Source of the DNA: Thraustochytrium sp. TN22
Lineage: Eukaryota > Sar > Bigyra > Thraustochytrida > Thraustochytriidae
Direction of reading: 5' to 3'
Assembly (NCBI GenBank): GCA_013306675.1
Contig: JABLUY010000058.1
Location: forward strand, 62,001 to 126,000
Length of the DNA stretch: 64,000 nucleotides
This document shows positions 1 to 64,000 of the stretch, piece by piece; the first letter of the stretch is position 1; every line of letters begins with the position of its first letter. The notes under the pieces were generated by a model. The model did not search any database and was not told the DNA's origin. It worked only from the letters and a program-made list of their open reading frames with translations. Position numbers and translations under genes: made by a program.

Positions 1-618
1 AGGCGTCCGCCGCGAGGAGCTGCGGCGAGGGGACCAGGCGGCTGTGGGCGAGGTGGGGGCGGCGGAGGGCGGCCGCCGCGGCGCGCTCAGGCTGGCGCCG
101 CCTGCCGCTGGAGCGCCCAGGTCCAGGGCGCGGTCCCGGTCGCGGACGAGGGCGAAGGCGAGCTCGGGCCGCAGGCAGCCCGCGAGCTCGTGCGAGGGGA
201 GGTGGCGCAGCGCGGCGAGGACGGGCCCGAAAGCGCCCAGGGGCGGCGCGAGAGACTCGAAGGCGTCGCGGCTCGCCCACCACAGCAGGAAGCAGGCGCT
301 GTCGTCGCGGCGGCGGGACACGAAGCAGTAGTACGAGACCCAGCGCGGCGCGGCGCGGCGCCGTGGCAGGCTCGCGGCGCCTGGGTCCAGCATGATGCGC
401 AGGCTCCCGGCAAAGCCCTCGTCGATTTCCGCTGCCGTGAGCTGCACGCCGGCCGGCGGCCGCACGTCGCGCCCCTGCACGGCGAGCGGCGCGGCCAGCG
501 CTGCCGCCTCGCTCACGACTTGAACCCGCGTGCGCCGGGCCTCTCCCTCGCCAAGCTCGCCAAGCTCGCCAGGCTCGCCAGGCTCGCCCTCAGGCTTGCC
601 CTCGCCCGCAGCAGCAAC

Positions 619-659
<41 letters not shown>

Positions 660-3600
660 CAGACACCTGCCCCGCTGGCGCGGTTGGTGGGAGCGCTGGG
701 GCTGGGGGGAGCGCGAAATCCTCGCCCTCCGAATGCTGGTTCTGGTTCGCGAGCGGCCCGTCACGCATCAGCACAGTGTCATCCTCACCGGTGGCAGGAT
801 CAGGCTGGTCCAACGAGGTCCCCGGGAAGCGGCGCTTCGCCGTCACAAGGACGCCGGCGCAGGCCTCCCGGCGATCGTCGTCTGTCGGCATGAGCGAGAG
901 CAGGTGGTTCACACGCAGGGCCATGGTGCCCATGCGCCGGAAGTGCTCCGTGAACATGAAGAGCGCCACGAAGAGCACCAGGTACCGGCTCGGGACGAGC
1001 GTGAAGAGCACGCAGAGGATGACCAACAGCTTGAGCACGCGGCGCGTCCGCCGCGGATGCGTCCAGTTGAAGAGGTTCTTGGCGTGCTCCAGCTTGTTGT
1101 TGATGCGGTACAGCTTGTTCTGAAAGTCCGCCAACGCGCGATTCACCATGCGCAACCGCGTTAGCAAGCGCGCCTTGTCGGCGCGCTTGGCCTCCTCGAC
1201 CTCGATCAGCCGCGCGCGAGCCGCTGGGTCCGGCAGCTGCACCTCGATGCGCACCAGCACGCGCCCCAGCGAGCTCACGCACGCCTGCCCGGCCGCCTCC
1301 ACCAGCTTCGCGTCCGCTCGGCTCCCATTCATGAGCGGGCTCAGGGGCAGCCACCGCTCGAACACGGGCTGCGCGAGCACGTCTTCGTCATGGATCAGGG
1401 CGGCCATCGGGATGCGCGCGCATCCAAGGAAGGCGCCCGGCGACCCGGCCTCGCTGCCGCCGTCAGCTACCTCCACCACGATCTCCGAGCTCGCCCGGAA
1501 CCACGAGTCCGGCGACAGCAAGATGTCGTCTCTCTCCGCGACTGCGTCGTTGCCTTCCGCCACCGCATCCAGGACGCCGTCCTCTGGCCCGGCGTGCTGC
1601 ATGCTTGCCAGTGCACCCGCCTGGACCGCCTCGTGCAGCGGGCTCGTGTTGAGCTCGCGCAGCAGGTGGTGGCCGGCAGACGCGCGGCTCATGTCCACCA
1701 CGCACATGTGCACCAGGATGCGGCCCCAGCCGCCCCCGGCCGAGGCGCCCCCTGGCGGCGGGCGTATCACCATCCACTGCGGCTCGCCATCGCCTGCAAC
1801 CCCGCCGAAGATCGACGGGATCATGCCCACTTGCACTCGGACAGACCCGAGTGCCTCGCTACGGAGCGGGCCGTCCGCGTCGCGCACCTGCAGCTCCACG
1901 TAGTCCGCAGCGTGCACGGCGGGTGCACCGCCCAGGACGAACTCCTGGTTCCATACCGGGTCGAGCGTGGCCGGTGACACGCGCGACTGGACACGGTTCC
2001 CCACCGTCGTCTCGCCGCCGCCCCCTCCCCGCCGCCGCGGCCGCCTCCGCCGCTTTGGTGCCGACGGCTTGCCGCTCACCATATGTTGCAAGTCCTCGAT
2101 GAGCTCGGAGCCCTCGGCACGGACGTTCTCCTCGCCCTCTCGCCCAGCTTTTCCTTGTATCTGCTCTTCTCCCCCCCCCCCCTCCTCCTCCTCCTCCTCC
2201 TCTTGCTCCTCTTGCTCCTCCTCCTCTTGCTCTTGCTCCTGCAGCCGCTTGAAGCTCGAGTCGGGACTGCCGGCACCGTCGAAACCCACATGCAGAAGCG
2301 CGCCAGCGCACGTCTGCAAAACTACGTACGGGTCAGAGAGCCCGTTGCTGTCGCGTGACTGAAGGCCCTCGGCACGAAAGATGCGGACCAGAACGAGCTT
2401 GCCGCTGCGCGGCTCCAGCTTCACGTCGAATTGGAACGCCGGCACCTTGCCCTGCTGCGCGAGCCCATCGCTCTCCCACAGAACCACCTCGCTCCGGTGC
2501 TCGCCACGGGCCGCGCGATGCACCGTGTACCCACCTCGACTTTTGCTAAAATCCGGGGACGATGTCGGGAAGCTGCGCCACGTCGTCCCGATGCGCCGCA
2601 GCGACCGTTGCCCAACCTGGGCCCGGAAGCTCACCCGCGCGAAGGCAGACGGCATGTACTCCTCCAGCGCCCCGCCGTGCTCCAAAAGGCTGCCGCCGCC
2701 GCTGCCGCTGCCGCTGCCGACGCCACTGCGCGGCGTTGAAGGCGCGCTGCCCCCGACCAGGGATGCCGCCGCAGACCCCGCAGCCCCGACTCCAGTCTCG
2801 ACGCCCGCATCGCGCGTCGTCCCAGTCTCACTGTCAGTCCCAGTCCCAGTCCCAGTCGCCGTCCCAGTCCCGCCGCTGCCGCGACCCACCACGGCGCGAG
2901 CCACACGGCGCGGCAAAAAGCTCGCGACGCCCCACGCCGTAGCGACGCGGCTGCGGCGCGGCAGGGGCGGCGACGGCGACGTCGGCGACGGCGCCAAGGA
3001 GCGCCGACCTCCGCGCCCCGACTTCCGAGAAACACCAGCTCTAGCAGCCGAGTCCTCCTGGGCGTCGGTAGCCCCGAAGCCGGAGATGGCTGCGGCCAGC
3101 GAGGCCACCGTCGCGGCAGCCTGTGCCGCGGCACTCACCGGCTGAATTGGCTGCACCCCATCGCCGCCGCCCATGGAGTTGAGCGAGAGCGCCCGGCCGC
3201 GGCGGGACGCGCGCGAGGCCGACCCGGTGTGCAGGAGGCCCTCGGCTTGAAGAATGGCGATGCGCACGCGCGCGTTGGTCTCGCGCGCCTGCACCTCGCG
3301 CAGAACGTCCTGCACCAGCGAGCCATTCTCCCGCTCGTAGTGCCTGCGCGCCACCAAGATGAGCGCCGCGTAGAATGGCAGCGCCAGCACGCGCTCCGCG
3401 TAAAAGTCGACGCAGCAAAAGAGGACTGTCAGCAGGACGCCGCCCAGCGAGACGGCGACGTTCTCCCAGTCCAAAAGGTAGGTCATCGACTGGCTCACCG
3501 AAGAGAACCAGCCGAGGATCGAGACCAAGCGGTTCACCTCGTGCCGCAGGTTCGCCAGGCTGAACGGCTTGGGCGGCCGCAGCGCTGGGTTCGGATTCGG

Positions 3601-6600
3601 GGTTACCAGCGCCCAGAAGTTCTCCTCGTAGTGCGCCTGCACCCAGAGCGATCCGACCTGCGCCACGCGGGCCTTGGCCGGTGACATGACGGGCAACTTC
3701 AGGCGAGGCATGACGACCGCGCCACCGGGCCCGCGAACGTCCCCGTGCACCACCTGCGCCTCCAGCTCGAGAAGGTCGAACATACTGAGCTGCACCACGC
3801 CAAAGAGGCGGCCCCACTTGGTCTCGCGGCGCCCGTCGCCGGCCCTTCCGCTGGCGGCCGGCTTACCCAGCGCTGCGGGGGTGATCGCCTCTCCGGCACC
3901 CGAGCTGCTGCTGCTGCTGCTGCTGTTATTGCTGCTGCTCAGCATCGCCTCTCCATGGCGCGCGGCCGCCCAGACCTCGATCTCAAGCGGCGTGAACATG
4001 TCGTACACCGCGAAGCTGTAGTCTCGCTCGGCCTCGGTAAAGGCGATGCTGAGCTCGCCATGCACGCTGCGCGTGGTCACGGTCGTGTCCCCGAATCGCA
4101 CGACCGTGCGGTAGGCGACGTGAAAGTCGTCGCTGACGATCTTGAGCGAGATGAGCCCGAGACGCAGCACCCCGAGCACAGGACGCAGCTCTTCGTGCAC
4201 ACTGAATGCAAGCATGTCAAGCGCAACAATGGGCGCGGATGCTGCGAAGCGCGCTGGCACCATGGGCAGCTCATGCGGTGCGCTGGCGTCGCCGGCTTCG
4301 TCACAAAGGCGCTCCAGCGTCTCTGGCTCGAGGCGTGCGCGCGCCACGACCTCGTCCGATGCGGAATCCACGAGCTCAAGATCGAGCGGGCTCTTTTGCT
4401 CCGGCGTGGCGGCCGCCGCGTAGAACGGCAGCACACGCTGCGTGTGCAGCACGGCGCAGCCGCCGCTGTGGCTCGTGAAGCGCGCCTCTGCGCTCTCAAA
4501 GACGCTTGTTCCGAGGCGCATGCGCAGAAAGACGCGCTCCGGAACCAGACGGTCGTGTGGAGGCCAGGTCTCCTGGCCCAAGATATCCATCACGCGCCGC
4601 ACGCCGACCAGGAGCTTGCGGTTGAGCTGCATACGCTTCTCGCCAATGGGCACGAGCTTTACGCGCATGCGTAGGCTGCCGTAGGGCCCGTCGTCCTCGG
4701 CACCCTCCTCACCGACCGGCAAGGACACGCCGGAGTCCTCGGAAGCGCCGCGGTGCCGGCGCGCCCCACCCTTCGCGAAGCGGAGGGCCGCGCCGAGGCT
4801 GGTCGCAGACTGGGAGGCGGTCTCCCTGGCCGACTGCGGCAAGGCGCCCGAGCCGTCCGAGACCATGCGGCGGCCCATCGCGCGGCGCAACGAGGAGCCC
4901 ACGCGCGAAGCGCGCGCGCCGAGGGTGTGACCCTCCTCGTCCTCGTCTGCTTCCTCGTCCTCGTTTCCGTCAGCGGCAGTCGCCACCCCGAAGGTGCCAT
5001 TGTCGAGGCTCGCCTCGGCGGACAGTGAGCTGGCCACGGGCGGCTCCTGCAGAGGAAAGTACTCCGTGAGCTCGGCGCCGCGCTTGTCAATGTAGCCGAG
5101 GCTGTCGAGGAGGTAGCCGAGATCGAAGCTGATGACGCCGAGCGCGGCGTCGGCGCCGCGCGCCGACTCGCTCATGACGCAGACACGGAGGTGGTCGGCG
5201 CGGCCGAGGCCGTCTCGCGCCTCCTCAACGGAGCGATTGAACTTGAAGCGCTGGTTCCAGACCGGGTTGAGCGTGCGGTGCCTTGTACGCGAGCGCTGGT
5301 TCTGCTGCTGGCCGCAGGAGATGAGACAGTAGGGGTGCGCATCGCGGGAATGCGGGTCCGGGGGCTGCAGTCCGCGTGCCGAGAGCACGGTGACCTGGAG
5401 CTCATAGAGCCACTCCTTGCCCTTGTACAGGTCGCGCGTTTCTTGCAGATTGTGCGAGGACAGCGCGTCGGGCAGCACAAAGTGCGCGGCCACCTGGACT
5501 TCGCCGGCGCAAGGAAACTTGTCGCTGGAGAGCTGGAGCCAGGCGGCGTGCCCGCCAGGCTGCTGCGCGAGCTGATAGATGGGCAAGGTGACGGATCCGA
5601 GCTTGTCGCTGGTGAGGAGGTCCTTGTCAAAGACTGTAATTTGTACCTCGTCGAGCTCCGTAAGAAAGTCCTGCATGCCAAACTCGAAGACCTGGTTCCA
5701 CTTTGGCGCTAGCGACTTGGCCACGGTCCGCGTGCGCTGCTTGCGGCTGCGCACGCGGACTTGGCAGAAGGGATCGCTCCAGCCATTCTTGTCGGCCGCC
5801 ACGAGGCGCCGTGCCTGAACGACGCGCACGAAGAGGCGCGGCGAGCTGGCTGTGAGTGTGGGCGCGCCAAGGCGCCAGGGCGCCACGGGCTGCCGCACGG
5901 GCGAAAACGGGCCGGGCGACTGTGCGGTGAGCGAGGCGTCCTTCGTTCCGGAGGGGCTGGACGCGGCCAGACTCGGCGGGCTATACGGTCGGAGCGGGCT
6001 ACTAGTAGGTGGGCCAAGTGAGCCGACAGCCAGCGCCGTGGGGGACGCGGGCGCTGGTGTCGATGGTGGCCGAAAGTGGATGCCCACCTGAATGCGGCCA
6101 AGGTCCGTCGAGCCAAAGTGCGCGGCCATCCGGTCCGTGGGCGTGAGTGGGTACCAGCGCAGTTCCGTGGGCAAGGCGGTGCGCAAGATGGCCCAGAGTG
6201 GGATGACGACCTGGCCGAGGTCGTCGTCGCGCGACCAGCGGTCGTCATCGCGCACAATAATGGCCACCTCGTCCTCGGCGTCGACGTTCTCGAGACTCGG
6301 GAAGCTGAAGGTCTCCTCCCAGCGTGGCTCCAAGGTGCGGTGCTGCACCTCGGTGCGAAAGCGGCGGCCTTGGCACATGACAACACAGTAGGGGTCGCTG
6401 AGGCCTGTGATGTCGGCCGCGCGGAGACCACGCGCCTGCACGATGACGACGGTGAGCTTGCTATAGGCCTCGAAGCGGGCAAGGCCGCCCGGGTTGTCCA
6501 CCCAAGCCTCATCTTTGCGCAGGTCCTCGAGACCGAGCGGGAAGGGGCGGCGTGCACTTGCGCTCCCACTGGCGCTGGCGCCGGCGCCGGCGTTGGCGGT

Positions 6601-7413
6601 GCTAGTACTGCTGCGGCGGCGGTCGCCTAGGCCGAGCGCGCGGCGCAGACCGCGATGCGGCTCGGCCGTGGCGCCCGCTCCGATGCCTGGGAGGTCGCTG
6701 AGGGGGCACCAGTAGAGCGCGAGTTCCACTTCAATGTCGGGCCCGATGCGGACCGAGACGAAGTTCTCGGGCGAACCGACACGGGCGAGATCCTCGACAC
6801 GGATAGCTGCCACGCCCAGAATGGGCTGCGGGCGGCCCAGGCGCGCAGACGCGGAGGAGCGCACGGAAGCTGCGCGCTTGAGGCGGAGCTCGAGCACGGT
6901 GTTGGCGTCCACGTTGGAGTGGCTCACAGGAAAGTGACAGACCTCGTCCCAGGCATGATGGCCGGCCTCGAGCACGAAGGTGCCCGTGCGCCGCGAGTAG
7001 GCCAGCATGGACAGCTTGAGATACGCCTGCGGGCAGGCCTCGGTCGAGGTCAGCACGCGCACCGCTCGGAGCGCGACGACCAGCTCGGCCTCTTGCATGC
7101 TGGACACCCCGGCAGCTTCGCGACGCAGCATGGACTGGATGCGCGCCGCCACGTGCGACGATCCGATGCGGCCGGACGACGCGGACGAGGGCTCCCGCTC
7201 GTGCCCATGGTCCTCGCCGTCACGGGGGCTCGCTTGCGACTCCGGATCTCTTGTTGTCGCGCCATCTTCAATCTCCTCTTCGCTCTCCGCGTCCATGAGC
7301 GCCCTGAGCGCCTCCAGCGCGGCGGCGTCCACGGGACCTTGGCCGAGCTCCTCGTCCTCCTGAAGCGTCAATTCCTCGAGCGTCAAGTTCCTCTTGTTGT
7401 CGTCGTCGTCCAT
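1..7413 (-). CDS. Giant multi-C2-domain membrane protein (MCTP/ferlin-like), 3' end outside window
   Basis: I read the frame starting at the ATG at 7413 codon by codon to base 1 and found no stop: 2471 codons, no intron, and no terminator in the window. The next upstream in-frame stop is at 7504. An acidic N-terminus (MDDDDNKRN) is followed by C2-type modules near residues 110-245, 319-450, 527-650 and 670-785, with typical LTVVIVQARGL and SDPYCVV, SDPFCQV motifs. Two degenerate C2-like stretches follow (about 905-1270). Two hydrophobic segments lie near 1318-1356. A further C2 (about 1672-1890, SNGLSDPYVVL) is interrupted by a Glu/Gln-rich insert. A C-terminal membrane pair near 2126-2153, preceded by NLFNWTHPRR, resembles the PRT_C end of MCTP proteins. 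The family binds Ca2+ and phospholipid and tethers membranes; that role here is inferred. Roughly 315 residues after the last membrane pair are unassigned. Confidence 0.85.
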
Positions 7414-8292
7414 CGTGGCGGCGCCGTTTGTTCGCTTTCGCTTTTCGAAAAAACCGCGCTCGACTCGGACCCGGACCCGGACCCGGACCCGGGCAGGCCT
7501 CGCTCAGCTAGAGCCAGCCAGCCAGCGCCGCGCGCGGCCTGCGGCGGCGCGGCGCGGCCCCTGCCTCGCCTGCGCTCGCGCCGCCCCCGCCGCCGCTCGC
7601 CGTCAGCGGCCTTGGCTCATCTCGATTCTGCGGCGCTTCAGCAAAAAGCGGTGACGCCCGGCGACCTGTGCAGGGGTCGCGCTTGCGAGACTCGCAGCGC
7701 GCCCGCCTGGCGGGGCTTCGACGCCGGCGCCTGAGCAGGGCCGGCCCTGCGTGTGGGGAGCACTCTGGGATAGATTTCTTGGTTGAGCGGGAGCGGCACA
7801 AGTGGCCGGTTCCGCGGCGGCAAGTGGCGCTGGCGGCCGCGAGCCTCTGTCGCGAAAAGCAAGTTACAGGTTAGCAAACGCGGAAGCAGACTCGGAACAG
7901 AATCCGAATCGGAGGAGTTGGAGACGAGGTACGTGCTGCGCGGCGCGGGCGGGGCAGAGGCGCGGCGGCGCGGCGCGGCGCGGCGCGGCGGGGCGAGCTG
8001 GGCGAGCGGCGCGCGGCGAGGTGCGGCGCGGCGCGGCAGGAAGCGGCGCGGCAGGAAGCGGCGCGGCACGCAGCGGCGCGTGCAGATGACGCGACGCGGC
8101 TCGATAGCTTGCTTGTCAAGAAGCTCGCCAGCGCGCTCGTCTGCCCTCGTGCTGCCGCTCGCTGCGCAGTTGGCCTCAGGCTGGCGTGGCCAGGGTTTCA
8201 GGAGCGAGTGGAGGAGGTCGGCGTTGATGATGCATGCTTTTGATGATGATGGTGATGGCGACGATAAAAGATGACGGCTGACGAACGAGACA
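7414..8292. promoter_or_regulatory. Divergent intergenic spacer between the multi-C2 gene and ACSBG-1
   Basis: About 880 bp separate two divergent start codons, so it should hold both promoters. It contains a short (ggaccc)n run near 7467-7495 and a GGCGC/GCGGCAGGAA repeat block around 7966-8075. An A-rich gataaaag lies 30 bp before the ACSBG-1 start. No element can be assigned with confidence. Open frames here look compositional. Confidence 0.4.
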
Positions 8293-10584
8293 ATGAACAG
8301 GATCAGCGACGAGGAAACGCAGGCAAGCATGGTCAAGCCGGCGGCGGCCGCACCGACGTGGACCGATGAGTACAGGCCGGACTACAGCGACGATGAGCCC
8401 AAGTTCGTGATGTTCAAGGACCAGGTGGCGAAGATCCGGTTCGCGAAGAAGGGCGTGGCGGCGCGCGCCGCGGACGGCGGGTGCCCGGAGGATACGGTGG
8501 TGGAGGCGCTCAAGCTGGCGGCGAGCAACTGGCCGGACAAGCCGGCGCTGCGCGTGGAGCGGCCGCTGCCGCCGGCCAAGGGGCGCGACACGGCGCCGTC
8601 GGCGCCGCTGTCGCAGTGGAAGACGTGGACGTGGAAGGAGTATCACGAGGAGTCGCGCAGCGCGGGCAAGGCGTTCATGAAGCTGGGCGCGGCGCGCTTC
8701 GAGGGCGTGCTGATCCTGGGTTTCAACGCGCCGGAGTGGTTCATGGCCCAGATGGGTGGCATGATGATGGGCGGGCTGGCGGTGGGCCTGTACCCGACGG
8801 ACACGCGGGCTCAGATCGTATACAAGACGGATCTGGTGGACGGCGCGATCGCGGTGGTGGACACGGAGGCGAACTACCGCAAGTTCGCGGAGAGCATCAA
8901 CGAGCTGCCGAACCTGAAGGCGATCGTGGCGTGGGACTACACGGTAGCGGAGGAGCTGAAGCGCGGCGACGGCAGCGTGGTGCGCGGTATGACGTGGGAG
9001 GCGGCCGTGGCCATGGGAAAGTCTGAGGGCGATGACGCTGCCTTGGACGAGGTGCTGGAGAAGACCGAGCCGGGCAACTGCGCGGCGATCGTGTACACGA
9101 GCGGGACGACGGGCATGCCCAAGGGCGTGATGGTGAGCCACGACAACTTGGTGTACGAGAGCTACGTGGTGGTGAAGACGGGCGTAAACAACCTTGGCCT
9201 CAAGAAGGAGCAGGAGCGCATTCTCTCCTACCTGCCGCTCTCGCACGTGGCTGCCATGATGGTGGACATCATCTCGCCGATCGTGTGCACTGCGTACCAG
9301 GAGGCGTGGGTGACGGTCCACTTCGCGCGGCCGTACGACCTCAAGGTGGGCACGCTGGGCCAGCGTTTGACGGCGGTCCGCCCGACGCTCTTCATGGGCG
9401 TTCCGCGCGTGTACGAGAAGATCGCGGAGAAGCTGCGCGAGGTGGGCGGGCAGACGACGGGCGTGAAGAAGATTATGGCGACCTGGGCCAAGGGCCAGGC
9501 CAAGCAGGTGCTTGGGAACCAGCAGATTGGGCGGTCGGGTGGCGGGCGCGGCATGTTCTACGGGCTGGCCGATACGCTCCTGGGCAAGGTGCGCGAGAAG
9601 CTGGGCCTGGACCAGTGCAAGTACATCTTCACGGGTGCGGCGCCCATCGACGTGGAGACTCTCGAGTACTTTTCCTCGCTGGGCCTGTGCGTGAACGAGA
9701 CCTACGGCATGTCGGAGAGCCTGGGCGGTACGACGTGGAGCACGGACCGATGCCACCTGTTCGGGTCGATCGGCTACGAGATGCAGGGCTCTGAGATCCG
9801 CATCTTCGACATTGGCGTGGACGGAACCAAGACCGAGTGCCCGACCGCCAAGGACTGGCACAACCCGACCGAGGCGGAGCAGGGCGAGATGTGCTACCGC
9901 AGCCGCGCCATCATGATGGGCTACCTGGCCAACCCGAAGTTCGGCGAGGAGCACGTCGAGGAGATGCGCGTCAAGAACGCGGAGACCATCGACTCGGAGG
10001 GCTTTTTGCACAGCGGCGACAAGGCCAGCAAGGGCCCGCTCAACGTGTACCGCATCACGGGCCGCTACAAGGAGCTCATCATCACGGCTGGCGGCGAGAA
10101 CATCTCGCCGGTGCCCATTGAGGCCGCGCTCAAGCGCGCCTGCCCGGCCATCGCCAACGCCATCATGATTGGCGACAAGCGCAAGTTCAACGTCGTCCTG
10201 CTTACGCTGCGCGCCAAGGGCGCCACCGGTGAGGTCCCTGGCACGGACGAACTCGACGGCGCAGCCGCCGCGCTGGACCCCAGCGTCAAGACCATCCCGC
10301 AGGCCGCCGCTTCGGACGCCTTCAAGGACGCCATCACGCGCGCCATCAAGGAAGTCAACGCCAACGAGGAGGTCGTCGTCTCCAATGCCGCCAAGATCCA
10401 GAAGTTCACCATCCTTCCGCGCGACATCTCCGTCGAGACCGGCGAGCTGACCCCGTCCCTCAAGCTCAAGCGCGCCGTCGCCGAGGCACGCTTCCAGCCC
10501 ATCATTGACGCCATGTACGAATCCTCCGACCTCTACGTGCCCTTTTCTGTCGCGCCCGAGATCAAGGACGTGGCTGCGCAGTGA
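8293..10584 (+). CDS. Long-chain acyl-CoA synthetase, bubblegum (ACSBG) type, copy 1
   Basis: A single exon encodes 763 residues. The AMP-binding signature YTSGTTGMPKG is at residues 268-278. The later adenylating motifs are clear: NETYGMSE, GFLHSGDKASKG and the hinge region ITGRYKELIITAGGENISP. The C-terminus carries the GELTPSLKLKR motif typical of the bubblegum class. The enzyme is expected to activate long or very long fatty acids to acyl-CoA using ATP. A second in-frame ATG 12 codons downstream (8329) is a possible alternative start; homology with copy 2 begins shortly after it (TWTDEYRPDYSDDEPKF). No signal peptide is seen. It is followed by a same-direction paralogue, so the pair is a tandem duplication. 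A long antisense frame over this gene is a shadow. Confidence 0.93.
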   Translation: MNRISDEETQASMVKPAAAAPTWTDEYRPDYSDDEPKFVMFKDQVAKIRFAKKGVAARAADGGCPEDTVVEALKLAASNWPDKPALRVERPLPPAKGRDTAPSAPLSQWKTWTWKEYHEESRSAGKAFMKLGAARFEGVLILGFNAPEWFMAQMGGMMMGGLAVGLYPTDTRAQIVYKTDLVDGAIAVVDTEANYRKFAESINELPNLKAIVAWDYTVAEELKRGDGSVVRGMTWEAAVAMGKSEGDDAALDEVLEKTEPGNCAAIVYTSGTTGMPKGVMVSHDNLVYESYVVVKTGVNNLGLKKEQERILSYLPLSHVAAMMVDIISPIVCTAYQEAWVTVHFARPYDLKVGTLGQRLTAVRPTLFMGVPRVYEKIAEKLREVGGQTTGVKKIMATWAKGQAKQVLGNQQIGRSGGGRGMFYGLADTLLGKVREKLGLDQCKYIFTGAAPIDVETLEYFSSLGLCVNETYGMSESLGGTTWSTDRCHLFGSIGYEMQGSEIRIFDIGVDGTKTECPTAKDWHNPTEAEQGEMCYRSRAIMMGYLANPKFGEEHVEEMRVKNAETIDSEGFLHSGDKASKGPLNVYRITGRYKELIITAGGENISPVPIEAALKRACPAIANAIMIGDKRKFNVVLLTLRAKGATGEVPGTDELDGAAAALDPSVKTIPQAAASDAFKDAITRAIKEVNANEEVVVSNAAKIQKFTILPRDISVETGELTPSLKLKRAVAEARFQPIIDAMYESSDLYVPFSVAPEIKDVAAQ

Positions 10585-11630
10585 AAAAGGGGGGAAAGCC
10601 TCTTCACTGTCAAGAACTTCAACAAGAAGCGTCCGCTCCTCACAGCTTCCGGCCGAGGAAAACAAAAACATATTACACACTTGCACTGTGGCCGATGGGC
10701 CGAATCCTGACGATCCGTGAAAACGGGGCTACTACGGCTGCGGCGGCCGATGCGAAGCCCACACCGCGTGCCGAGCAAGCCTCCCGCCTCGCGGCGTCCG
10801 GAGTCCGGAGTCCGTAGGCTCGTCCGCCGCGCGCGCTGGCCGCTGCCAGCGGCCACGGTGGCAGGTACGCCGAGCGCGCGCATTTTCAAGTTGAAGCGAG
10901 CTGGGCATCCGCACGACGCGTCATGCCAGCCTGTTGCGATCCGGCTCACCGGCGGCGGCTCGCGGATAGCTAGCTAGCTAGCTAGCCAGGCAAGGCCAAG
11001 CCACAGGGCCAGCGGCGTGCAAAGCCGCGCATTCACAGTACCGATGATGACAACGTGATGAGAGGCGGCCGCCTCCGAGTCGCCTTCACCGTCACCACTG
11101 CAGCGAGGTGGTCAGCAAGCCCCGAGCCTTGACTGACCATGCGTCACCCAAACCCCAGCGCTGCGAAGCGCCGAAGCGCGGCGCACAACCATCCAGGCTC
11201 CTCTGCGCCGCAGCCCCGGAGCTGCCCGGCTCCTGCTCCAGCCGCGTGCCAGCCACGCGAAGCCTCCAGCCTACGCCCGCCTCGCGCTGCCGTGCCGTGC
11301 AGCCTGTCCAGCAATGACAAGCCAAGCCTTGTGCAGGTGCGCGCCTTCCGCCCGCGGGACCGGGGCCGCCCGTCCCGGCGCGCGCGCGTGCAGCCGCGGT
11401 GCACGCCCGCCGCTGGGCGCGCTCGAGGTCAACTTGAGGTTCTTGAAGCGCAAGTTCAAGTTGCCCTTGCAGCTCACGTTGCTCGAGTTGCACGGCAGGG
11501 CCAACACCGCGCGAATCCGGGCTGACACCGCGGCGCGCTCGGACAGACAGACTCGGACCAGGGCGGAGGCGGCGGCGCGCGAAGAGCGCGCGCGCGGCGG
11601 CAGCGGCAGAACGCGAAGGCAGCGCGGCGA

Positions 11631-11664
<34 letters not shown>

Positions 11665-11855
11665 GGCGCGCGGCGCGCAGACGCGGCGGCGGGCGAGGGC
11701 AGCGAGCGCGAGCGGGGCGCGGCGGAGCAGCGGATCGCGCGCGCGTGCACACGCGCGCACGGACGCACGCGCGAGGCGAGGCGAGGCGAGGCGAGGCGAG
11801 GCGAGGCTGGGCGAGGCGAGGCGAGGCGGGGTGCGCGGCGAGGGCGGCGGGGAGG
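10585..11855. other. Intergenic region between the two ACSBG genes
   Basis: About 1.27 kb with no supported gene. It contains a (TAGC)5 microsatellite at 10967-10986, a CGG-rich stretch near 11634-11675 and a run of GAGGC units at about 11771-11830. The GAGGC run sits directly before the ACSBG-2 start and reads in frame with it as an Arg/Gly/Ala-rich leader, which I treat as 5' untranslated sequence. Confidence 0.6.
10967..10986. repeat. (TAGC)5 microsatellite
   Basis: Five tagc units in the ACSBG intergenic region. Related CTAG runs occur near 14483, 23430, 37133, 42096, 51180, 59200 and 60415. Confidence 0.9.
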
Positions 11856-14108
11856 ATGAGCAGGCCCGCGCAGGCAGCGCCGGTGTGGTCGGAGGCGTAC
11901 CGGCCGAGCTACGATGATGACGAGCCGAGGTTCTACATGCACAAGGAGGATGTGGCCAAGATCCGGTTCGCGCAAAAGGGCGTGGCGGCGCGCGCCGTGG
12001 ACGGCGGGTGCCCGGAGCTGACGGTGGTGCAGGCGCTGCGCGAGGCGGCGCGCAAGTGGCCGACGAAGCCGGCGCTGCGCGTGGAGCGGCCGGTGCCGCC
12101 GCCGAACGGCGCGGACACGGAGCCATCGCAGCCGCTGTCGCGGTGGAAGACGTGGAGCTGGGCCGAGTACTACGCGACGGCGCGCGCCGTGGCCAAGGGT
12201 TTCGTGCAGCTGGGCGCAGAGCGGTACAGCGGCGTCATCATTCTGGGCTTCAACTCGCCGGAGTGGTTCCTGGCGCAGATGGGCGCCATGGCCATGGGCG
12301 GCCTGGCCGTGGGCATCTACCCGTCGGACACGCAGGCGCAGATCGTGTACAAGACGGATCTGGTGGACGGCGCCGTGGCGTGCGTGGACAGTGTGGCGAA
12401 CTTCCACAAATTCGCGGATAACGTGGACAGCCTGCCGGACCTCAAGGCGATCGTGACGTGGAACATGGAGGCGCAGGAGGACGTGCAGCGGTCGGACGGC
12501 AGCGTGGTCAAGGTGGCGACGTGGCCGGACCTGCTGCAGCTGGGCGTGGAGCTGGGTGACGACGCGGAGCTCGACAGCATGATCGAGGAGACCAAGCCCG
12601 GCAACTGCGCCGCCATTGTGTACACGAGCGGCACGACGGGCATGCCCAAGGGTGTCATGGTGAGCCACGACAACCTGCTCTACGAGAGCTACGTGGTGGT
12701 CAAGACGGGCGTGAACAACCTCGGGCTCAAGCGCGAGCAGGAGCGCGTGCTTTCGTACCTGCCACTCTCACACGTGGCCGCCATGATGGTGGACATCATC
12801 TCCCCCATCGTCCTGACGGCCTTCCAGGAGGCCTGGGTGACGACGCACTTTGCGCGTCCGTACGACCTCAAGATCGGCACGCTTGCCGACCGCCTGCGAA
12901 TCGTGCGCCCGACGCTCTTCATGGGCGTACCGCGCGTCTTCGAGAAGATCGCCGAGCGCCTGCTGGAGGTGGGCGCGCGCAACAAGGGCCTCAAGAAGGC
13001 CATGGCGGCCTGGGCCAAGGGCCAGGCCCGCAACGCGCACACCAAGCAGCAGCTCGGCGGCTCCGGCGGCGGCCGCGGCATGTTTTACGGCCTCGCCGAC
13101 TCGCTCCTCGGCAAGGTGCGCGAGAAGCTGGGCTTGGACAAGTGCAAGTACATTCTGGCTGGCGCCGCACCCATGGCCATCGATACGCTCCAGTACTTTG
13201 CCTCGCTCGGCCTCACGCTCAACGAGGTATACGGCATGTCGGAGTGCCTCGGCGGCACGACGTGGAGCACGGACCGCGCGCACATGTGGGGATCCATTGG
13301 CTTCGAGATGATGGGCGCCGAGGTGAGGGTCTTTGAGGTCGCCGCCGACGGCAGCAAGACCGAGTGCCCCGTGGCCGCCGACTTCCACAACCCGACCGAG
13401 GCGGAGCAGGGCGAGCTCTGCTTCCGCGGTCGCCACATCATGATGGGCTACCTGGCCAACCCCAAGTTTGGCGAAGACCACGTGGAGGAGATCCGCGCCA
13501 AGAACATGGAGACTATCGATGCCGAGGGCTTTTTGCACAGCGGCGACAAGGCCAGCAAGGGCGAGCTCAACGTCTTCCGCATCACCGGCCGCTACAAGGA
13601 GCTCATCATCACGGCGGGCGGCGAGAACATCTCGCCTATTCCCATCGAGAACGCGCTCAAGCGCGCCTGCCCGCTCATCGCCAACGCCATCATGATTGGC
13701 GACCAGCAAAAGTTCAACATCGTCCTCGTCACGCTGCGTGCCCAGGGCGCCAACGGCGAAGTCCCCGGCTCTGACGAGCTCGACGGCGCCGCCGCCACCT
13801 TTGAAGCCGGCGTCTCTACCGTCACGCAGGCCATGGAGTCGCCCGCCTTTGTGCAGGCCATCACCGACGCCATCGAGGAGGTGAACGCCAACGGCGAGGT
13901 TGTCGTCTCCAACGCCGCAAAGATCCAGAAGTTCTCTATCCTTCCGCACGACGTGTCCGTCGAGACCGGCGAGCTCACCCCGTCTCTCAAGCTCAAGCGC
14001 GCCATCGTTCAGTACAAGTACGAGTCCATCATTGAGGCCATTTACCACTCCGAAGACGTCTTCACGCCCTTTTCCGCCGCGCCGGACATCAACGAGCTCG
14101 ATGCGTAG
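11856..14108 (+). CDS. Long-chain acyl-CoA synthetase, bubblegum (ACSBG) type, copy 2
   Basis: A single exon encodes 750 residues from the ATG at 11856 (MSRPAQAAPVW). The frame is open further upstream to an ATG at 11745, but those 37 codons come from a GAGGC simple repeat. The chosen start matches where similarity to copy 1 begins. The AMP-binding motif YTSGTTGMPKG is at residues 256-266, followed by NEVYGMSE, GFLHSGDKASKG and ITGRYKELIITAGGENISP, ending with GELTPSLKLKR. It is collinear with copy 1 over its whole length and clearly a tandem duplicate. The same fatty-acid activation reaction is expected. Whether substrate preference differs cannot be told from sequence alone. Confidence 0.93.
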   Translation: MSRPAQAAPVWSEAYRPSYDDDEPRFYMHKEDVAKIRFAQKGVAARAVDGGCPELTVVQALREAARKWPTKPALRVERPVPPPNGADTEPSQPLSRWKTWSWAEYYATARAVAKGFVQLGAERYSGVIILGFNSPEWFLAQMGAMAMGGLAVGIYPSDTQAQIVYKTDLVDGAVACVDSVANFHKFADNVDSLPDLKAIVTWNMEAQEDVQRSDGSVVKVATWPDLLQLGVELGDDAELDSMIEETKPGNCAAIVYTSGTTGMPKGVMVSHDNLLYESYVVVKTGVNNLGLKREQERVLSYLPLSHVAAMMVDIISPIVLTAFQEAWVTTHFARPYDLKIGTLADRLRIVRPTLFMGVPRVFEKIAERLLEVGARNKGLKKAMAAWAKGQARNAHTKQQLGGSGGGRGMFYGLADSLLGKVREKLGLDKCKYILAGAAPMAIDTLQYFASLGLTLNEVYGMSECLGGTTWSTDRAHMWGSIGFEMMGAEVRVFEVAADGSKTECPVAADFHNPTEAEQGELCFRGRHIMMGYLANPKFGEDHVEEIRAKNMETIDAEGFLHSGDKASKGELNVFRITGRYKELIITAGGENISPIPIENALKRACPLIANAIMIGDQQKFNIVLVTLRAQGANGEVPGSDELDGAAATFEAGVSTVTQAMESPAFVQAITDAIEEVNANGEVVVSNAAKIQKFSILPHDVSVETGELTPSLKLKRAIVQYKYESIIEAIYHSEDVFTPFSAAPDINELDA

Positions 14109-14571
14109 ACTCTCTTTTCTCTCCACCAGACCTTTCCGTTTCACCAGTAGAGCCTTTGCGTGAAAACATTTGTGTTTTGTTCCAGTTTGTTGCTTGTCTG
14201 TTTGAGCTGCGCGGCGATGAAGTTTGACCTTGGAGCCCGCGTACTGGTACTCCTACAAGACGGAATACATCGAACCTTGGAGCCCGAGTACTGGTACTCC
14301 TACAAGACGAATACGTCGAGCCCAAGGCCCTCGATACCGGCCAAGAGGCTGCAAATTGAGGCCGCGCGTGGTGATGACCTTGGGAGGTGGCAATCTCGAG
14401 GACCACTTGCTGCGCGTTATGATGGGAGGCGATCTGATCGAGCCACGCCAGCAGCAGCATAAGGCAATGTGAGCGCAGCTCTCTAGCTAGCTGGCGACTT
14501 GATGAGTCTCGGTGGCGCAGAGTTTCCTTGTGGTCGTCCGGAACGCGCGCGCGTTTTTTTCACAGGCAGCA
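14109..14571. other. Convergent intergenic spacer with a short tandem duplication
   Basis: Spacer between the 3' ends of ACSBG-2 and the dehydrogenase gene. It contains a 47-bp near-perfect duplication (copies from 14229 and 14276, each containing gtactggtactcctacaag) and a CTAGCTAGCT run near 14483. No gene seen. Confidence 0.6.
14229..14322. repeat. 47-bp tandem duplication
   Basis: Two adjacent copies share cttggagccc, then gtactggtactcctacaaga, with a few differences. It lies in the 3' flank of ACSBG-2. No function suggested. Confidence 0.8.
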
Positions 14572-16041
14572 TCACAGCTTAGCGACATGGTCAGGACGAA
14601 TATCAGTGAGCGACGCACAGCCAGAGAGCTTCATGACGGTGGTGAGCTCCTCGTTGAGAATGTCGAGCATTCGCGCGACGCCCGCTTCGCCCTCCACAGC
14701 GAGGCCCCAGAGCGTTGGACGGCCAACAAGCACACCCGTGCAGCCCATGGCCAGGGCGCGAAAGACATCCTTGCCGCGGCGAATACCGCCGTCAACCCAA
14801 ACGGGCAGGTCCGGAAAGCTCTGGCGCAGAGCAGGTACAACCTCCCAGGCCGCGAGCGCCGTGGGAAGCGCCGCGTCCAGCTGGCGCCCGCCGTGGTTGC
14901 TCAGCACGAGGCCGTCCACGCCCAGGTGCGCGGCGAGCAAGGCGTCGCGCCGAGCCAGCACGCCCTTGAGCACGAGCCCGAGCCCGTGCTCGTGGCACAG
15001 ATCGCAAAGCGTGCGCACGTCGTCCCAGGTCAGCGCGGGCGAGTGGCCGGCGTGGGTCCCAACGCCCTTGATGGCCTCGAGGGCGCGCAGCTTGGGCATG
15101 CCGCCGCGCTCCGCTTGCAGGCGTGCAATCCATGCTGGATTGCGGTACGTCTTCTCGCGGTTGCCAAAGGTTGGTGAGTCCACCGTAAGCACCACGGCGC
15201 GCACCTCTGGCAAGCGATCCGCAAGGTGCGTCACGACGCGCCGTAGATAGTCGTGGTCCACGCGTGGGTCGGTCGCGGACCGCACGGGCGCGTACAGCTG
15301 AAGAAAGCGCGGGCCACCCGTGCCGAGCTCTTCGATGGGCAGGGACGAGTAGTGTGGGAGTACGTAGAGCGCATCGCGCGAGGTCGCGGCCGCGTGCACC
15401 GCTGCCTCGGCGACTCCCGGCGCCACGATGGCCGCGCCGGCGAAGGGCGCGATGCCCACGGGCGACGCCGCGTCCAGCTGCAAGAACTTGCTGCGCACCC
15501 GGAGCCGCAGGGAGCAGCGACTCACGTCGCGCAGCACGCGCGGCCGCAGCGCAAAGGTCGCCCATGCGTTGCAGTTCGCGCGCAGCGTCTCCTCATCCTC
15601 GGCGCCCAGGTCCACATAGTCTCGCACGCTGCTTGGGAGCAGCGCGCTCGCCGCGGCCTGGAGGTCAGCCACGGAGAGCAGTTTGCAGCCCTCCTCCTCT
15701 TTGGTGCCATCCGACCCGCCGGCTGCGAGTCGCTCCTGCATGCTCATGGGCGCGGACGAGGATGATGCTGGTGATTCTTGCGACTGGGTGGGTTGCTGCA
15801 CGTACCCAATGGCTAGCGACGCGTGGTGCTGCAGCACTGAGGCACCGTGCGCTGCGTGGAAAGCCGCGCTCGCATCGCCACCCGCTGCGTCCAGCAGCAC
15901 TTGCGCGCCGCCGGGGTGCAGGTCCAAGAAGGCAGTCACATCGTACACGACGCCGTCTACCACCACGGCCACGCCTGCCTCGCGCGACCGCCGCGCCGCC
16001 ACCTCCTCCCAGCTCCACTGAGAGGCGCGAGAGTCCGCCAT
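14572..16041 (-). CDS. Cytochrome b5 - FMN-dependent 2-hydroxyacid dehydrogenase (flavocytochrome b2-like)
   Basis: A single exon encodes 489 residues. The N-terminal cytochrome b5 domain has the heme motif LHPGG (His42), with a second candidate heme ligand in the AAHGAS segment. A linker rich in Ser, Gln and Glu follows. The rest is an FMN-dependent alpha-hydroxyacid dehydrogenase: PVGIAPFAGAA, FLQLYAP, TVDSPTFGNR, LKGV, the catalytic SNHGGRQLD (His383) and the FMN-phosphate-binding region DGGIRRGKDVFRALAMG. This domain order matches L-lactate:cytochrome c oxidoreductase (flavocytochrome b2). L-lactate is the likely but unproven substrate; glycolate or another 2-hydroxyacid remains possible. 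No clear mitochondrial presequence precedes the b5 domain (MADSRASQWSWEEV), so intermembrane-space targeting is not supported. It converges on ACSBG-2. Confidence 0.9.
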   Translation of the reverse strand: MADSRASQWSWEEVAARRSREAGVAVVVDGVVYDVTAFLDLHPGGAQVLLDAAGGDASAAFHAAHGASVLQHHASLAIGYVQQPTQSQESPASSSSAPMSMQERLAAGGSDGTKEEEGCKLLSVADLQAAASALLPSSVRDYVDLGAEDEETLRANCNAWATFALRPRVLRDVSRCSLRLRVRSKFLQLDAASPVGIAPFAGAAIVAPGVAEAAVHAAATSRDALYVLPHYSSLPIEELGTGGPRFLQLYAPVRSATDPRVDHDYLRRVVTHLADRLPEVRAVVLTVDSPTFGNREKTYRNPAWIARLQAERGGMPKLRALEAIKGVGTHAGHSPALTWDDVRTLCDLCHEHGLGLVLKGVLARRDALLAAHLGVDGLVLSNHGGRQLDAALPTALAAWEVVPALRQSFPDLPVWVDGGIRRGKDVFRALAMGCTGVLVGRPTLWGLAVEGEAGVARMLDILNEELTTVMKLSGCASLTDIRPDHVAKL

Positions 16042-16931
16042 GAGCGTGACAACGGCCTGCTCAGGCCCGGCTGGCTGGGCTGGCTGGGCTGGCTGGGCTG
16101 CATGCAGCCTGCAGACGCCTGTCAGAGCGCCGCCCGCCAGTGGTCAGCACTGGCGACCGTGGTACCAGGCGAGCCTTCTGTCAAAGTAGCCTTGACAACC
16201 AAGTCGTCCATGTTCGAGTCCCGTCCCCGCCCAGCGTCTCGATGCTCGTCATGATGCTCTACCCCTGGCACTGGCAGCAGTTTGTCGATCATCCAAAGTC
16301 AGTCGAAACCTTCGTCAGCGCAGTGAGCCTGCAGCGAGACGAGAAGCGTCGAAGCGGCGCTGCAAGAAGCGAAGGGAGGGCTTTGCTTGCCGTCCAAGTC
16401 CGCCTCACGGCGTCAGTCCTCCTCTGGGAGGAGACTTGCCGATGACGGAGCCACTGCCGGACTCGTACGTCGTCCCAATGACGCATCGCGCCGACGGCTC
16501 GCTGCGAAGCGCAGTGATGGTGAATGACAGCCGGCAGCGCGATCTTTTTCGGCGCTGCGCTCCGTCCTTCAAGCCGCTCCTGTCGAGGTGGAGCGCGACG
16601 CAGAGGCCGCCGATCGGACAGGACAGCGCGGCGGCGGCCACAGACAGCCCAGGCATGAGGCCCTGGCTTCACTGTCGATCAATCCACTCGCGCGCGCAGT
16701 CCGCCAGCCAGCTGCCGCGAATCGCGATTATCGCGTGCAGTAACTAGTGCAGTGCCTCCATCTAGCTGATTTCCATCAAGAGCAAGTTGAACTTGAAGAA
16801 GGAAAGAAAGGCGCCCCCGAAGCGGAGGCGGAGCGCTCGAGGCGAGCAGCGAGCGAGCAGCAAAAGGACTTCGCGGGCGCGAGCAGCACAGCACAGCAGC
16901 AGCGGCGGCAGCGGCGGCGGCAGCAGCAGCA

Positions 16932-16980
<49 letters not shown>

Positions 16981-16988
16981 GAGGCAGG
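16042..16988. promoter_or_regulatory. Divergent spacer with a CAG-repeat 5' leader
   Basis: Spacer between the dehydrogenase (minus) and carrier-like (plus) start codons. It holds a GGCTGGGCT tandem run at about 16068-16098 and, immediately before the carrier ATG, an interrupted CAG/CGG tract at about 16891-16980. No further gene seen. Confidence 0.5.
16891..16980. repeat. CAG/CGG trinucleotide repeat upstream of the carrier-like gene
   Basis: An interrupted cag repeat with a few caa, cac and cgg units, ending 8 bp before the ATG at 16989. It probably lies in the 5' untranslated region. Confidence 0.8.
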
Positions 16989-17843
16989 ATGGCCGCTCGG
17001 GATGAGGCTGACTTCGTGGGGCGCGTGATCGGCGCGGCGTCGCAGGGCGCGGCCGGCGCCGTGGTGGGTGCCTGCCTGTCGAGCGTGACGGAGCCCGTGG
17101 TGAACCGCGTGCTGGTGAAGCGGCAGAGTCTGCAGGAGGCGCTGGCCGAGGTGGACCTGGAGTCGATCCAGAAGTTCTTCAGCACGGTGGTGGCTGCGAA
17201 CTTTATCAAGTTTCCCTTCTTTGAGGTCGTGAGCATCCTCGTGGGCGACCTCGACCTGCCGGACACGGCCAAGGGCGCGGTCCTGGGCGCGACCTTCACC
17301 ACGGCGACGCTGCCCATTGGCAACTACCGCTTCTGCAAGAGCATGGGCATGCCGGTGGACATCAACTCGCTCTACAAGGCCTACTTGCCCACCGTGCTGC
17401 GCGACGTGGTCTACGGCATCGTGCGCCAGAAGGTGGGCTCGTACCTGGCCGAGGCCTACCCTGGCCTCAACAAGTCCGCCAGCGGCCGCTTCGTCGCCAC
17501 CTTTGTCACGGTCATGGCGGCCTGCCTCATCTCGGCGCCCGGCAACGAGATCCGCGGCTACTACCTGCAGCCGCCTGACCGCCGCCTCCCCGTCAAGGAA
17601 TTCTTCAAGCCGGACCGCTTCATCCGTAGCACCACCATTGGCGGTCTCATCATGTCCTCCGCCCTCGGCGTCGGCTCCCTCGTCGTTGGCCCTGCCACTG
17701 TCCAGTTCAACAACTTCAAGGCGCTCCTCGACGCCAACCCGCTCGCCAAGGTCATGGTCGGCATTTTCCTCGCCCAGCAGTACCTTGATGCCAAGCGCCA
17801 CGACGAGCTCATGCGTAAGCTCGCCCCGAAGAAGGATGCTTAA
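16989..17843 (+). CDS. Mitochondrial-carrier-like membrane protein
   Basis: A single exon encodes 284 residues. Three similar modules each carry a Pro followed about five residues later by a basic residue: EPVVNR (Pro36), LPIGNYR (Pro109) and APGNEIR (Pro184). They resemble the PX[DE]XX[RK] signatures of the SLC25 mitochondrial carriers in degenerate form. Hydrophobic stretches alternate with short polar loops, as expected for paired helices. Repeat spacing is about 74 residues, shorter than the usual 100 of SLC25, so the assignment is tentative. No substrate can be proposed. A CAG-rich leader precedes the ATG. The last codons and 3' flank are duplicated 270 bp downstream. Confidence 0.6.
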   Translation: MAARDEADFVGRVIGAASQGAAGAVVGACLSSVTEPVVNRVLVKRQSLQEALAEVDLESIQKFFSTVVAANFIKFPFFEVVSILVGDLDLPDTAKGAVLGATFTTATLPIGNYRFCKSMGMPVDINSLYKAYLPTVLRDVVYGIVRQKVGSYLAEAYPGLNKSASGRFVATFVTVMAACLISAPGNEIRGYYLQPPDRRLPVKEFFKPDRFIRSTTIGGLIMSSALGVGSLVVGPATVQFNNFKALLDANPLAKVMVGIFLAQQYLDAKRHDELMRKLAPKKDA

Positions 17844-18152
17844 AAATCCCTTGGAAACATGTGAATCAAACGGAAATACAACTTTTAGCCCTAACTCACG
17901 GGTTCCTGCAGTGCGATGAGCATCACGCGCCCAAAGGCCGCAGGCAGGCGGCGCGTGCCCTTGGGCAGGGCCCGGGCGCCGCTCGAGCTTGGCTTTCTCG
18001 TCTCGTCTCGACAAGATGACGTCATCGAGCCTGATGAAGGACGTGGCGTGGTAGCTACAGTATCGGCGAAGTCGTGACCCTGGAGCTCGAACGCTCGCCC
18101 CGAAGAAGGATGCTTTTAAAATCCCTTGGAAACATGTGAATCAAACGGAAAT
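17819..18152. repeat. Tandem duplication of the carrier 3' end; first copy is an empty transposon site
   Basis: A 59-bp segment starting gctcgccccgaagaagga (last codons, stop and flank of the carrier gene) occurs at 17819-17877 and again at 18093-18152. In the first copy the AAAT at 17874-17877 continues straight into acaacttttagccc. In the second copy the AAAT at 18149-18152 is followed by a transposon, and the acaactcttagccc flank resumes at 20696. The 177-bp flank 17874-18050 matches 20692-20868 with about two differences seen by eye. Confidence 0.85.
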
Positions 18153-20691
18153 CCCTCTCTTTTCTTACGGCACAGATCTGTGCCACTACGACACTGCATC
18201 TGGTGATATCGGGTTCAGCGCACCTTTTTACGAAGTTAGCTTGCTGGGGAGCCCCGTATCAGGTCTATCACAGTGGTCTATTTGGATTTTCCTTCCCTGT
18301 GTTCCCGTGTTTTGGCGGTTCTACATTCTGCAAAGAATCCGCGCGCGAGCGTCGAGGTTCGAGCTCGTTGAGCTCTGCCTCGCGGCGTGAAGGTTGGGTT
18401 GGTTTGCAACACCGCGATGAAATGAGACGCCGACAGTCTCCAGTCGCTTGCACGGCCGCGGCTGCGCGCGGCGCGCGGCGCGGCGCCCGCCAGTCGCGCG
18501 CCGACGAGCTGCACTCCAGTGCGCCTGTGGCAAGTTGCTCCGGCATCGGGCGAAGCTGCTGGTCGTGGTGCTACTGTACCAGGGCGAAGCCGCCAACAAC
18601 GACCCATGTCTGCCACTCCAAATCGCGCTCCTCGCGGTAGAGGCCGCGCTGCGCGCCGTGCGACAAGGAGCAGCTCCAAGGAGAGGCTTGATCCTGCCAT
18701 TAGCGAGGGCGAGCTCGACGACGACTCGGATGACCAGGCAAACGAGCACTCCAACCAAACCAGCGACGATGACAAGGAGAAGGCTCCGGACGAAGCTATC
18801 AATCTACCGGTAGATAGGTGCAAGTGTGGCTCACGGACGCACAAGCGTGTCAGTCATCACGACTGCATCCTCAACAAACGTCGCAGCGGTGGTGCGCGCC
18901 AGCTCGAGCAAAGCACTTCCAGAGCTAGAGCTCGGCCCCAGAGCAGGGATCAAGGCGACATCGACTGGTTCTTCGAGTCGGAGCTATCCGAGTGCAGGCT
19001 CTTGAGCACCGCGGACGCTGAGCGCATCTTAGACAAGCGGCTCGAGAAGCACGCGCGCTCCGTTTAAAAGCACTTCAAGGTGCTCTTCTCGGAGGTCGAC
19101 GTCGGCAGCATCGCGCCATGACGCTCTTCCCCCGCATGCACAAGAAGGCAGTCGAGCTGCTGGTCCAGTACGTGCTTGACGAAGCGCAGAGTCAAGGCAA
19201 GATGCCGCCCCAGCCTAGCAAGGTCTGGAAAATCTTCGGAATGGCTCTCCACATGCGCAACAACAGCAAGAAGAAAAATGCTGCAGTGACGTGGCTCGAG
19301 CGCCACCTCAAGGAGCTCGACGAGGGCGCAGTAAGGGCGTGGCGAAATGTCGTGCCCGTCGAGCACCGCGGGCAGCTTCTGCACCAAGCAGTCGTCTTCA
19401 AGTCAACGCACTGCCTGTACGTTGTCGCAACGAAGAACAGCATCATCTTCACCGCGCTCATTCGAGTTCCATAGACCGCACGCCACACGTACCAGTGCGC
19501 GCTCACCAAGTGGGGAGACGTAGTCAGCTGGGCACACGACGAGATGGGGCACCCAGGGGCTCCTGCGCCACCACAGAACATCTTCTTTCCCCAGGACAGG
19601 CACATCATCGCATCGCGCTATTCTATGTGGAAAGCCCTGCCTCGAGCAAGGGCAACATGCTTCTGCCGCTCAGGCTGATTCGCTCGCTCCTTCAGTCGCC
19701 ATACAGCTCGCTGAAGGGCGGCGCGGACGCAGTCAAGCAGCATCGCGAAGCCGCCTCAAACGCAGCCTTGCACCTCCAGTGGAGGCAGCTGGTCGCATTC
19801 AACCTGCTGACCATAATGGTGACAGACACGCGCGCGTGTTGGCGCTTCCTCAACGCCGTGAAGGCGTGCACTGAGAATGGCAAGCTCATCTGGCCAGGGC
19901 CCACCAACTTTCTGAGACGCCATGGCGCCCAGCAACGAGCCTCGGGACGACTTCATCGACGACCTCGCCGTGGCAATCATTGCACACGCAAACGATATTG
20001 CGAAGGGCGCGGGGGAGCAGGTCCGCATCGGCCGTAGCCCCCGCGACGGGCAGTGCGTAGCGCCACCGGAGCTTGAGCGACTGAAGGGCGTGGCGAAACG
20101 AGTCAAGCGATTCCGAGCACGGCGCTTTCAGAATGATGATGCACTCAAGACCCTACGCCTAAGCAACAACGGACAGCACCAGCCAGCTTCGTACGAGTTC
20201 TTGAATCCGGACGAACCCAACCCCGACAAAGAGCGTCGCAGACGCAACAGGTGCCTCGTTTGCAAGCTGCCTGTCACGACCTTCTGCGCCCAGTGCAGCG
20301 AGCGAGCAGCTCTACACAACCCGAGAAGCTCTGAGACGGGCTGCTGGGAGCGATTTCATGAAAGAAAGCAATTCATTTGAGCACGCGCGATTTGATTTTT
20401 CCCTTGCGACCCCGGCCCAGCTGGACCGGGACAAATCCCGTGGGTCCCTGCTTGGCTGAGACAAAATCCATGAGTCCCTCTTTGAGGCACTGCTTTGCAC
20501 AAGCACAATCGCCCCCTCCGGCAATCGCCTAGCAAACCACTAGGAGGTCTTAGTTACGGCACAGACAAGCCTCATGGCACAGACAATTTTTGCCCCGCGT
20601 CTGGTGGGCATTGGCACGCACGCCATGTGAGGGGAGGCTCAGTGGAGAATTCTTACGGCACAGATCTGTGCCGTAAGATGAAAAGAGAGGG
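18153..20691 (+). mobile_element. 2.54-kb DNA transposon with terminal inverted repeats, degraded coding part
   Basis: The left end (18153-18184, starting ccctctcttttcttacggca) is the inverse of the right end (20657-20691, ending gtaagatgaaaagagaggg), apart from a 3-bp indel. AAAT flanks both ends, and an undamaged empty site lies at 17874-17877, so the boundaries are well supported. The right end contains a perfect 26-bp palindrome (20652-20677). Coding fragments on the plus strand include a Cys/His motif (CKCGSRTHKRVSHHDC, from the ATG at 18606) and, near 20250-20350, a C-terminal zinc ribbon with two CxxC pairs and a final CWERFH. That ribbon recalls PiggyBac-type transposases. The TSD is AAAT rather than TTAA, so the superfamily is unresolved. 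The reading frame is interrupted several times, so the copy is probably not autonomous. Confidence 0.8.
20652..20677. repeat. Perfect 26-bp palindrome in the transposon right end
   Basis: The 26 bases centred on agatct between 20664 and 20665 are their own reverse complement, with arms cttacggcacaga / tctgtgccgtaag. The left end carries the same core, but its right arm diverges after ctgtgcc. Possibly a transposase-binding site. Confidence 0.85.
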
Positions 20692-20868
20692 AAATACAAC
20701 TCTTAGCCCTAACTCACGGGTTCCTGCAGTGCGATGAGCATCACGCGCCCAAAGGCCGCAGGCAGGCGGCGCATGCCCTTGGGCAGGGCCCGGGCGCCGC
20801 TCGAGCTTGGCTTTCTCGTCTCGTCTCGACAAGATGACGTCATCGAGCCTGATGAAGGACGTGGCGTG
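20692..20868. repeat. Second copy of the carrier 3' flank, right of the transposon
   Basis: It matches 17874-18050 over 177 bp with about two differences. It stops at the run of 8 N (20869-20876), which marks an assembly gap. Confidence 0.85.
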
Positions 20869-20876
20869 NNNNNNNN
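20869..20876. other. Assembly gap (8 N)
   Basis: Undetermined bases between a repeated gene flank and a second partial transposon copy. The true gap length and the join are uncertain. Confidence 0.98.
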
Positions 20877-21560
20877 AACGAGCCTCGGGACGACTTCATC
20901 GACGACCTCGCCGTGGCAATCATTGCACACGCAGACGATATTGCGAAGGGCGCAGGTGAGCAGGTCCGCATCGGCCACAGCCTCCGCGACGGGCACTGGG
21001 TAGCGCTACCGGAGCTTGAGCTCTGTTGGGCGTGGCGAAACAAGCCAAGCGATACCGAGCACAAGGCTTTCAGAATGAGGATGCACTCAATACGCTACGC
21101 CTAAGCAGCAGGGACAGAAACAGCCAGCATCGTACAAGTTCTTGAACCCGGAGGAACCCAGCCCCAGCAAAATGCGTCGCACTCGCAACAGGTGCCTCGT
21201 TTGCAACCTGCCTGTCACGACCTTCTGCACCCAGTGCAGCGAGCGAGCCGCTCTACATGACCCGAGTAGCTCTGAGACGGGCTGCTTGGAAGCGATTTCA
21301 CGACAGAATGCAGTTCATTTGAACACGCGCGATTGGCACAGCGCAAAGAGCTGGACTGGGACAAAACCAGTGGGTCCGTGCTTGGCTGGGACAAACTCCC
21401 TGACAGTGAGTCGCTGTATGAGGCACTGCTTTGCACGAGCACAATCGGCCCCTCCAACAATCGTCTAGCAAACCACGAGGTCATAGTTACGACACAGACG
21501 TTGCCACTTCCGTGTCTGTGAACTTAAGCACGCATGGCATGTGAGACTCAGTACAGAATT
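20877..21560 (+). mobile_element. Partial, diverged second copy of the same DNA transposon (3' part)
   Basis: It begins with aacgagcctcgggacgactt, as at 19932 in the first copy, and stays collinear through the zinc-ribbon region (CLVCNLPVTTFCTQCSER) to about 21560. The palindromic terminal repeat is missing or diverged. It starts at the assembly gap, so its 5' part may be absent from the assembly or the genome. It is broken and more diverged than the flanking duplicates. Confidence 0.75.
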
Positions 21561-21691
21561 CTCTTGAGAGTTCCTGTTCCTTCGCAAGAGGGAAAGGAAA
21601 GCTACCGACCGCCCATCTCCGAAGCGCCCAAGGCCGACCGAGACAAAGTGGAGGAAAGTTGTGGTGGGTGTGTGAGAAGACTAGCTAAGTT

Positions 21692-22941
21692 CTATGCGTG
21701 GATCGCGTGAGTGATGGCATTTGCGAGCCGTACAACGGCATGGTCGAAGACCTCCCTGTCATCCTTCTGGATCAAATTGATCGAAAGGTTTGCATTGACG
21801 GAGGCCGAAAAGTTGATACGGCCATAGTGTTCGGATGGAACTTCCTCCAGCACCACACGGATAAACCTCTTGTGCATCCTCTGGGCATAGTCGAACTCGT
21901 TTCTCACATAGTTGTCCGTGTTCTTGTTGACATCGTCGACGTAAGCTCGCGTGACGAACAGCACAAATACCGGACATGCATCGATACCGCTCTGGATACT
22001 GTCCCTGAAGTTGACCGGCGCAATATTACTCTCATCGTACCAGGCCATCACTCCATGAGCGGTGAGCGCTTCGGCGACACGCCCAACCAGGAGGTGCGTG
22101 TCATTCACTGCATCAGGCGTGGAGCTCCACTTGTGAGATAAGAACGCCACAGGAGGCCTAGATTGGAACGATTGCGTGAGGTTGCGTGCCCGCGCTCCAA
22201 TGATACGGCCAAGGATGTCATCCGGGATTTTATTGCCGTCGAGATCGAGATTGCCGTCGAGATCGAGTTTGGTAAGCGTCATGTTCGGCGGATCCTGCTC
22301 TAGAGCACAGGCAAACGCCTCCCCTCCAACAAGACCGATCCTGTTCCCGGTCAGAACCAGCTCTTTAAGAGCTATGTTCGTTCGCAGGCTGCCTGCCAGC
22401 GCCTCTGCACCTACATCACTAATGTCGCATCTGACAAGCCTGGTGTGGCAGCACACGCCTAATAGTTAGTTTTGCTCTCCACAGCTGGTTGCATCCTATC
22501 CACCTACCGGATCTCCACCAGCGTGGTATTTGTCTTGAGCATTTCGGCCAACGCCTGTGCTCCAATATCCCCAACTCCTGTGTCTCCGATCCTGTTGCGT
22601 TGCATTGCGCTGCTTGTAAGTGACTCTCTGTGAACCCTCGCCGTCCATTCGCCATCGCATTGCCCCAACCACACTACATACCGCAGTACCCTGAGATGGA
22701 GGTTGTGCGCGAGACTTTGACTGAGGAAAATTGCACCTTGAGATTGAAAGCTGTTCATGGCCAGGTCAAGGTTCTCAACGCGATCGCCGTGTGAGCCCAA
22801 AACCGTAACCAGGCGCTCAACGTCATCGCCGGTCAACTTCTTGTTGTAAAGCGACAGCCAAAGCCTCGCACCAGTCGGAGCGCCTTCGCAGGTTGCAATA
22901 AAAACGTCCAGGTTCGCGGGATGCTGCCATGTTTGAGCCAT
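21692..22941 (-). CDS. LRR-TIR protein A (three exons)
   Basis: Exons on the minus strand: 22941-22682, 22591-22508, 22439-21692; introns of 90 and 68 bp with GTATGT/CAG and GTAGGT/CAG borders, both in phase 2. The join gives 363 residues. Exon 2 is exactly one 28-residue leucine-rich repeat (IGDTGVGDIGAQALAEML), and splicing keeps the ribonuclease-inhibitor-like LRR rhythm. LRRs occupy about residues 55-200. A C-terminal TIR domain follows (about 210-363): VAFLSHKW, WYDESNIAP, FVLFVTRAYV, and NEFDYA with Glu296 at the position of the catalytic Glu of TIR NADases. The ATG at 22941 is chosen because paralogue B starts at the same place with the shared RPANL/HPANL segment. A cytosolic sensor or signalling role is inferred from domains only. 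Confidence 0.8.
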
Positions 22942-25331
22942 TTCTCCAGCTGCTTCCTCGCGGGCCACCAAAGGGAGAACCTCGAGCTCGGAGAGGGCCG
23001 CGATGCAGCCCAGCGCGCCGAGCAAAGGCCACTTCAACAGACTGCGCAGTCGCAGACGCAGATGCACGACGAGTCCTCTGGGCGAGGGGGTCGGCCTTTG
23101 CGGGGGCGTTGCGCACTGCTGCAGTGTATCAAAGCGACGACCTGGGTGCGCCCGGCAAGCACGTCGATGGTTCGGGCGCCCCTGCACGTCCAAAGTTGGC
23201 CGAGTTCGCGTACCCCCCCCAACTGAAAGCTGTGCTCAGCTCCAAGCGCCCTTTTCTCCCTCGCTGCTGCTGTTCTGGTTCTGCAGCCTATTGTAGTTTT
23301 GCTGCCTGGCAGCCTGGGCCTGGTTGGTCGGGCTCGTACCCCGGAGTCCCCGCGCCACACCCGCCTCTAGGGCCTAGGCATCGTCTGATGATGAGACGGC
23401 CCGCCGGCGCCGACGGTACTAGGCCTAGGCCTAGCTAGCTAGCCTTATGAGTCATTAGTCTGTCCAGACGATCCTGTGTTCTGGCGGGCCGGTCAGGATC
23501 TCGGATCCGTCCTACCACTGCCAGACTGCAGTGCCAGTGTAACCACTCAGGCTGCGCCGCCGTGACTGGCACTGACCGTGTGTGCGGAAGTGGACTTGGC
23601 AGGCTCAGCCGGAGGGCCCGGCGGGGGGCTTTGACGAGCCAGCGTTGATCTGTCAACAAATGCAAACTTTGCAGCCAGGACTCGGAACGTTGGCTTTCGA
23701 GGGCGCCGCGGAAACAGCGGCGCATGTCAGGGTCGCCCAGGGGCGTCACAGGGAAGGCTGCGGCGACGAGGACGCTTCGGCGCTGCGGCAGAGTCTGCCA
23801 GTGGCAATATCTGCTCCGAGTCCGAGTCCAGCGCTGAGCGCGGTGGCGCGCGACGCCCAGGACCCAGGTCGCCCGCGGTGCGCGTGACGGCGGTCAGCGC
23901 GGGGGACGGTCACGGCACGCGAACGCACTGCTCAGCCCGGGCCTGCGTGTCGCAGCGTGAGGCGGCCTGAGCCGACGCAGCTGCCTGGCTGCTGCCAAGG
24001 ACTTTGGAAGAGCCGAGAGCCTCACTCATGACGACCCACTGACAGTGTCAGGCCGCTGAGGAGCGCGCGCGCGACACGCGCGTTGTTGACTGCGCAGAGC
24101 GGGCCGCGGAGACGCGTGCGCCGCGCGGTGCGGGCCATGGAGCGGACCACGGCGCGCGCGAGCGAGGGACGGCACACGAGCTGAGCGCCCGGGCTGGCCG
24201 CACGCTCGCGCGTGCGAAGCCGTGGAGCGGACAACGCCGTCACCACGGCATGCGCGAGGAGGGACGGCACGCGAACGCCCTGCAGGCAGGCATGCTGGGT
24301 TTGTCCGGCCGCGTCCGGCCTCAGCGTCGTGCGAGGTGCGTCAGCAGCGGTCAGCTGGCAGCGGTGCTGGTCTGGCGTCGGGCAGGCGCGCGCCCCCAGG
24401 CCCGCGCGGCCGCCTCCCACCTCGCCACCAAGTTCCTGCAGCGCCGTGCCCAGCCGCTCGCGCCCGACTGGCCCGAGTCGCTGTGCCAGAACCGGCGCTT
24501 GTAATCGGGCGGCGGGCGGCGGCGCTCCACGCGGATCTAGGTTCGCGCCGCGGCGCCGGCGGGGGCGGCCGCCATGGCGCGAGCGCCGCGCTGGCGGGGG
24601 GGGGCGAGGGAGGTGGCCGCGGCGCGGGCACAGGCGGTCCGTGAGCGCGCAGGCGGCAGGAGGGCACGCAGGTGCCAGTGCCACTGCAGGCGGCGCTGGC
24701 GGTGGCGCGTCGCGCGGCCGGCCCGGTTTCACGCGTTGCACGGCGCCAGCAGCGTGCACAAGCGTGCACAAGTGGGGGGGGGGCGGGTGCAGCCTGCAGC
24801 AGCCGCCAGCTGTCAGTGTTGGCAGGCAGGTGGGTATAGTGTTTCGGGACCGCGACACATCGCCGCGCGGCGAGCCGCGGCCCCGCGCGGCTCCGCTCCA
24901 AGTCGCACAGCGCACCGCGAGCTTTCTTGCTCCCAGTCCGTTGCACTCACCACAGCACGGTAACAAAGCTTCGCCTCGCAGCCTTGGCCGCTGCGGCCGC
25001 AGATCGAAACTTCGTGCTCCGAGCTTTGGCGCTTTGCTGTTCATAAGCAGGGCCCTCGCACGACCACTGCCAAGGAGTGGACGAGTCGGCCGCCTATTCC
25101 AGTATCGCTGCCACTGCCGCGCGTGCTCGGGCATTGGGGCGCGGGCCAACAGCGAGAGGCAGCCGACCTCCAAACGGGCGCCTCTGCGAGGACAGCAGAC
25201 CATCAACGCCATCAACTCCAAAGCACTGCGGATCACTCTGGTGGTTGCCTGTCCACGCACTGACGCCTGCCCCAGGTTGTGCGGCGCTCGCCAGATCCTG
25301 CCTTTCACGGCAGCGTTGAAGACCTCTGAAC
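22942..25331. other. Intergenic region, GC-rich, no supported gene
   Basis: It contains a CTAGG/CTAG-rich stretch at 23417-23444. A block at about 24590-24780 recurs at about 35530-35740 (shared gaggtggccgcggcgcgggc and gcagcgtgcacaag). Long frames on both strands lack domain sequence and look compositional. Confidence 0.5.
24590..24780. repeat. Dispersed non-coding repeat, copy 1
   Basis: The segment including gcgagcgccgcgc, gaggtggccgcggcgcgggc, acaggcggtcc and gcagcgtgcacaag is found in the same order at about 35530-35740. It lies about 550 bp upstream of the double-TIR gene. Confidence 0.65.
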
Positions 25332-26384
25332 ATGGCGTGGATGTGTTGCAAGGGCGCAAGAGAGGAAGACTCGATCCGCGATCTGGAGACTTCTTCAGAC
25401 CGACTTGAGACCCCCCACGAGGGATTCATCAAGGTATTCATATCCTACAAGTGGGGTCCGGACGAGCAAGGTCGGCCAAATCAGAAGCGCCTTCTGAAAG
25501 TTGCGGATTGGTTTTCGCAGCACAAAGAGTACGGCATTGAAGTGGTGATGGATAAGCTTTCCACGAAGAAAGACCTGCTCAAGTGGATGTGTTCGGCAAT
25601 TGACGGCTGCGATGTGTTTCTAGCGTGCCTGACGTGGAAATACTACGACGCAGTGAACCGAAGTGACAAGTGGGACAATTGTAACCTCGAGTTCGTTTAC
25701 GCGTTTCAGACGAAGCGTGACTCCATGTTGGCTATGGTCATGGAGACGCATGTACCAGCCGAGCGGGACTGGGATGGGCCTGTCGCCATGGTGATGGGCC
25801 AAAGCGTCAATCATCATCACGAGGATGATCACCACTTCGCCAGCTCAATGAACGAGCTTGCCAAGCTTATTCGCAGCTTGAAGGACAAACCGGCTCGTGA
25901 CACGGATCTTCCGATTGACAATATTCCGTCGATAGCAACGGGGGAGTACCACGTCTTCATCATTTCCGGAGAGTACGGCGGCGACATGACCGAGGCACTC
26001 GCAATGAACCTTCAAAGGCGTGGGGTGGTTTCCTGGACGCCAGACGCCACCATTGAAGGGCTGACAAGGGATTCAATGCTTGAAGCCCTCAAGAACTCTC
26101 ACGCATTTCTTCTGGTTCTCACCAAGGGTGTTTTCGCGAGCGACGCAGTCATCTTCGCGCTCAGATCGGCCATGCAGATGAAAAAGCCCATTGTTCTCGT
26201 GCATGAGGCTGACGTGCATCGCCCTGCGTATGCGAGCTTCGGTGAATACATTTCGCAGGTGCCCAGCTCCTGCTCGAACCTTTTCTCCCAAGTCGAGTCG
26301 CTACCTTTTTACCGACGTCACTATCTCGGGGAAGCCTTTTATGCTGAGCTAGTGCGTCGTTTAGCTGAGAACATGGACAATTAA
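25332..26384 (+). CDS. Double-TIR protein
   Basis: A single exon encodes 350 residues. The N-terminus MAWMCCKGA has a Cys pair that could be palmitoylated (inference). TIR1 spans about 33-150: KVFISYKWGPDEQ, VVMDKLSTKKDLL, DVFLACLTWKYY and NLEFVYAFQ, where Glu120 sits at the catalytic position. TIR2 spans about 206-330: YHVFIISGEYGGD, RRGVVSWTPD, HAFLLVLTKGVF, then VIFALRSAMQ with no Glu at the matching place. It may thus pair an active and an inactive TIR. No transmembrane segment or LRR was seen. Codon use and AT content are less extreme than in the left part of the window, as for the other TIR genes. Confidence 0.85.
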   Translation: MAWMCCKGAREEDSIRDLETSSDRLETPHEGFIKVFISYKWGPDEQGRPNQKRLLKVADWFSQHKEYGIEVVMDKLSTKKDLLKWMCSAIDGCDVFLACLTWKYYDAVNRSDKWDNCNLEFVYAFQTKRDSMLAMVMETHVPAERDWDGPVAMVMGQSVNHHHEDDHHFASSMNELAKLIRSLKDKPARDTDLPIDNIPSIATGEYHVFIISGEYGGDMTEALAMNLQRRGVVSWTPDATIEGLTRDSMLEALKNSHAFLLVLTKGVFASDAVIFALRSAMQMKKPIVLVHEADVHRPAYASFGEYISQVPSSCSNLFSQVESLPFYRRHYLGEAFYAELVRRLAENMDN

Positions 26385-28304
26385 AGAAATTACCATGTCC
26401 ATGGTGTTCACCGTAGGCGGCTCGCCGAAACCTGAGGACTTGGCCAACTCAGACCCTTCCGGTGATCAATCAAATGCCAAAAAGAGCGCGGTATCGGGCG
26501 CGCGGGGGCAGGGGTTGGGGCTGAGCGCGCCCGCGCGGTCTTGTGCGGCGTCCTTGTGAGCTTCGGGTCTTCTCCACTGGAAGCTAGGCCGGGTCGGGCC
26601 GGGCGAAGACCTGCACTGCAGGGATCAAACTCGCTTACGGGCCGAGAATTCGATCTTATCCCGCCGGGGCCGCCGGGCGGCGCCGGGCGGCGCCCACGTG
26701 CACACGCCAGGCAAGCTCGCAGGGAAGCACCCGGCCCACGAGCCACAGCGCGAAGATTTCCAGCTGGGCGTCCCATGGGTTGGTGGCTAGCTACAGGAGG
26801 CTCGGCTGGGCTGCTGCAGTGTGCTGCTCCTGCACGCGCGAGGCTGTGGCTATAAGAGTCCGGCCGCGTGCAGAGAAGCTGATTCAGCTCCTCCGAAAGA
26901 GCGCTGCCAGCACTGGCAAAACGACGCACGCGGGCGCACGACTCGATAGGAGTCAACGATAAGACTCATGTCAGCACGATGTGCGCGGCGGCGAGCGCCT
27001 TGAGTTGTAGTAGCATCTCCTTGTCGAATCTGCGGCTGGGTCCACGCTCTTCGCAGGCCTGCCCGCAAGCCCTGTTGTCCCAACACCTGGCACTGCGCTT
27101 GCTTTCACTGCCTTGGCCGCCCGTACCCGAGACCAGCTCGCACGGTCGCTGCTACGATCAGCCAGCACGCGCTGCGCTGCACAGCCCCGGCCGCACTGCA
27201 CAGGCGCTTGAGGTGGAACTTTTTGCAAGCACTGCCTCCTCTCACTGCACAGTCGGTCAAGCCCGCCATGCTGCTTCGCCTGCGCTCCGGCTGCGGCAGA
27301 TCCACCTGGAGCCACTCTCTCGCTGGCGGCGTGCGCCAGCCGCCTCCAGAGTCCAGGCCCTCGCTCGCCTGGCCCGCCCCGGCTCGCGCCCCGGAGCTGC
27401 GCCGCGCTGGCCCCGCGCGCGGCCTCCGTGCTTGCTGCTCGGCCATCTCCCATCTTCATGCCCCGCGCCGCCGCCTTCCGCCGCGCGTCGCCGCAGTCGC
27501 GCGCCGCGAGTGGCTGCCTCACGGCCGCGCGCGCCTGCCGCCGCCTGCGCCTGCGCCGCCGCCTGCCGCGCCCGCGCCGCGCCGCCGCGGCGTCGCCGTG
27601 GGTCTCGGGCTTGGAGGCGTCGAGCGTCGGCGCCCTGCTCGTGCTCGCGCCGCAGCAGCGGTACGAGCCACGATTGCCGCCGCCGCGCGCGGCTCGCCGG
27701 CAGCGCTGCCAGCGGGCTGCGCGCGGCCTCCCGCGCCGCGGCTGCTTTGCCGACAAGCCTCGCGAGTCCCGGCGCGGCGGCGGCGCCGAGTCCTCCTGCG
27801 CCGTGCTGGGCAGCGACCACGCGGAGGCGCAGCTGAGCAGGTTCTGGGTTCTCGGGCTCGGACTCGGCGGCCGCGACCGTGCAGAAGCAGGACGGGATGA
27901 TGCGCGTGGACGGGGACGAGGGCGAGGAGGAGGACGAGGAGGAGGAGCGGGACAGGGGGGGGAGGACGAGGCCGGGGCGCAGGAGATGTAGTCGAGACGG
28001 CGGCGGAGTTTGCAGGCCGGATTGGATGCCGCGGGCGCCGGACGCTGGCAAGATGCAGCGCCAGGAGCGAGGGGAGGACGACGAGCGGAGGTCAGGGAGC
28101 TGGGACGTAGGCGTGGAGCTGGATGAGAGCTGGATGGACGCGGAAATGGAGCGGGCTGAGCAGGAAAGCGCAGGTGGTAGATGAAGATGGAGGCATGGAG
28201 GTGAGCAGGCGGGACGTCGGAGTGAGGCTGCAGAGCAGCCAGAGAGTCCGGGAGGCAGAGGAACGAGGGGCATAATAGCGGCAACGCACTGGGTGTGACT
28301 TGGT
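26385..28304. other. Intergenic region, low-complexity, no supported gene
   Basis: A block at about 26596-26770 recurs at about 35878-36090 (both contain cgtgcacacgccaggcaa and gaagattt/cagattt). A G/A-rich tract lies near 27915-27975. Open frames on both strands are Pro/Arg/Ala-rich and look compositional. Confidence 0.5.
26596..26770. repeat. Dispersed repeat, second family, copy 1
   Basis: Similar to 35878-36090, including a shared tgcacacgccaggcaa and matching order of GGGCCG, CCGGGCGGCGCC and CCAGGTGGGCG-like segments. Diverged by substitutions and small indels. Confidence 0.6.
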
Positions 28305-28653
28305 CCTTGGTCGAAGATGTTCTCGCAGAAGGAGGGCGCAGCAGTAATGAACTCACCCAACGGAGAATAGCTCATGTGGTGCGGGTTCGGCTCGTAAACT
28401 ACCATACTGCGCTTGCCTGCGTCAAGAACGCACTGTAGCTCATCGAGCACAGTCAGGCTGATGAGAACGCCCTTCGTCAGGATGAGGATGTCGACGAGCG
28501 AGTGACGCACGCCGTCAAGGATGGCGGACTTGTTGAGTTGGCCGCGGAGACTCGCTGGTCGAGCCACAGCTCCAAGCCGCGGCGCTCGAGCTTGTTCTTG
28601 TGGTTCTCGGCCATGCCTCCGCCTGTAGCTTGCGTGTGGCTGAGCAGGACATG
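28305..28653 (-). pseudogene. Broken TIR-domain gene fragment
   Basis: On the minus strand a TIR start reads HVLLSHTQATGGG, then LERRGLELWLDQRVSA. After a frame change within about 20 bp (too short for an intron) it continues KSAILDGVRHSLVDILILTKGVL, TVLDELQ (Glu at the catalytic position), RSMVVYEPNP and FITAAPSFCENIFDQ. The second half aligns by eye with TIR2 of the double-TIR gene (FLLVLTKGVF, QVPSSCSNLFSQ). There is no open frame upstream of the first motif and the downstream sequence is low-complexity, so it is probably a decayed gene. A sequencing error plus an unseen upstream exon is the alternative. Confidence 0.65.
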
Positions 28654-28931
28654 TTAAATTTCTTCAGGAGGCCGGAGCTTTGGGACCTGGGCCTGCGCGA
28701 TGCGCTCGCCTTCGTCGACTTCAGGTCGCGACACGTACTCCACGCACTGCTGTGAAGCACGAGCCGGTGAAAGACGCTGGAGAGCCAGGCCAGCATGAAA
28801 AATTGAGACTGTCGGGCCCTTGCGAACAAGTGGTGGAGGAGAGCGTATGCAGTTAACTCCGCCTGCTATGAGGAAGCAACGGGCAAGCGCCATTCTCTGT
28901 TTGCAATGTCGTGAATAATCTGATTTTGGCT

Positions 28932-31900
28932 TTATGATGTTGCGCCCGGTGTGGAGAGGCTCAGCCTCCGAGCACGTTTGAGTAGTTCATCGATGAGAGC
29001 CCGCTGCTCGTGCTCCACTTCGTACAAGTCCGACAGGAGGGACGGGTCCGGCTGGTCCGACCGCCACAGGAGGGACGGGTCCGGCTGGTCCGACCGCCAG
29101 GAGAGCACTTCCATGTGGTCGAAGAGCATGCTTCGGAATTCCTCATGAAAGTCGTCCGTCTCCGGACCGGAGAAGATCCACTCGCTCTCGACGGCCAAGA
29201 AGTGCCCCAACGCAAGCTCACGGTCTAGCTGAGGGTCCGTTTTGCGTTTCCGGCCTTGCGCTTTTGGGTCAGGCTCACCACACGTGATGCCCAGCGCGTT
29301 CTGCACGCCAGCCGCGCAGTTCGGCTCGGGCACCACGATAATCACATTCGCGCTTCTTGGACGGCCACCGACTGCAACGCCTTTCTCGCGCAGCTTCTCC
29401 TTGAGGGTTTTGGCCACGGAGGACTTGTCGCGGCCTACCACCGCAATTTTGAGCCTGCTTGTTGCTTGGCTAGGCTCTTGCGGAAGCTTGACCTGGTTTG
29501 TCTTTGCCTGCGAGAGGTTTTCGTGCGACGTGAACCTCGCAAGCTCGGCGAGCTCTTGGAGCATAGCGTCCTCCTCGTAGAGACGGCGACGAAAGGGAAT
29601 GCGCTTGCAGTGACCTAGGGCCTCTCTGGCCGCATCTAGGTACGCATGGAGTGGATCGTCGGGGTCCAACCTCGCTCCATCGACCTTGGGGACAGTGCCG
29701 AAGCTCGCGGAGCTTCCGTTCATCTTCTGTAGAGCTCGGAGGCCCCACACGAGTTCGCGCCTTCCGAGCTCGGTCTTGAACGCCTTGACCACCCTGGCGG
29801 TCCTCTCGACCTCCTCGGACCAGATCTCGATCAACTTGTCCTTCTTGTCTGCATCACGCTCAGCGCGGGCCGCGTCCAGTCTGCGCTGGCACACGGCAGC
29901 CTCTTCGGAGGCCTCCTTCTTCTGCAGCTTGAGCATTTCTGGAGGGGCAAATTCGAGGCCTTCCTCGTCGTATGACCACGGGACATCGTCCTCGTGCCAC
30001 GGGTGGAAGCGCTCGTCCATCTCTACGACGAAGAAGATGTGCTTGCGGAGCTTCTCTTTGCGAGCCTCCGTGTCATGACGCTCGGCCTCGTCCAGCTGGC
30101 TCGTAAAGTGCTCGACGGCGAACCGGAGCTCAGCGAGGCAGAATGGACGGAAGAGAACGTCCGTCGTGAGGACCATGACGAAGCACTGAGAGGTGACGAC
30201 GCCGCGATGCATGGTCTCCAGGGTGATCTCAGATGCGCGTATGTCGATCCACGTCGTCATCTGGTTGCGCTCCAGGCCTTGGGAGAGGTCCTTGACGATG
30301 CCCGCAGCCTGTGACTGCATGTGAGAAAGGAAGAAGTGGTAGGTTGGGAGCTCCAGCAGCTCCCGACGGAGCGGCTCGTACGCCCAGGCTTGAAGGCTGG
30401 AGTTCTGATCGGGGCATGGATGCATGGTCCGCCGGATCAGGCTGAAGCGGTTCGAGGGACCCATCTTCCTGAGCACTCTCCAGTGCATGCGCAGCAGCCG
30501 GTACGACAAACGGCTTTGCTTTTCTTCGGGCGGCATCCACTTATCATGGTGGCCTTGGCGGAGAGGTTCGAAGTATTCCCGATCATCGTCCAGCTCGCCA
30601 TCGCCCGGCTCCGCGTGGTCCAAGGAGAAGGGGTGCTCGAGGGGCTCGCCCAGGCTCACGTGTCCCTCGCGTGGTCCGCCACAATCCCGTCGTCCAAGGT
30701 CCGTATCGGCCGTGTCGGCCGGAGCTCCGTATCCGAAAAAGGGGTGCTCGCGAAGCTCGGCGAGGCCGATGCGTTCGTCAGGGTCACCGCGCAGGCACAT
30801 TCGAACCAAGTCCCGAGCCGCAGCGATGGCATCGTCAAGTTCATCGGCTGGTCCGCCAAGACCGAGCGGCTGCTGCTTGCCTGGGCCCTTGCTCTCGACC
30901 TTGTCGTCCAGTGGCGGGGCGCGACGGATGCGGCCAAGGCGCTCCTCGTCAATCCCCAACCAGTTCACGAGCTCCAGCTGGTCGCGTTCGAGCACGAGGT
31001 TGTCGTCCGACTCGTCCACCATGAAGAGCTTGGTGCCGGACAGCATCTGGAACAGGACTGCGCCGAAGCTCCACACGTCCAGAGCTGCCGTGGCCATGGG
31101 CGGCCCACCGTTTGCGAAAAGGTTTCGAGCTATCTCGGGCGCCGCATAACCGGAGCTCGTCTTCTCGCTGAGCGTCTTGTTGAGTTCCACCGAGGCATCG
31201 AGGTCGATGAGCATCCATCGCTCGTCCGCCGTAGTCTCTCCATCAACCGTGTTGTCTCGCCAGCTTTTTGAGACGCGGAGACCGCCATTGTCGTCATCCT
31301 CGAAGGTGCGAGACACAGACTTGGACATGCGGACCACGTTCCGCGGCTTGATATCGCCGTGGATTCGCTTGCTCGAATGCAGCTCCTGCAGCGCCTTGGC
31401 GATGCTGCGCGCGATGTGGCGGACCTTGGCCAGGTCGCGCCCGGCGAAGCGCTCCGTGTTGATCGCCTCGAACAGCGACCGAGACCCGCGCTCCATGACC
31501 AGGCAGAGGTCCCTGTCCTGACACTTGCTCTCCTCGGTGAACTGGCCGTCGCGGTCGACGCGGTTAAGCAGGCCCAGGCAGCCCTTGTGCTTCTCGCTGC
31601 GGGCATCGATCTCGCGTTCGTACTGCTTCCGATCACGCATGACCTTGACCACGACCGACAGGTTGTTCCTGACGTCCGTTGCGTGGTGGACAGCGCAAGT
31701 AAGGGATTCGTGCACGGGAGGCCCCTCTGCGATGGCGTAGCGACCCATGTACGTTCCGTACCCCCTCGCCCATGTCTGCGTGTTTGTGTTCGCCAATGCG
31801 AGCGAGCGCACGGAGCGCCCGTTGGAGTCCTCTTTACGCATGACAGCAAGGCCAGCGTCGAGACCAAGGAGCCCAAACACCTCGTCACAGAAGGCGGCAG

Positions 31901-34810
31901 GGAGCTGGAAGGTCGCACCGTCACGGCCATCGAACAGGGCGTGCATGATGGGCAGGTTTTCGGACTCATCTTCTTCGAGCCAGGTGCTGCTTTGGCGGAA
32001 GATCTCCTCTTCTTCGCGTGAAATGAGGTGGAAGAAGGCACCAAACACGTGCGCTTGCTCACGCGCCAGTTCATGCGCAAGCTCGGTCCACACCTTGCCA
32101 TGGCCATCCCTCAGCATGTAAGAGGTTAGCAGGCGCATGCGTTCATCCCAGCCCAAAGGAGCTCGGACTGCTCGATCATTTTTGTCCTTTTCACCCGTCG
32201 CCTTGGACCAGAGCTCCTCAATCGAGAGGTCTCCTGGAAGGTCCGGGAAAACGCCGCTACGAACAATTTGGTGAATTGTGTCAGCTCGACATGTTGGTGG
32301 AAAGTGCAAAACAGAAGTTGAACTCACCTCAGCGACGTCAACGAAACATTTGAGGCGAGAGGTTTGGTCAGCTCATATACGCCCTCTGAGCCGATGTTGT
32401 TGCCTCCAAGACTGTGTCGATGCGATGTGGTCGTGAGCCCGCTTGCTGCTGGCGGCTTGCCTCGGCGAGGCCCATCTCAAGCCGGCTGGCCGCGCGGCCG
32501 GACCTGCGCGCTCCGACCGCGCCGCTCTCCGCCCGTGCCACCGGCGCAAGAGACCGCGCATCACGAAGGAAGGAACTCACGAAAGCGACGTCAGCGCGCA
32601 CTGGCCGCTCCCCAGGGCTCCCGCCAGCGACCCAGCGCCCTTGTAGCCGATCCTGTTTTCACCAAGACTGTGTCGATGCGATGTGGTCGTGAGCCCGCTT
32701 GCTGCTGGCGGCTTGCCTCGGTGAGGTCCATCTCAAGCCGGCCGACCGGCGACATGTGCGGATATGCGCGCTCCGACCGCGCCGCTCTCCGCCCGTGCCA
32801 CCGGCGCAAGAGACCGCGCATCACGAAGGAAGGAACTCACGAAAGCGACGTCAGCGCGCACTGGCCGCTCCCCAGGGCTCCCGCCAGCGACCCAGCGCCC
32901 TTGTAGCCGATCCTGTTTTCACCAAGACTGTGTCGATGCGATGTGGTCGTGAGCCCGCTTGCTGCTGGCGGCTTGCCTCGGCGAGGCCCATCTCAAGCCG
33001 GCCGACCGGCGACATGTGCGGATATGCGCGCTCCGACCGCGCCGCTCTCCGCCCGTGCCACCGGCGCAAGAGACCGCGCATCACGAAGGAAGGAACTCAC
33101 AAAAGCGACGTCAGCGCGCACTGGCCGCTCCCCAGGGCTCCCGCCAGCGACCCAGCGCCCTTGTAGCCGATCCTGTTTTCACCAAGACTGTGTCGATGCG
33201 ATGTGGTCGTGAGCCCGCTTGCTGCTGGCGGCTTGCCTCGGTGAGGTCCATCTCAAGCCGGCCGACCGGCGACATGTGCGGATATGCGCGCTCCGACCGC
33301 GCCGCTCTCCGCCCGTGCCACCGGCGCAAGAGACCGCGCATCACGAAGGAAGGAACTCACAAAAGCGACGTCAGCGCGCACTGGCCGCTCCCCAGGGCTC
33401 CCGCCAGCGACCCAGCGCCCTTGTAGCCGATCCTGTTTTCACCAAGACTGTGTCGATGCGATGTGGTCGTGAGCCCGCTTGCTGCTGGCGGCTTGCCTCG
33501 GCGAGGCCCATCTCAAGCCGGCTGGCCGGCGACATGTGCGGACCTGCGCGCTCCGACCGCGCCGCTCTCCGCCCGTGCCACCGGCGCAAGAGACCGCGCA
33601 TCACGAAGGAAGGAACTCACGAAAGCGACGTCAGCGCGCACTGGCCGCTCCCCAGGGCTCCCGCCAGCGACCCAGCGCCCTCGTAGCCGATGTTGTTTTT
33701 GAAAAGACTGTGTCGATGCGATGTGGTCGTGAGCCCGCTTGCTGCTGGCGGCTTGCCTCGGCGAGGCCCATCTCAAGCCGGCCGTCCGGCGACATGTGCG
33801 GACCTGCGCGCTCGGACCGCGCCGCTCTACGCCCGTGCCACCGGCGCAAGAGACCGCGCATCACGAAGGAAGGAACTCACTTCAGCGACTTCAGCGCGCA
33901 CTTCCCGCTCCCCAGGGCTCGCGCCAGTGACCCAGCGCCCATTGGGCCGATCTTGTTGCCGTAGAGACTATGTCATGACAAGGCGATGTCGTTAGCACAC
34001 TCCTGACAAAGAGTTCTGCCGACGGGGAAAGGAGAAGGGAACTCACTCCAACGACATCAGGCTGCAGTGGCCGCTCTCGAGTGCTTGCGCGAGCGACTCA
34101 ATGCCGGCGTCGCCAATGCCGGTGCTGAATCTGCCCAGGATCCTAGGGTGTGCCAATGCAACGTCTCGTGAGTTTGCCTGCTGCGTGCTGAGGTCTCGCG
34201 GACCAAATGACGAATTTGCCGACCTTAATCGTCGCGTTTTGGCCACGCCGTTCGTTCATCTTACGTGAGTTCCGTGAGGGAGGAGCCGTGGCGCTCCAGC
34301 ACTTTCGCCAGCTTCTTGGCTGCAGTGTCATCCATCACGAATTCAATTCTACGCCGTATTCCCGTTGACAGGTGCCGTGTTAGCTTCATGTGTCGCGCGC
34401 GCCACTTCGCCGCCCAGCCCTTTCCGAACTTACTCGACCTTGGTCGCGCCGCCCTTGATCTCCCTGATCACCTTCTCCAGCCCATCGCCGTCTCCGTCCT
34501 CCTCATCCTTCTCCTCGTTGTCTCCTCCATGCTCGCTCTCACTTCCTGCGTCCTCCTCGTCCTCCCCCCCTTCTCCCTCGCCCTCGCCCTCGTCCTCGTC
34601 TTCCGCCTCCCTCTTCCCCTCCCCGCGTTCCTCCTCCCGTCCCTCTCCGTCTTCGTCTCCCTCCGCTCCCCGCCCGTCATTTCCCTCCTCCCCTCTGTCC
34701 TCGTCCTCGCGCCACTCGCTCGCCTGCTGGCTGTTCCTCCCGGCGGCGTCCGTCTCGCCGTCCTGCGCGAGGCTGGCGCGGCGCCACTTGCCCTTGACCC
34801 TTCTCCACAT
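28932..34810 (-). CDS. LRR - protein kinase - TIR receptor-like protein (11 exons)
   Basis: Exons on the minus strand: 34810-34434, 34348-34265, 34142-34047, 33967-33881, 33707-33621, 33447-33361, 33187-33101, 32927-32841, 32667-32581, 32411-32328, 32256-28932. All introns are GT-AG (GTAAGT, GTAAGA, GTGAGT donors) and all in phase 2; the sum is 1495 residues. Exon 1 is Glu/Asp-rich. Exons 2-10 encode one 28-32 residue LRR each, e.g. LGENRIGYKGAGSLAGAL. The last exon holds a kinase domain: VVVKVM (Lys), HGDIKPRN near residue 687, LIDLDAS (DLD instead of DFG), GYAAPEI and DVWSFGAVLFQML. A TIR domain follows near residues 1026-1133: YHFFLSHMQSQ, WIDIRASE and FCLAELRF with Glu near 1096. A 33-bp in-frame duplication lies near the C-terminus. 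No transmembrane segment is obvious, so it is probably intracellular. Confidence 0.78.
29027..29098. repeat. 33-bp in-frame tandem duplication near the kinase-TIR C-terminus
   Basis: Two adjacent copies containing gggacgggtccggctggtcc encode the repeated peptide WRSDQPDPSLL. The length keeps the frame. Confidence 0.85.
32412..33967 (-). repeat. 260-bp tandem array, one LRR exon plus its intron per unit
   Basis: Exons at 32581, 32841, 33101, 33361 and 33621 are spaced exactly 260 bp apart. Each has an 87-bp exon ending in a GTGAGTTCC donor and a 173-bp intron (169 for the last) with a GACACAG acceptor. Introns are nearly as similar between units as exons, with only scattered substitutions (e.g. 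gcgaggccc versus gtgaggtcc). The exon at 33881 is a more diverged outer member. This points to recent unequal crossing-over. Confidence 0.9.
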
Positions 34811-36008
34811 GCTGCGTTCCCGTCCCGCGCCGCCCGCTCGCCTGCTCGCTCGCGCGCCGCTGCGCCGCGCTCCTCGCCGCCTCGCCGCCTGCCCGCTCGC
34901 GCGCCGCGCCTCGATTCCGCTCTGCCGCGCCAGCCCGCGCGGCGCTCTGCTCCTCCACGCCGCGCGAGTACCCGTACCTCTGGACCAACGCGCGGCGCGA
35001 AGATACTGTGCTGCGAGTCTAACTGTAAGTCAACCACGGCGCGAAGATACTGTGCTCTAAAAGCTGTAAGTTAACCAGCTACCAGCCTGACTGTGATCAA
35101 CCAAGTGGCGGCGCTTGCCTGGAAGGCCGCAGAGAGCAGGCAGGCCGGCAGGCGGCGGCGCCCAAGGCGTCGCAGGAGAAGCGCGAGGCGCACGAGACGC
35201 CACGGTCGGAGCCTGCGGCCAAGCGCGGCGAGCAGAGCTTCTTCATGACGGCGCCAAGAGGCCGGAGAAGGTGCCCTCCTCCGGCCTGCTCTCGGAGTCC
35301 AGGCCGGCCGGTGCCGGGTCTCCTGTTCTCTGCGCCGGTCGGACCTGCGCGTCGGCTCGAGTTCTCCTGGCTTCTCCGGCGCGCGCGGCTGCGTGGCCGA
35401 GTCCGAGTCGGTCTCGGCCAAGCGCGGCGCCGCGGCGCTCCTCAGGTCCCGGCGCTGCGCTGCCAGGGCACGAGTCGCCCCGCGGCGACGCCGGCGGCGG
35501 CGGCGGCGGCGGGCGTCACGTCAGGCTGGCGCGAGCGCCGCGCGGGAGGAAGGGGCGAGGTGGCCGCGGCGCGGGCACAGGCGGTCCAGCGCCGGTGACG
35601 GAGCCGGGGCGGCAGCTGAGCGCGCAGGATGGCGGCGGCAGGCGGGCGGGCAGGCGGGCGGGCGGGCGGCGCTGGCTGTGGCGCGGCGCGCGACTAGCTC
35701 ACGCGTTTCACGGCGCAGCAGCGTGCACAAGCCTGCGCAAGCCCTCGTGGCGTCGCCCGCGGCAAGCGCAGGGTACTCGAACAGCGGGCACTCGAACAGC
35801 CAGCAGCCCGCAGCTTGCAAACTTCCAAGTTGAAGATCCTAGGTGGGCACAGAAATCTGGAATCTGGCTCGTGGTGGGCCGGGACGGGCCGGCAAAGACT
35901 CAGGCTGCACTGCAGAGACGCTTACGTTTGCCGGGCCGACGACCCGATCCTATCCTGCCGGGCAGCGCCGGACGCCACCGGGCGGCGCCTGCGTGCACAC
36001 GCCAGGCA
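34811..36008. other. Upstream region of the LRR-kinase-TIR gene with dispersed repeats
   Basis: It should contain the promoter of the minus-strand kinase-TIR gene. A short duplication (gcgcgaagatactgtgct) sits at about 34990 and 35040. Copies of both dispersed repeat families lie at about 35530-35740 and 35878-36090. No convincing gene. Confidence 0.5.
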
Positions 36009-36090
36009 ATGTCGCAGCAAAGCACCAGGTGGCCAGGGCCTAGTACATGGAGCAAAAGCCTGCACAGCTGCAGCGCGCAGATTTCCTTCC
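35530..36090. repeat. Copies 2 of both dispersed repeat families
   Basis: 35530-35740 resembles 24590-24780, and 35878-36090 resembles 26596-26770. The two blocks have the same order at both loci, but at the first locus the double-TIR gene lies between them. Confidence 0.6.
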
Positions 36091-36788
36091 AGGTGGGCGG
36101 GCTCGCCTCGGTCCTGCAGCAGCATACGACGCAGCTGGTGCAGGCGTTCCAAGCCAGCAATGCGCAGCGAAAGCAGTTTTTTGCAGCCTCCCTCCGCGAC
36201 CTCACCACTGCGCTGACGTTCGCTGACGCCTCTGGCAGCGGCAACCCCAGCGTGCTGGTAGAACAACCGCGCCTCACCCTGGCGCACCTCGAAAAAGCGG
36301 CGTCGCAAGAGTCGCGCAAGATCTGGGTCACCTCGGTCCTCTTCCCCCACATCCGTCACCATTCGATCCGGTACCCCGCTAATTGGTCCTGGGCCCAGAC
36401 TACCATGATGGTTGCCACCGCGCTCATTCAAGGCCTCGCCGAGCACCACCGCACCCTCCTGTCCCGGGCGCGGCGCGGCGCCTACCACGACCCCTTCTTC
36501 ATTCTAAACGAGCTCTACTACCGATACGCCCGCTCGCAGGCCGAACTGCGCGCCACCGCCGTGACCGCCCTCCAGGCCGCCGCCGCGGCCCCGGACTGGT
36601 CCATGGACCCGATCGAAGCGCGGCGCGTGTACTCCGAGACCGTGCGCGAGGTCCTGGGCGGGCTGACCCCCGCCAACCAATTGAAGCTCGCGGGCCTAGC
36701 CCGCACGCTCGTCGAAAGCCACTGCCCGCCCGGTGACCACATCCCACGCTCGCGCATGTTCCCAGAATCTGGTTGCGGCGCAGGTTGA
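36009..36788 (+). CDS. Unidentified open frame (coding-like, 259 residues)
   Basis: From about residue 28 the peptide composition looks protein-like rather than compositional: VGGLASVLQQHTTQLVQAF, DLTTALTFADASGSGNPS, KIWVTSVLFPHIRHHSIRYP, FFILNELYYRYARSQAEL. I recognise no family. The first 27 codons lie inside a dispersed repeat, so the start is doubtful and the open part may be an exon or a fragment of a mobile element. It is mostly alpha-helical in appearance, with no Cys motif and no signal peptide. Confidence 0.4.
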   Translation: MSQQSTRWPGPSTWSKSLHSCSAQISFQVGGLASVLQQHTTQLVQAFQASNAQRKQFFAASLRDLTTALTFADASGSGNPSVLVEQPRLTLAHLEKAASQESRKIWVTSVLFPHIRHHSIRYPANWSWAQTTMMVATALIQGLAEHHRTLLSRARRGAYHDPFFILNELYYRYARSQAELRATAVTALQAAAAAPDWSMDPIEARRVYSETVREVLGGLTPANQLKLAGLARTLVESHCPPGDHIPRSRMFPESGCGAG

Positions 36789-38050
36789 TTTGCTCGCACA
36801 GCACGTGCAGTGCAGTGTGGGCTGGCGCAGGAGTCCACGGTGACGAAGTTGCGACTCTGGAACTGCTCGGCGACGGCGAGGCTGCCGGCGGGCACGCGGA
36901 GGACGCGAGGCAGGGCGAGGCGCGCAGGAGAGGGACTGCGCGGCGGAGGAGGCATGGAAAACTCGGGCGCGTGCCGTGCCGAGGGCTTTGTGCCGGGGCG
37001 CGGCCGACTCGGGGGCCGAAGGATGGAGGCCGCGGGGGCGATGCCGCACGTGCCGGGCCGGGCCCACGCTGTCCCCCTACATGGACAGGCGGAGCTGGTG
37101 ATGGCGAGCGGCGGCGAGCCTGAGGAGAGCCGCTAGCTAGAGCGAGGAGCGAAGCATAAGTGAAGGCTTCAAGTCAAGGCTGGGAGGTGGACCTGGACGA
37201 TTGCGAGGTTGAGCAGGCGGGGCAGCAGGCCGGCGCGGAGGGAGCATGCGGAGGAGTCGCGCGCGGCTCCACGATGATGCCTGCCAGATGTAAAGCGACC
37301 GGACCAGGTCGGGCGGGCCGCGGGAGAAGGAGCTGGGCGCCTGATTCAGCGGAGGGGAACCTCCAAGACAGCGGCACGGGCATTGGCTCTCGCGTGCCGA
37401 ACATGCTGGGACTTGCGCTCTGACACCGCCGGGTGGTGGGACCACGTGAGCAGGGCTCGCCGTACGCCGTGGGCACAGTTGCTCACGACGTGGCGGCGCA
37501 TGGCGGCGGCAGATCAGGCTCACGAGCACCGACTGGCTGTTTAGCTCGTGCCGCTTCAGCACTTCGTGCGCCGCCTCTCGGCCCGCGCAAACACGAGCAT
37601 CAGAGTGCGCCGTGAGACGAAGGAGAGCTCGGAAAGGGGCCTCATCTCTGTGCGGATTGCGCCTACCCACGAGGTCTCCTCAGCAGTCTTCATGAAGGCA
37701 TCACTTTGATGCAACAGAAGAGCGATCAGGAGCAAGCTGGAGAAAAGGATACTGCCGGCCCAAGCTGCACGGATCGCTGGTGGCGGACGTGCGCACACTG
37801 GGCTGACGGTCCAGTGGACTGTGTGTCGTGTAACGTGAATTTGTCACCAGAATGCACCCGCCCGCCATGTGCTAGGAACCTGGGGCACGATTGTTTTCTC
37901 CTGTTTCTTCGTTCGAACGTCGGTGGGCTACTGTATTGACATGGTTGACGGTTTTGAGCATTAAACTATTCAGCTTTGACGGACGCATCTTGGAAGACAC
38001 AGCTTGAAAATCGGAAAGAGGCCATGGCTTTCATCCTTGCGACCTCATGC
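36789..38050. other. Intergenic region, no supported gene
   Basis: Short GC-rich frames only. The minus strand near 37590-37680 has a short segment (RTLMLVFARAERR) similar in sequence to a stretch near 51690-51730 (TVLLVFARAKRW); the DNA shares ctcgtgtttgcgcgggcc. It could be a decayed repeat. A CTAGCTAG run lies near 37133. Confidence 0.45.
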
Positions 38051-38992
38051 TCAGCAGGTGAAGAGCAAAGGAGCAAGCATCGCTGCGAGGGCAGTATACT
38101 TGATGACGAGGCTCGCAGCACCACTCGTCGGCGCTGAGGTAGTCGGCGCTGACGTCGTGCCATACGATGGGGTGGGCTCCTGCGTGGCAATGTCCAACAT
38201 CGTGGGCTCCGCCGTCGAGAAGTCCGACGTGGGCTCTGCCGTCGTGAGGTCAGAAGTGGGTTCTGCTGTCGCGAGTTCCGTCGTAGGCTCGGGCGTCGTT
38301 GGCTCGGGCGTCGTGGTCTCGGGCGTCGTGGTCTCGGGCGTCGTGGTCTCGGGCGTCGTGGGCTCGGGCGTCGCGGGCTCGGGTGTCGTGGGCTCGGGCG
38401 TCGTTGGCTCGGGCGTCGTTGGCTCGGGCGTCGTGGGCTCGGGCGTCGTGGGCTCGGGCGTCGTGGGCTCGGGCGTCGTGGGCTCGGGCGTCGTGGGCTC
38501 GGGCGTCGTGGGCTCGGGCGTCGTGGGCTCGGGCGTCGTGGGCTCGGGCGTCGTGGGCTCGGGCGTCGTGGGCTCGGGCGTCGTGGGCTCGGGCGTCGTG
38601 GGCTCGGGCGTCGTGGGCTCGGGCGTCGTGGGCTCGGGCGTCGTGGGCTCGGGCGTCGTGGGCGCAGGCGTGACGGGCGCAGGCGTGACGGGCGCAGGCG
38701 TGACGGGCGCAGGCGTGACGGGCGCAGGCGTGATGGGCGCAGGCGTGATGGGCGCAGGAGTTGCGACGGGCGCAGGCGTCGCGGGCTCAGGTGTGACGGG
38801 CGCAGGCGTGACGGGCGCAGGCGTCGCGACGGGCGCAGGCGTCGCGGGCTCAGGCGTGACGGGCGCAGGCGTGACGGCGGGGTTGGGGGTGGTCTCCGAT
38901 TCCTGCGTCGAGCGACGCTCGTGGACAAGCGCAGCCGCGGAGGCGCAGACCAGGCCCAGTACGAAGACTGCAAGGAAGAGGACCAGCCTCAT
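38051..38992 (-). CDS. Mucin-like TTPEP-repeat protein with signal peptide and GPI-anchor signal
   Basis: The frame is open from 39175, but the ATG at 38992 begins an ideal signal peptide ([19 protein letters not shown]), so I choose it: 313 residues. After a short linker come Pro/Thr/Ala repeats of five residues (TPAPV types, then more than twenty TTPEP units), then a Thr/Ser/Glu-rich stretch ([16 protein letters not shown]). The C-terminus is Ser/Gly/Ala followed by a hydrophobic tail ([12 protein letters not shown]), as in a GPI-anchor signal. It is probably a heavily O-glycosylated cell-surface or wall protein. The repeats arise from a 15-bp minisatellite, so length probably varies between strains. 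It may instead be a secreted matrix protein if the GPI signal is not used. Confidence 0.8.
38282..38880. repeat. 15-bp coding minisatellite
   Basis: The unit ggcgtcgtgggctcg is repeated head-to-tail over about 38282-38660, with related gcaggcgtgacgggc units to 38880. It keeps the frame of the TTPEP protein on the minus strand. Confidence 0.95.
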
Positions 38993-39833
38993 CTTCGTTG
39001 CGTTGCAAGCGGACCTCATGCTCCGTCTTCTGCAGAATGAATCAAATACACGTGCGAAAGTTTCGGCTCTGCTGCTCCACTGGAGGTCTCCGGCCTTCCG
39101 CCGAGTGAGAATCGTCCTTAAAAGACGAGGCAAGCCAGGTGCGACGCGCGTGGAGATGCTGGGAATTGTAGCCATTCCATGGTGGCTGTATCCTCAGGTT
39201 TCCGGGAGGCGCCCTGCATGCAGCGCACGCGCCGCAGCAGAGCTTGGCGAAGGTGCTTTTTTAGAGCGGCTCAGCTCTTTGGCAACTTTCACAAGCCTTG
39301 GCGTTGCGTGGCGTGAATGAAGGCCGCAACGAGCCTGCATTTGCCGCCCTGATCCTCGGTCTGCGTGCGGGCACGCGGCGCGCGCCGAGCCGCCCCTATT
39401 TTAAAAGGAGCCTTCTGTTCTTGCAAAGATCCTTGGTCCGCAACCTGCCTGCACCCGCACAATGCAGCCCTGGCACCACACAATCCCAAGCTCCTACAGC
39501 CCCGCAACCTGCTCGCCACCAACCTAACGCCAGGCGTAGGGCTCCTCCTCGAGTCCACCGGCCGTCTCCGGCTGCCCCGCCGGCGGCGAACGCTCCCTCA
39601 TGAGTCATAGACCGTGGCACTCTTGACTCGGACCTCAGCTCCCGCAGGTGGCTCATGTCATCAGTCATGGCTGATTGGCGGCACCGCCGGCCGCCCCCGC
39701 CCCTGCCCACTGGCACGCGGCCGGGCGCGGCCGCGGCGCCGTCCAGTGGTAGCTGAAACAGCCGGACTCGGAGGGCCGCGAGGGCCGACGGCAGAGTCAT
39801 TCTCGTTATGCACTTCAAAGCCTGACAGTGAGT

Positions 39834-40925
39834 GTACACTGTACGCAGTCATGACTGATCGCAGGTAACTGCAGGTTGCTGCAGTGTCAGTGCTGGCCAG
39901 CCAGCTGGCCGAGACTCGGAGTCGGGTTACGGGAATTGCACTGTACACTGCTAGTGCTGGCTGCAGCGGCGCGCCAGGCCGCGCCAGCCACCGTCGGCCG
40001 CGGCCGTCTGCCACCCATCCGTGGCGCGCTGGAAGGCCCGACAGTCGCGATGTCCCGCGACTACAAACGCCGTCTGGCGACGTCGTCCATCTTGCTCCGA
40101 CGTTGATCTGAGCGAGAGCGAGCGCGCGCGCGTGCCGCCACGCGCCGCTTGCGTCGACAGGGTCTCTGAGCGGGCCGAACGCGGCGGCAAGGGGCCTCGA
40201 TCGCTCCATGCCGCCTGGCGGCGGCGGCTCGGGCTGTTTCAAACGTAGCGTTGCGCGAGCCAGTGCCACGCACGCCATGCCGCCGGCCTGGTCGGTGTGG
40301 CGCGACGCTTGTCGTCCGCTGCGGGGCGCGCGCCTCGCGAACGCGGGTCTGGTCGTGGACTCGTGAGTCGTGGCGACTCGTGGCGTCTCGTGCAGTTCTC
40401 ATGAGCTGCACTGGCAGACTCAGCTGTACGCAGTCATGACTGATCACAGGTTGCTGCTGGACTTGGAAGGTTGGGTTGCCAGTGAGGGCGCTGCTGTACT
40501 ATACATTGCGGCGCGCCAGGCCGCGGCCAGCCATCGTCGGCGGCCGCCGTCTGCCACCCATCCGTGATTCCGTCGCGCTGGAAGGCCCAAAGGTCGCGAT
40601 GCCCGGCGACTACAAACGCCGTCTGCCGACTTCGTCCGTCTTGCTCCGGCGTTGATCTGAGCGAGAGCGAGCACGCGCGTGCCGCCACGCGCCGCTAGCG
40701 TCGACAGGGTCTTGAGCGGGCGGGACGCCAGGCAGGCGCCCACTCCGCCGGCGGCGAGGGGGCTCGATCGCTCCATGTTGCTGCCTGGCGGCGGCGGCTC
40801 GGGCTGTTTTGAAATGATGTGGCGTCGCGCGAGCCAGTGCCACGCACGCCTGGTCGATGTGGCGCGATTCCTGTCATCCGCTGCGGGGCGCGCGCCTCGC
40901 GAGTCGCGAATACGCGGGTCAGAAC
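39834..40925. repeat. Direct duplication of about 500 bp
   Basis: Both copies start cagtcatgactgatc and share tctgccacccatccgtg, gactacaaacgccgtctg, ttgatctgagcgagagcgag and gagccagtgccacgcacgcc in the same order. They differ by many substitutions and indels, so the duplication is old. Confidence 0.8.
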
Positions 40926-41068
40926 GGGAGCACGCCAGGATCAGCAGCCAGGCACATGAACCTTAAAAACGTCGGCGCTGCATGCGCCGCGCGAGTCGTG
41001 CTGCCAACCCCCTCCCCGCGAAACGCGGCGCCAGTGCTGGGCGGGCGGTCACACTGGCACTGGCAGGC

Positions 41069-41275
41069 CGACCAATGTGAGTCTGCCTGGACTGCCATCC
41101 TTTGGGATTTGATCCTTGTCACACGTGCTCTCTCTGAGAGAGGGTGTTCCCGCCGCCGGCGCGCGGTGCTGGGCGGTCACAGGCCGACCAATGTGAGTCT
41201 GCCTGGACTGCCAATCCTTTGGGATTTGATCCTTGTCAGTGCGCGCAGTGCTCTGAGAGAGGAGTTTCCCGCCGC
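41069..41275. repeat. Tandem duplication of about 110 bp
   Basis: Two copies share gccgaccaatgtgagtctgc, then tttgggatttgatccttgtc, then ctctgagagagg. Confidence 0.85.
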
Positions 41276-42219
41276 TGCTCACGCTTGGCGATGAGCGCGC
41301 ATATCCGAGAGAAACCAGGCTCTCGTGCACAGCAGGCGTCGGCCCCGGCCCCGACCGTAGGAGAATGAACCAATGTCGCCGGCAAGCGCTGAGAGGGCCT
41401 GGCCAGCCTCGAACCTGGTTGACGTCGCTGTGAATGATGTGCAGGTTCCGTTGTCGCGGCGCGTTCGAGTGCGCACTCATGGGCGACCGCGCGCAGGTCC
41501 AAAGTCGCCTCGCGGGCGTCGCTGCCGGATGAATCACGGCGTGAGTAGTATAGCGGCGTGCGCTGGCCTGCGCAAGGCACGGCCTTTCTTGATGCCATCC
41601 ACGGCGGCGCACTTGGCGTGTCCGCGCGGCCAGTCCTCTTCGCGAGCCACCTTTCGATGCGGGAGACTTGCACGAGCCTGTGAGCAACTTCGTCAACATG
41701 GACGTCTTGGCTGGTCACAATGCATCATATCGCGGCAGAGCAAGGCTTCCCAGTTGCATCACGCGTCCTCAACAACGCCCGCCAGCGGCGCGGTCTTTTG
41801 AGTGGTGCACAGACGCGCCAGCTCAAGGCCAGCGGAATCGTGGCAAGAAGCAGTGCCGCTGCGACGAGGGCTGACCAGCGAGGTCCGCTCGCACAGATGG
41901 GCCACTTGGGAAGTGCCACAGGAGGGCATGAAGCACCATGGAAGTGCGAATTTCCGAGTCCGAGAGCTCTTTCGATCAGATGTAACCACCAGAGTGCGGG
42001 CAGCCCCATGAATGACTTGCCTTTCATCGGCGCGCTCTCCAAATGTGAGGGGATGCAGGCGAAGAAGCATCTGCAAACCCTTCTTCGGAAGCTGGCTAGC
42101 TAGAGATAGCGTGATACGCACGTCTCGAGCATGAGCGTCCCTTCAGAGCACGTACAAGAGGACAGCACGACCCCTGCTCGCAGCCTGGACATTTCGCCAG
42201 CAGAGCGGGCGCTTTCCTT

Positions 42220-42473
42220 CCTGTGGCGCGGCCTGGTGGTGGACGCAGCAACAGCACCAACATCCGCAGCGAATGTTCCGCGAAGTCCTTGCCGTCATGT
42301 GCGTACTCTGCTTGATCCCGGCGCCCCTCCTCAACACAATCCTGATGTGTGGTGCAGCTTTTAGAGCTGTTCCATCTTTTCCAAGATGCGAACCGTCTGC
42401 TTCACGTAAATACGGCGCCCCGCAGCTGAGTTCCCGTGGTCCGAGCAAGGTAAGGAACATGCCTCCCATTTGA
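42220..42473 (+). pseudogene. Fragment of a Trp/Cys-rich membrane protein paralogous to 46320-46500
   Basis: The reading CGAAWWWTQQQHQHPQRM, then REVLAVMCVLCLIPAPLLN and MCGAAF matches CGAAWWWWWTQKQYPHREQ, LGVMCLLCLIPAASLN and MCGAAY in the open frame at 45720-46562. The upstream soluble part of that protein is not found here. Probably a duplicated fragment. Confidence 0.6.
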
Positions 42474-42492
42474 GGCCGTTGGGGAGCTGACC

Positions 42493-42600
42493 GAGACCTC
42501 GGATTGCGACAGGCACATCACAATCACGAGCCCGGCCCTCGTGGTTGTGCTCACCAAGAACAGCATTGGAGGTATTGGACGGATGGCGGGCGGTCAATGA
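42493..42600 (+). pseudogene. Possible TIR-domain relic
   Basis: A short frame reads DCDRHITITSPALVVVLTKN, which resembles the core strand of the TIR domains here (HAFLLVLTKGVF, LVDILILTKGVL). Too short to be sure. Confidence 0.35.
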
Positions 42601-43827
42601 CATCGACAAGGGTGTCGAGCCCACGGTCGAGATGAGACCCGCCGGCAGTCTATTGTGAGCCTGCTCGCGCCGAGGTCACGCACTCATTTGTAATTTCCTT
42701 GATTGGAGGTGATGATCATGGGGCCCGGGTTGGGGCTCGGAGCTGACGTCTCTGCACAGGCCCGGCGCTGCCGGCAGGCGCCGGCAGGTCGATGTCTGCG
42801 TGTTGTGACGGCGCAGAGCTGGGCTGCCGGCGTGCACACTGCTGGTACAATGACAAGGGTGAAGGCGGATCCACGAGAGGGACGAAGAACGACGTGAGCA
42901 GCCAGCTCACATCGAAAGGCGAGGTCAAGCACGATAGCTCGACTGATGCTGAGCTCAGCATCAGCTTCGTCGCAGAGACGGAAGGGCGCTCAAGTGCTCC
43001 ACCTCGAAAAGAAGGTCATCTCCACAGCTCTGACCTTGCCATCTCCTTGCGCTTTTTTATCTCCGTGGTAACGTGCTCGGAAAGCGGCAGCACGCGCACT
43101 TTGATGCTGGCGAGCGACCTCGTGCACGCTTTGAGTCGACGCGCCCCGTCTGGTTTTGGATTGGCGTCCAGGTCGTCCGTCAATTCCAATCACGTGCGGC
43201 TCTACCCCGGCTCCGCGTCGAGCTCGAGCTGGCAGGGCTCGCGCTGTGGCCGACGTCTAATCGTCCGCAGGCTCGCCTCGCGTCGCCGGGTGCTTGGAGC
43301 GCAGGGCTGGCCGCGAGCCGTGGCGCAGGGGAACGAGCACGAACGTCCGGCCGACACGGGCCGCCTCGCCGGCTTGCATGCGAATGAGGACTCGGAGAAG
43401 CCCGGAGAACCAGCGCCGGGCCGTCGCACGCCTCCGCCTGCCAGTGCCGCCGAAGCCCTCTGCGAGGTTGCCATGACTCCGACCGTGACCTGTATGCATT
43501 CAATCACCACACGGCCCGAGACAACTGACCCAGAGAGCCCCTGCTCCTCCACCGTGACGGTGACTGCACCCTGATCAGTGACTGGTACGTAACTTGAGAT
43601 TACCGTCCAAGTCCTGGTTCCCCAGGCTTCCCCGCTGGCCACGGGCCCGGCGCCGGGCGGGCGGGCCGCCGTTCCCCACCAAGTCAAGTCAGACTTGAGG
43701 CCGGGCTCAGGCTTCGGCCGGCAGGCAGGGTACCAAGCAAACCCAAAACTCGGAGCCAAAGCAAAAGAAGGAACGAAAGCAGCCAGCGAGCATCAGACAG
43801 AAGCAGGCGGCAACGCACGGTACAAGC
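42601..43827. other. Intergenic region, no supported gene
   Basis: Frames on both strands are short. A minus-strand peptide near 43080-43140 (VRVLPLSEHV) is faintly like one near 49690-49720 (VRVLAFSHEV) but cannot be classified. Confidence 0.4.
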
Positions 43828-44139
43828 ATGGGTGCCAACGGCAGCAGAAGGAAGCATAGTAATTTGAGTTTGAGTGACCTGGATTGTGGGCCATCCGAGC
43901 CGCCCGACGCGATGAGGGCGATTAACGGACCGCGCCTCTCGGGGTACACCGGGGACAGCTTGTCCTACGGGAGCCAGAGCACTCGCATGCAAGCGCATCC
44001 CCACGTATCCATGCCCTCCTCTGACAACATGTCCTATGGGACCTTGGGCTCTGGAAGCCAGAGCACTCGCATGCAAGCGCATCTCCACGTGTCCATGGGT
44101 GGCAAAGAGCGTCGCAAAAGGCGTTTTTGGTGGTGGTAA
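43828..44139 (+). CDS. Small protein with N-myristoylation-like start and an internal repeat
   Basis: A 103-residue open frame begins MGANGSRRKH: Gly2 with Ser6 and a basic tail is a classic N-myristoylation context (known motif; use here is inference). The body contains two copies of GSQSTRMQAH-x-HVSM (DNA about 43971-44012 and 44054-44095) and ends in a basic, Trp-rich tail (KERRKRRFWWW). It may be a lipid-anchored membrane-associated protein. No family recognised. It lies alone in a gene-poor stretch and its reality rests on composition and the repeat. Confidence 0.45.
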   Translation: MGANGSRRKHSNLSLSDLDCGPSEPPDAMRAINGPRLSGYTGDSLSYGSQSTRMQAHPHVSMPSSDNMSYGTLGSGSQSTRMQAHLHVSMGGKERRKRRFWWW

Positions 44140-44925
44140 AAGTAATACCCTGCACGGCCGTGTGCCCTGGATCGTAACCATCGTAAAAAACGGTATCGTA
44201 ATCGTTTTGATTTGCTGACCAGGCGGCTCTGGGCGCCAGGTGATTCTTGGCGGCTCTGCTCTTGAGAGATGGACCCCTGGCGAGCTTCACCAACCACGCC
44301 TGGCCTGCACCGACCAAGCCTTCGGCATGAAGTAACTCGCAAGCTGCACGAGTCGAGGTCCGGAGCGTTCCAAAGATTCACCCAAAGCCGAGGATGCTCC
44401 GCGCGGGCCTTGCCACGACCGACTGTACGTCACGGTCTATCTTGTGGCACGTCGCGGCCAGCGCTGCCGCAAGCATGCGCGCTGAGCGCTTGCCACCGAC
44501 AATGCAGCCCGCCGGGATGCAGTCCTTGCGGTGGCAGGACCCGGGTATGCATGCCTTGGCAGCCGGTCTTCGCGCCGGCCATTTCAGGTGGGTTCGCAGG
44601 AGAGCAACTGAAGCCGTAGGCGCAGCCGCGCGCGCCCGCCTGCCTCTCGCTCTGCCCCGCGCCACGCCGCGACGTCTTGTTGAGGTTGCCTTGGCTGTCT
44701 GCAGGCGCCCGAGCCGCCTCCTCGCTCGCATCTGAGGCATCTGAGGAGCCCGCCCGGCATCCAGGGCAGCGGGCAGACGCGCCAGGGCGGGCGCCCGGGA
44801 GCGAGCGCCTCGCCTCGCCCAGCTTCAGCTGCGCCAGCTGCGAGCTCCAGCTCCAGCAACGACACCGCGAAGCCCATTCTCTGCCAGGCGCCCGGCTGCT
44901 CGCATCGGCGAGGCTGTGCGCCGAG
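44140..44925. other. Intergenic region, no firm gene
   Basis: A minus-strand frame ending at 44378 has a Cys-containing stretch (CIPGSCHRKDCIPAGC) that looks protein-like but has no recognisable family. Otherwise GC-rich filler. Confidence 0.4.
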
Positions 44926-45550
44926 TGGCGGACCTGCCGCGTCGCGGGGTGCGACAACACCGAGGCCAACTCGCGCGGGCGGTGCTACACGCACCTGCCC
45001 ACGAAGACGACCTGCAGTGTCAAGGGCTGCTCGCGCCAGCCCAGGGGCAGAGGTTCGATCTGCAGTGCTCCATCGCAGGCTGCACGAACCGCGCCAAGTG
45101 CCGCGGCTGTCGCTCGTGCGCGCCAGCTCCGGCAGGCTCACGGCGCCCTTCTCTCGCGCCTTTCTCTCGCGCCTCCACGCGCTGCAGCTCGCCGCCCGCG
45201 CAGCTCGCGCCGGAGCTCAGGTCGCGGCACGCGTGGAGTGCAACCGCGGCTCGGGCAGTCGCGCAAGGCGAGACGGCCGCAGCCCGCGCGGCGCGCGCGC
45301 GCGCGCTGGTCGGCGGCGGCCAGGGGAGGAGCTCAGGATGCGCTCATGGCCATCGCCATCCGCATGCCCCGCCGCCACCGAGCGGCCGCCGCCGGCGCGC
45401 GCGCCGCTGCCGCGCGCGCGGCTGCCTCGCCCGTCGGGCCGCCGCCCGCAGCGGCGACGGACGACGTTGAGGGCTTGCTCGGTTCCTCGTCATCACTGCA
45501 GCCAGAAATGGCCAAGTCCTGCCGGCGCAGGCGCAAGCAAACGCCGGACG
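44926..45550 (+). pseudogene. Zinc-finger relic (C-x4-C-x10-C-x2-H family), copy 1
   Basis: The frame reads CRVAGCDNTEANSRGRCYTH, a complete C-x4-C-x10-C-x2-H finger, then a second unit CSVKGCSRQPRGRGSIC that lacks its final His. Downstream sequence is Arg/Ala-rich and collinear with 50420-51150 (both contain AARAVAQGE and a run of Arg/Ala). It is the same finger class as the array gene at 62113. The frame degenerates after the second finger, so a relic or an unrecognised exon is likely. Confidence 0.5.
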
Positions 45551-45719
45551 AATCCTCGCGCTCGAGCTCAGGCTCGCGCCTGCCCAAGCGCGTCAGCGGC
45601 GAGGACGCGACGAGGTCCTGGCTAGAGGGCCTGTCGGCTCTCCGCTGTCCTCCTCGTGCCGACTGCGGCGTCGAGCGCGGCGCAGCACGTGCACGGCATC
45701 GCCGATCGGCGGAGAGAGC

Positions 45720-46562
45720 ATGGAGCAGGAGCGCCTCGGCCGCACGGCGGCCCGACCGGGCAAGGCGCGGCGCAAGGCGAGATCGAAGACGCCCGTTGCT
45801 GCCCGGCAGCGTGCAGACGAGCCGTATGCGCCCAATGCCAAGGTGATCTTTGATCGCTTCCGCGAGGGCGAAGCGATCGACACCAGGCAGCTCTTGGAGC
45901 ACGGCGAGAACTACAGCGTTGGTCTGGACCATGCAGAGCTCAAGGAGATTGTCGATCTCAGCCGCAGGAAGATGCGAAAAGGCGCGATGGACCGCCTGAA
46001 GCCGGGCTGGCTTGACAGAACAGGCTTCACCTTTTTGGTCAAGCTAGCCCGGTCGCAAGACCCCGACGCGCCAATCTGCAGGGTGCTGCAGCTTATGCAT
46101 GAGATGGCGGCCAGTCCACAGCTCTGGGAGAGCCAAGCACCAGCCCCAGCACGTGCGTCCAATAGCTCTCCGCAGCAGCAACCGCTGTATGTGACCCCGA
46201 AGCCCCCAGTTGACGTTCAGACCTTGCAGCAACGCGCGCCAGCGTCAGGCGTGCCAGGCGGACCATGGATTCCTGAGGCGCTTTGCATCATCTTCATATT
46301 TGTCAAGGGCCTGAGGTTCGAGGTTCTCATGTGTGGAGCGGCCTGGTGGTGGTGGTGGACGCAGAAGCAGTACCCGCATCGGGAGCAAACGATGCGCGAG
46401 ACTCTTGGCGTCATGTGCCTACTCTGCTTGATCCCGGCAGCCTCCCTCAACATGATTATGATGTGTGGCGCGGCTTACAAAGCTCGGCACCAGCTCTTCC
46501 GCTTTTTCCACGATCTGACCCGGTTGGCGGCTTCCAGCAGATCGATTCCCGTCAGCACGTAA
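45720..46562 (+). CDS. Putative membrane protein with Trp/Cys-rich segment
   Basis: A 280-residue open frame. The N-terminal 150 residues look soluble and helical (KVIFDRFREGEAIDTRQLLE, HAELKEIVDLSRRKMRKGAM, TGFTFLVKLARSQDP), followed by a Pro/Gln-rich linker. The C-terminal part has a hydrophobic segment (LCIIFIFVKGL), the motif CGAAWWWWW, a second membrane segment (LGVMCLLCLIPAASLNMIM) and CGAAYKARHQLFRFF. A fragment of the C-terminal part is duplicated at 42220-42473, which supports this frame as once-coding. No family recognised. The first 30 residues are Arg/Ala-rich, so the true start may be downstream or in an upstream exon. Confidence 0.5.
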   Translation: MEQERLGRTAARPGKARRKARSKTPVAARQRADEPYAPNAKVIFDRFREGEAIDTRQLLEHGENYSVGLDHAELKEIVDLSRRKMRKGAMDRLKPGWLDRTGFTFLVKLARSQDPDAPICRVLQLMHEMAASPQLWESQAPAPARASNSSPQQQPLYVTPKPPVDVQTLQQRAPASGVPGGPWIPEALCIIFIFVKGLRFEVLMCGAAWWWWWTQKQYPHREQTMRETLGVMCLLCLIPAASLNMIMMCGAAYKARHQLFRFFHDLTRLAASSRSIPVST

Positions 46563-46589
46563 AAGTGGCGCAGGCAGGCATGCATGCGA

Positions 46590-47040
46590 AGTCGAGCAAG
46601 GACGCGGGCCGCGGCACGTTGCCAATGTCGAGCTGCACGCCGTGCGTGGTGGCTTCCCCGTCCACCGCTCCTTTCAAGACCGTGTAGAAGGGCCCGCTCC
46701 ACGTTGGGATGGAGATGTGCCCCACGCCGTAGCTGACGCAAGCCGTGTGCGTGGGGAAATTGCCGATCCCAATGAGGCCAGCGTGCAGCGCGCCGTCGTC
46801 GCCCTGGTCAAAGGAGGCGCTGGCCCGCGCCGCGTCTTGCCTGTCCGCCACGTCGACGAAGCGTAGCACGCCCGTGCTGTTCTCGATGGCGTCCATGGTG
46901 GCGCGTACCAATTGCGCTCCTCTGTGTTGACTACGACGCCGTCGTCGTTGGTCTGGTTGTCCCAAGTCCCGTTTATAGAATTGTGTAGGGACAAAAAAGC
47001 GCCCGCTCTCCCGCACGCCCCTCCACGCCTTGTCGTACTG
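46590..47040 (-). pseudogene. Astacin-like metalloprotease relic, copy 1 (tentative)
   Basis: On the minus strand one frame gives SINGTWDNQTNDDGVVV and a neighbouring frame continues ATMDAIENSTGVLRFVDVAD, GLIGIGNFPTHTACVSYGVG and LKGAVDGEATTHGVQLD. The IENSTGVLRFVDV segment resembles the astacin (M12A) substrate-cleft region, but no HExxH zinc motif is visible, so the family call is weak. A frame change between the parts and the missing motif suggest a relic. A second copy lies at 50130-50324. Confidence 0.45.
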
Positions 47041-47248
47041 GTCCATGACGCAAGCAGCTGTGGTTGCACGTTCTTGATGGCGCCAACCACCGCGGGGAAG
47101 CGCAAGTCGCCCATCGCCGCATCCATCACTGCCCACGCCACATCTTACAACGCGGCCCGTCAAGGTCAGCATGAGGAAGTGCAACCATGCATGCCAGCGA
47201 CACATTGCAAGAAAACAAACATCATTCATGAGTCTCGTGATCGCCGCA

Positions 47249-49129
47249 TCAGCGTAATTGGTCGCGGCAGCGTTGGATCTGAGCTCGTGCATTCACCGCC
47301 CACTCGTACTCGGGACCAATGGCCTCCGTGTAGATGTCTCGGGCTTGCTCAAATAGAGGCAAGGCATCACGGAATCGGCGCTGGGCAAAGCGGACGTTCG
47401 CGATACAGTACAAGGATGCCGCCACGCGCGGGTGCCGCGGCTCGAGGGCCTCCCTGTACAGCTCCAGCGCCTCGTTGTAGTAGCGCAGCGCATCCTCGTA
47501 GCGGCCCTGGGAGTAGTACACCGCACCCATGTTGTTGAGCGTCTGTGCCACGGACGGGTGCCGCGGCCCGAGGGCCTCCCGTGTCAGCTCCAGCGCCTCG
47601 TTGTAGTAGCGCAGCGCATCCTCGTAGCGGCCCTGGGCCGCGTACACGATCGCCATGTTGTTGAGCGTCTGTGCCACGGACGGGTGCCGCGGCCCGAGGG
47701 CCTCCCTGTACAGCTCCAGCGCCTCGTTGTAGTAGCGCAGCGCATCCTCGTAGCGGCCCTGGGAGGAGTACACCGAACCCATGTTGTTGAGCGTCTGTGC
47801 CACGGACGGGTGCCGCGGCCCGAGGGCCTCCCGTGTCAGCTCCAGCGCCTCGTTGTAGTAGCGCAGCGCATCCTCGTAGCGGCCCTGGTTCGAGTACACG
47901 ACCGCAATGTTCTTTAGCGTGTCCGCCACGTACGCGTGCTGCGGCCCGATGGCCTCCCGGAACAGATCCAGCGCCTCCTTGTAGTACTGGAGCGCCTCGT
48001 CATAGTCGCCGTGGGCATCAAGCAGGCTGGCAGCTTGGTGCAGCATTCGGGCCATCTCGACGGGGTCTCCGTCGCCGCGCTGCCGGAGGTCGGCGACGCG
48101 GTCGCGCGCGATGGCGGCGAGCCAGGCGCGCTGCCGGCCCTGGATCTCCATGTTGAGGGTGGAGTAGCCGCCCTCGAGCTTCTCGGCCACGGATCGGTCG
48201 ATCATGGCCTTGTCCTCGGGCTTCCAGCAGGCCGCGTTCCTCATGTCCATGTTGCGGGCCATGATGGTGGCGATCTCCCTCGGGTCGTCCAGCAGCTGCT
48301 CGACGAAGCTGTCCTCCTGGCCGGGCGCGTAGACGACGTCGACGGGGCGGCCGCTGCGCACGGCGCCGTAAATCTCCCACACGCACCATGCGCGCTGGAG
48401 GGGCATGGGTTTGTCCCATCTGTCGAAGAAGATGATGGCGCTGTCGAAGCGCGTGATGGCCTCGTGGAGGCCGGTGTTGAGGAAGGCCTGGCGGGCGGCG
48501 ACGACGTCGTCGGGCAGGTCGGTGTCGTTGGTGGTCAGCAACGGCTGGTTGGCGCAGAAGAGGTCGAGCCACACGAAGCGCAGGTGGGGCGGCTTGTCGC
48601 TGAAGTGGGCGACGATGGCGGCGACGAGGTCGTGGAAGCTGCACTTGCGGGCCTGGCTCACGAAGGTGCCCTGGTACTTTTGGCCGACGTCGGCGGCGTT
48701 CTGGATGGTGTTGATGAAGAACTGCCTGGTGCGCATCTCGCGCGTCTTGGCGAGGACCACGTGCTCCGCTACGTCCTCCGTGGTCCACTCGCTGCGCGGC
48801 TTGGGCCTGGCGTCGACGCCCTCCGTGAACTGGACGAGGTCGTCGACGTAGGGCACGCGGCCAAGCATGGAGCCGTCCTCGCTGACTTCGTAGAGCTCGA
48901 TGGTGGCCCCCGCCTTGACGTCGTCGTTGATGTCGCGCGTGGCGACGAAGAGGCGCACGCCGGGCGCATCGACCTCCTCGACCACTCGGCGTGCCATGCG
49001 CTCGAGGAAGGCGACGCTGACGCTGCGATAGTCGATGATCTTTCTTTCCGCCGCCAGGTAGCGCGAGCTCCTGCGCCGCTCGTCGAGGCTGCGGCGCCAG
49101 CTGTGCGCGCGCGAGAGGACGCCCGGCAT
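47249..49129 (-). CDS. TPR (kinesin-light-chain type) protein with WCVWE-type N-terminal module
   Basis: A single exon encodes 626 residues. The N-terminal 300 residues carry RFVWLDLFCANQ (about 184-195), FDSAIIFFDRWDKPMPLQ and RAWCVWEIYGAV (Trp near 248). This module occurs ahead of TPRs in many algal proteins; its spacing of a WLD motif and a Trp-Cys-x-x-Glu motif recalls TIR-like or HET-type folds (inference). Residues about 358-612 form six 42-residue TPRs. Four inner ones are almost identical (GRYEDALRYYNEALEL, REALGPRHPSVAQTLNN), encoded by 126-bp tandem repeats. TPRs usually bind partner proteins. The near-identity of the units indicates recent repeat turnover, as in the LRR array. The gene lies within the TIR cluster. 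Confidence 0.85.
   Translation of the reverse strand: MPGVLSRAHSWRRSLDERRRSSRYLAAERKIIDYRSVSVAFLERMARRVVEEVDAPGVRLFVATRDINDDVKAGATIELYEVSEDGSMLGRVPYVDDLVQFTEGVDARPKPRSEWTTEDVAEHVVLAKTREMRTRQFFINTIQNAADVGQKYQGTFVSQARKCSFHDLVAAIVAHFSDKPPHLRFVWLDLFCANQPLLTTNDTDLPDDVVAARQAFLNTGLHEAITRFDSAIIFFDRWDKPMPLQRAWCVWEIYGAVRSGRPVDVVYAPGQEDSFVEQLLDDPREIATIMARNMDMRNAACWKPEDKAMIDRSVAEKLEGGYSTLNMEIQGRQRAWLAAIARDRVADLRQRGDGDPVEMARMLHQAASLLDAHGDYDEALQYYKEALDLFREAIGPQHAYVADTLKNIAVVYSNQGRYEDALRYYNEALELTREALGPRHPSVAQTLNNMGSVYSSQGRYEDALRYYNEALELYREALGPRHPSVAQTLNNMAIVYAAQGRYEDALRYYNEALELTREALGPRHPSVAQTLNNMGAVYYSQGRYEDALRYYNEALELYREALEPRHPRVAASLYCIANVRFAQRRFRDALPLFEQARDIYTEAIGPEYEWAVNARAQIQRCRDQLR
47430..47925. repeat. 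126-bp tandem repeats encoding TPRs
   Basis: Four units share gcctcgttgtagtagcgcag and catcctcgtagcggccctgg at 126-bp spacing, with almost all differences in the short segment encoding the first TPR helix (GSVYSS, AIVYAA, GAVYYS). Confidence 0.92.
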
Positions 49130-50129
49130 GGCGGCGCGCGCGGCGGCGGCGTGCGGATGCGTTCTGCCGGCGGCGCTGCGCTGGCCGCGCGGCCGCTCTC
49201 CGACTCTGGCGGCGTCGGCCGCTCTCAGCCAGCCTCAGGAGGGCAGGGAGGGAGAAAGGCGCGGGCGCGCGGCACGTGCACCGCGGCCAGTGGCTCGGCC
49301 GACAGTCAGTCGTGATCGACCTCTTCCAGACTAGGCTGAGTAGTAGAAGAGTACTAGCGCGCGCGGTGAGCCCTGAGGGCGCTGGGCAGCGCGGCGCACG
49401 GCGGAGGACTAGGAGACGGCCGCGAGGCGGTCGTGCAAGCCTGACTTTGACTTGCGCAAAAACTCGAGCTGGAAGCGAGTCTTGTCGTGGCAGGACGGCG
49501 TCGCGTCGGTCTGGGTGGGGATGAACAGGGCGGTGTAGCGCGACGACTGCGGCCGACAGCCGTCGGAGCTGGTCGCTTGTGTTGGCGCGGTCGAGGAGCG
49601 CTTCTGCGAGGACCAGGCTGGACAGCTCGTTGCTGTGTGCAGAGTCTTGCCGCGGAGGCAACGTCACAGTCAACTTCGTGCGAGAATGCCAGCACGCGCA
49701 CGCCCGAGACCTCGACGACCAAGCGCTGGCGTAAAAGCTCCGCGCGTGGCGCTGCCTTTGCCAAGGCCGCAAGACCGATAGCTCCAGCAGATTAACTGGA
49801 CTTTGTACGGTGTAGGCCTAGCAGCGTCCAGAGGCACCGCCGGCAATCAAGAAGCCGCCGCAGCCGGGGTAGCGGTGGCCTGAGCCGACCTAGATTAAAA
49901 CCCCACATCTCTCTGTCAAGTACCGCCTGCGGCGGAGCAATCGTTACGGCTTGGGAGTCATTACGAGCCTGCGGAAGCTCGAGGTGCCGCCATTGGGCAT
50001 GTTGCTGACGGTGGCGACCTTCTTGTCCTTGGAGAAGCGGTGGCGGGCATGGTTGCGAGCCGTCGTCGAAGCCTAAGATGAGGCGCAGGCAGGGTGTGAA
50101 GACGGAGTCGAGCAAGAACGCGGGCCGCG
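49130..50129. other. Intergenic region upstream of the TPR gene
   Basis: It should hold the promoter of the minus-strand TPR gene. A minus-strand stretch at 49400-49740 has protein-like pieces in two frames (RLVVEVSGVRVLAFSHEVDC; NELSSLVLAEALLDRANTSD) that may be a decayed gene. Not assigned. Confidence 0.4.
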
Positions 50130-50324
50130 GGCCCCGAAGGCAGTGTCGCGCTGCACGCCCAGCGTGGCGGCGGCACCGTCCACCGCTCCATTTACGACCG
50201 TACAGGTGGGCCCGGTCCACTTTGAGATGGTGAGCTGCCCCACGCCATAGCTGACGCAGCCCGTGCGCGTGGCGAAGTTGCCGATCCCAAGGAGGCCCGT
50301 ATACAGCGCGCCGCGTTGGGCCTG
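50130..50324 (-). pseudogene. Astacin-like relic, copy 2 (tentative)
   Basis: Minus strand: LYTGLLGIGNFATRTGCVSY, then GVGQLTISKWTGPTCTVVNG and AVDGAAATLGVQRD match GLIGIGNFPTHTACVSYGVG and GAVDGEATTHGVQLD of the copy at 46590-47040. It is shorter and flanked by a zinc-finger relic on the other strand, so the two loci share a duplicated block. Confidence 0.45.
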
Positions 50325-50361
50325 TTGACCACGTCGACGAAACGCCGCCCTCCGCCAAGCT

Positions 50362-51189
50362 ATGCCACGCGCCGGCTGCTCGCGTTGGCGAGAGTGTCAA
50401 GGCAGTCGGAGCTTGCAGCACGTGCCGTGTCGCAGGACTCGGATGCGACAAGAACTGAGCGCCAGAAGGCTGTGCTGCACGCCCCTGCTCACGAAGTCGA
50501 CCTGCCGCGTCGAGGACTGTCGGCGCCAGTTCACGGGCAGAGGCGTGATCTGCATCGCGCACGGCGCGCGCCAAAGCTGTGTTCATTGCCAGCTTCGCCA
50601 GGCTCACATCACCGGTATCTGCAAGGCCTTGCCGAGCCTGCGCCCCTTTGGATTTGACGTGAAGGAGCCTGCGCTGCTCGCGCTGCACCTCGCCCACGTG
50701 CCCGCGGGCCTCGCAGCTCGCGCCGGAGCTCAGACACTGCCAAGTCTCGCCACGCGTGGAGTTGCAGCTGCCGCCCGAGCCGTCGCGCAAGGCGAGGCAA
50801 GGCGAGAGGCCTCAGCGCGTGCGCGCGCGCGCGCGCGAACGGAAGAGGCAGGGCGGGGGAGCTCACGTGTCGCGCCCATTGCCATCGCCACCCGCATGCC
50901 CCGCCACCACCGCGCTGCGAGCGGCCATTGCTGGCGTGCGCGCGGCTGCCTCCGCGCGCGGCTGCCTCGCTACCGGCCGCGCCGGCCGCCCCCTCCGCGC
51001 TCTGCACCGCTTCGCGCCGCCGGGCCCGGGCCGGGACGACGACGGCTTGGTCGCCTGCGACGACGACAGGGCGGCCACGATCCGTGTCCACAACCGGACA
51101 CAGCACGCGGGCACAAGCAAGAGCGCTCATCCGGCTGGCAGGAACTCGAAGCCGAAGGACGCTTCAGCAAAGTAGCTCTAGCTAGCTAG
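50362..51189 (+). pseudogene. Zinc-finger relic (C-x4-C-x10-C-x2-H family), copy 2
   Basis: An open frame contains one full finger, CRVEDCRRQFTGRGVICIAH. A preceding finger-like TCRVAGLGCDKN lies in another frame and is broken. The following Ala/Arg-rich part (AARAVAQGEARREASARAR) matches the downstream part of copy 1 at 44926-45550. It ends in a CTAGCTAGCTAG run. Probably a decayed duplicate. Confidence 0.5.
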
Positions 51190-52021
51190 CTAGAAGCAAC
51201 GTCGAACGTCCAGCGGAACTCGAGCGAAGGTTTCATGGCTGAGAGCTTGAGCTGGAGATCGAGGTCGAGGAGGAGCACGCGGTGCAGGAGGTCGGCCTGC
51301 AGGAGGCGCGGAGGTGAGTCGGCGGAGGAGGTGGCGCGGCGGCGCGAGGCAGCATACAGAGCGGTAGGTCGCTGTAGTGCGAGGTCAGGCGGGAGATGAA
51401 AGGGGGGGCCTGATTCGGTAAAGCGAATGTCGTGCGGAGCGACACGTGCCCCCAGGATGGCGCGTGAACCGAAGCGCGCGCACAGGACTGGGACTTGGGC
51501 CTCATCATGAGAAGCGGGACCACGGGGGGTTTGAAAATCCCGCGCCAGATGCAAGCAGCGTGGGGAAACAGTTGTCCGTGACGAGGCAGCGCAGTGGGCC
51601 ACGACAGATCAGGCGCGCGAGTGCCTCTGCTCGCGCTCGCCGCAGCTTGATCTCTGCTCGTGGTGCGGCGGCACCTCGCCACCTTTTGGCCCGCGCAAAC
51701 ACGAGCAGCACTGTAGCGCCTTGAGACGTAACCATGTGGCGGTCTTGACGAGAGCTCGCAGACGGGCCAAGTCTCCACGCAAAAGTAGAGCGGATCTCTC
51801 ATCGAGAACAACTGTAAAGTCCTTGCCATGGCCAAGCACCCCAGCATGTCCGCTCGTGTCCGACGGCTGCCCTCGCTGGGCTACATGATCCAAGTAAAGC
51901 CTTGCTGCTGTCAGTCGCCAACCAAGCGGGACATGCAAGCTATCGACGACGCAACCAGCGCATCGAGTCCGATAAGGCCGATCCGACAACCAAGATGTTA
52001 TGTGAGAACACTTGTGAAATT
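51190..52021. other. Intergenic region, no supported gene
   Basis: Short frames only. On the minus strand near 51690-51810 are peptides (DFTVVLDERSALLLRGDLA; TVLLVFARAKRW) that may be pieces of a decayed gene related to one near 37590-37680. Confidence 0.4.
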
Positions 52022-53263
52022 CTATTGGCGGACTGCGTCCCTGATAAACCTAGCGAGCCGCTCAATGGCTTGATCGAAGACATCGTTGTCAGCATGGTGC
52101 GTCAGGTCAATCGAAAGGTTTGTACGGAAATTCGCCCGGAAGGCTAGACGGCGATAGGCTTCGGCTGGGACGTCCTCCAGCAGCACACGGATGATAGGCT
52201 TATGTAGCTCCTGTGCGTACTCGAATTCGTTCCTCACATAGTTGTTTGTGTTGCTGTTGACATCGTCGACATAGGCTCGCGTGACGAACACCACAAACAC
52301 TGGACAGTCAGCAACAGCGCGTTGAAGATGATCCATGAAGTTGATCGGCTCAAGGTGAATCTCATCGAGAAAGACCGCTACTCCACGAGTAGCGAGAGCG
52401 TTGGCGATACGCATGACCAGCTCGTGAGTGTCATTTTCTGGAGCACCGGGATCACTTCTCCACTTATGGGAGAGGAACGCAAGCAGTCTAGCGAGCGACC
52501 GCCTCAGGTTGCGTACGAGACCGTCAGCGATGCGAATCGTGATGCGCTCCGGGATGCGGTCGTTCTCAGCGAGATCGAGTTTGATGAGCGTCGTGTTTCC
52601 TGTCTCCAGAACAGTAGCAAGCGCTTCCCCTCCATCAGGGCCGATGTCGTTCCCGGTGAGAAACAGCTCCGTGAGAGTTGTGTTCATTAGCAGGCTAGCT
52701 GCCAGCGCCACTGCTCCTTTGTCACCAATGTTGCACTTGACCAGCCTGAAGAGGTTACGAAGGTCTAGTTAGCACTGCTCTCCCTCTCTGCTCCTTGCAT
52801 CCTGTCCATGGCACCCTCACCTACCGGATCATCATCAACGCAGTGTTCGTCTCGAGCATCTCGGCCAGCTTTTCCACTCCAGCATCCCCAACCCCTGTTT
52901 TTCCGATTCTGTGGCGTTACAATGTTCGTGAGTGACTCCTCGAGAATGCTTAAACCCCCGCCCTCGGCCTCACTCTTGTCCTGACCACTCCACTTACTGC
53001 AGCCCTTTGAGGTAAGGCTGGTCCCTTAGAGCTCCTGCGAGAGAAGTTGCACCAAGGGGCCCGAAGTTGTTCTTGGCCAGGTCAAGCTTTTCAACGCAAT
53101 CGCCATGAGAGAGCAATAACGGAACTAGGTCCTGGATATTCGCAGCGGATAACCTTTTCTCGTAGAGCGACACCAACAGCCTCGCACGGGGTGTAGCTGC
53201 TCTCCACGTGTCAATGGCCTCGCGCAGGTTCGCGGGGCGCGTCCAGGGGTCCGTGCTGCTCAT
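52022..53263 (-). CDS. LRR-TIR protein B (three exons)
   Basis: Exons on the minus strand: 53263-52998, 52908-52825, 52745-52022; introns of 89 and 79 bp with GTAAGT/CAG and GTAGGT/CAG borders, phase 2 as in gene A. The product is 357 residues. Exon 2 is exactly 84 bp, one LRR (IGKTGVGDAGVEKLAEML). LRRs run to about residue 195 (LTELFLTGNDIGPDGGEALA). The TIR domain (about 204-357) has LAFLSHKW, VFLDEIHLEPINF, FVVFVTRAYVDDV and NEFEYAQ with Glu290 at the catalytic position. It aligns with gene A from the N-terminal RPANL segment to the end with identical intron positions, so the two are paralogues 30 kb apart in the same orientation. A TIR-type NADase or signalling role is inferred. Confidence 0.82.
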
Positions 53264-55649
53264 GTTCCCAGGCCGTTGTCAAGACTCGCGTTTGCTTTCC
53301 CCGCTTGGTGTATCCTCGTGGAGCCTCTGAGAGCACCTCAAGAGGACCGTCCAGCGCGCCGCGCAAAGGCCTTTCCGACGGACGGCGCGGCGCAGACCGC
53401 ACTCCACTCGGCGATGGCACGGCGGTCGGCCTTGCGGAAACGCCACGCACTGCTTGAAGAGCGTCTCGCGTCAGACTGAGCGCGGCTGGCAAGCACGTCG
53501 GCACAGTCGAGTAGCTAGTAGGTCGCGCGCCTGCACGACGTGGCGCAGGTCCACCACTACTTTGCTATCCGACCCGTGTCGCGCTCGATCCTCTCGTTGG
53601 CCTCCGCGTCCGCTGTGCTGTACGTGTTCCACCTAAGCTCAGCTCCGCCCGCCGTTTTGGTTTTGCTGCCCGGCCCTCGCCTGCTTGGTTTCGCTCTCTC
53701 CCTCGCGACTCCCTCGCTCAGAGCAGTGCGTCTGGCGAGACGCGCGCAATCTGCCCAGACTCGGCTCCGGGCCAGGATCTTGGATCTGGATTACCGCGGA
53801 TCCGTCGTCCGGCCGCGGCTTGTCCTGCGGAGAGTTCCGCGGGCTGCAGTGTGGGCCGCGGTTTTCTTCCCTCCTGCTTGGTTTCGCTCGTGACGAGCAT
53901 GGTAAGCGCCTTCTCTGTGTACTCCCGAGCGGCCTCAAGCTTGAAGATGCACGGTCTCGCCACCGTGACACGGCTGGTTTTCTGGTCGCTGGAGGGCGGA
54001 AACAGCCCGTCGCAAGGCTGTGGCGCGCGCCGCCGCTGAGCCCGCGCCGCCCGGCCCGGTTCGAGGTCGTAGCCTGTTCTCCCGACTGGGCCGTGGCGCT
54101 CAGGCTGCGCAAGCCGCTGTCGCTCGCGGCGCGCGCAGCGCAAACCACGGCGCTGCGCGTCACAGGGACGGCGTGGCACACAAGCGCGCCGCGGCCGACG
54201 AGGGCAGGCCGGGAGGCCCGACTCGACGCAGACGCGGGCTCGGCTCGATTGAGCCTGAGTCAGCGAGTCAGTGATTTGATGGGCACGGACTGTGGATGCA
54301 GTGAGGGCGCCCGCTGGGCAAGAGGGACGCTTGCCAAGCGTCTCCGGCACGTGCAGGGCGGCGCCGCCGCCTGAGCTGCTGGAGCGGTGCGACGGCCCGC
54401 GCCGCGAGCCGGCCAGCGGGTGCGAGTCCTTGCGGTCGATGCTTTGATCGCAGCTGAATCGCGCGCGCGCGCGCGCTCTGGCCGGGCTCGCTCTGGTTTT
54501 GGATGCAGTTGTGGTTGATCCAGACAGACTCGGATCTGGTTGCGCCAGGGGAGCGCTCGACCAGCGCGCCTTGACGTGGATCTTCCTCCGCATCGCGGTC
54601 TCGAGAGCTGCTGTCAGAGTCAGACTGACTCAGACAGCGCTCGCGGCGCGCTTGGTCAAGCGGCGCGCGCTACGGTCCAGTACCAGAGCGCAGCTGCGCG
54701 AACTTCGCGAAGGCAGACGAGGGCTCTGCGACGAGCACATGCCCTGCATCGCGCTGCGCCACGCTGCTTCGCGGCCAACTCTGCTAGCTCCAAGTTGGGC
54801 TCGCAGTCCTTTCCGGGCCATCGCAGGGGCTGAGCTGCGGCGGCAGGACTCGCCTTGCCTCGGTTCTCCCGCCGGCCGCGGCGCGGCGCGCAAGCACGGC
54901 CTCCTGCCCCTGCCGCCCGCCGCCTTGCTTGGAGCGAGCGCTCTGGAGCACCGCCTCCGAGTCGCCCCGTCCCATGGCCCCTGCCACTTGCGTCGCTCGC
55001 TGCGTTGCGCGAGGCCGCGTCAAGGCCGCTCGCGCCGGCAGCCGCTCTGTCGCCCGCGCGGCCCGTGCGCGCCGCCGCCGGATGCGGCAGGCGTTGCGTC
55101 GCGGCTCTAGTTTGGACGGGGAGGCGTTGACTGCGAGCGCCGGCGTCCTGCTCGTCCTCGTGGAGCACAAGCACAAGTTGTACTGGTACCATGGTACCCA
55201 CCCTACGAGTCAGAGGTGGGGCTCGGGAAAGCCCATCTCCTGGAGAGAGGCCAGCTTCCGGAGGGCGAGGCGCGCGTGCTGCAGCTCGTGCGGGCAGAGC
55301 GGCGCTCGGCGTCCAGAGAGAAGACGACGCAGACGCGGCTGCGCTGCCTGCTGACGAGCTGGGTTGGGAGCAGCGCGGCCAGCTCGTGCCCGGCCTGGAC
55401 AACCTTGGAGTCGTGAGCCTGATCTTCGAAGTGAAGAGATCTTGCGCTGGAGCTCACTGAGCAAGTCGGTCTCGATCGGCCACAAGGTGTGCGCGAGCAA
55501 GGGCGTGAATGTCTGCCGATGTTCCCGAGCGCCGCGTGCACGCTTGCACCCTATTCGCGGCACGCGAAGATCTTGGCTGCGAAGAGACGTGCCACCGCAA
55601 TCAGAGATTGCTGGGCCACGACAAAACCATGAACACAACATGTTGTTGG
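53264..55649. other. Intergenic region, no supported gene
   Basis: About 2.4 kb of GC-rich sequence between LRR-TIR B and the MOB-TIR gene. Frames are Arg/Ala/Ser-rich on both strands with no recognisable domain. Confidence 0.45.
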
Positions 55650-58070
55650 TCAGCGCTTACGAACAATCGCGACAGGCTCTGGGCGGGGGTCTATTCGCAG
55701 CTGGGCGTGCACGAGCTCCCACATGGTCTCGCGGAACCAGAGGTGGCGTTGAAACGGGATCATCTGTTTGTCGAAGAGGTAGCGCAGGTCCTTGGGGCTG
55801 GCCTCACGCTCCGCCGCAAAGTCCGGTTCGCCCTGTGCGGTCTGCGGCAGGCCGTGGCGCGCTGGGTTGGTCTCATAGACCACGACGATTGGCTTTGCCA
55901 GGCGCTTCGCTTGGCGGAGTTCGAACTGCACCCAGGGCCGACATAACGCGCGATGCGTGAGAAAAAGGAGAACGGCTTTGCTCTCTTGAATGCCCTTGCG
56001 CATGGCAACTTCGTCGATGAAGGGAAAGCGTTTGTCGACCCAGACCTCGTAGCTTTGGTTGGCGAGGTCGAAGAAGAGCGCCGAGACTTGGTCCTCCGCG
56101 CTGGAGGCGTGGTGCGAGATGAAGATGTCGAAGGGCAGCTCTGGCGCCGGTGTCTGGCCTAAGGATTCCGGCTCTGGACGAGTAGCTACGGCATCTTGTG
56201 CTTCCTCGGGCTCGCAGCCGCTCTGTAGAAGAAGGGTGCTTTTTCCTGGTCCCATGAGGAGGTCAAGCAAATGCGAGGTTAGGTCCTTTCCGATGTCCGT
56301 GAGGCAAACGTCAGGATGGCCAGCAGATGTTGTCTCCAGTTCCATCGTGTAGGATGTCGCTGATGCGCTAGCCCGGGAAATGGCCGCAATCGAGGAAACG
56401 GAGAGCCTCGAGGAGTCTGGGGAGATGGCGAGTCTCTTCTCGTACTGCAAGCTCGAGTCGCGCGATATAATGATGGCCTCGGTGTCCAGAACGTACAAAC
56501 GAGCGCTGAAGGATGCGGTTCCGTCGAGAAACGAGACCTGGACATCACCATCGCACAGAAACGCCGCGCCTTCGGAACTTATTGCCGAGATGGTGCGGTA
56601 GGCCTGCACCTCGTCAAACACCTGCAGACGATCGTGGATGCGCTCAACACGCTCATTCAAGCGGTCGAGCTCAGCCTCTAGGCAGCGAACCAGTTCTGCG
56701 GCGCAGATAGACGCGGCCTTGCCACGTCTGCTGAATCGCCGCAACTTGACGCGAGACACCGGAATGACTTGCGCCAAAGCACGAAAGCTTGCTAACATCT
56801 CGCTGGGCTGGCGCTTGATTGCCTCGAACAGCTGCTCTAGCTGCATGCCCTTCGTCTCGCGCTTTTGTGCAACCCGACTGACGTCCGGGTTGGTTCGGAG
56901 GAGTGCCTTCCACGCCTCGAGCGATTCCGGCTGTTGCGCCAGGTGCTGTGCGAATGTGCCTAAAAACGGCAAGAACCGCTTTGTTGCGTCGAAGAGTGCG
57001 ATGCAAAGAGACTCGAGTTTGCCGTCTTGTACGTGCGCAAGAGCTAGATGCTGCTCTACAAAAAGCCTTTCGGCGAAACGTAGAAGCACCTCCACGTTCA
57101 CGAAGATAGCTTGCTCCTCGCTTTCGCTCAAAAGGCGGCGATCCTCGACCAGGGAGACGAGAAATTCATCGTGAACGACGCGAATGGTCTCGCCAAAGTC
57201 GGCCTGCTGCGCTTCAATGGCGCGAATTGCCTCGATGCACGCCTTCTCCATAGGCAGACCCTCCCTCTCTATCCGTTCCATCGACGCCAACCCGGGAGTC
57301 GCCGTTTCGCGGGTGTGCTGGGCAAGCTCCTGCCGCAACCGAAATTGAAAGGATTGTGGCACCTGCACAGCGTCTGACCTGCGAATCGCAGCAGGTCGAT
57401 CTCCGCCGCTGCGAGCAGGCGTTTGCGAATGTGCCCCGTTGCCGCGGAAGTGTTCAAGGGCGTTACGTCCATTCCAGCGCCTACGAACCGGCACCGTGGG
57501 AGCCTTGCTGTCCTCATATTGCTTTCGCAAGCGTTTGACGAGCCCATCCAGCACAGAAAGCTCCGTCTTGCTGGTGATGAGCTTGAACTCGAAGACAAAG
57601 AACATGAAGTGCTTGAAGGACGTGTTCATGTGCGCGGCGGCACCGAGCTCCTCGATGACCTCGAAGTGGCGGTGGTACATGATCGCGAAGATGCGGAACA
57701 TCTTCTTGAAGATATCCCTTGCGTAGTCGAGGAAGTTTTCGGGAAAGTCCTGGTCCGCGATCACCGGAAAGATCTCCTCGTTGCCCATCTGATCCTCGAT
57801 CCAGGTCATGGCGTAGTCGACGTACTCGGGCGAGGACATGCGCAGGGCCTTGGAGCCGCGGGCCTCGGCCCAGCGGTACTCAAAGTTGGGCGGGAAGCCC
57901 TCGCCCGGATTGGTGAAGCGCTGGGAATCGTCGACGAGAAGACCGTACAGGAGGGAGAGCTCGTTGAAGAAGTCCACGGTGTGTGCGGCAATCCACTCGT
58001 TCTCGTCCTCGCCTTCCGGGGTGATCACAGCGCTTTCGATAAGCCCGTCGCCCAGTGTGCGCTGAGTCAT
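55650..58070 (-). CDS. MOB1 - RhoGEF (DH-PH) - TIR fusion protein
   Basis: A single exon encodes 806 residues from the ATG at 58070; the frame is open upstream to 58157, so an upstream exon is possible. Residues about 4-175 are a MOB1/phocein domain: TLGDGLIESAV, PEGEDENEWIAAHTVDFFNE, YVDYAMTWIEDQMGNEEIFP, MYHRHFEVI and HMNTSFKHFMFFVFEFKLI. The Cys pair normally completing the MOB zinc site is absent (DDSQRFTNPGEGFPPNFEYRW region), while the His pair remains. About 280-470 resembles a Dbl-homology domain (LLSESEEQAIFVNVEVLLRF), and about 490-590 a PH-like domain. Residues about 647-790 are a TIR: FDIFISHHASS, VWVDKRFPFIDE, KAVLLFLTHRALCRPW and VQFELRQAKR with Glu717 at the catalytic position. 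It would join Hippo-type kinase-activator, Rho-activation and TIR modules in one polypeptide. Confidence 0.82.
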   Translation of the reverse strand: MTQRTLGDGLIESAVITPEGEDENEWIAAHTVDFFNELSLLYGLLVDDSQRFTNPGEGFPPNFEYRWAEARGSKALRMSSPEYVDYAMTWIEDQMGNEEIFPVIADQDFPENFLDYARDIFKKMFRIFAIMYHRHFEVIEELGAAAHMNTSFKHFMFFVFEFKLITSKTELSVLDGLVKRLRKQYEDSKAPTVPVRRRWNGRNALEHFRGNGAHSQTPARSGGDRPAAIRRSDAVQVPQSFQFRLRQELAQHTRETATPGLASMERIEREGLPMEKACIEAIRAIEAQQADFGETIRVVHDEFLVSLVEDRRLLSESEEQAIFVNVEVLLRFAERLFVEQHLALAHVQDGKLESLCIALFDATKRFLPFLGTFAQHLAQQPESLEAWKALLRTNPDVSRVAQKRETKGMQLEQLFEAIKRQPSEMLASFRALAQVIPVSRVKLRRFSRRGKAASICAAELVRCLEAELDRLNERVERIHDRLQVFDEVQAYRTISAISSEGAAFLCDGDVQVSFLDGTASFSARLYVLDTEAIIISRDSSLQYEKRLAISPDSSRLSVSSIAAISRASASATSYTMELETTSAGHPDVCLTDIGKDLTSHLLDLLMGPGKSTLLLQSGCEPEEAQDAVATRPEPESLGQTPAPELPFDIFISHHASSAEDQVSALFFDLANQSYEVWVDKRFPFIDEVAMRKGIQESKAVLLFLTHRALCRPWVQFELRQAKRLAKPIVVVYETNPARHGLPQTAQGEPDFAAEREASPKDLRYLFDKQMIPFQRHLWFRETMWELVHAQLRIDPRPEPVAIVRKR

Positions 58071-60418
58071 CTGAGAGAGTTTTAATCGATGTTCGGTCTG
58101 CGCGTCCAATGCAAGGTACGGCGAGTCAGTCCATTTACGCTGCAGATCGCGCACCACGGTGCGTGCGAGGATCCTGATTGCGCTGGCTGTCTACGTACCG
58201 CATGCTTCTTCACCGGCTTGAGCGTACCTTTCCCACGTCTGTTCGCCGCTCGTTTCGTCAGCCAACCGTTCCTTTCCTGCGCTCGTCCCGCCTCGCTATC
58301 CTCTGTTCCCCCACGACGCCTGCTGGAGAGAGGCGTGCCCGGCCTACATCGAGGCGAGACCGGCCTACATAGCCACGTACAGCAGCCCCAGCCCGAACAT
58401 GGTGCGAGCGGGTCCCGCACCGCGCACTGCCGTGTCGCCGTCCCAGCGCAAGCAGCGCACTCCTGCTCTAGCGGCAGCGATTTCCGGTTTGCCGCTCACG
58501 AGCGCGGCGCCGTCTCATGGTATCATGATGGCGGAATTTCACAGGGCGGTGGGCAGCAGCGAATGACAGAGACAAGCGACGCCCGGTCGGACTTGTTCTC
58601 TCGGTCTTCGAGCCTCCTCCGTTCTCCCCCCCGGCACTGCCTGCTGCTGCGCTGCAGTCTGCAGCGGGCGGAGGGCAGCGAGCCGCGGCCGGAGGCTACC
58701 ATTCAAGCTTCACATTGTAACTCACCCGACTAGGCTAGCGTTAGCGCAATAGCCAAGTCGTGACGGTCTCTGATGAGGCAGGCTGCAGGGGCGCCGCAGG
58801 GACGGCTCGCCAGGCCTTCGCCTCGCCTGGGCGAGCCACGGCTCCGGAGCCTGCCAAAGAGGGAGGCGCCTTCAAGTCTGTTCGCCTCTGTTGTCCTGCC
58901 GGCAACCCCCCCTTCTCGGGCCCCTCCCTCCCTGCGCCTCCCTGCCAGGGCTTCCAACTTCTGACGCGCTCCGCGCCGTCCGCGGCCCGTCGCCCACGGT
59001 CTGGCCGCACGTAGTTACGTCGCACGTGCACTGGCTGCACTGCTGCCACTGCAGGCTGCAGCCTGATCAGAGCCTGGCCGCGCGTGCAGCCTGAGCCTGC
59101 TGCTGCGAGCTGAGCCCGCAGGCGGCGGGCGCGTCACTTTGATTGCAGAAAAGGGGGAACTTGAAGCAGCCTGGCACGATGAGTCAGTAGCAGAGCTAGC
59201 TAGGTAGCTAGCAATGGATGGTTCGAAGCGGCGCGCGTTGGCGTCCCGGACACCCGCCTGAGAGGGCTTGCAGCAGTACGCTCGGAGCGCGACTCTGCCA
59301 TCGAGACGAGGCCCACCGCGCGCGAGGTACGGAGAAGCGCCGGCAGCCCAACATGTTCTGCACCAGCTACTCCACTGCACTGATCACCGGAAGCGGCGGG
59401 CGCAACAACGTCCGTCAGTGGCGGCGTCCGCCAAAAGTCTACGCGCGAGGCGTGTGCGCGGAAGCTGACTGTGAGTCTGGTGATGGGCGGCGGCCGTAGG
59501 CCTCGCCCACTGCACCACTGCTACACAACTTGAACCGAGCCGCCAGCCGTGCCAGCAGTCACCATTCACGGTGGTGCACACCAACACACACCCCCAATCA
59601 CAAAAGGGACATAAACCGCAGGCTGCATCGTGACTGGCCGTGACTGCAGTGCGACGCCGCCGACGCCCGCCGACGCCGCCAACGCCCGCCGACGCCGCCG
59701 ACACCGCCAACGCCGCGCGGCGTCCGATCATGTCCGAGTCGGTGGCGGCCTCCGCGGGAAGTCAACGCGCTCGTGGAACGTGCGTGGACTCGGACGGGCG
59801 CGGACGGGCGCGGACGGGCTCGGGCATTGCAGCAGCGCGCGCAACCAGTAGGATCGTGACGCGCACCCGGCAACTGGCAGGTGGCTAACTGCCGCACTTG
59901 ACGCCGCACGGCGGCGTGACGCCGCACGTGGAGCGTGTTCACCTGCTCTTTGCACAGGAGGCAAGAGACTGGCGCACGAGTTGCACGAGGACAAGGTGCG
60001 TGCGGTGGCCGTCCTCCTGCACGTGCTCGTGCTCGCGCGCCAGCAGCGGTACGACTCAACTCAACGCGCCGCCGGCCGAGCCGGTCGCCAGTCGGACGCC
60101 GCCAGCCGCAGAGTCGGACGCCGCCAGCCGCAGCCTTGATCGAGCCCGAAGGCGTCCTGGCGGACGGCCTGCACGTGCGTTCGCTCGAAGCGCAGCTCCA
60201 CGCCGACTGGGGTGTACAGCAACAGCAGCCGCCGCCAGTATCGCGATCAAGCTCGTGTTGGAGTGGGTGGCATCTTGCTGCAGCGCACCAGGCGCAGCAG
60301 GAGCTAGGCCAAACGCGCCAGGGCAAGCTACGGCCACGGTAAGCGCCGCGCCGAGTTGAAGAGCTGGCAAGGCGGGTAAAGCACTTCGAAAAAAGTTTGT
60401 CTCGTCACAAGCTAGTAG
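58071..60418. other. Intergenic region, no supported gene
   Basis: It contains the promoter side of the MOB-TIR gene, a CTAGCTAGGTAGCTAGC run at 59195-59212 and a CGCCGACGC repeat near 59650-59720. No domain-bearing frame seen. Confidence 0.45.
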
Positions 60419-60727
60419 CTAGCTAGCTGTGTAGCTAGAGCGTGTGAGCACATCTGGCGCAGGCGCTCCACCGGTCATGGCCAGTTCGGGATAGTATTTC
60501 TTGAATGCCTTGTCGTCCGGATCGTGGCGCGCCTGTTCTGCTCTTTGGTGGACGCAGCAAGCGCAGAGCAGCATGGCCCCAATGCCGGCCCCGGCGCCCA
60601 TTTGCGTTCCGACTGGACAACCCCAAATGCATGAGCCGAGCGCAGACCCAAGGGGCACGCAGATGATCCCTGAGGACATGTACAATCTTACCCGACCCTC
60701 ATCGACCTGATCCATGTCGTATGGCAT
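60419..60727 (-). CDS. Putative small Gly/Cys-rich membrane protein
   Basis: A 102-residue frame from the ATG at 60727 (MPYDMDQVDEGRVRLYM). A central hydrophobic stretch rich in Gly and Cys (SGIICVPLGSALGSCIWGCP, then GAGAGIGAMLLCACCVHQ) could form one or two membrane segments. A charged tail follows (RHDPDDKAFKKYYPELAM). No family recognised. The frame is open further upstream with low-complexity sequence. It is bordered downstream by a CTAG-rich run, which supplies the stop. Confidence 0.4.
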   Translation of the reverse strand: MPYDMDQVDEGRVRLYMSSGIICVPLGSALGSCIWGCPVGTQMGAGAGIGAMLLCACCVHQRAEQARHDPDDKAFKKYYPELAMTGGAPAPDVLTRSSYTAS

Positions 60728-62112
60728 GACTCGGACCCGACCTTTCGGTTTGCAGTGCCCGCCAACCCGACCGTCACCTGGGGCACCACGGTCGACGTCG
60801 AGTTGCGAGTCTGCTGCGTGGCAGGTCGCGAAATGAACAGCGCCGCACTGCCAGTGCACCGCAGGCCCCGCACACCTCCGGTGCGGCACTGCGGCGGAGC
60901 TGTCAAAGCGCTGTCCGTCCTGCGCACTCGACAGCGGCGTGCGCTAGTACCGCAAGCCCAGGCTGCTCGTTGCGGCGCGCACGGATGCACACGGCTTGCT
61001 GCGTGAGCCCTGTCCGTGATCCCCCGCGCGCCTGACCTCGGCCGGGCCGGCTGCTACCCCTGCGCAAGTCGCAGCAAAGGCACGTGCCGCAGCCTGTCAG
61101 TGAGAGGCGGTGGCGCCGACTCGACTCTCGAAGAGGTGCAGGACTGCGCTGGCTGACAGAAGGACCCCACTGGCCGAAGCGTGCCATGGCAACTGCACTG
61201 CCTTGCCACCTTTTTCCAGACCTTGTCCAGCCTCATCCTCGCTGCGCGCAGCTGCGTGCAGCTACGTGCGCCTTGCCGAGCTTCGAGCATCCGTGCCAAG
61301 ACCAGCACGGCAACCGCGGCTGCATCACAGCAGGCGACCTCGCGAGCCTGCGGTCCGGGCGCCGTTGTCGCCACCGCCGGCGCTGAGCAGAGGCGCCCGT
61401 CGGCTGAGTGAGTGCCGAGACTCATGTGGGTTGGAGGATTGTTGGAGGTCGCCGGACGTCCTGCACATGCACATGCACAGCAGCGAGCAAGGCCGTGCAC
61501 GCGCGCCACTGCACTGGCAGTGACAGCAGCAGAGGCGGCGGTAGCGGTAAGGCGGGCCTCGCAGTAGAGAGGTCCGCTGACGGGCCGGCACCTGTCTAGT
61601 CCTAGGCCTGGTGGTGTATGGCGCCCTTTTTCGGTTTTACTTGGCACACGGCGGAGGCAGGTGCTGCGAGCTGAGTACGCCGGTGGCCGGCGGCGATCTC
61701 TTGCCAAGAGCTTTACGTGCAAGGCGCACGGCACCGCGCCCGATCGATACCAACAAGCATGTTCATTCCACTCAGAGTCAGTGCTCTGCATGCTCCTCTG
61801 GTGGCTGGCTGGCTGTCTCGACGCCTTCGCTTTGGCCTGGATGGGAGAGCGCCCTGCGCGCACTCGCGGGCGAGCGCGCGCAAGCCTAACGACCGCGCCT
61901 TCTCACAGTGTCAAAGCTCATCAGTCACCGTCAGTGCGGCCGCAAAGGCCAGAGCAGGTCGAGCGCCAGCGCAGAGGAACGGCGGCGAGCATCGCGTGGC
62001 GTCGCGTGGCGTCGCGTGGCATCGCGTCGCGTGGCGTCGCGTCGCGCGAAGAGAGGCGGCAAGCAAGTCGCACGGCAGTCGCCGCCGGAGCAAGGCTCGA
62101 GCTGCACGCGGC
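60728..62112. other. Intergenic region upstream of the zinc-finger array gene
   Basis: No supported gene. A GTGGCGTCGC simple repeat occupies about 61990-62050, about 60 bp before the zinc-finger gene start, and may lie in its 5' leader. Confidence 0.5.
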
Positions 62113-64000
62113 ATGACACCGCCCCTCTTGGCGTGGCTGCGGCACGGCGGCGCGCGCGCGGCCAAGAGGCGACGCAAGGAGGCAGAGGATGAGGTGGTGG
62201 ACCTGGTCAGCGACTCGGACCACGACGAGGACGTGGAGCGTCTACGACCCAAGTCGAAGCGCGCGCGAACCGCCCCTGCGAGCGGCAGCCCGATCCAGCG
62301 CGAGCAGCCTACGGATGAAGCCATCGAGGCAAGCCGGGCCACTCCATCAGCTGCATTCAAGATCGAAAGCCCAAGCGCCCAGCTTGCAAGCTCGAGGTCA
62401 AGCAGCGCTGCTGCAGTCGCGACGGGGACAAGCAAGGCCAGCGCACGTCCCTCCTCCGTGCAGACCACCGAGGTGGCGAAAGTCGAGGAGCAGGCGCTGT
62501 ACGTGGGACAGTTCGTGGACGCCGCGGAGCTGGACGAGCCCAGCAGCAACTTCGTCAAGATGGAGGTCCTCGCCGCGATGGACGATGCTGCTGCGGAGCG
62601 CATCTATCGCGCCGAGCAGCGGAGCAGCTCGCCCTGTCGCGGAATTCACGGGAAAAGCGCCACTCGCTGGAAGACGGGAAAACAGCGCACTTATTCTGAG
62701 TTTGTCAAAGAAGTGAAGCGCGGCGGCCTTCCTTTTTGCGGCACCCACGGGGGCGGCAAGTGGTGTCAGCATCCGGATTGTGGCAAGAGCGCTGCAGACG
62801 GCGGCCTTGCTCTCTGCAAGGCGCACGGGGGCGGCAAGCGGTGTCAGCATCCGGATTGTGACAAAAGCGCTATAAACGTCGGCCTTCCGTTGTGCAAGGC
62901 GCATGGGGGCGGCAAGCGGTGTCAGCATCCGAATTGTGACAAGAGCGCTGCAGACGGCGGCCTTCCTTTCTGCACTGCGCACGGGGGCGGCAAGCGGTGT
63001 CAGCATCCGGATTGTGGCAAGGCGATGCGGACTGGCGGTTTTCCCTTCTGCATTGCACACGGGGGCGGCAAGCGGTGTCAGCATCCGGATTGTGGCAAGA
63101 GCGCTGTAAACGCCGGCCTTCCGTTCTGCAAGGCGCACGGGGGCGGCAAGCGGTGTCAGCATCAGGATTGTGACAAAAGCGCTGCAAACGTCGGCCTTCC
63201 GTTCTGCAAGGCACACGGGGGCGGCAAGCGGTGTCAGCATCCGGATTGTGGCAAGGCGATGCGGACTGGCGGTCTTCCTTTCTGCGCTGCGCACGGGGGC
63301 GGCAAGCGGTGTCAGCATCTGGAGTGTGACAATGCGATGGAGAGCGGCGGTCTTCCGTTCTGCAAGGCGCACGGGGGCGGCAAGCGGTGTCAGCATCCGG
63401 ACTGTGACAAGGCGATGCAAAGCGGCGGCCTTCCGTTGTGCAAGGCGCACGGGGGCGGCAAGCGGTGTCAGCATCCGAATTGTGACAAGAGCGCTGCAGA
63501 CGGCGGCCTTCCTTTCTGCACTGCGCACGGGGGCGGCAAGCGGTGTCAGCATCCGGATTGTGGCAAGGCGATGCGGACTGGCGGTCTTCCTTTCTGCAAG
63601 GCGCACGGGGGCGGCAAGCGGTGTCAGCATCCGGATTGTGGCAAGAGCGCTGTAAACGTCGGCCTTCCGTTCTGCAAGGCGCACGGGGGCGGCAAGCGGT
63701 GTCAGCATCAGGATTGTGACAAAAGCGCTGCAAACGTCGGCCTTCCGTTGTGCAAGGCGCATGGGGGCGGCAAGCGGTGTCAGCATCCGGACTGTGACAA
63801 GAGCGCTGCAGACGGCGGCCTTCCTTTCTGCACTGCGCACGGGGGCGGCAAGCGGTGTCAGCATCCGGATTGTGGCAAGGCGATGCGGACTGGCGGTCTT
63901 CCTTTCTGCGCTGCGCACGGGGGCGGCAAGCGGTGTCAGCATCTGGAGTGTGACAATGCGATGGAGAGCGGCGGTCTTCCGTTCTGCAAGGCGCACGGGG
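62113..64000 (+). CDS. Zinc-finger array protein (C-x4-C-x11-C-x2-H repeats), 3' end outside window
   Basis: The frame from the ATG at 62113 is open to the window edge (629 codons). The N-terminal 200 residues are charged and Ser/Ala-rich, with a basic patch (AAKRRRKEAEDE) that could be a nuclear localisation signal and VDLVSDSDHDED, a SUMO-interaction-like motif (inference). From about residue 205 come at least sixteen tandem 26-residue units of the form KRCQHPDCDKSA, then GGLPFCKAHGGG, giving C-x4-C-x11-C-x2-H. The same finger class is common in oomycete and algal proteins annotated as WRKY19-like; a nucleic-acid or regulatory role is likely but unproven. Units fall into a few sequence types (DKSAADGG, GKAMRTGG, DNAMESGG) that recur in blocks, indicating higher-order duplication. 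Confidence 0.85.
   Translation, partial: MTPPLLAWLRHGGARAAKRRRKEAEDEVVDLVSDSDHDEDVERLRPKSKRARTAPASGSPIQREQPTDEAIEASRATPSAAFKIESPSAQLASSRSSSAAAVATGTSKASARPSSVQTTEVAKVEEQALYVGQFVDAAELDEPSSNFVKMEVLAAMDDAAAERIYRAEQRSSSPCRGIHGKSATRWKTGKQRTYSEFVKEVKRGGLPFCGTHGGGKWCQHPDCGKSAADGGLALCKAHGGGKRCQHPDCDKSAINVGLPLCKAHGGGKRCQHPNCDKSAADGGLPFCTAHGGGKRCQHPDCGKAMRTGGFPFCIAHGGGKRCQHPDCGKSAVNAGLPFCKAHGGGKRCQHQDCDKSAANVGLPFCKAHGGGKRCQHPDCGKAMRTGGLPFCAAHGGGKRCQHLECDNAMESGGLPFCKAHGGGKRCQHPDCDKAMQSGGLPLCKAHGGGKRCQHPNCDKSAADGGLPFCTAHGGGKRCQHPDCGKAMRTGGLPFCKAHGGGKRCQHPDCGKSAVNVGLPFCKAHGGGKRCQHQDCDKSAANVGLPLCKAHGGGKRCQHPDCDKSAADGGLPFCTAHGGGKRCQHPDCGKAMRTGGLPFCAAHGGGKRCQHLECDNAMESGGLPFCKAHG
62764..64000. repeat. 78-bp coding tandem repeat
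   Basis: The tgtcagcat motif recurs every 78 bp from 62764 to 63934 (sixteen starts). Blocks such as GKAMRTGG followed by DNAMESGG occur twice (about 63240-63360 and 63860-63980), so several units were copied together. Confidence 0.95.

Follow-up and report, generated by a model that had tools for sequence, protein, structure and literature searches.

To our knowledge, the TIR proteins of microbial eukaryotes have been little studied. Choanoflagellates are described as carrying kinase-TIR proteins, as well as TIRs in combination with Ank, Arm, and SH2 domains (PMC6040629); the word RhoGEF is absent from the main text of that paper. In plants, a published list of resistance-type genes includes an Arabidopsis NBS-LRR entry with Mob1 (At.43365; PMC3532234), and integrated decoys are described as domains that may lose activity and keep binding in a paper whose main text mentions neither Mob1 nor phocein (PMC4759884). 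According to PMC2684140, Mob proteins are ~210 to 240 amino acids (aa) long, and of 192 Mob-like proteins practically all have a zinc site, with yeast Mob2 as the accepted exception. The zinc ligands of human MOB1 are given as C79, C84, H161, and H166 (PMC4917820; PMC2684140), its basic pocket (K153, R154, R157) is assigned a role in phosphate binding (PMC4917820), and its D63 is described as contacting H646 of LATS1 (PMC7096357). As for Dbl-type modules, the report on the DH-PH unit of obscurin states that no exchange was detected in vitro (PMC10118190).

We analyzed a 64,000-nucleotide stretch of Thraustochytrium sp. TN22 (contig JABLUY010000058.1, positions 62,001 to 126,000), referred to here as the window, for a protein that brings these modules together. 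On the minus strand, a single uninterrupted frame without internal stops runs from an ATG at 58070 to a stop codon at 55650-55652 and encodes 806 aa; that one open frame links the parts had been stated in the initial annotation. Of the domain order that it proposed, MOB1-DH-PH-TIR, Pfam recovers MOB1, TIR, and, marginally, DH; the PH module is seen only weakly, in low-confidence models and Foldseek matches. The features of the frame are as follows.

55650..58070, minus strand: 806-aa open reading frame plus stop, MOB1 - DH - PH-like - TIR (ORF translation)
57567..58061, minus strand: MOB1/phocein domain, residues 4-168 (Pfam E 3.2e-55; PDB MOB1A/MOB1B chains)
57306..57515, minus strand: linker A, residues 186-255 (limits as drawn), 210 bases
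56829..57191, minus strand: DH (RhoGEF) match, residues 294-414 (Pfam, predicted helices, Foldseek Vav1)
56235..56585, minus strand: PH-like region, residues 496-612, six strands plus C-terminal helix (low-confidence model)
56136..56234, minus strand: linker B, residues 613-645 (limits as drawn), 99 bases
55653..56135, minus strand: TIR domain plus C-terminal extension, residues 646-806 (Pfam TIR_2; resembles the window's other TIRs)
55920..55922, minus strand: codon of E717, the TIR catalytic-position Glu (W713-V-Q-F-E717)

The frame remains open 5′ of the ATG up to 58190 (40 codons) without another ATG, and an upstream exon is therefore possible. The 806-aa protein has no match in NCBIfam, blastn at E 0.01 found no second DNA-level copy of the gene within the window, and neither Rfam at gathering score nor a tRNA search returned anything across the 64 kb.

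The N-terminal MOB1/phocein assignment made in the initial annotation is confirmed by Pfam (Mob1_phocein, 187.2 bits against a cutoff of 27). A PDB search returned MOB1A and MOB1B chains (E 3e-52 to 3e-49), followed by yeast Mob1 (1e-36) and yeast Mob2 (∼2e-28); no other MOB class appears in this match list, and the match to MOB1 chains, which outrank the Mob2 chains, extends to residue 182. By sequence, the MOB part is thus closest to MOB1, and it has the same residue as MOB1A at 81 of 179 aligned positions. All four conserved-face residues of MOB1A (E51, E55, D63, H185) are identical in the fusion and W56 is kept too; we take E51 and E55 to be kinase contacts. The phosphate-pocket residues K153, R154, and R157 correspond to K122, K123, and R126, and T35, an MST site of MOB1, aligns with T5 in the PDB-search alignment. 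Surfaces through which MOB1 binds NDR/LATS-type kinases and phosphorylated peptides are retained in this domain, and similar partners may be bound here.

The zinc site is a different matter: C79, C84, H161, and H166 align with S49, N54, I130, and H135, so that one ligand in four is kept. The Cys pair is lost, as had been noted from the sequence earlier, whereas the His pair then thought to be intact is not, one His having been replaced by I130; the pair seen at that time aligns with H164 and H166 and is not the zinc pair. Loss of both zinc cysteines has a precedent in yeast Mob2, as described in PMC4917820 and PMC2684140. Heading an 806-aa frame and missing three of four zinc ligands, the MOB part departs on both counts from a family of short proteins that are nearly all zinc bearing (PMC2684140).

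In the middle of the protein, the Pfam RhoGEF match at residues 294 to 414 falls just under the cutoff of 27.6 bits in the whole protein (25.9 bits, E 1.3e-5), reaches 27.6 bits when residues 255 to 640 are searched, and passes it with residues 255 to 520 (28.7 bits, E 1.8e-6); as controls, this last segment was reversed once and shuffled three times, and none of the four sequences matched RhoGEF, even at E up to 10. DH domains are marked by a Glu in CR1 and a QRxxRY motif in CR3, both also present in the intersectins. In a shallow alignment of four rows (the fusion, two intersectins, and a hand-written consensus), the CR1 Glu aligns with Q289 and QRxxRY with KRxxSE, and the Pfam match spans profile positions 14 to 133 of 180, ending before CR3. 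Exchange on Rho is for these reasons doubtful, and the DH domain is probably one that does not exchange nucleotide. The Dbl-type RhoGEF of the initial annotation thus stands as DH homology, and exchange activity is unsupported. We rejected the idea that a frameshift conceals an intact CR3: across residues 400 to 460, neither of the remaining sense frames contains a QRxxRY-like motif.

Structure prediction had been proposed earlier as a check on each segment. The full-length model, made without an alignment and of low confidence (mean pLDDT, 36.8), places helices between ∼240 and 490 and, after them, strands and one helix (597 to 604), which is the DH-PH order. In Foldseek, this model matched MOB1B best (E 6e-7); Mob2 came second, Vav1 chains took ranks 3 to 7, and designed proteins followed from rank 8. 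Only rank 1 falls under E 0.001, the best Vav1 chain (probability, 0.95; E 5.3e-3) has a TM-score of only 0.23 of the target, and no TIR structure is among the best 50 of 454 matches. Pfam found no PH family in the middle region. Modeled alone (mean pLDDT, 43.2), the PH-like piece retrieved PH domains at Foldseek ranks 1 and 3, with no match reaching significance (best E 0.78). A PDB sequence search with the middle segment returned nine designed proteins and one peptidoglycan-binding protein and no DH or PH chain. Because both models are of low confidence, we treat the fold matches as weak support, and the PH fold of residues 496 to 612 is putative. Overall, the region resembles Dbl-family RhoGEFs (Vav1 by Foldseek, intersectin by alignment) in having a DH match followed by a putative PH-like module and appears to differ from them at the CR1 and CR3 key positions of the four-row alignment.

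A C-terminal TIR with the catalytic-position Glu, also recognized in the initial annotation, is borne out by Pfam (TIR_2 at residues 649 to 733, E 1.3e-9, 39 bits against a cutoff of 28). The Glu is E717, in the motif WVQFE, with W713 four residues before it, and both align with the Glu and Trp of three PDB TIR chains. This spacing, which is that of the SARM1 motif, is a likeness to SARM1 and bacterial TIR NADases; unlike SARM1, the fusion has no ARM or SAM match in Pfam. PDB matches of the TIR are weak (best E, 0.007; AbTIR, 0.07; TIR-1/SARM1, 0.1) and are interleaved with ribosomal protein S7 (E 0.06) and other unrelated chains. ThsB_TIR scored 18.3 bits with the whole protein and 22.5 bits with the segment (cutoff, 21.2), below TIR_2 both times, and the PADLOC ThsB model matched the protein at E 1.2e-6. 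The catalytic Glu is described as critical for TIR NADase activity yet present in >70% of all TIRs (PMC7075850), and E717 is therefore permissive for, rather than proof of, an NADase; the fusion TIR may have such an activity.

The initial annotation had presented the fusion in isolation. We scanned 28 other frames of the window (selected among the longer ones, with a few short) with Pfam and searched all 1234 stop-to-stop pieces of at least 25 aa with a profile of four window TIRs. Besides the fusion, the window holds five TIR loci.

21695..22465, minus strand: LRR-TIR frame, paralogue of 52025-52768 (Pfam)
25320..26381, plus strand: tandem TIR-TIR frame (Pfam, TIR profile)
28298..28653, minus strand: TIR remnant, divided between two frames, limits approximate (TIR profile)
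28935..32372, minus strand: kinase-TIR frame, 1146 codons (Pfam)
52025..52768, minus strand: LRR-TIR frame, paralogue of 21695-22465 (Pfam)

The fusion is thus one of several fusions in a TIR-rich region. In a comparison set of six proteins, its TIR shares 34% identity over 79 residues with that of the kinase-TIR frame and 29% over 131 residues with the second TIR of the tandem (E 4e-6 in each case). The two LRR-TIR frames, ∼30 kb apart, are 54% identical over 248 residues. Counting the remnant, there are seven TIR copies, and six of them have Glu at the catalytic position. The exception is the second TIR of the tandem, where Ala takes its place; the first keeps the Glu, and the tandem may combine one active and one regulatory TIR. 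The kinase-TIR frame resembles the choanoflagellate "Kinase TIR" class, adjoins the TIR remnant, and lies just downstream of a 260-bp tandem repeat (6.1 copies, 32380-33957). Elsewhere in the window are a TPR-rich frame of nephrocystin-3 type with a 126-bp tandem repeat (47252-49234, minus strand), WRKY19-type zinc finger repeats (61675-64000, plus strand; 16 stretches matched), which lie in a 78-bp tandem array extending to the end of the window, and a weak match to the CxC6 cysteine cluster of KDZ transposases (44620-45843, plus strand; 18.8 bits, below the cutoff of 27.5).

Searches for relatives beyond the window, in viral contigs, prokaryote genome contigs, and phages, found none. They comprised scans of viral contigs with the full protein and with the MOB part (single-protein scans, reaching mainly close relatives), a scan of viral contigs with a three-row TIR alignment, a scan of prokaryote genome contigs with the TIR part (again reaching mainly close relatives), and tblastn of the full protein against phages. 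Among open-licence PMC papers, we found no report of a TIR domain together with MOB1 and RhoGEF, in agreement with the earlier remark that no described protein is known with the order MOB-DH-PH-TIR. One candidate paper mentions a TIR domain, Dbl homology, and a RhoGEF domain, but for separate genes and in a reference title. Among the papers listed on TIR proteins of haptophytes, microalgae, and unicellular eukaryotes and on MOB families and fusions, none was relevant beyond those cited here. The fusion is like the choanoflagellate Kinase TIRs and intracellular TIR fusions (PMC6040629) in joining a protist TIR to signaling modules without a transmembrane part. It is also like plant NLRs with integrated domains, once Mob1, in that an immune protein carries a host signaling domain, and is unlike them in having no NB-ARC match in Pfam.

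Our preferred reading, to which we give a probability of roughly 45%, is that one gene encodes a TIR effector with a MOB1-class adaptor as input, a probably noncatalytic DH-PH scaffold, and a clustering-driven output. The MOB1-class N terminus would receive the input through NDR/LATS-type kinases or phosphorylated peptides, and the degenerate DH-PH would more likely hold or place the protein, at a Rho GTPase, the membrane, or the cortex, than exchange nucleotide. Partners of the MOB or DH-PH parts would then cluster the protein so that its TIRs assemble, and the assembled TIRs would cleave NAD+ or relay the signal to other TIRs, of which several lie within ∼37 kb. The DNA itself shows the open frame, homology to MOB, DH, and TIR, which residues are kept or lost, and the TIR-rich surroundings; partner binding, clustering, NAD+ cleavage, the PH fold, and a single mRNA are what we infer.

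The main rival to this reading is an integrated decoy, because the residue pattern resembles the loss of activity with retention of binding described for decoys (PMC4759884): zinc ligands and, in the shallow alignment, DH key positions are gone, and the MOB binding face is kept. MOB1 and DH-PH would then copy host hubs attacked by parasites or viruses and serve as bait on a TIR effector, with no part in normal MOB/Rho signaling. That the window's other TIRs bear other modules (kinase, LRR) fits such an origin, as does the Arabidopsis NBS-LRR entry with Mob1. We suspect, however, that this entry may be a gene-model fusion, and we know of no attacker of MOB in this organism. The kinase-facing MOB residues are also well conserved, and Pfam at E up to 1 finds no NB-ARC- or NACHT-like switch in the 806 aa. 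We hold the decoy to be unlikely, if worth keeping in view. If instead the DH-PH were an active exchange factor for a Rho GTPase, regulated by the MOB and TIR parts, the DH match and the DH-PH order would be accounted for, but not the Gln at the CR1 position, the KRxxSE in place of QRxxRY (four rows, one of them a hand-written consensus), or the end of the Pfam match at profile position 133 of 180; we consider this improbable.

Other explanations question the gene itself; the preferred reading would have the whole frame carried on one mRNA. Frame length alone proves little, because the same GC-rich window (57 to 72% per 2 kb) holds an 850-codon frame at 8179-10728 in which Pfam (E up to 0.01) finds nothing. 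A MOB1 gene and a DH-TIR or TIR gene might lie head to tail and be in frame only by coincidence, or be separated by an intron that escaped notice. In 5,000 shuffles, linker A was stop-free in 11.8% and linker B in 36%, as chance sharing would allow, but the DH-PH region was stop-free in none. We trained a codon score on six of the window's other domain-bearing frames and compared all six reading frames in 10 segments. The fusion frame ranked best in seven (narrowly in the PH segment, 0.07 versus 0.04, and with a score close to zero in the 40 codons upstream of the ATG) and tied in one, the helix before the PH; it was not best in either linker, and the linkers thus show no coding preference for it. 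The chief result against a single old gene is a step in GC3 where the MOB part ends, from 0.85 in MOB to 0.61 to 0.78 in linker A, DH, PH, and TIR, with 0.52 around linker B. Two separate genes might show this pattern; the joining of a MOB1 module to a TIR-type gene would account for it as well, GC3 being 0.61 to 0.75 in three of the window's other TIR frames. No stop codon closes the MOB part, the linkers are short as drawn, and every part shares one frame; we consider two genes distinctly unlikely. Least probable is a decaying gene or an assembly chimera without a product: the lost zinc ligands and DH key positions and the TIR remnant elsewhere in the window are in its favor, and 806 codons without an internal stop and codon periodicity in the MOB, DH, and TIR parts speak against it.

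Among open PMC papers, there is no earlier report that we could find of MOB1 and TIR in one protein, and the fusion, if it is a true single protein, would consequently tie the Hippo-type kinase adaptor directly and physically to a TIR effector. The kept and lost residues make both MOB-kinase binding and TIR NAD+ cleavage testable. A broader picture, possible though held with considerable doubt, is of a protist in which Hippo-type growth control is wired directly to TIR immunity or cell death: the MOB1 module would sense the state of NDR/LATS kinases or serve as bait and would trigger the TIR NADase through a noncatalytic DH-PH, and the gene would be one of several TIR fusions that domain shuffling has produced in this region.
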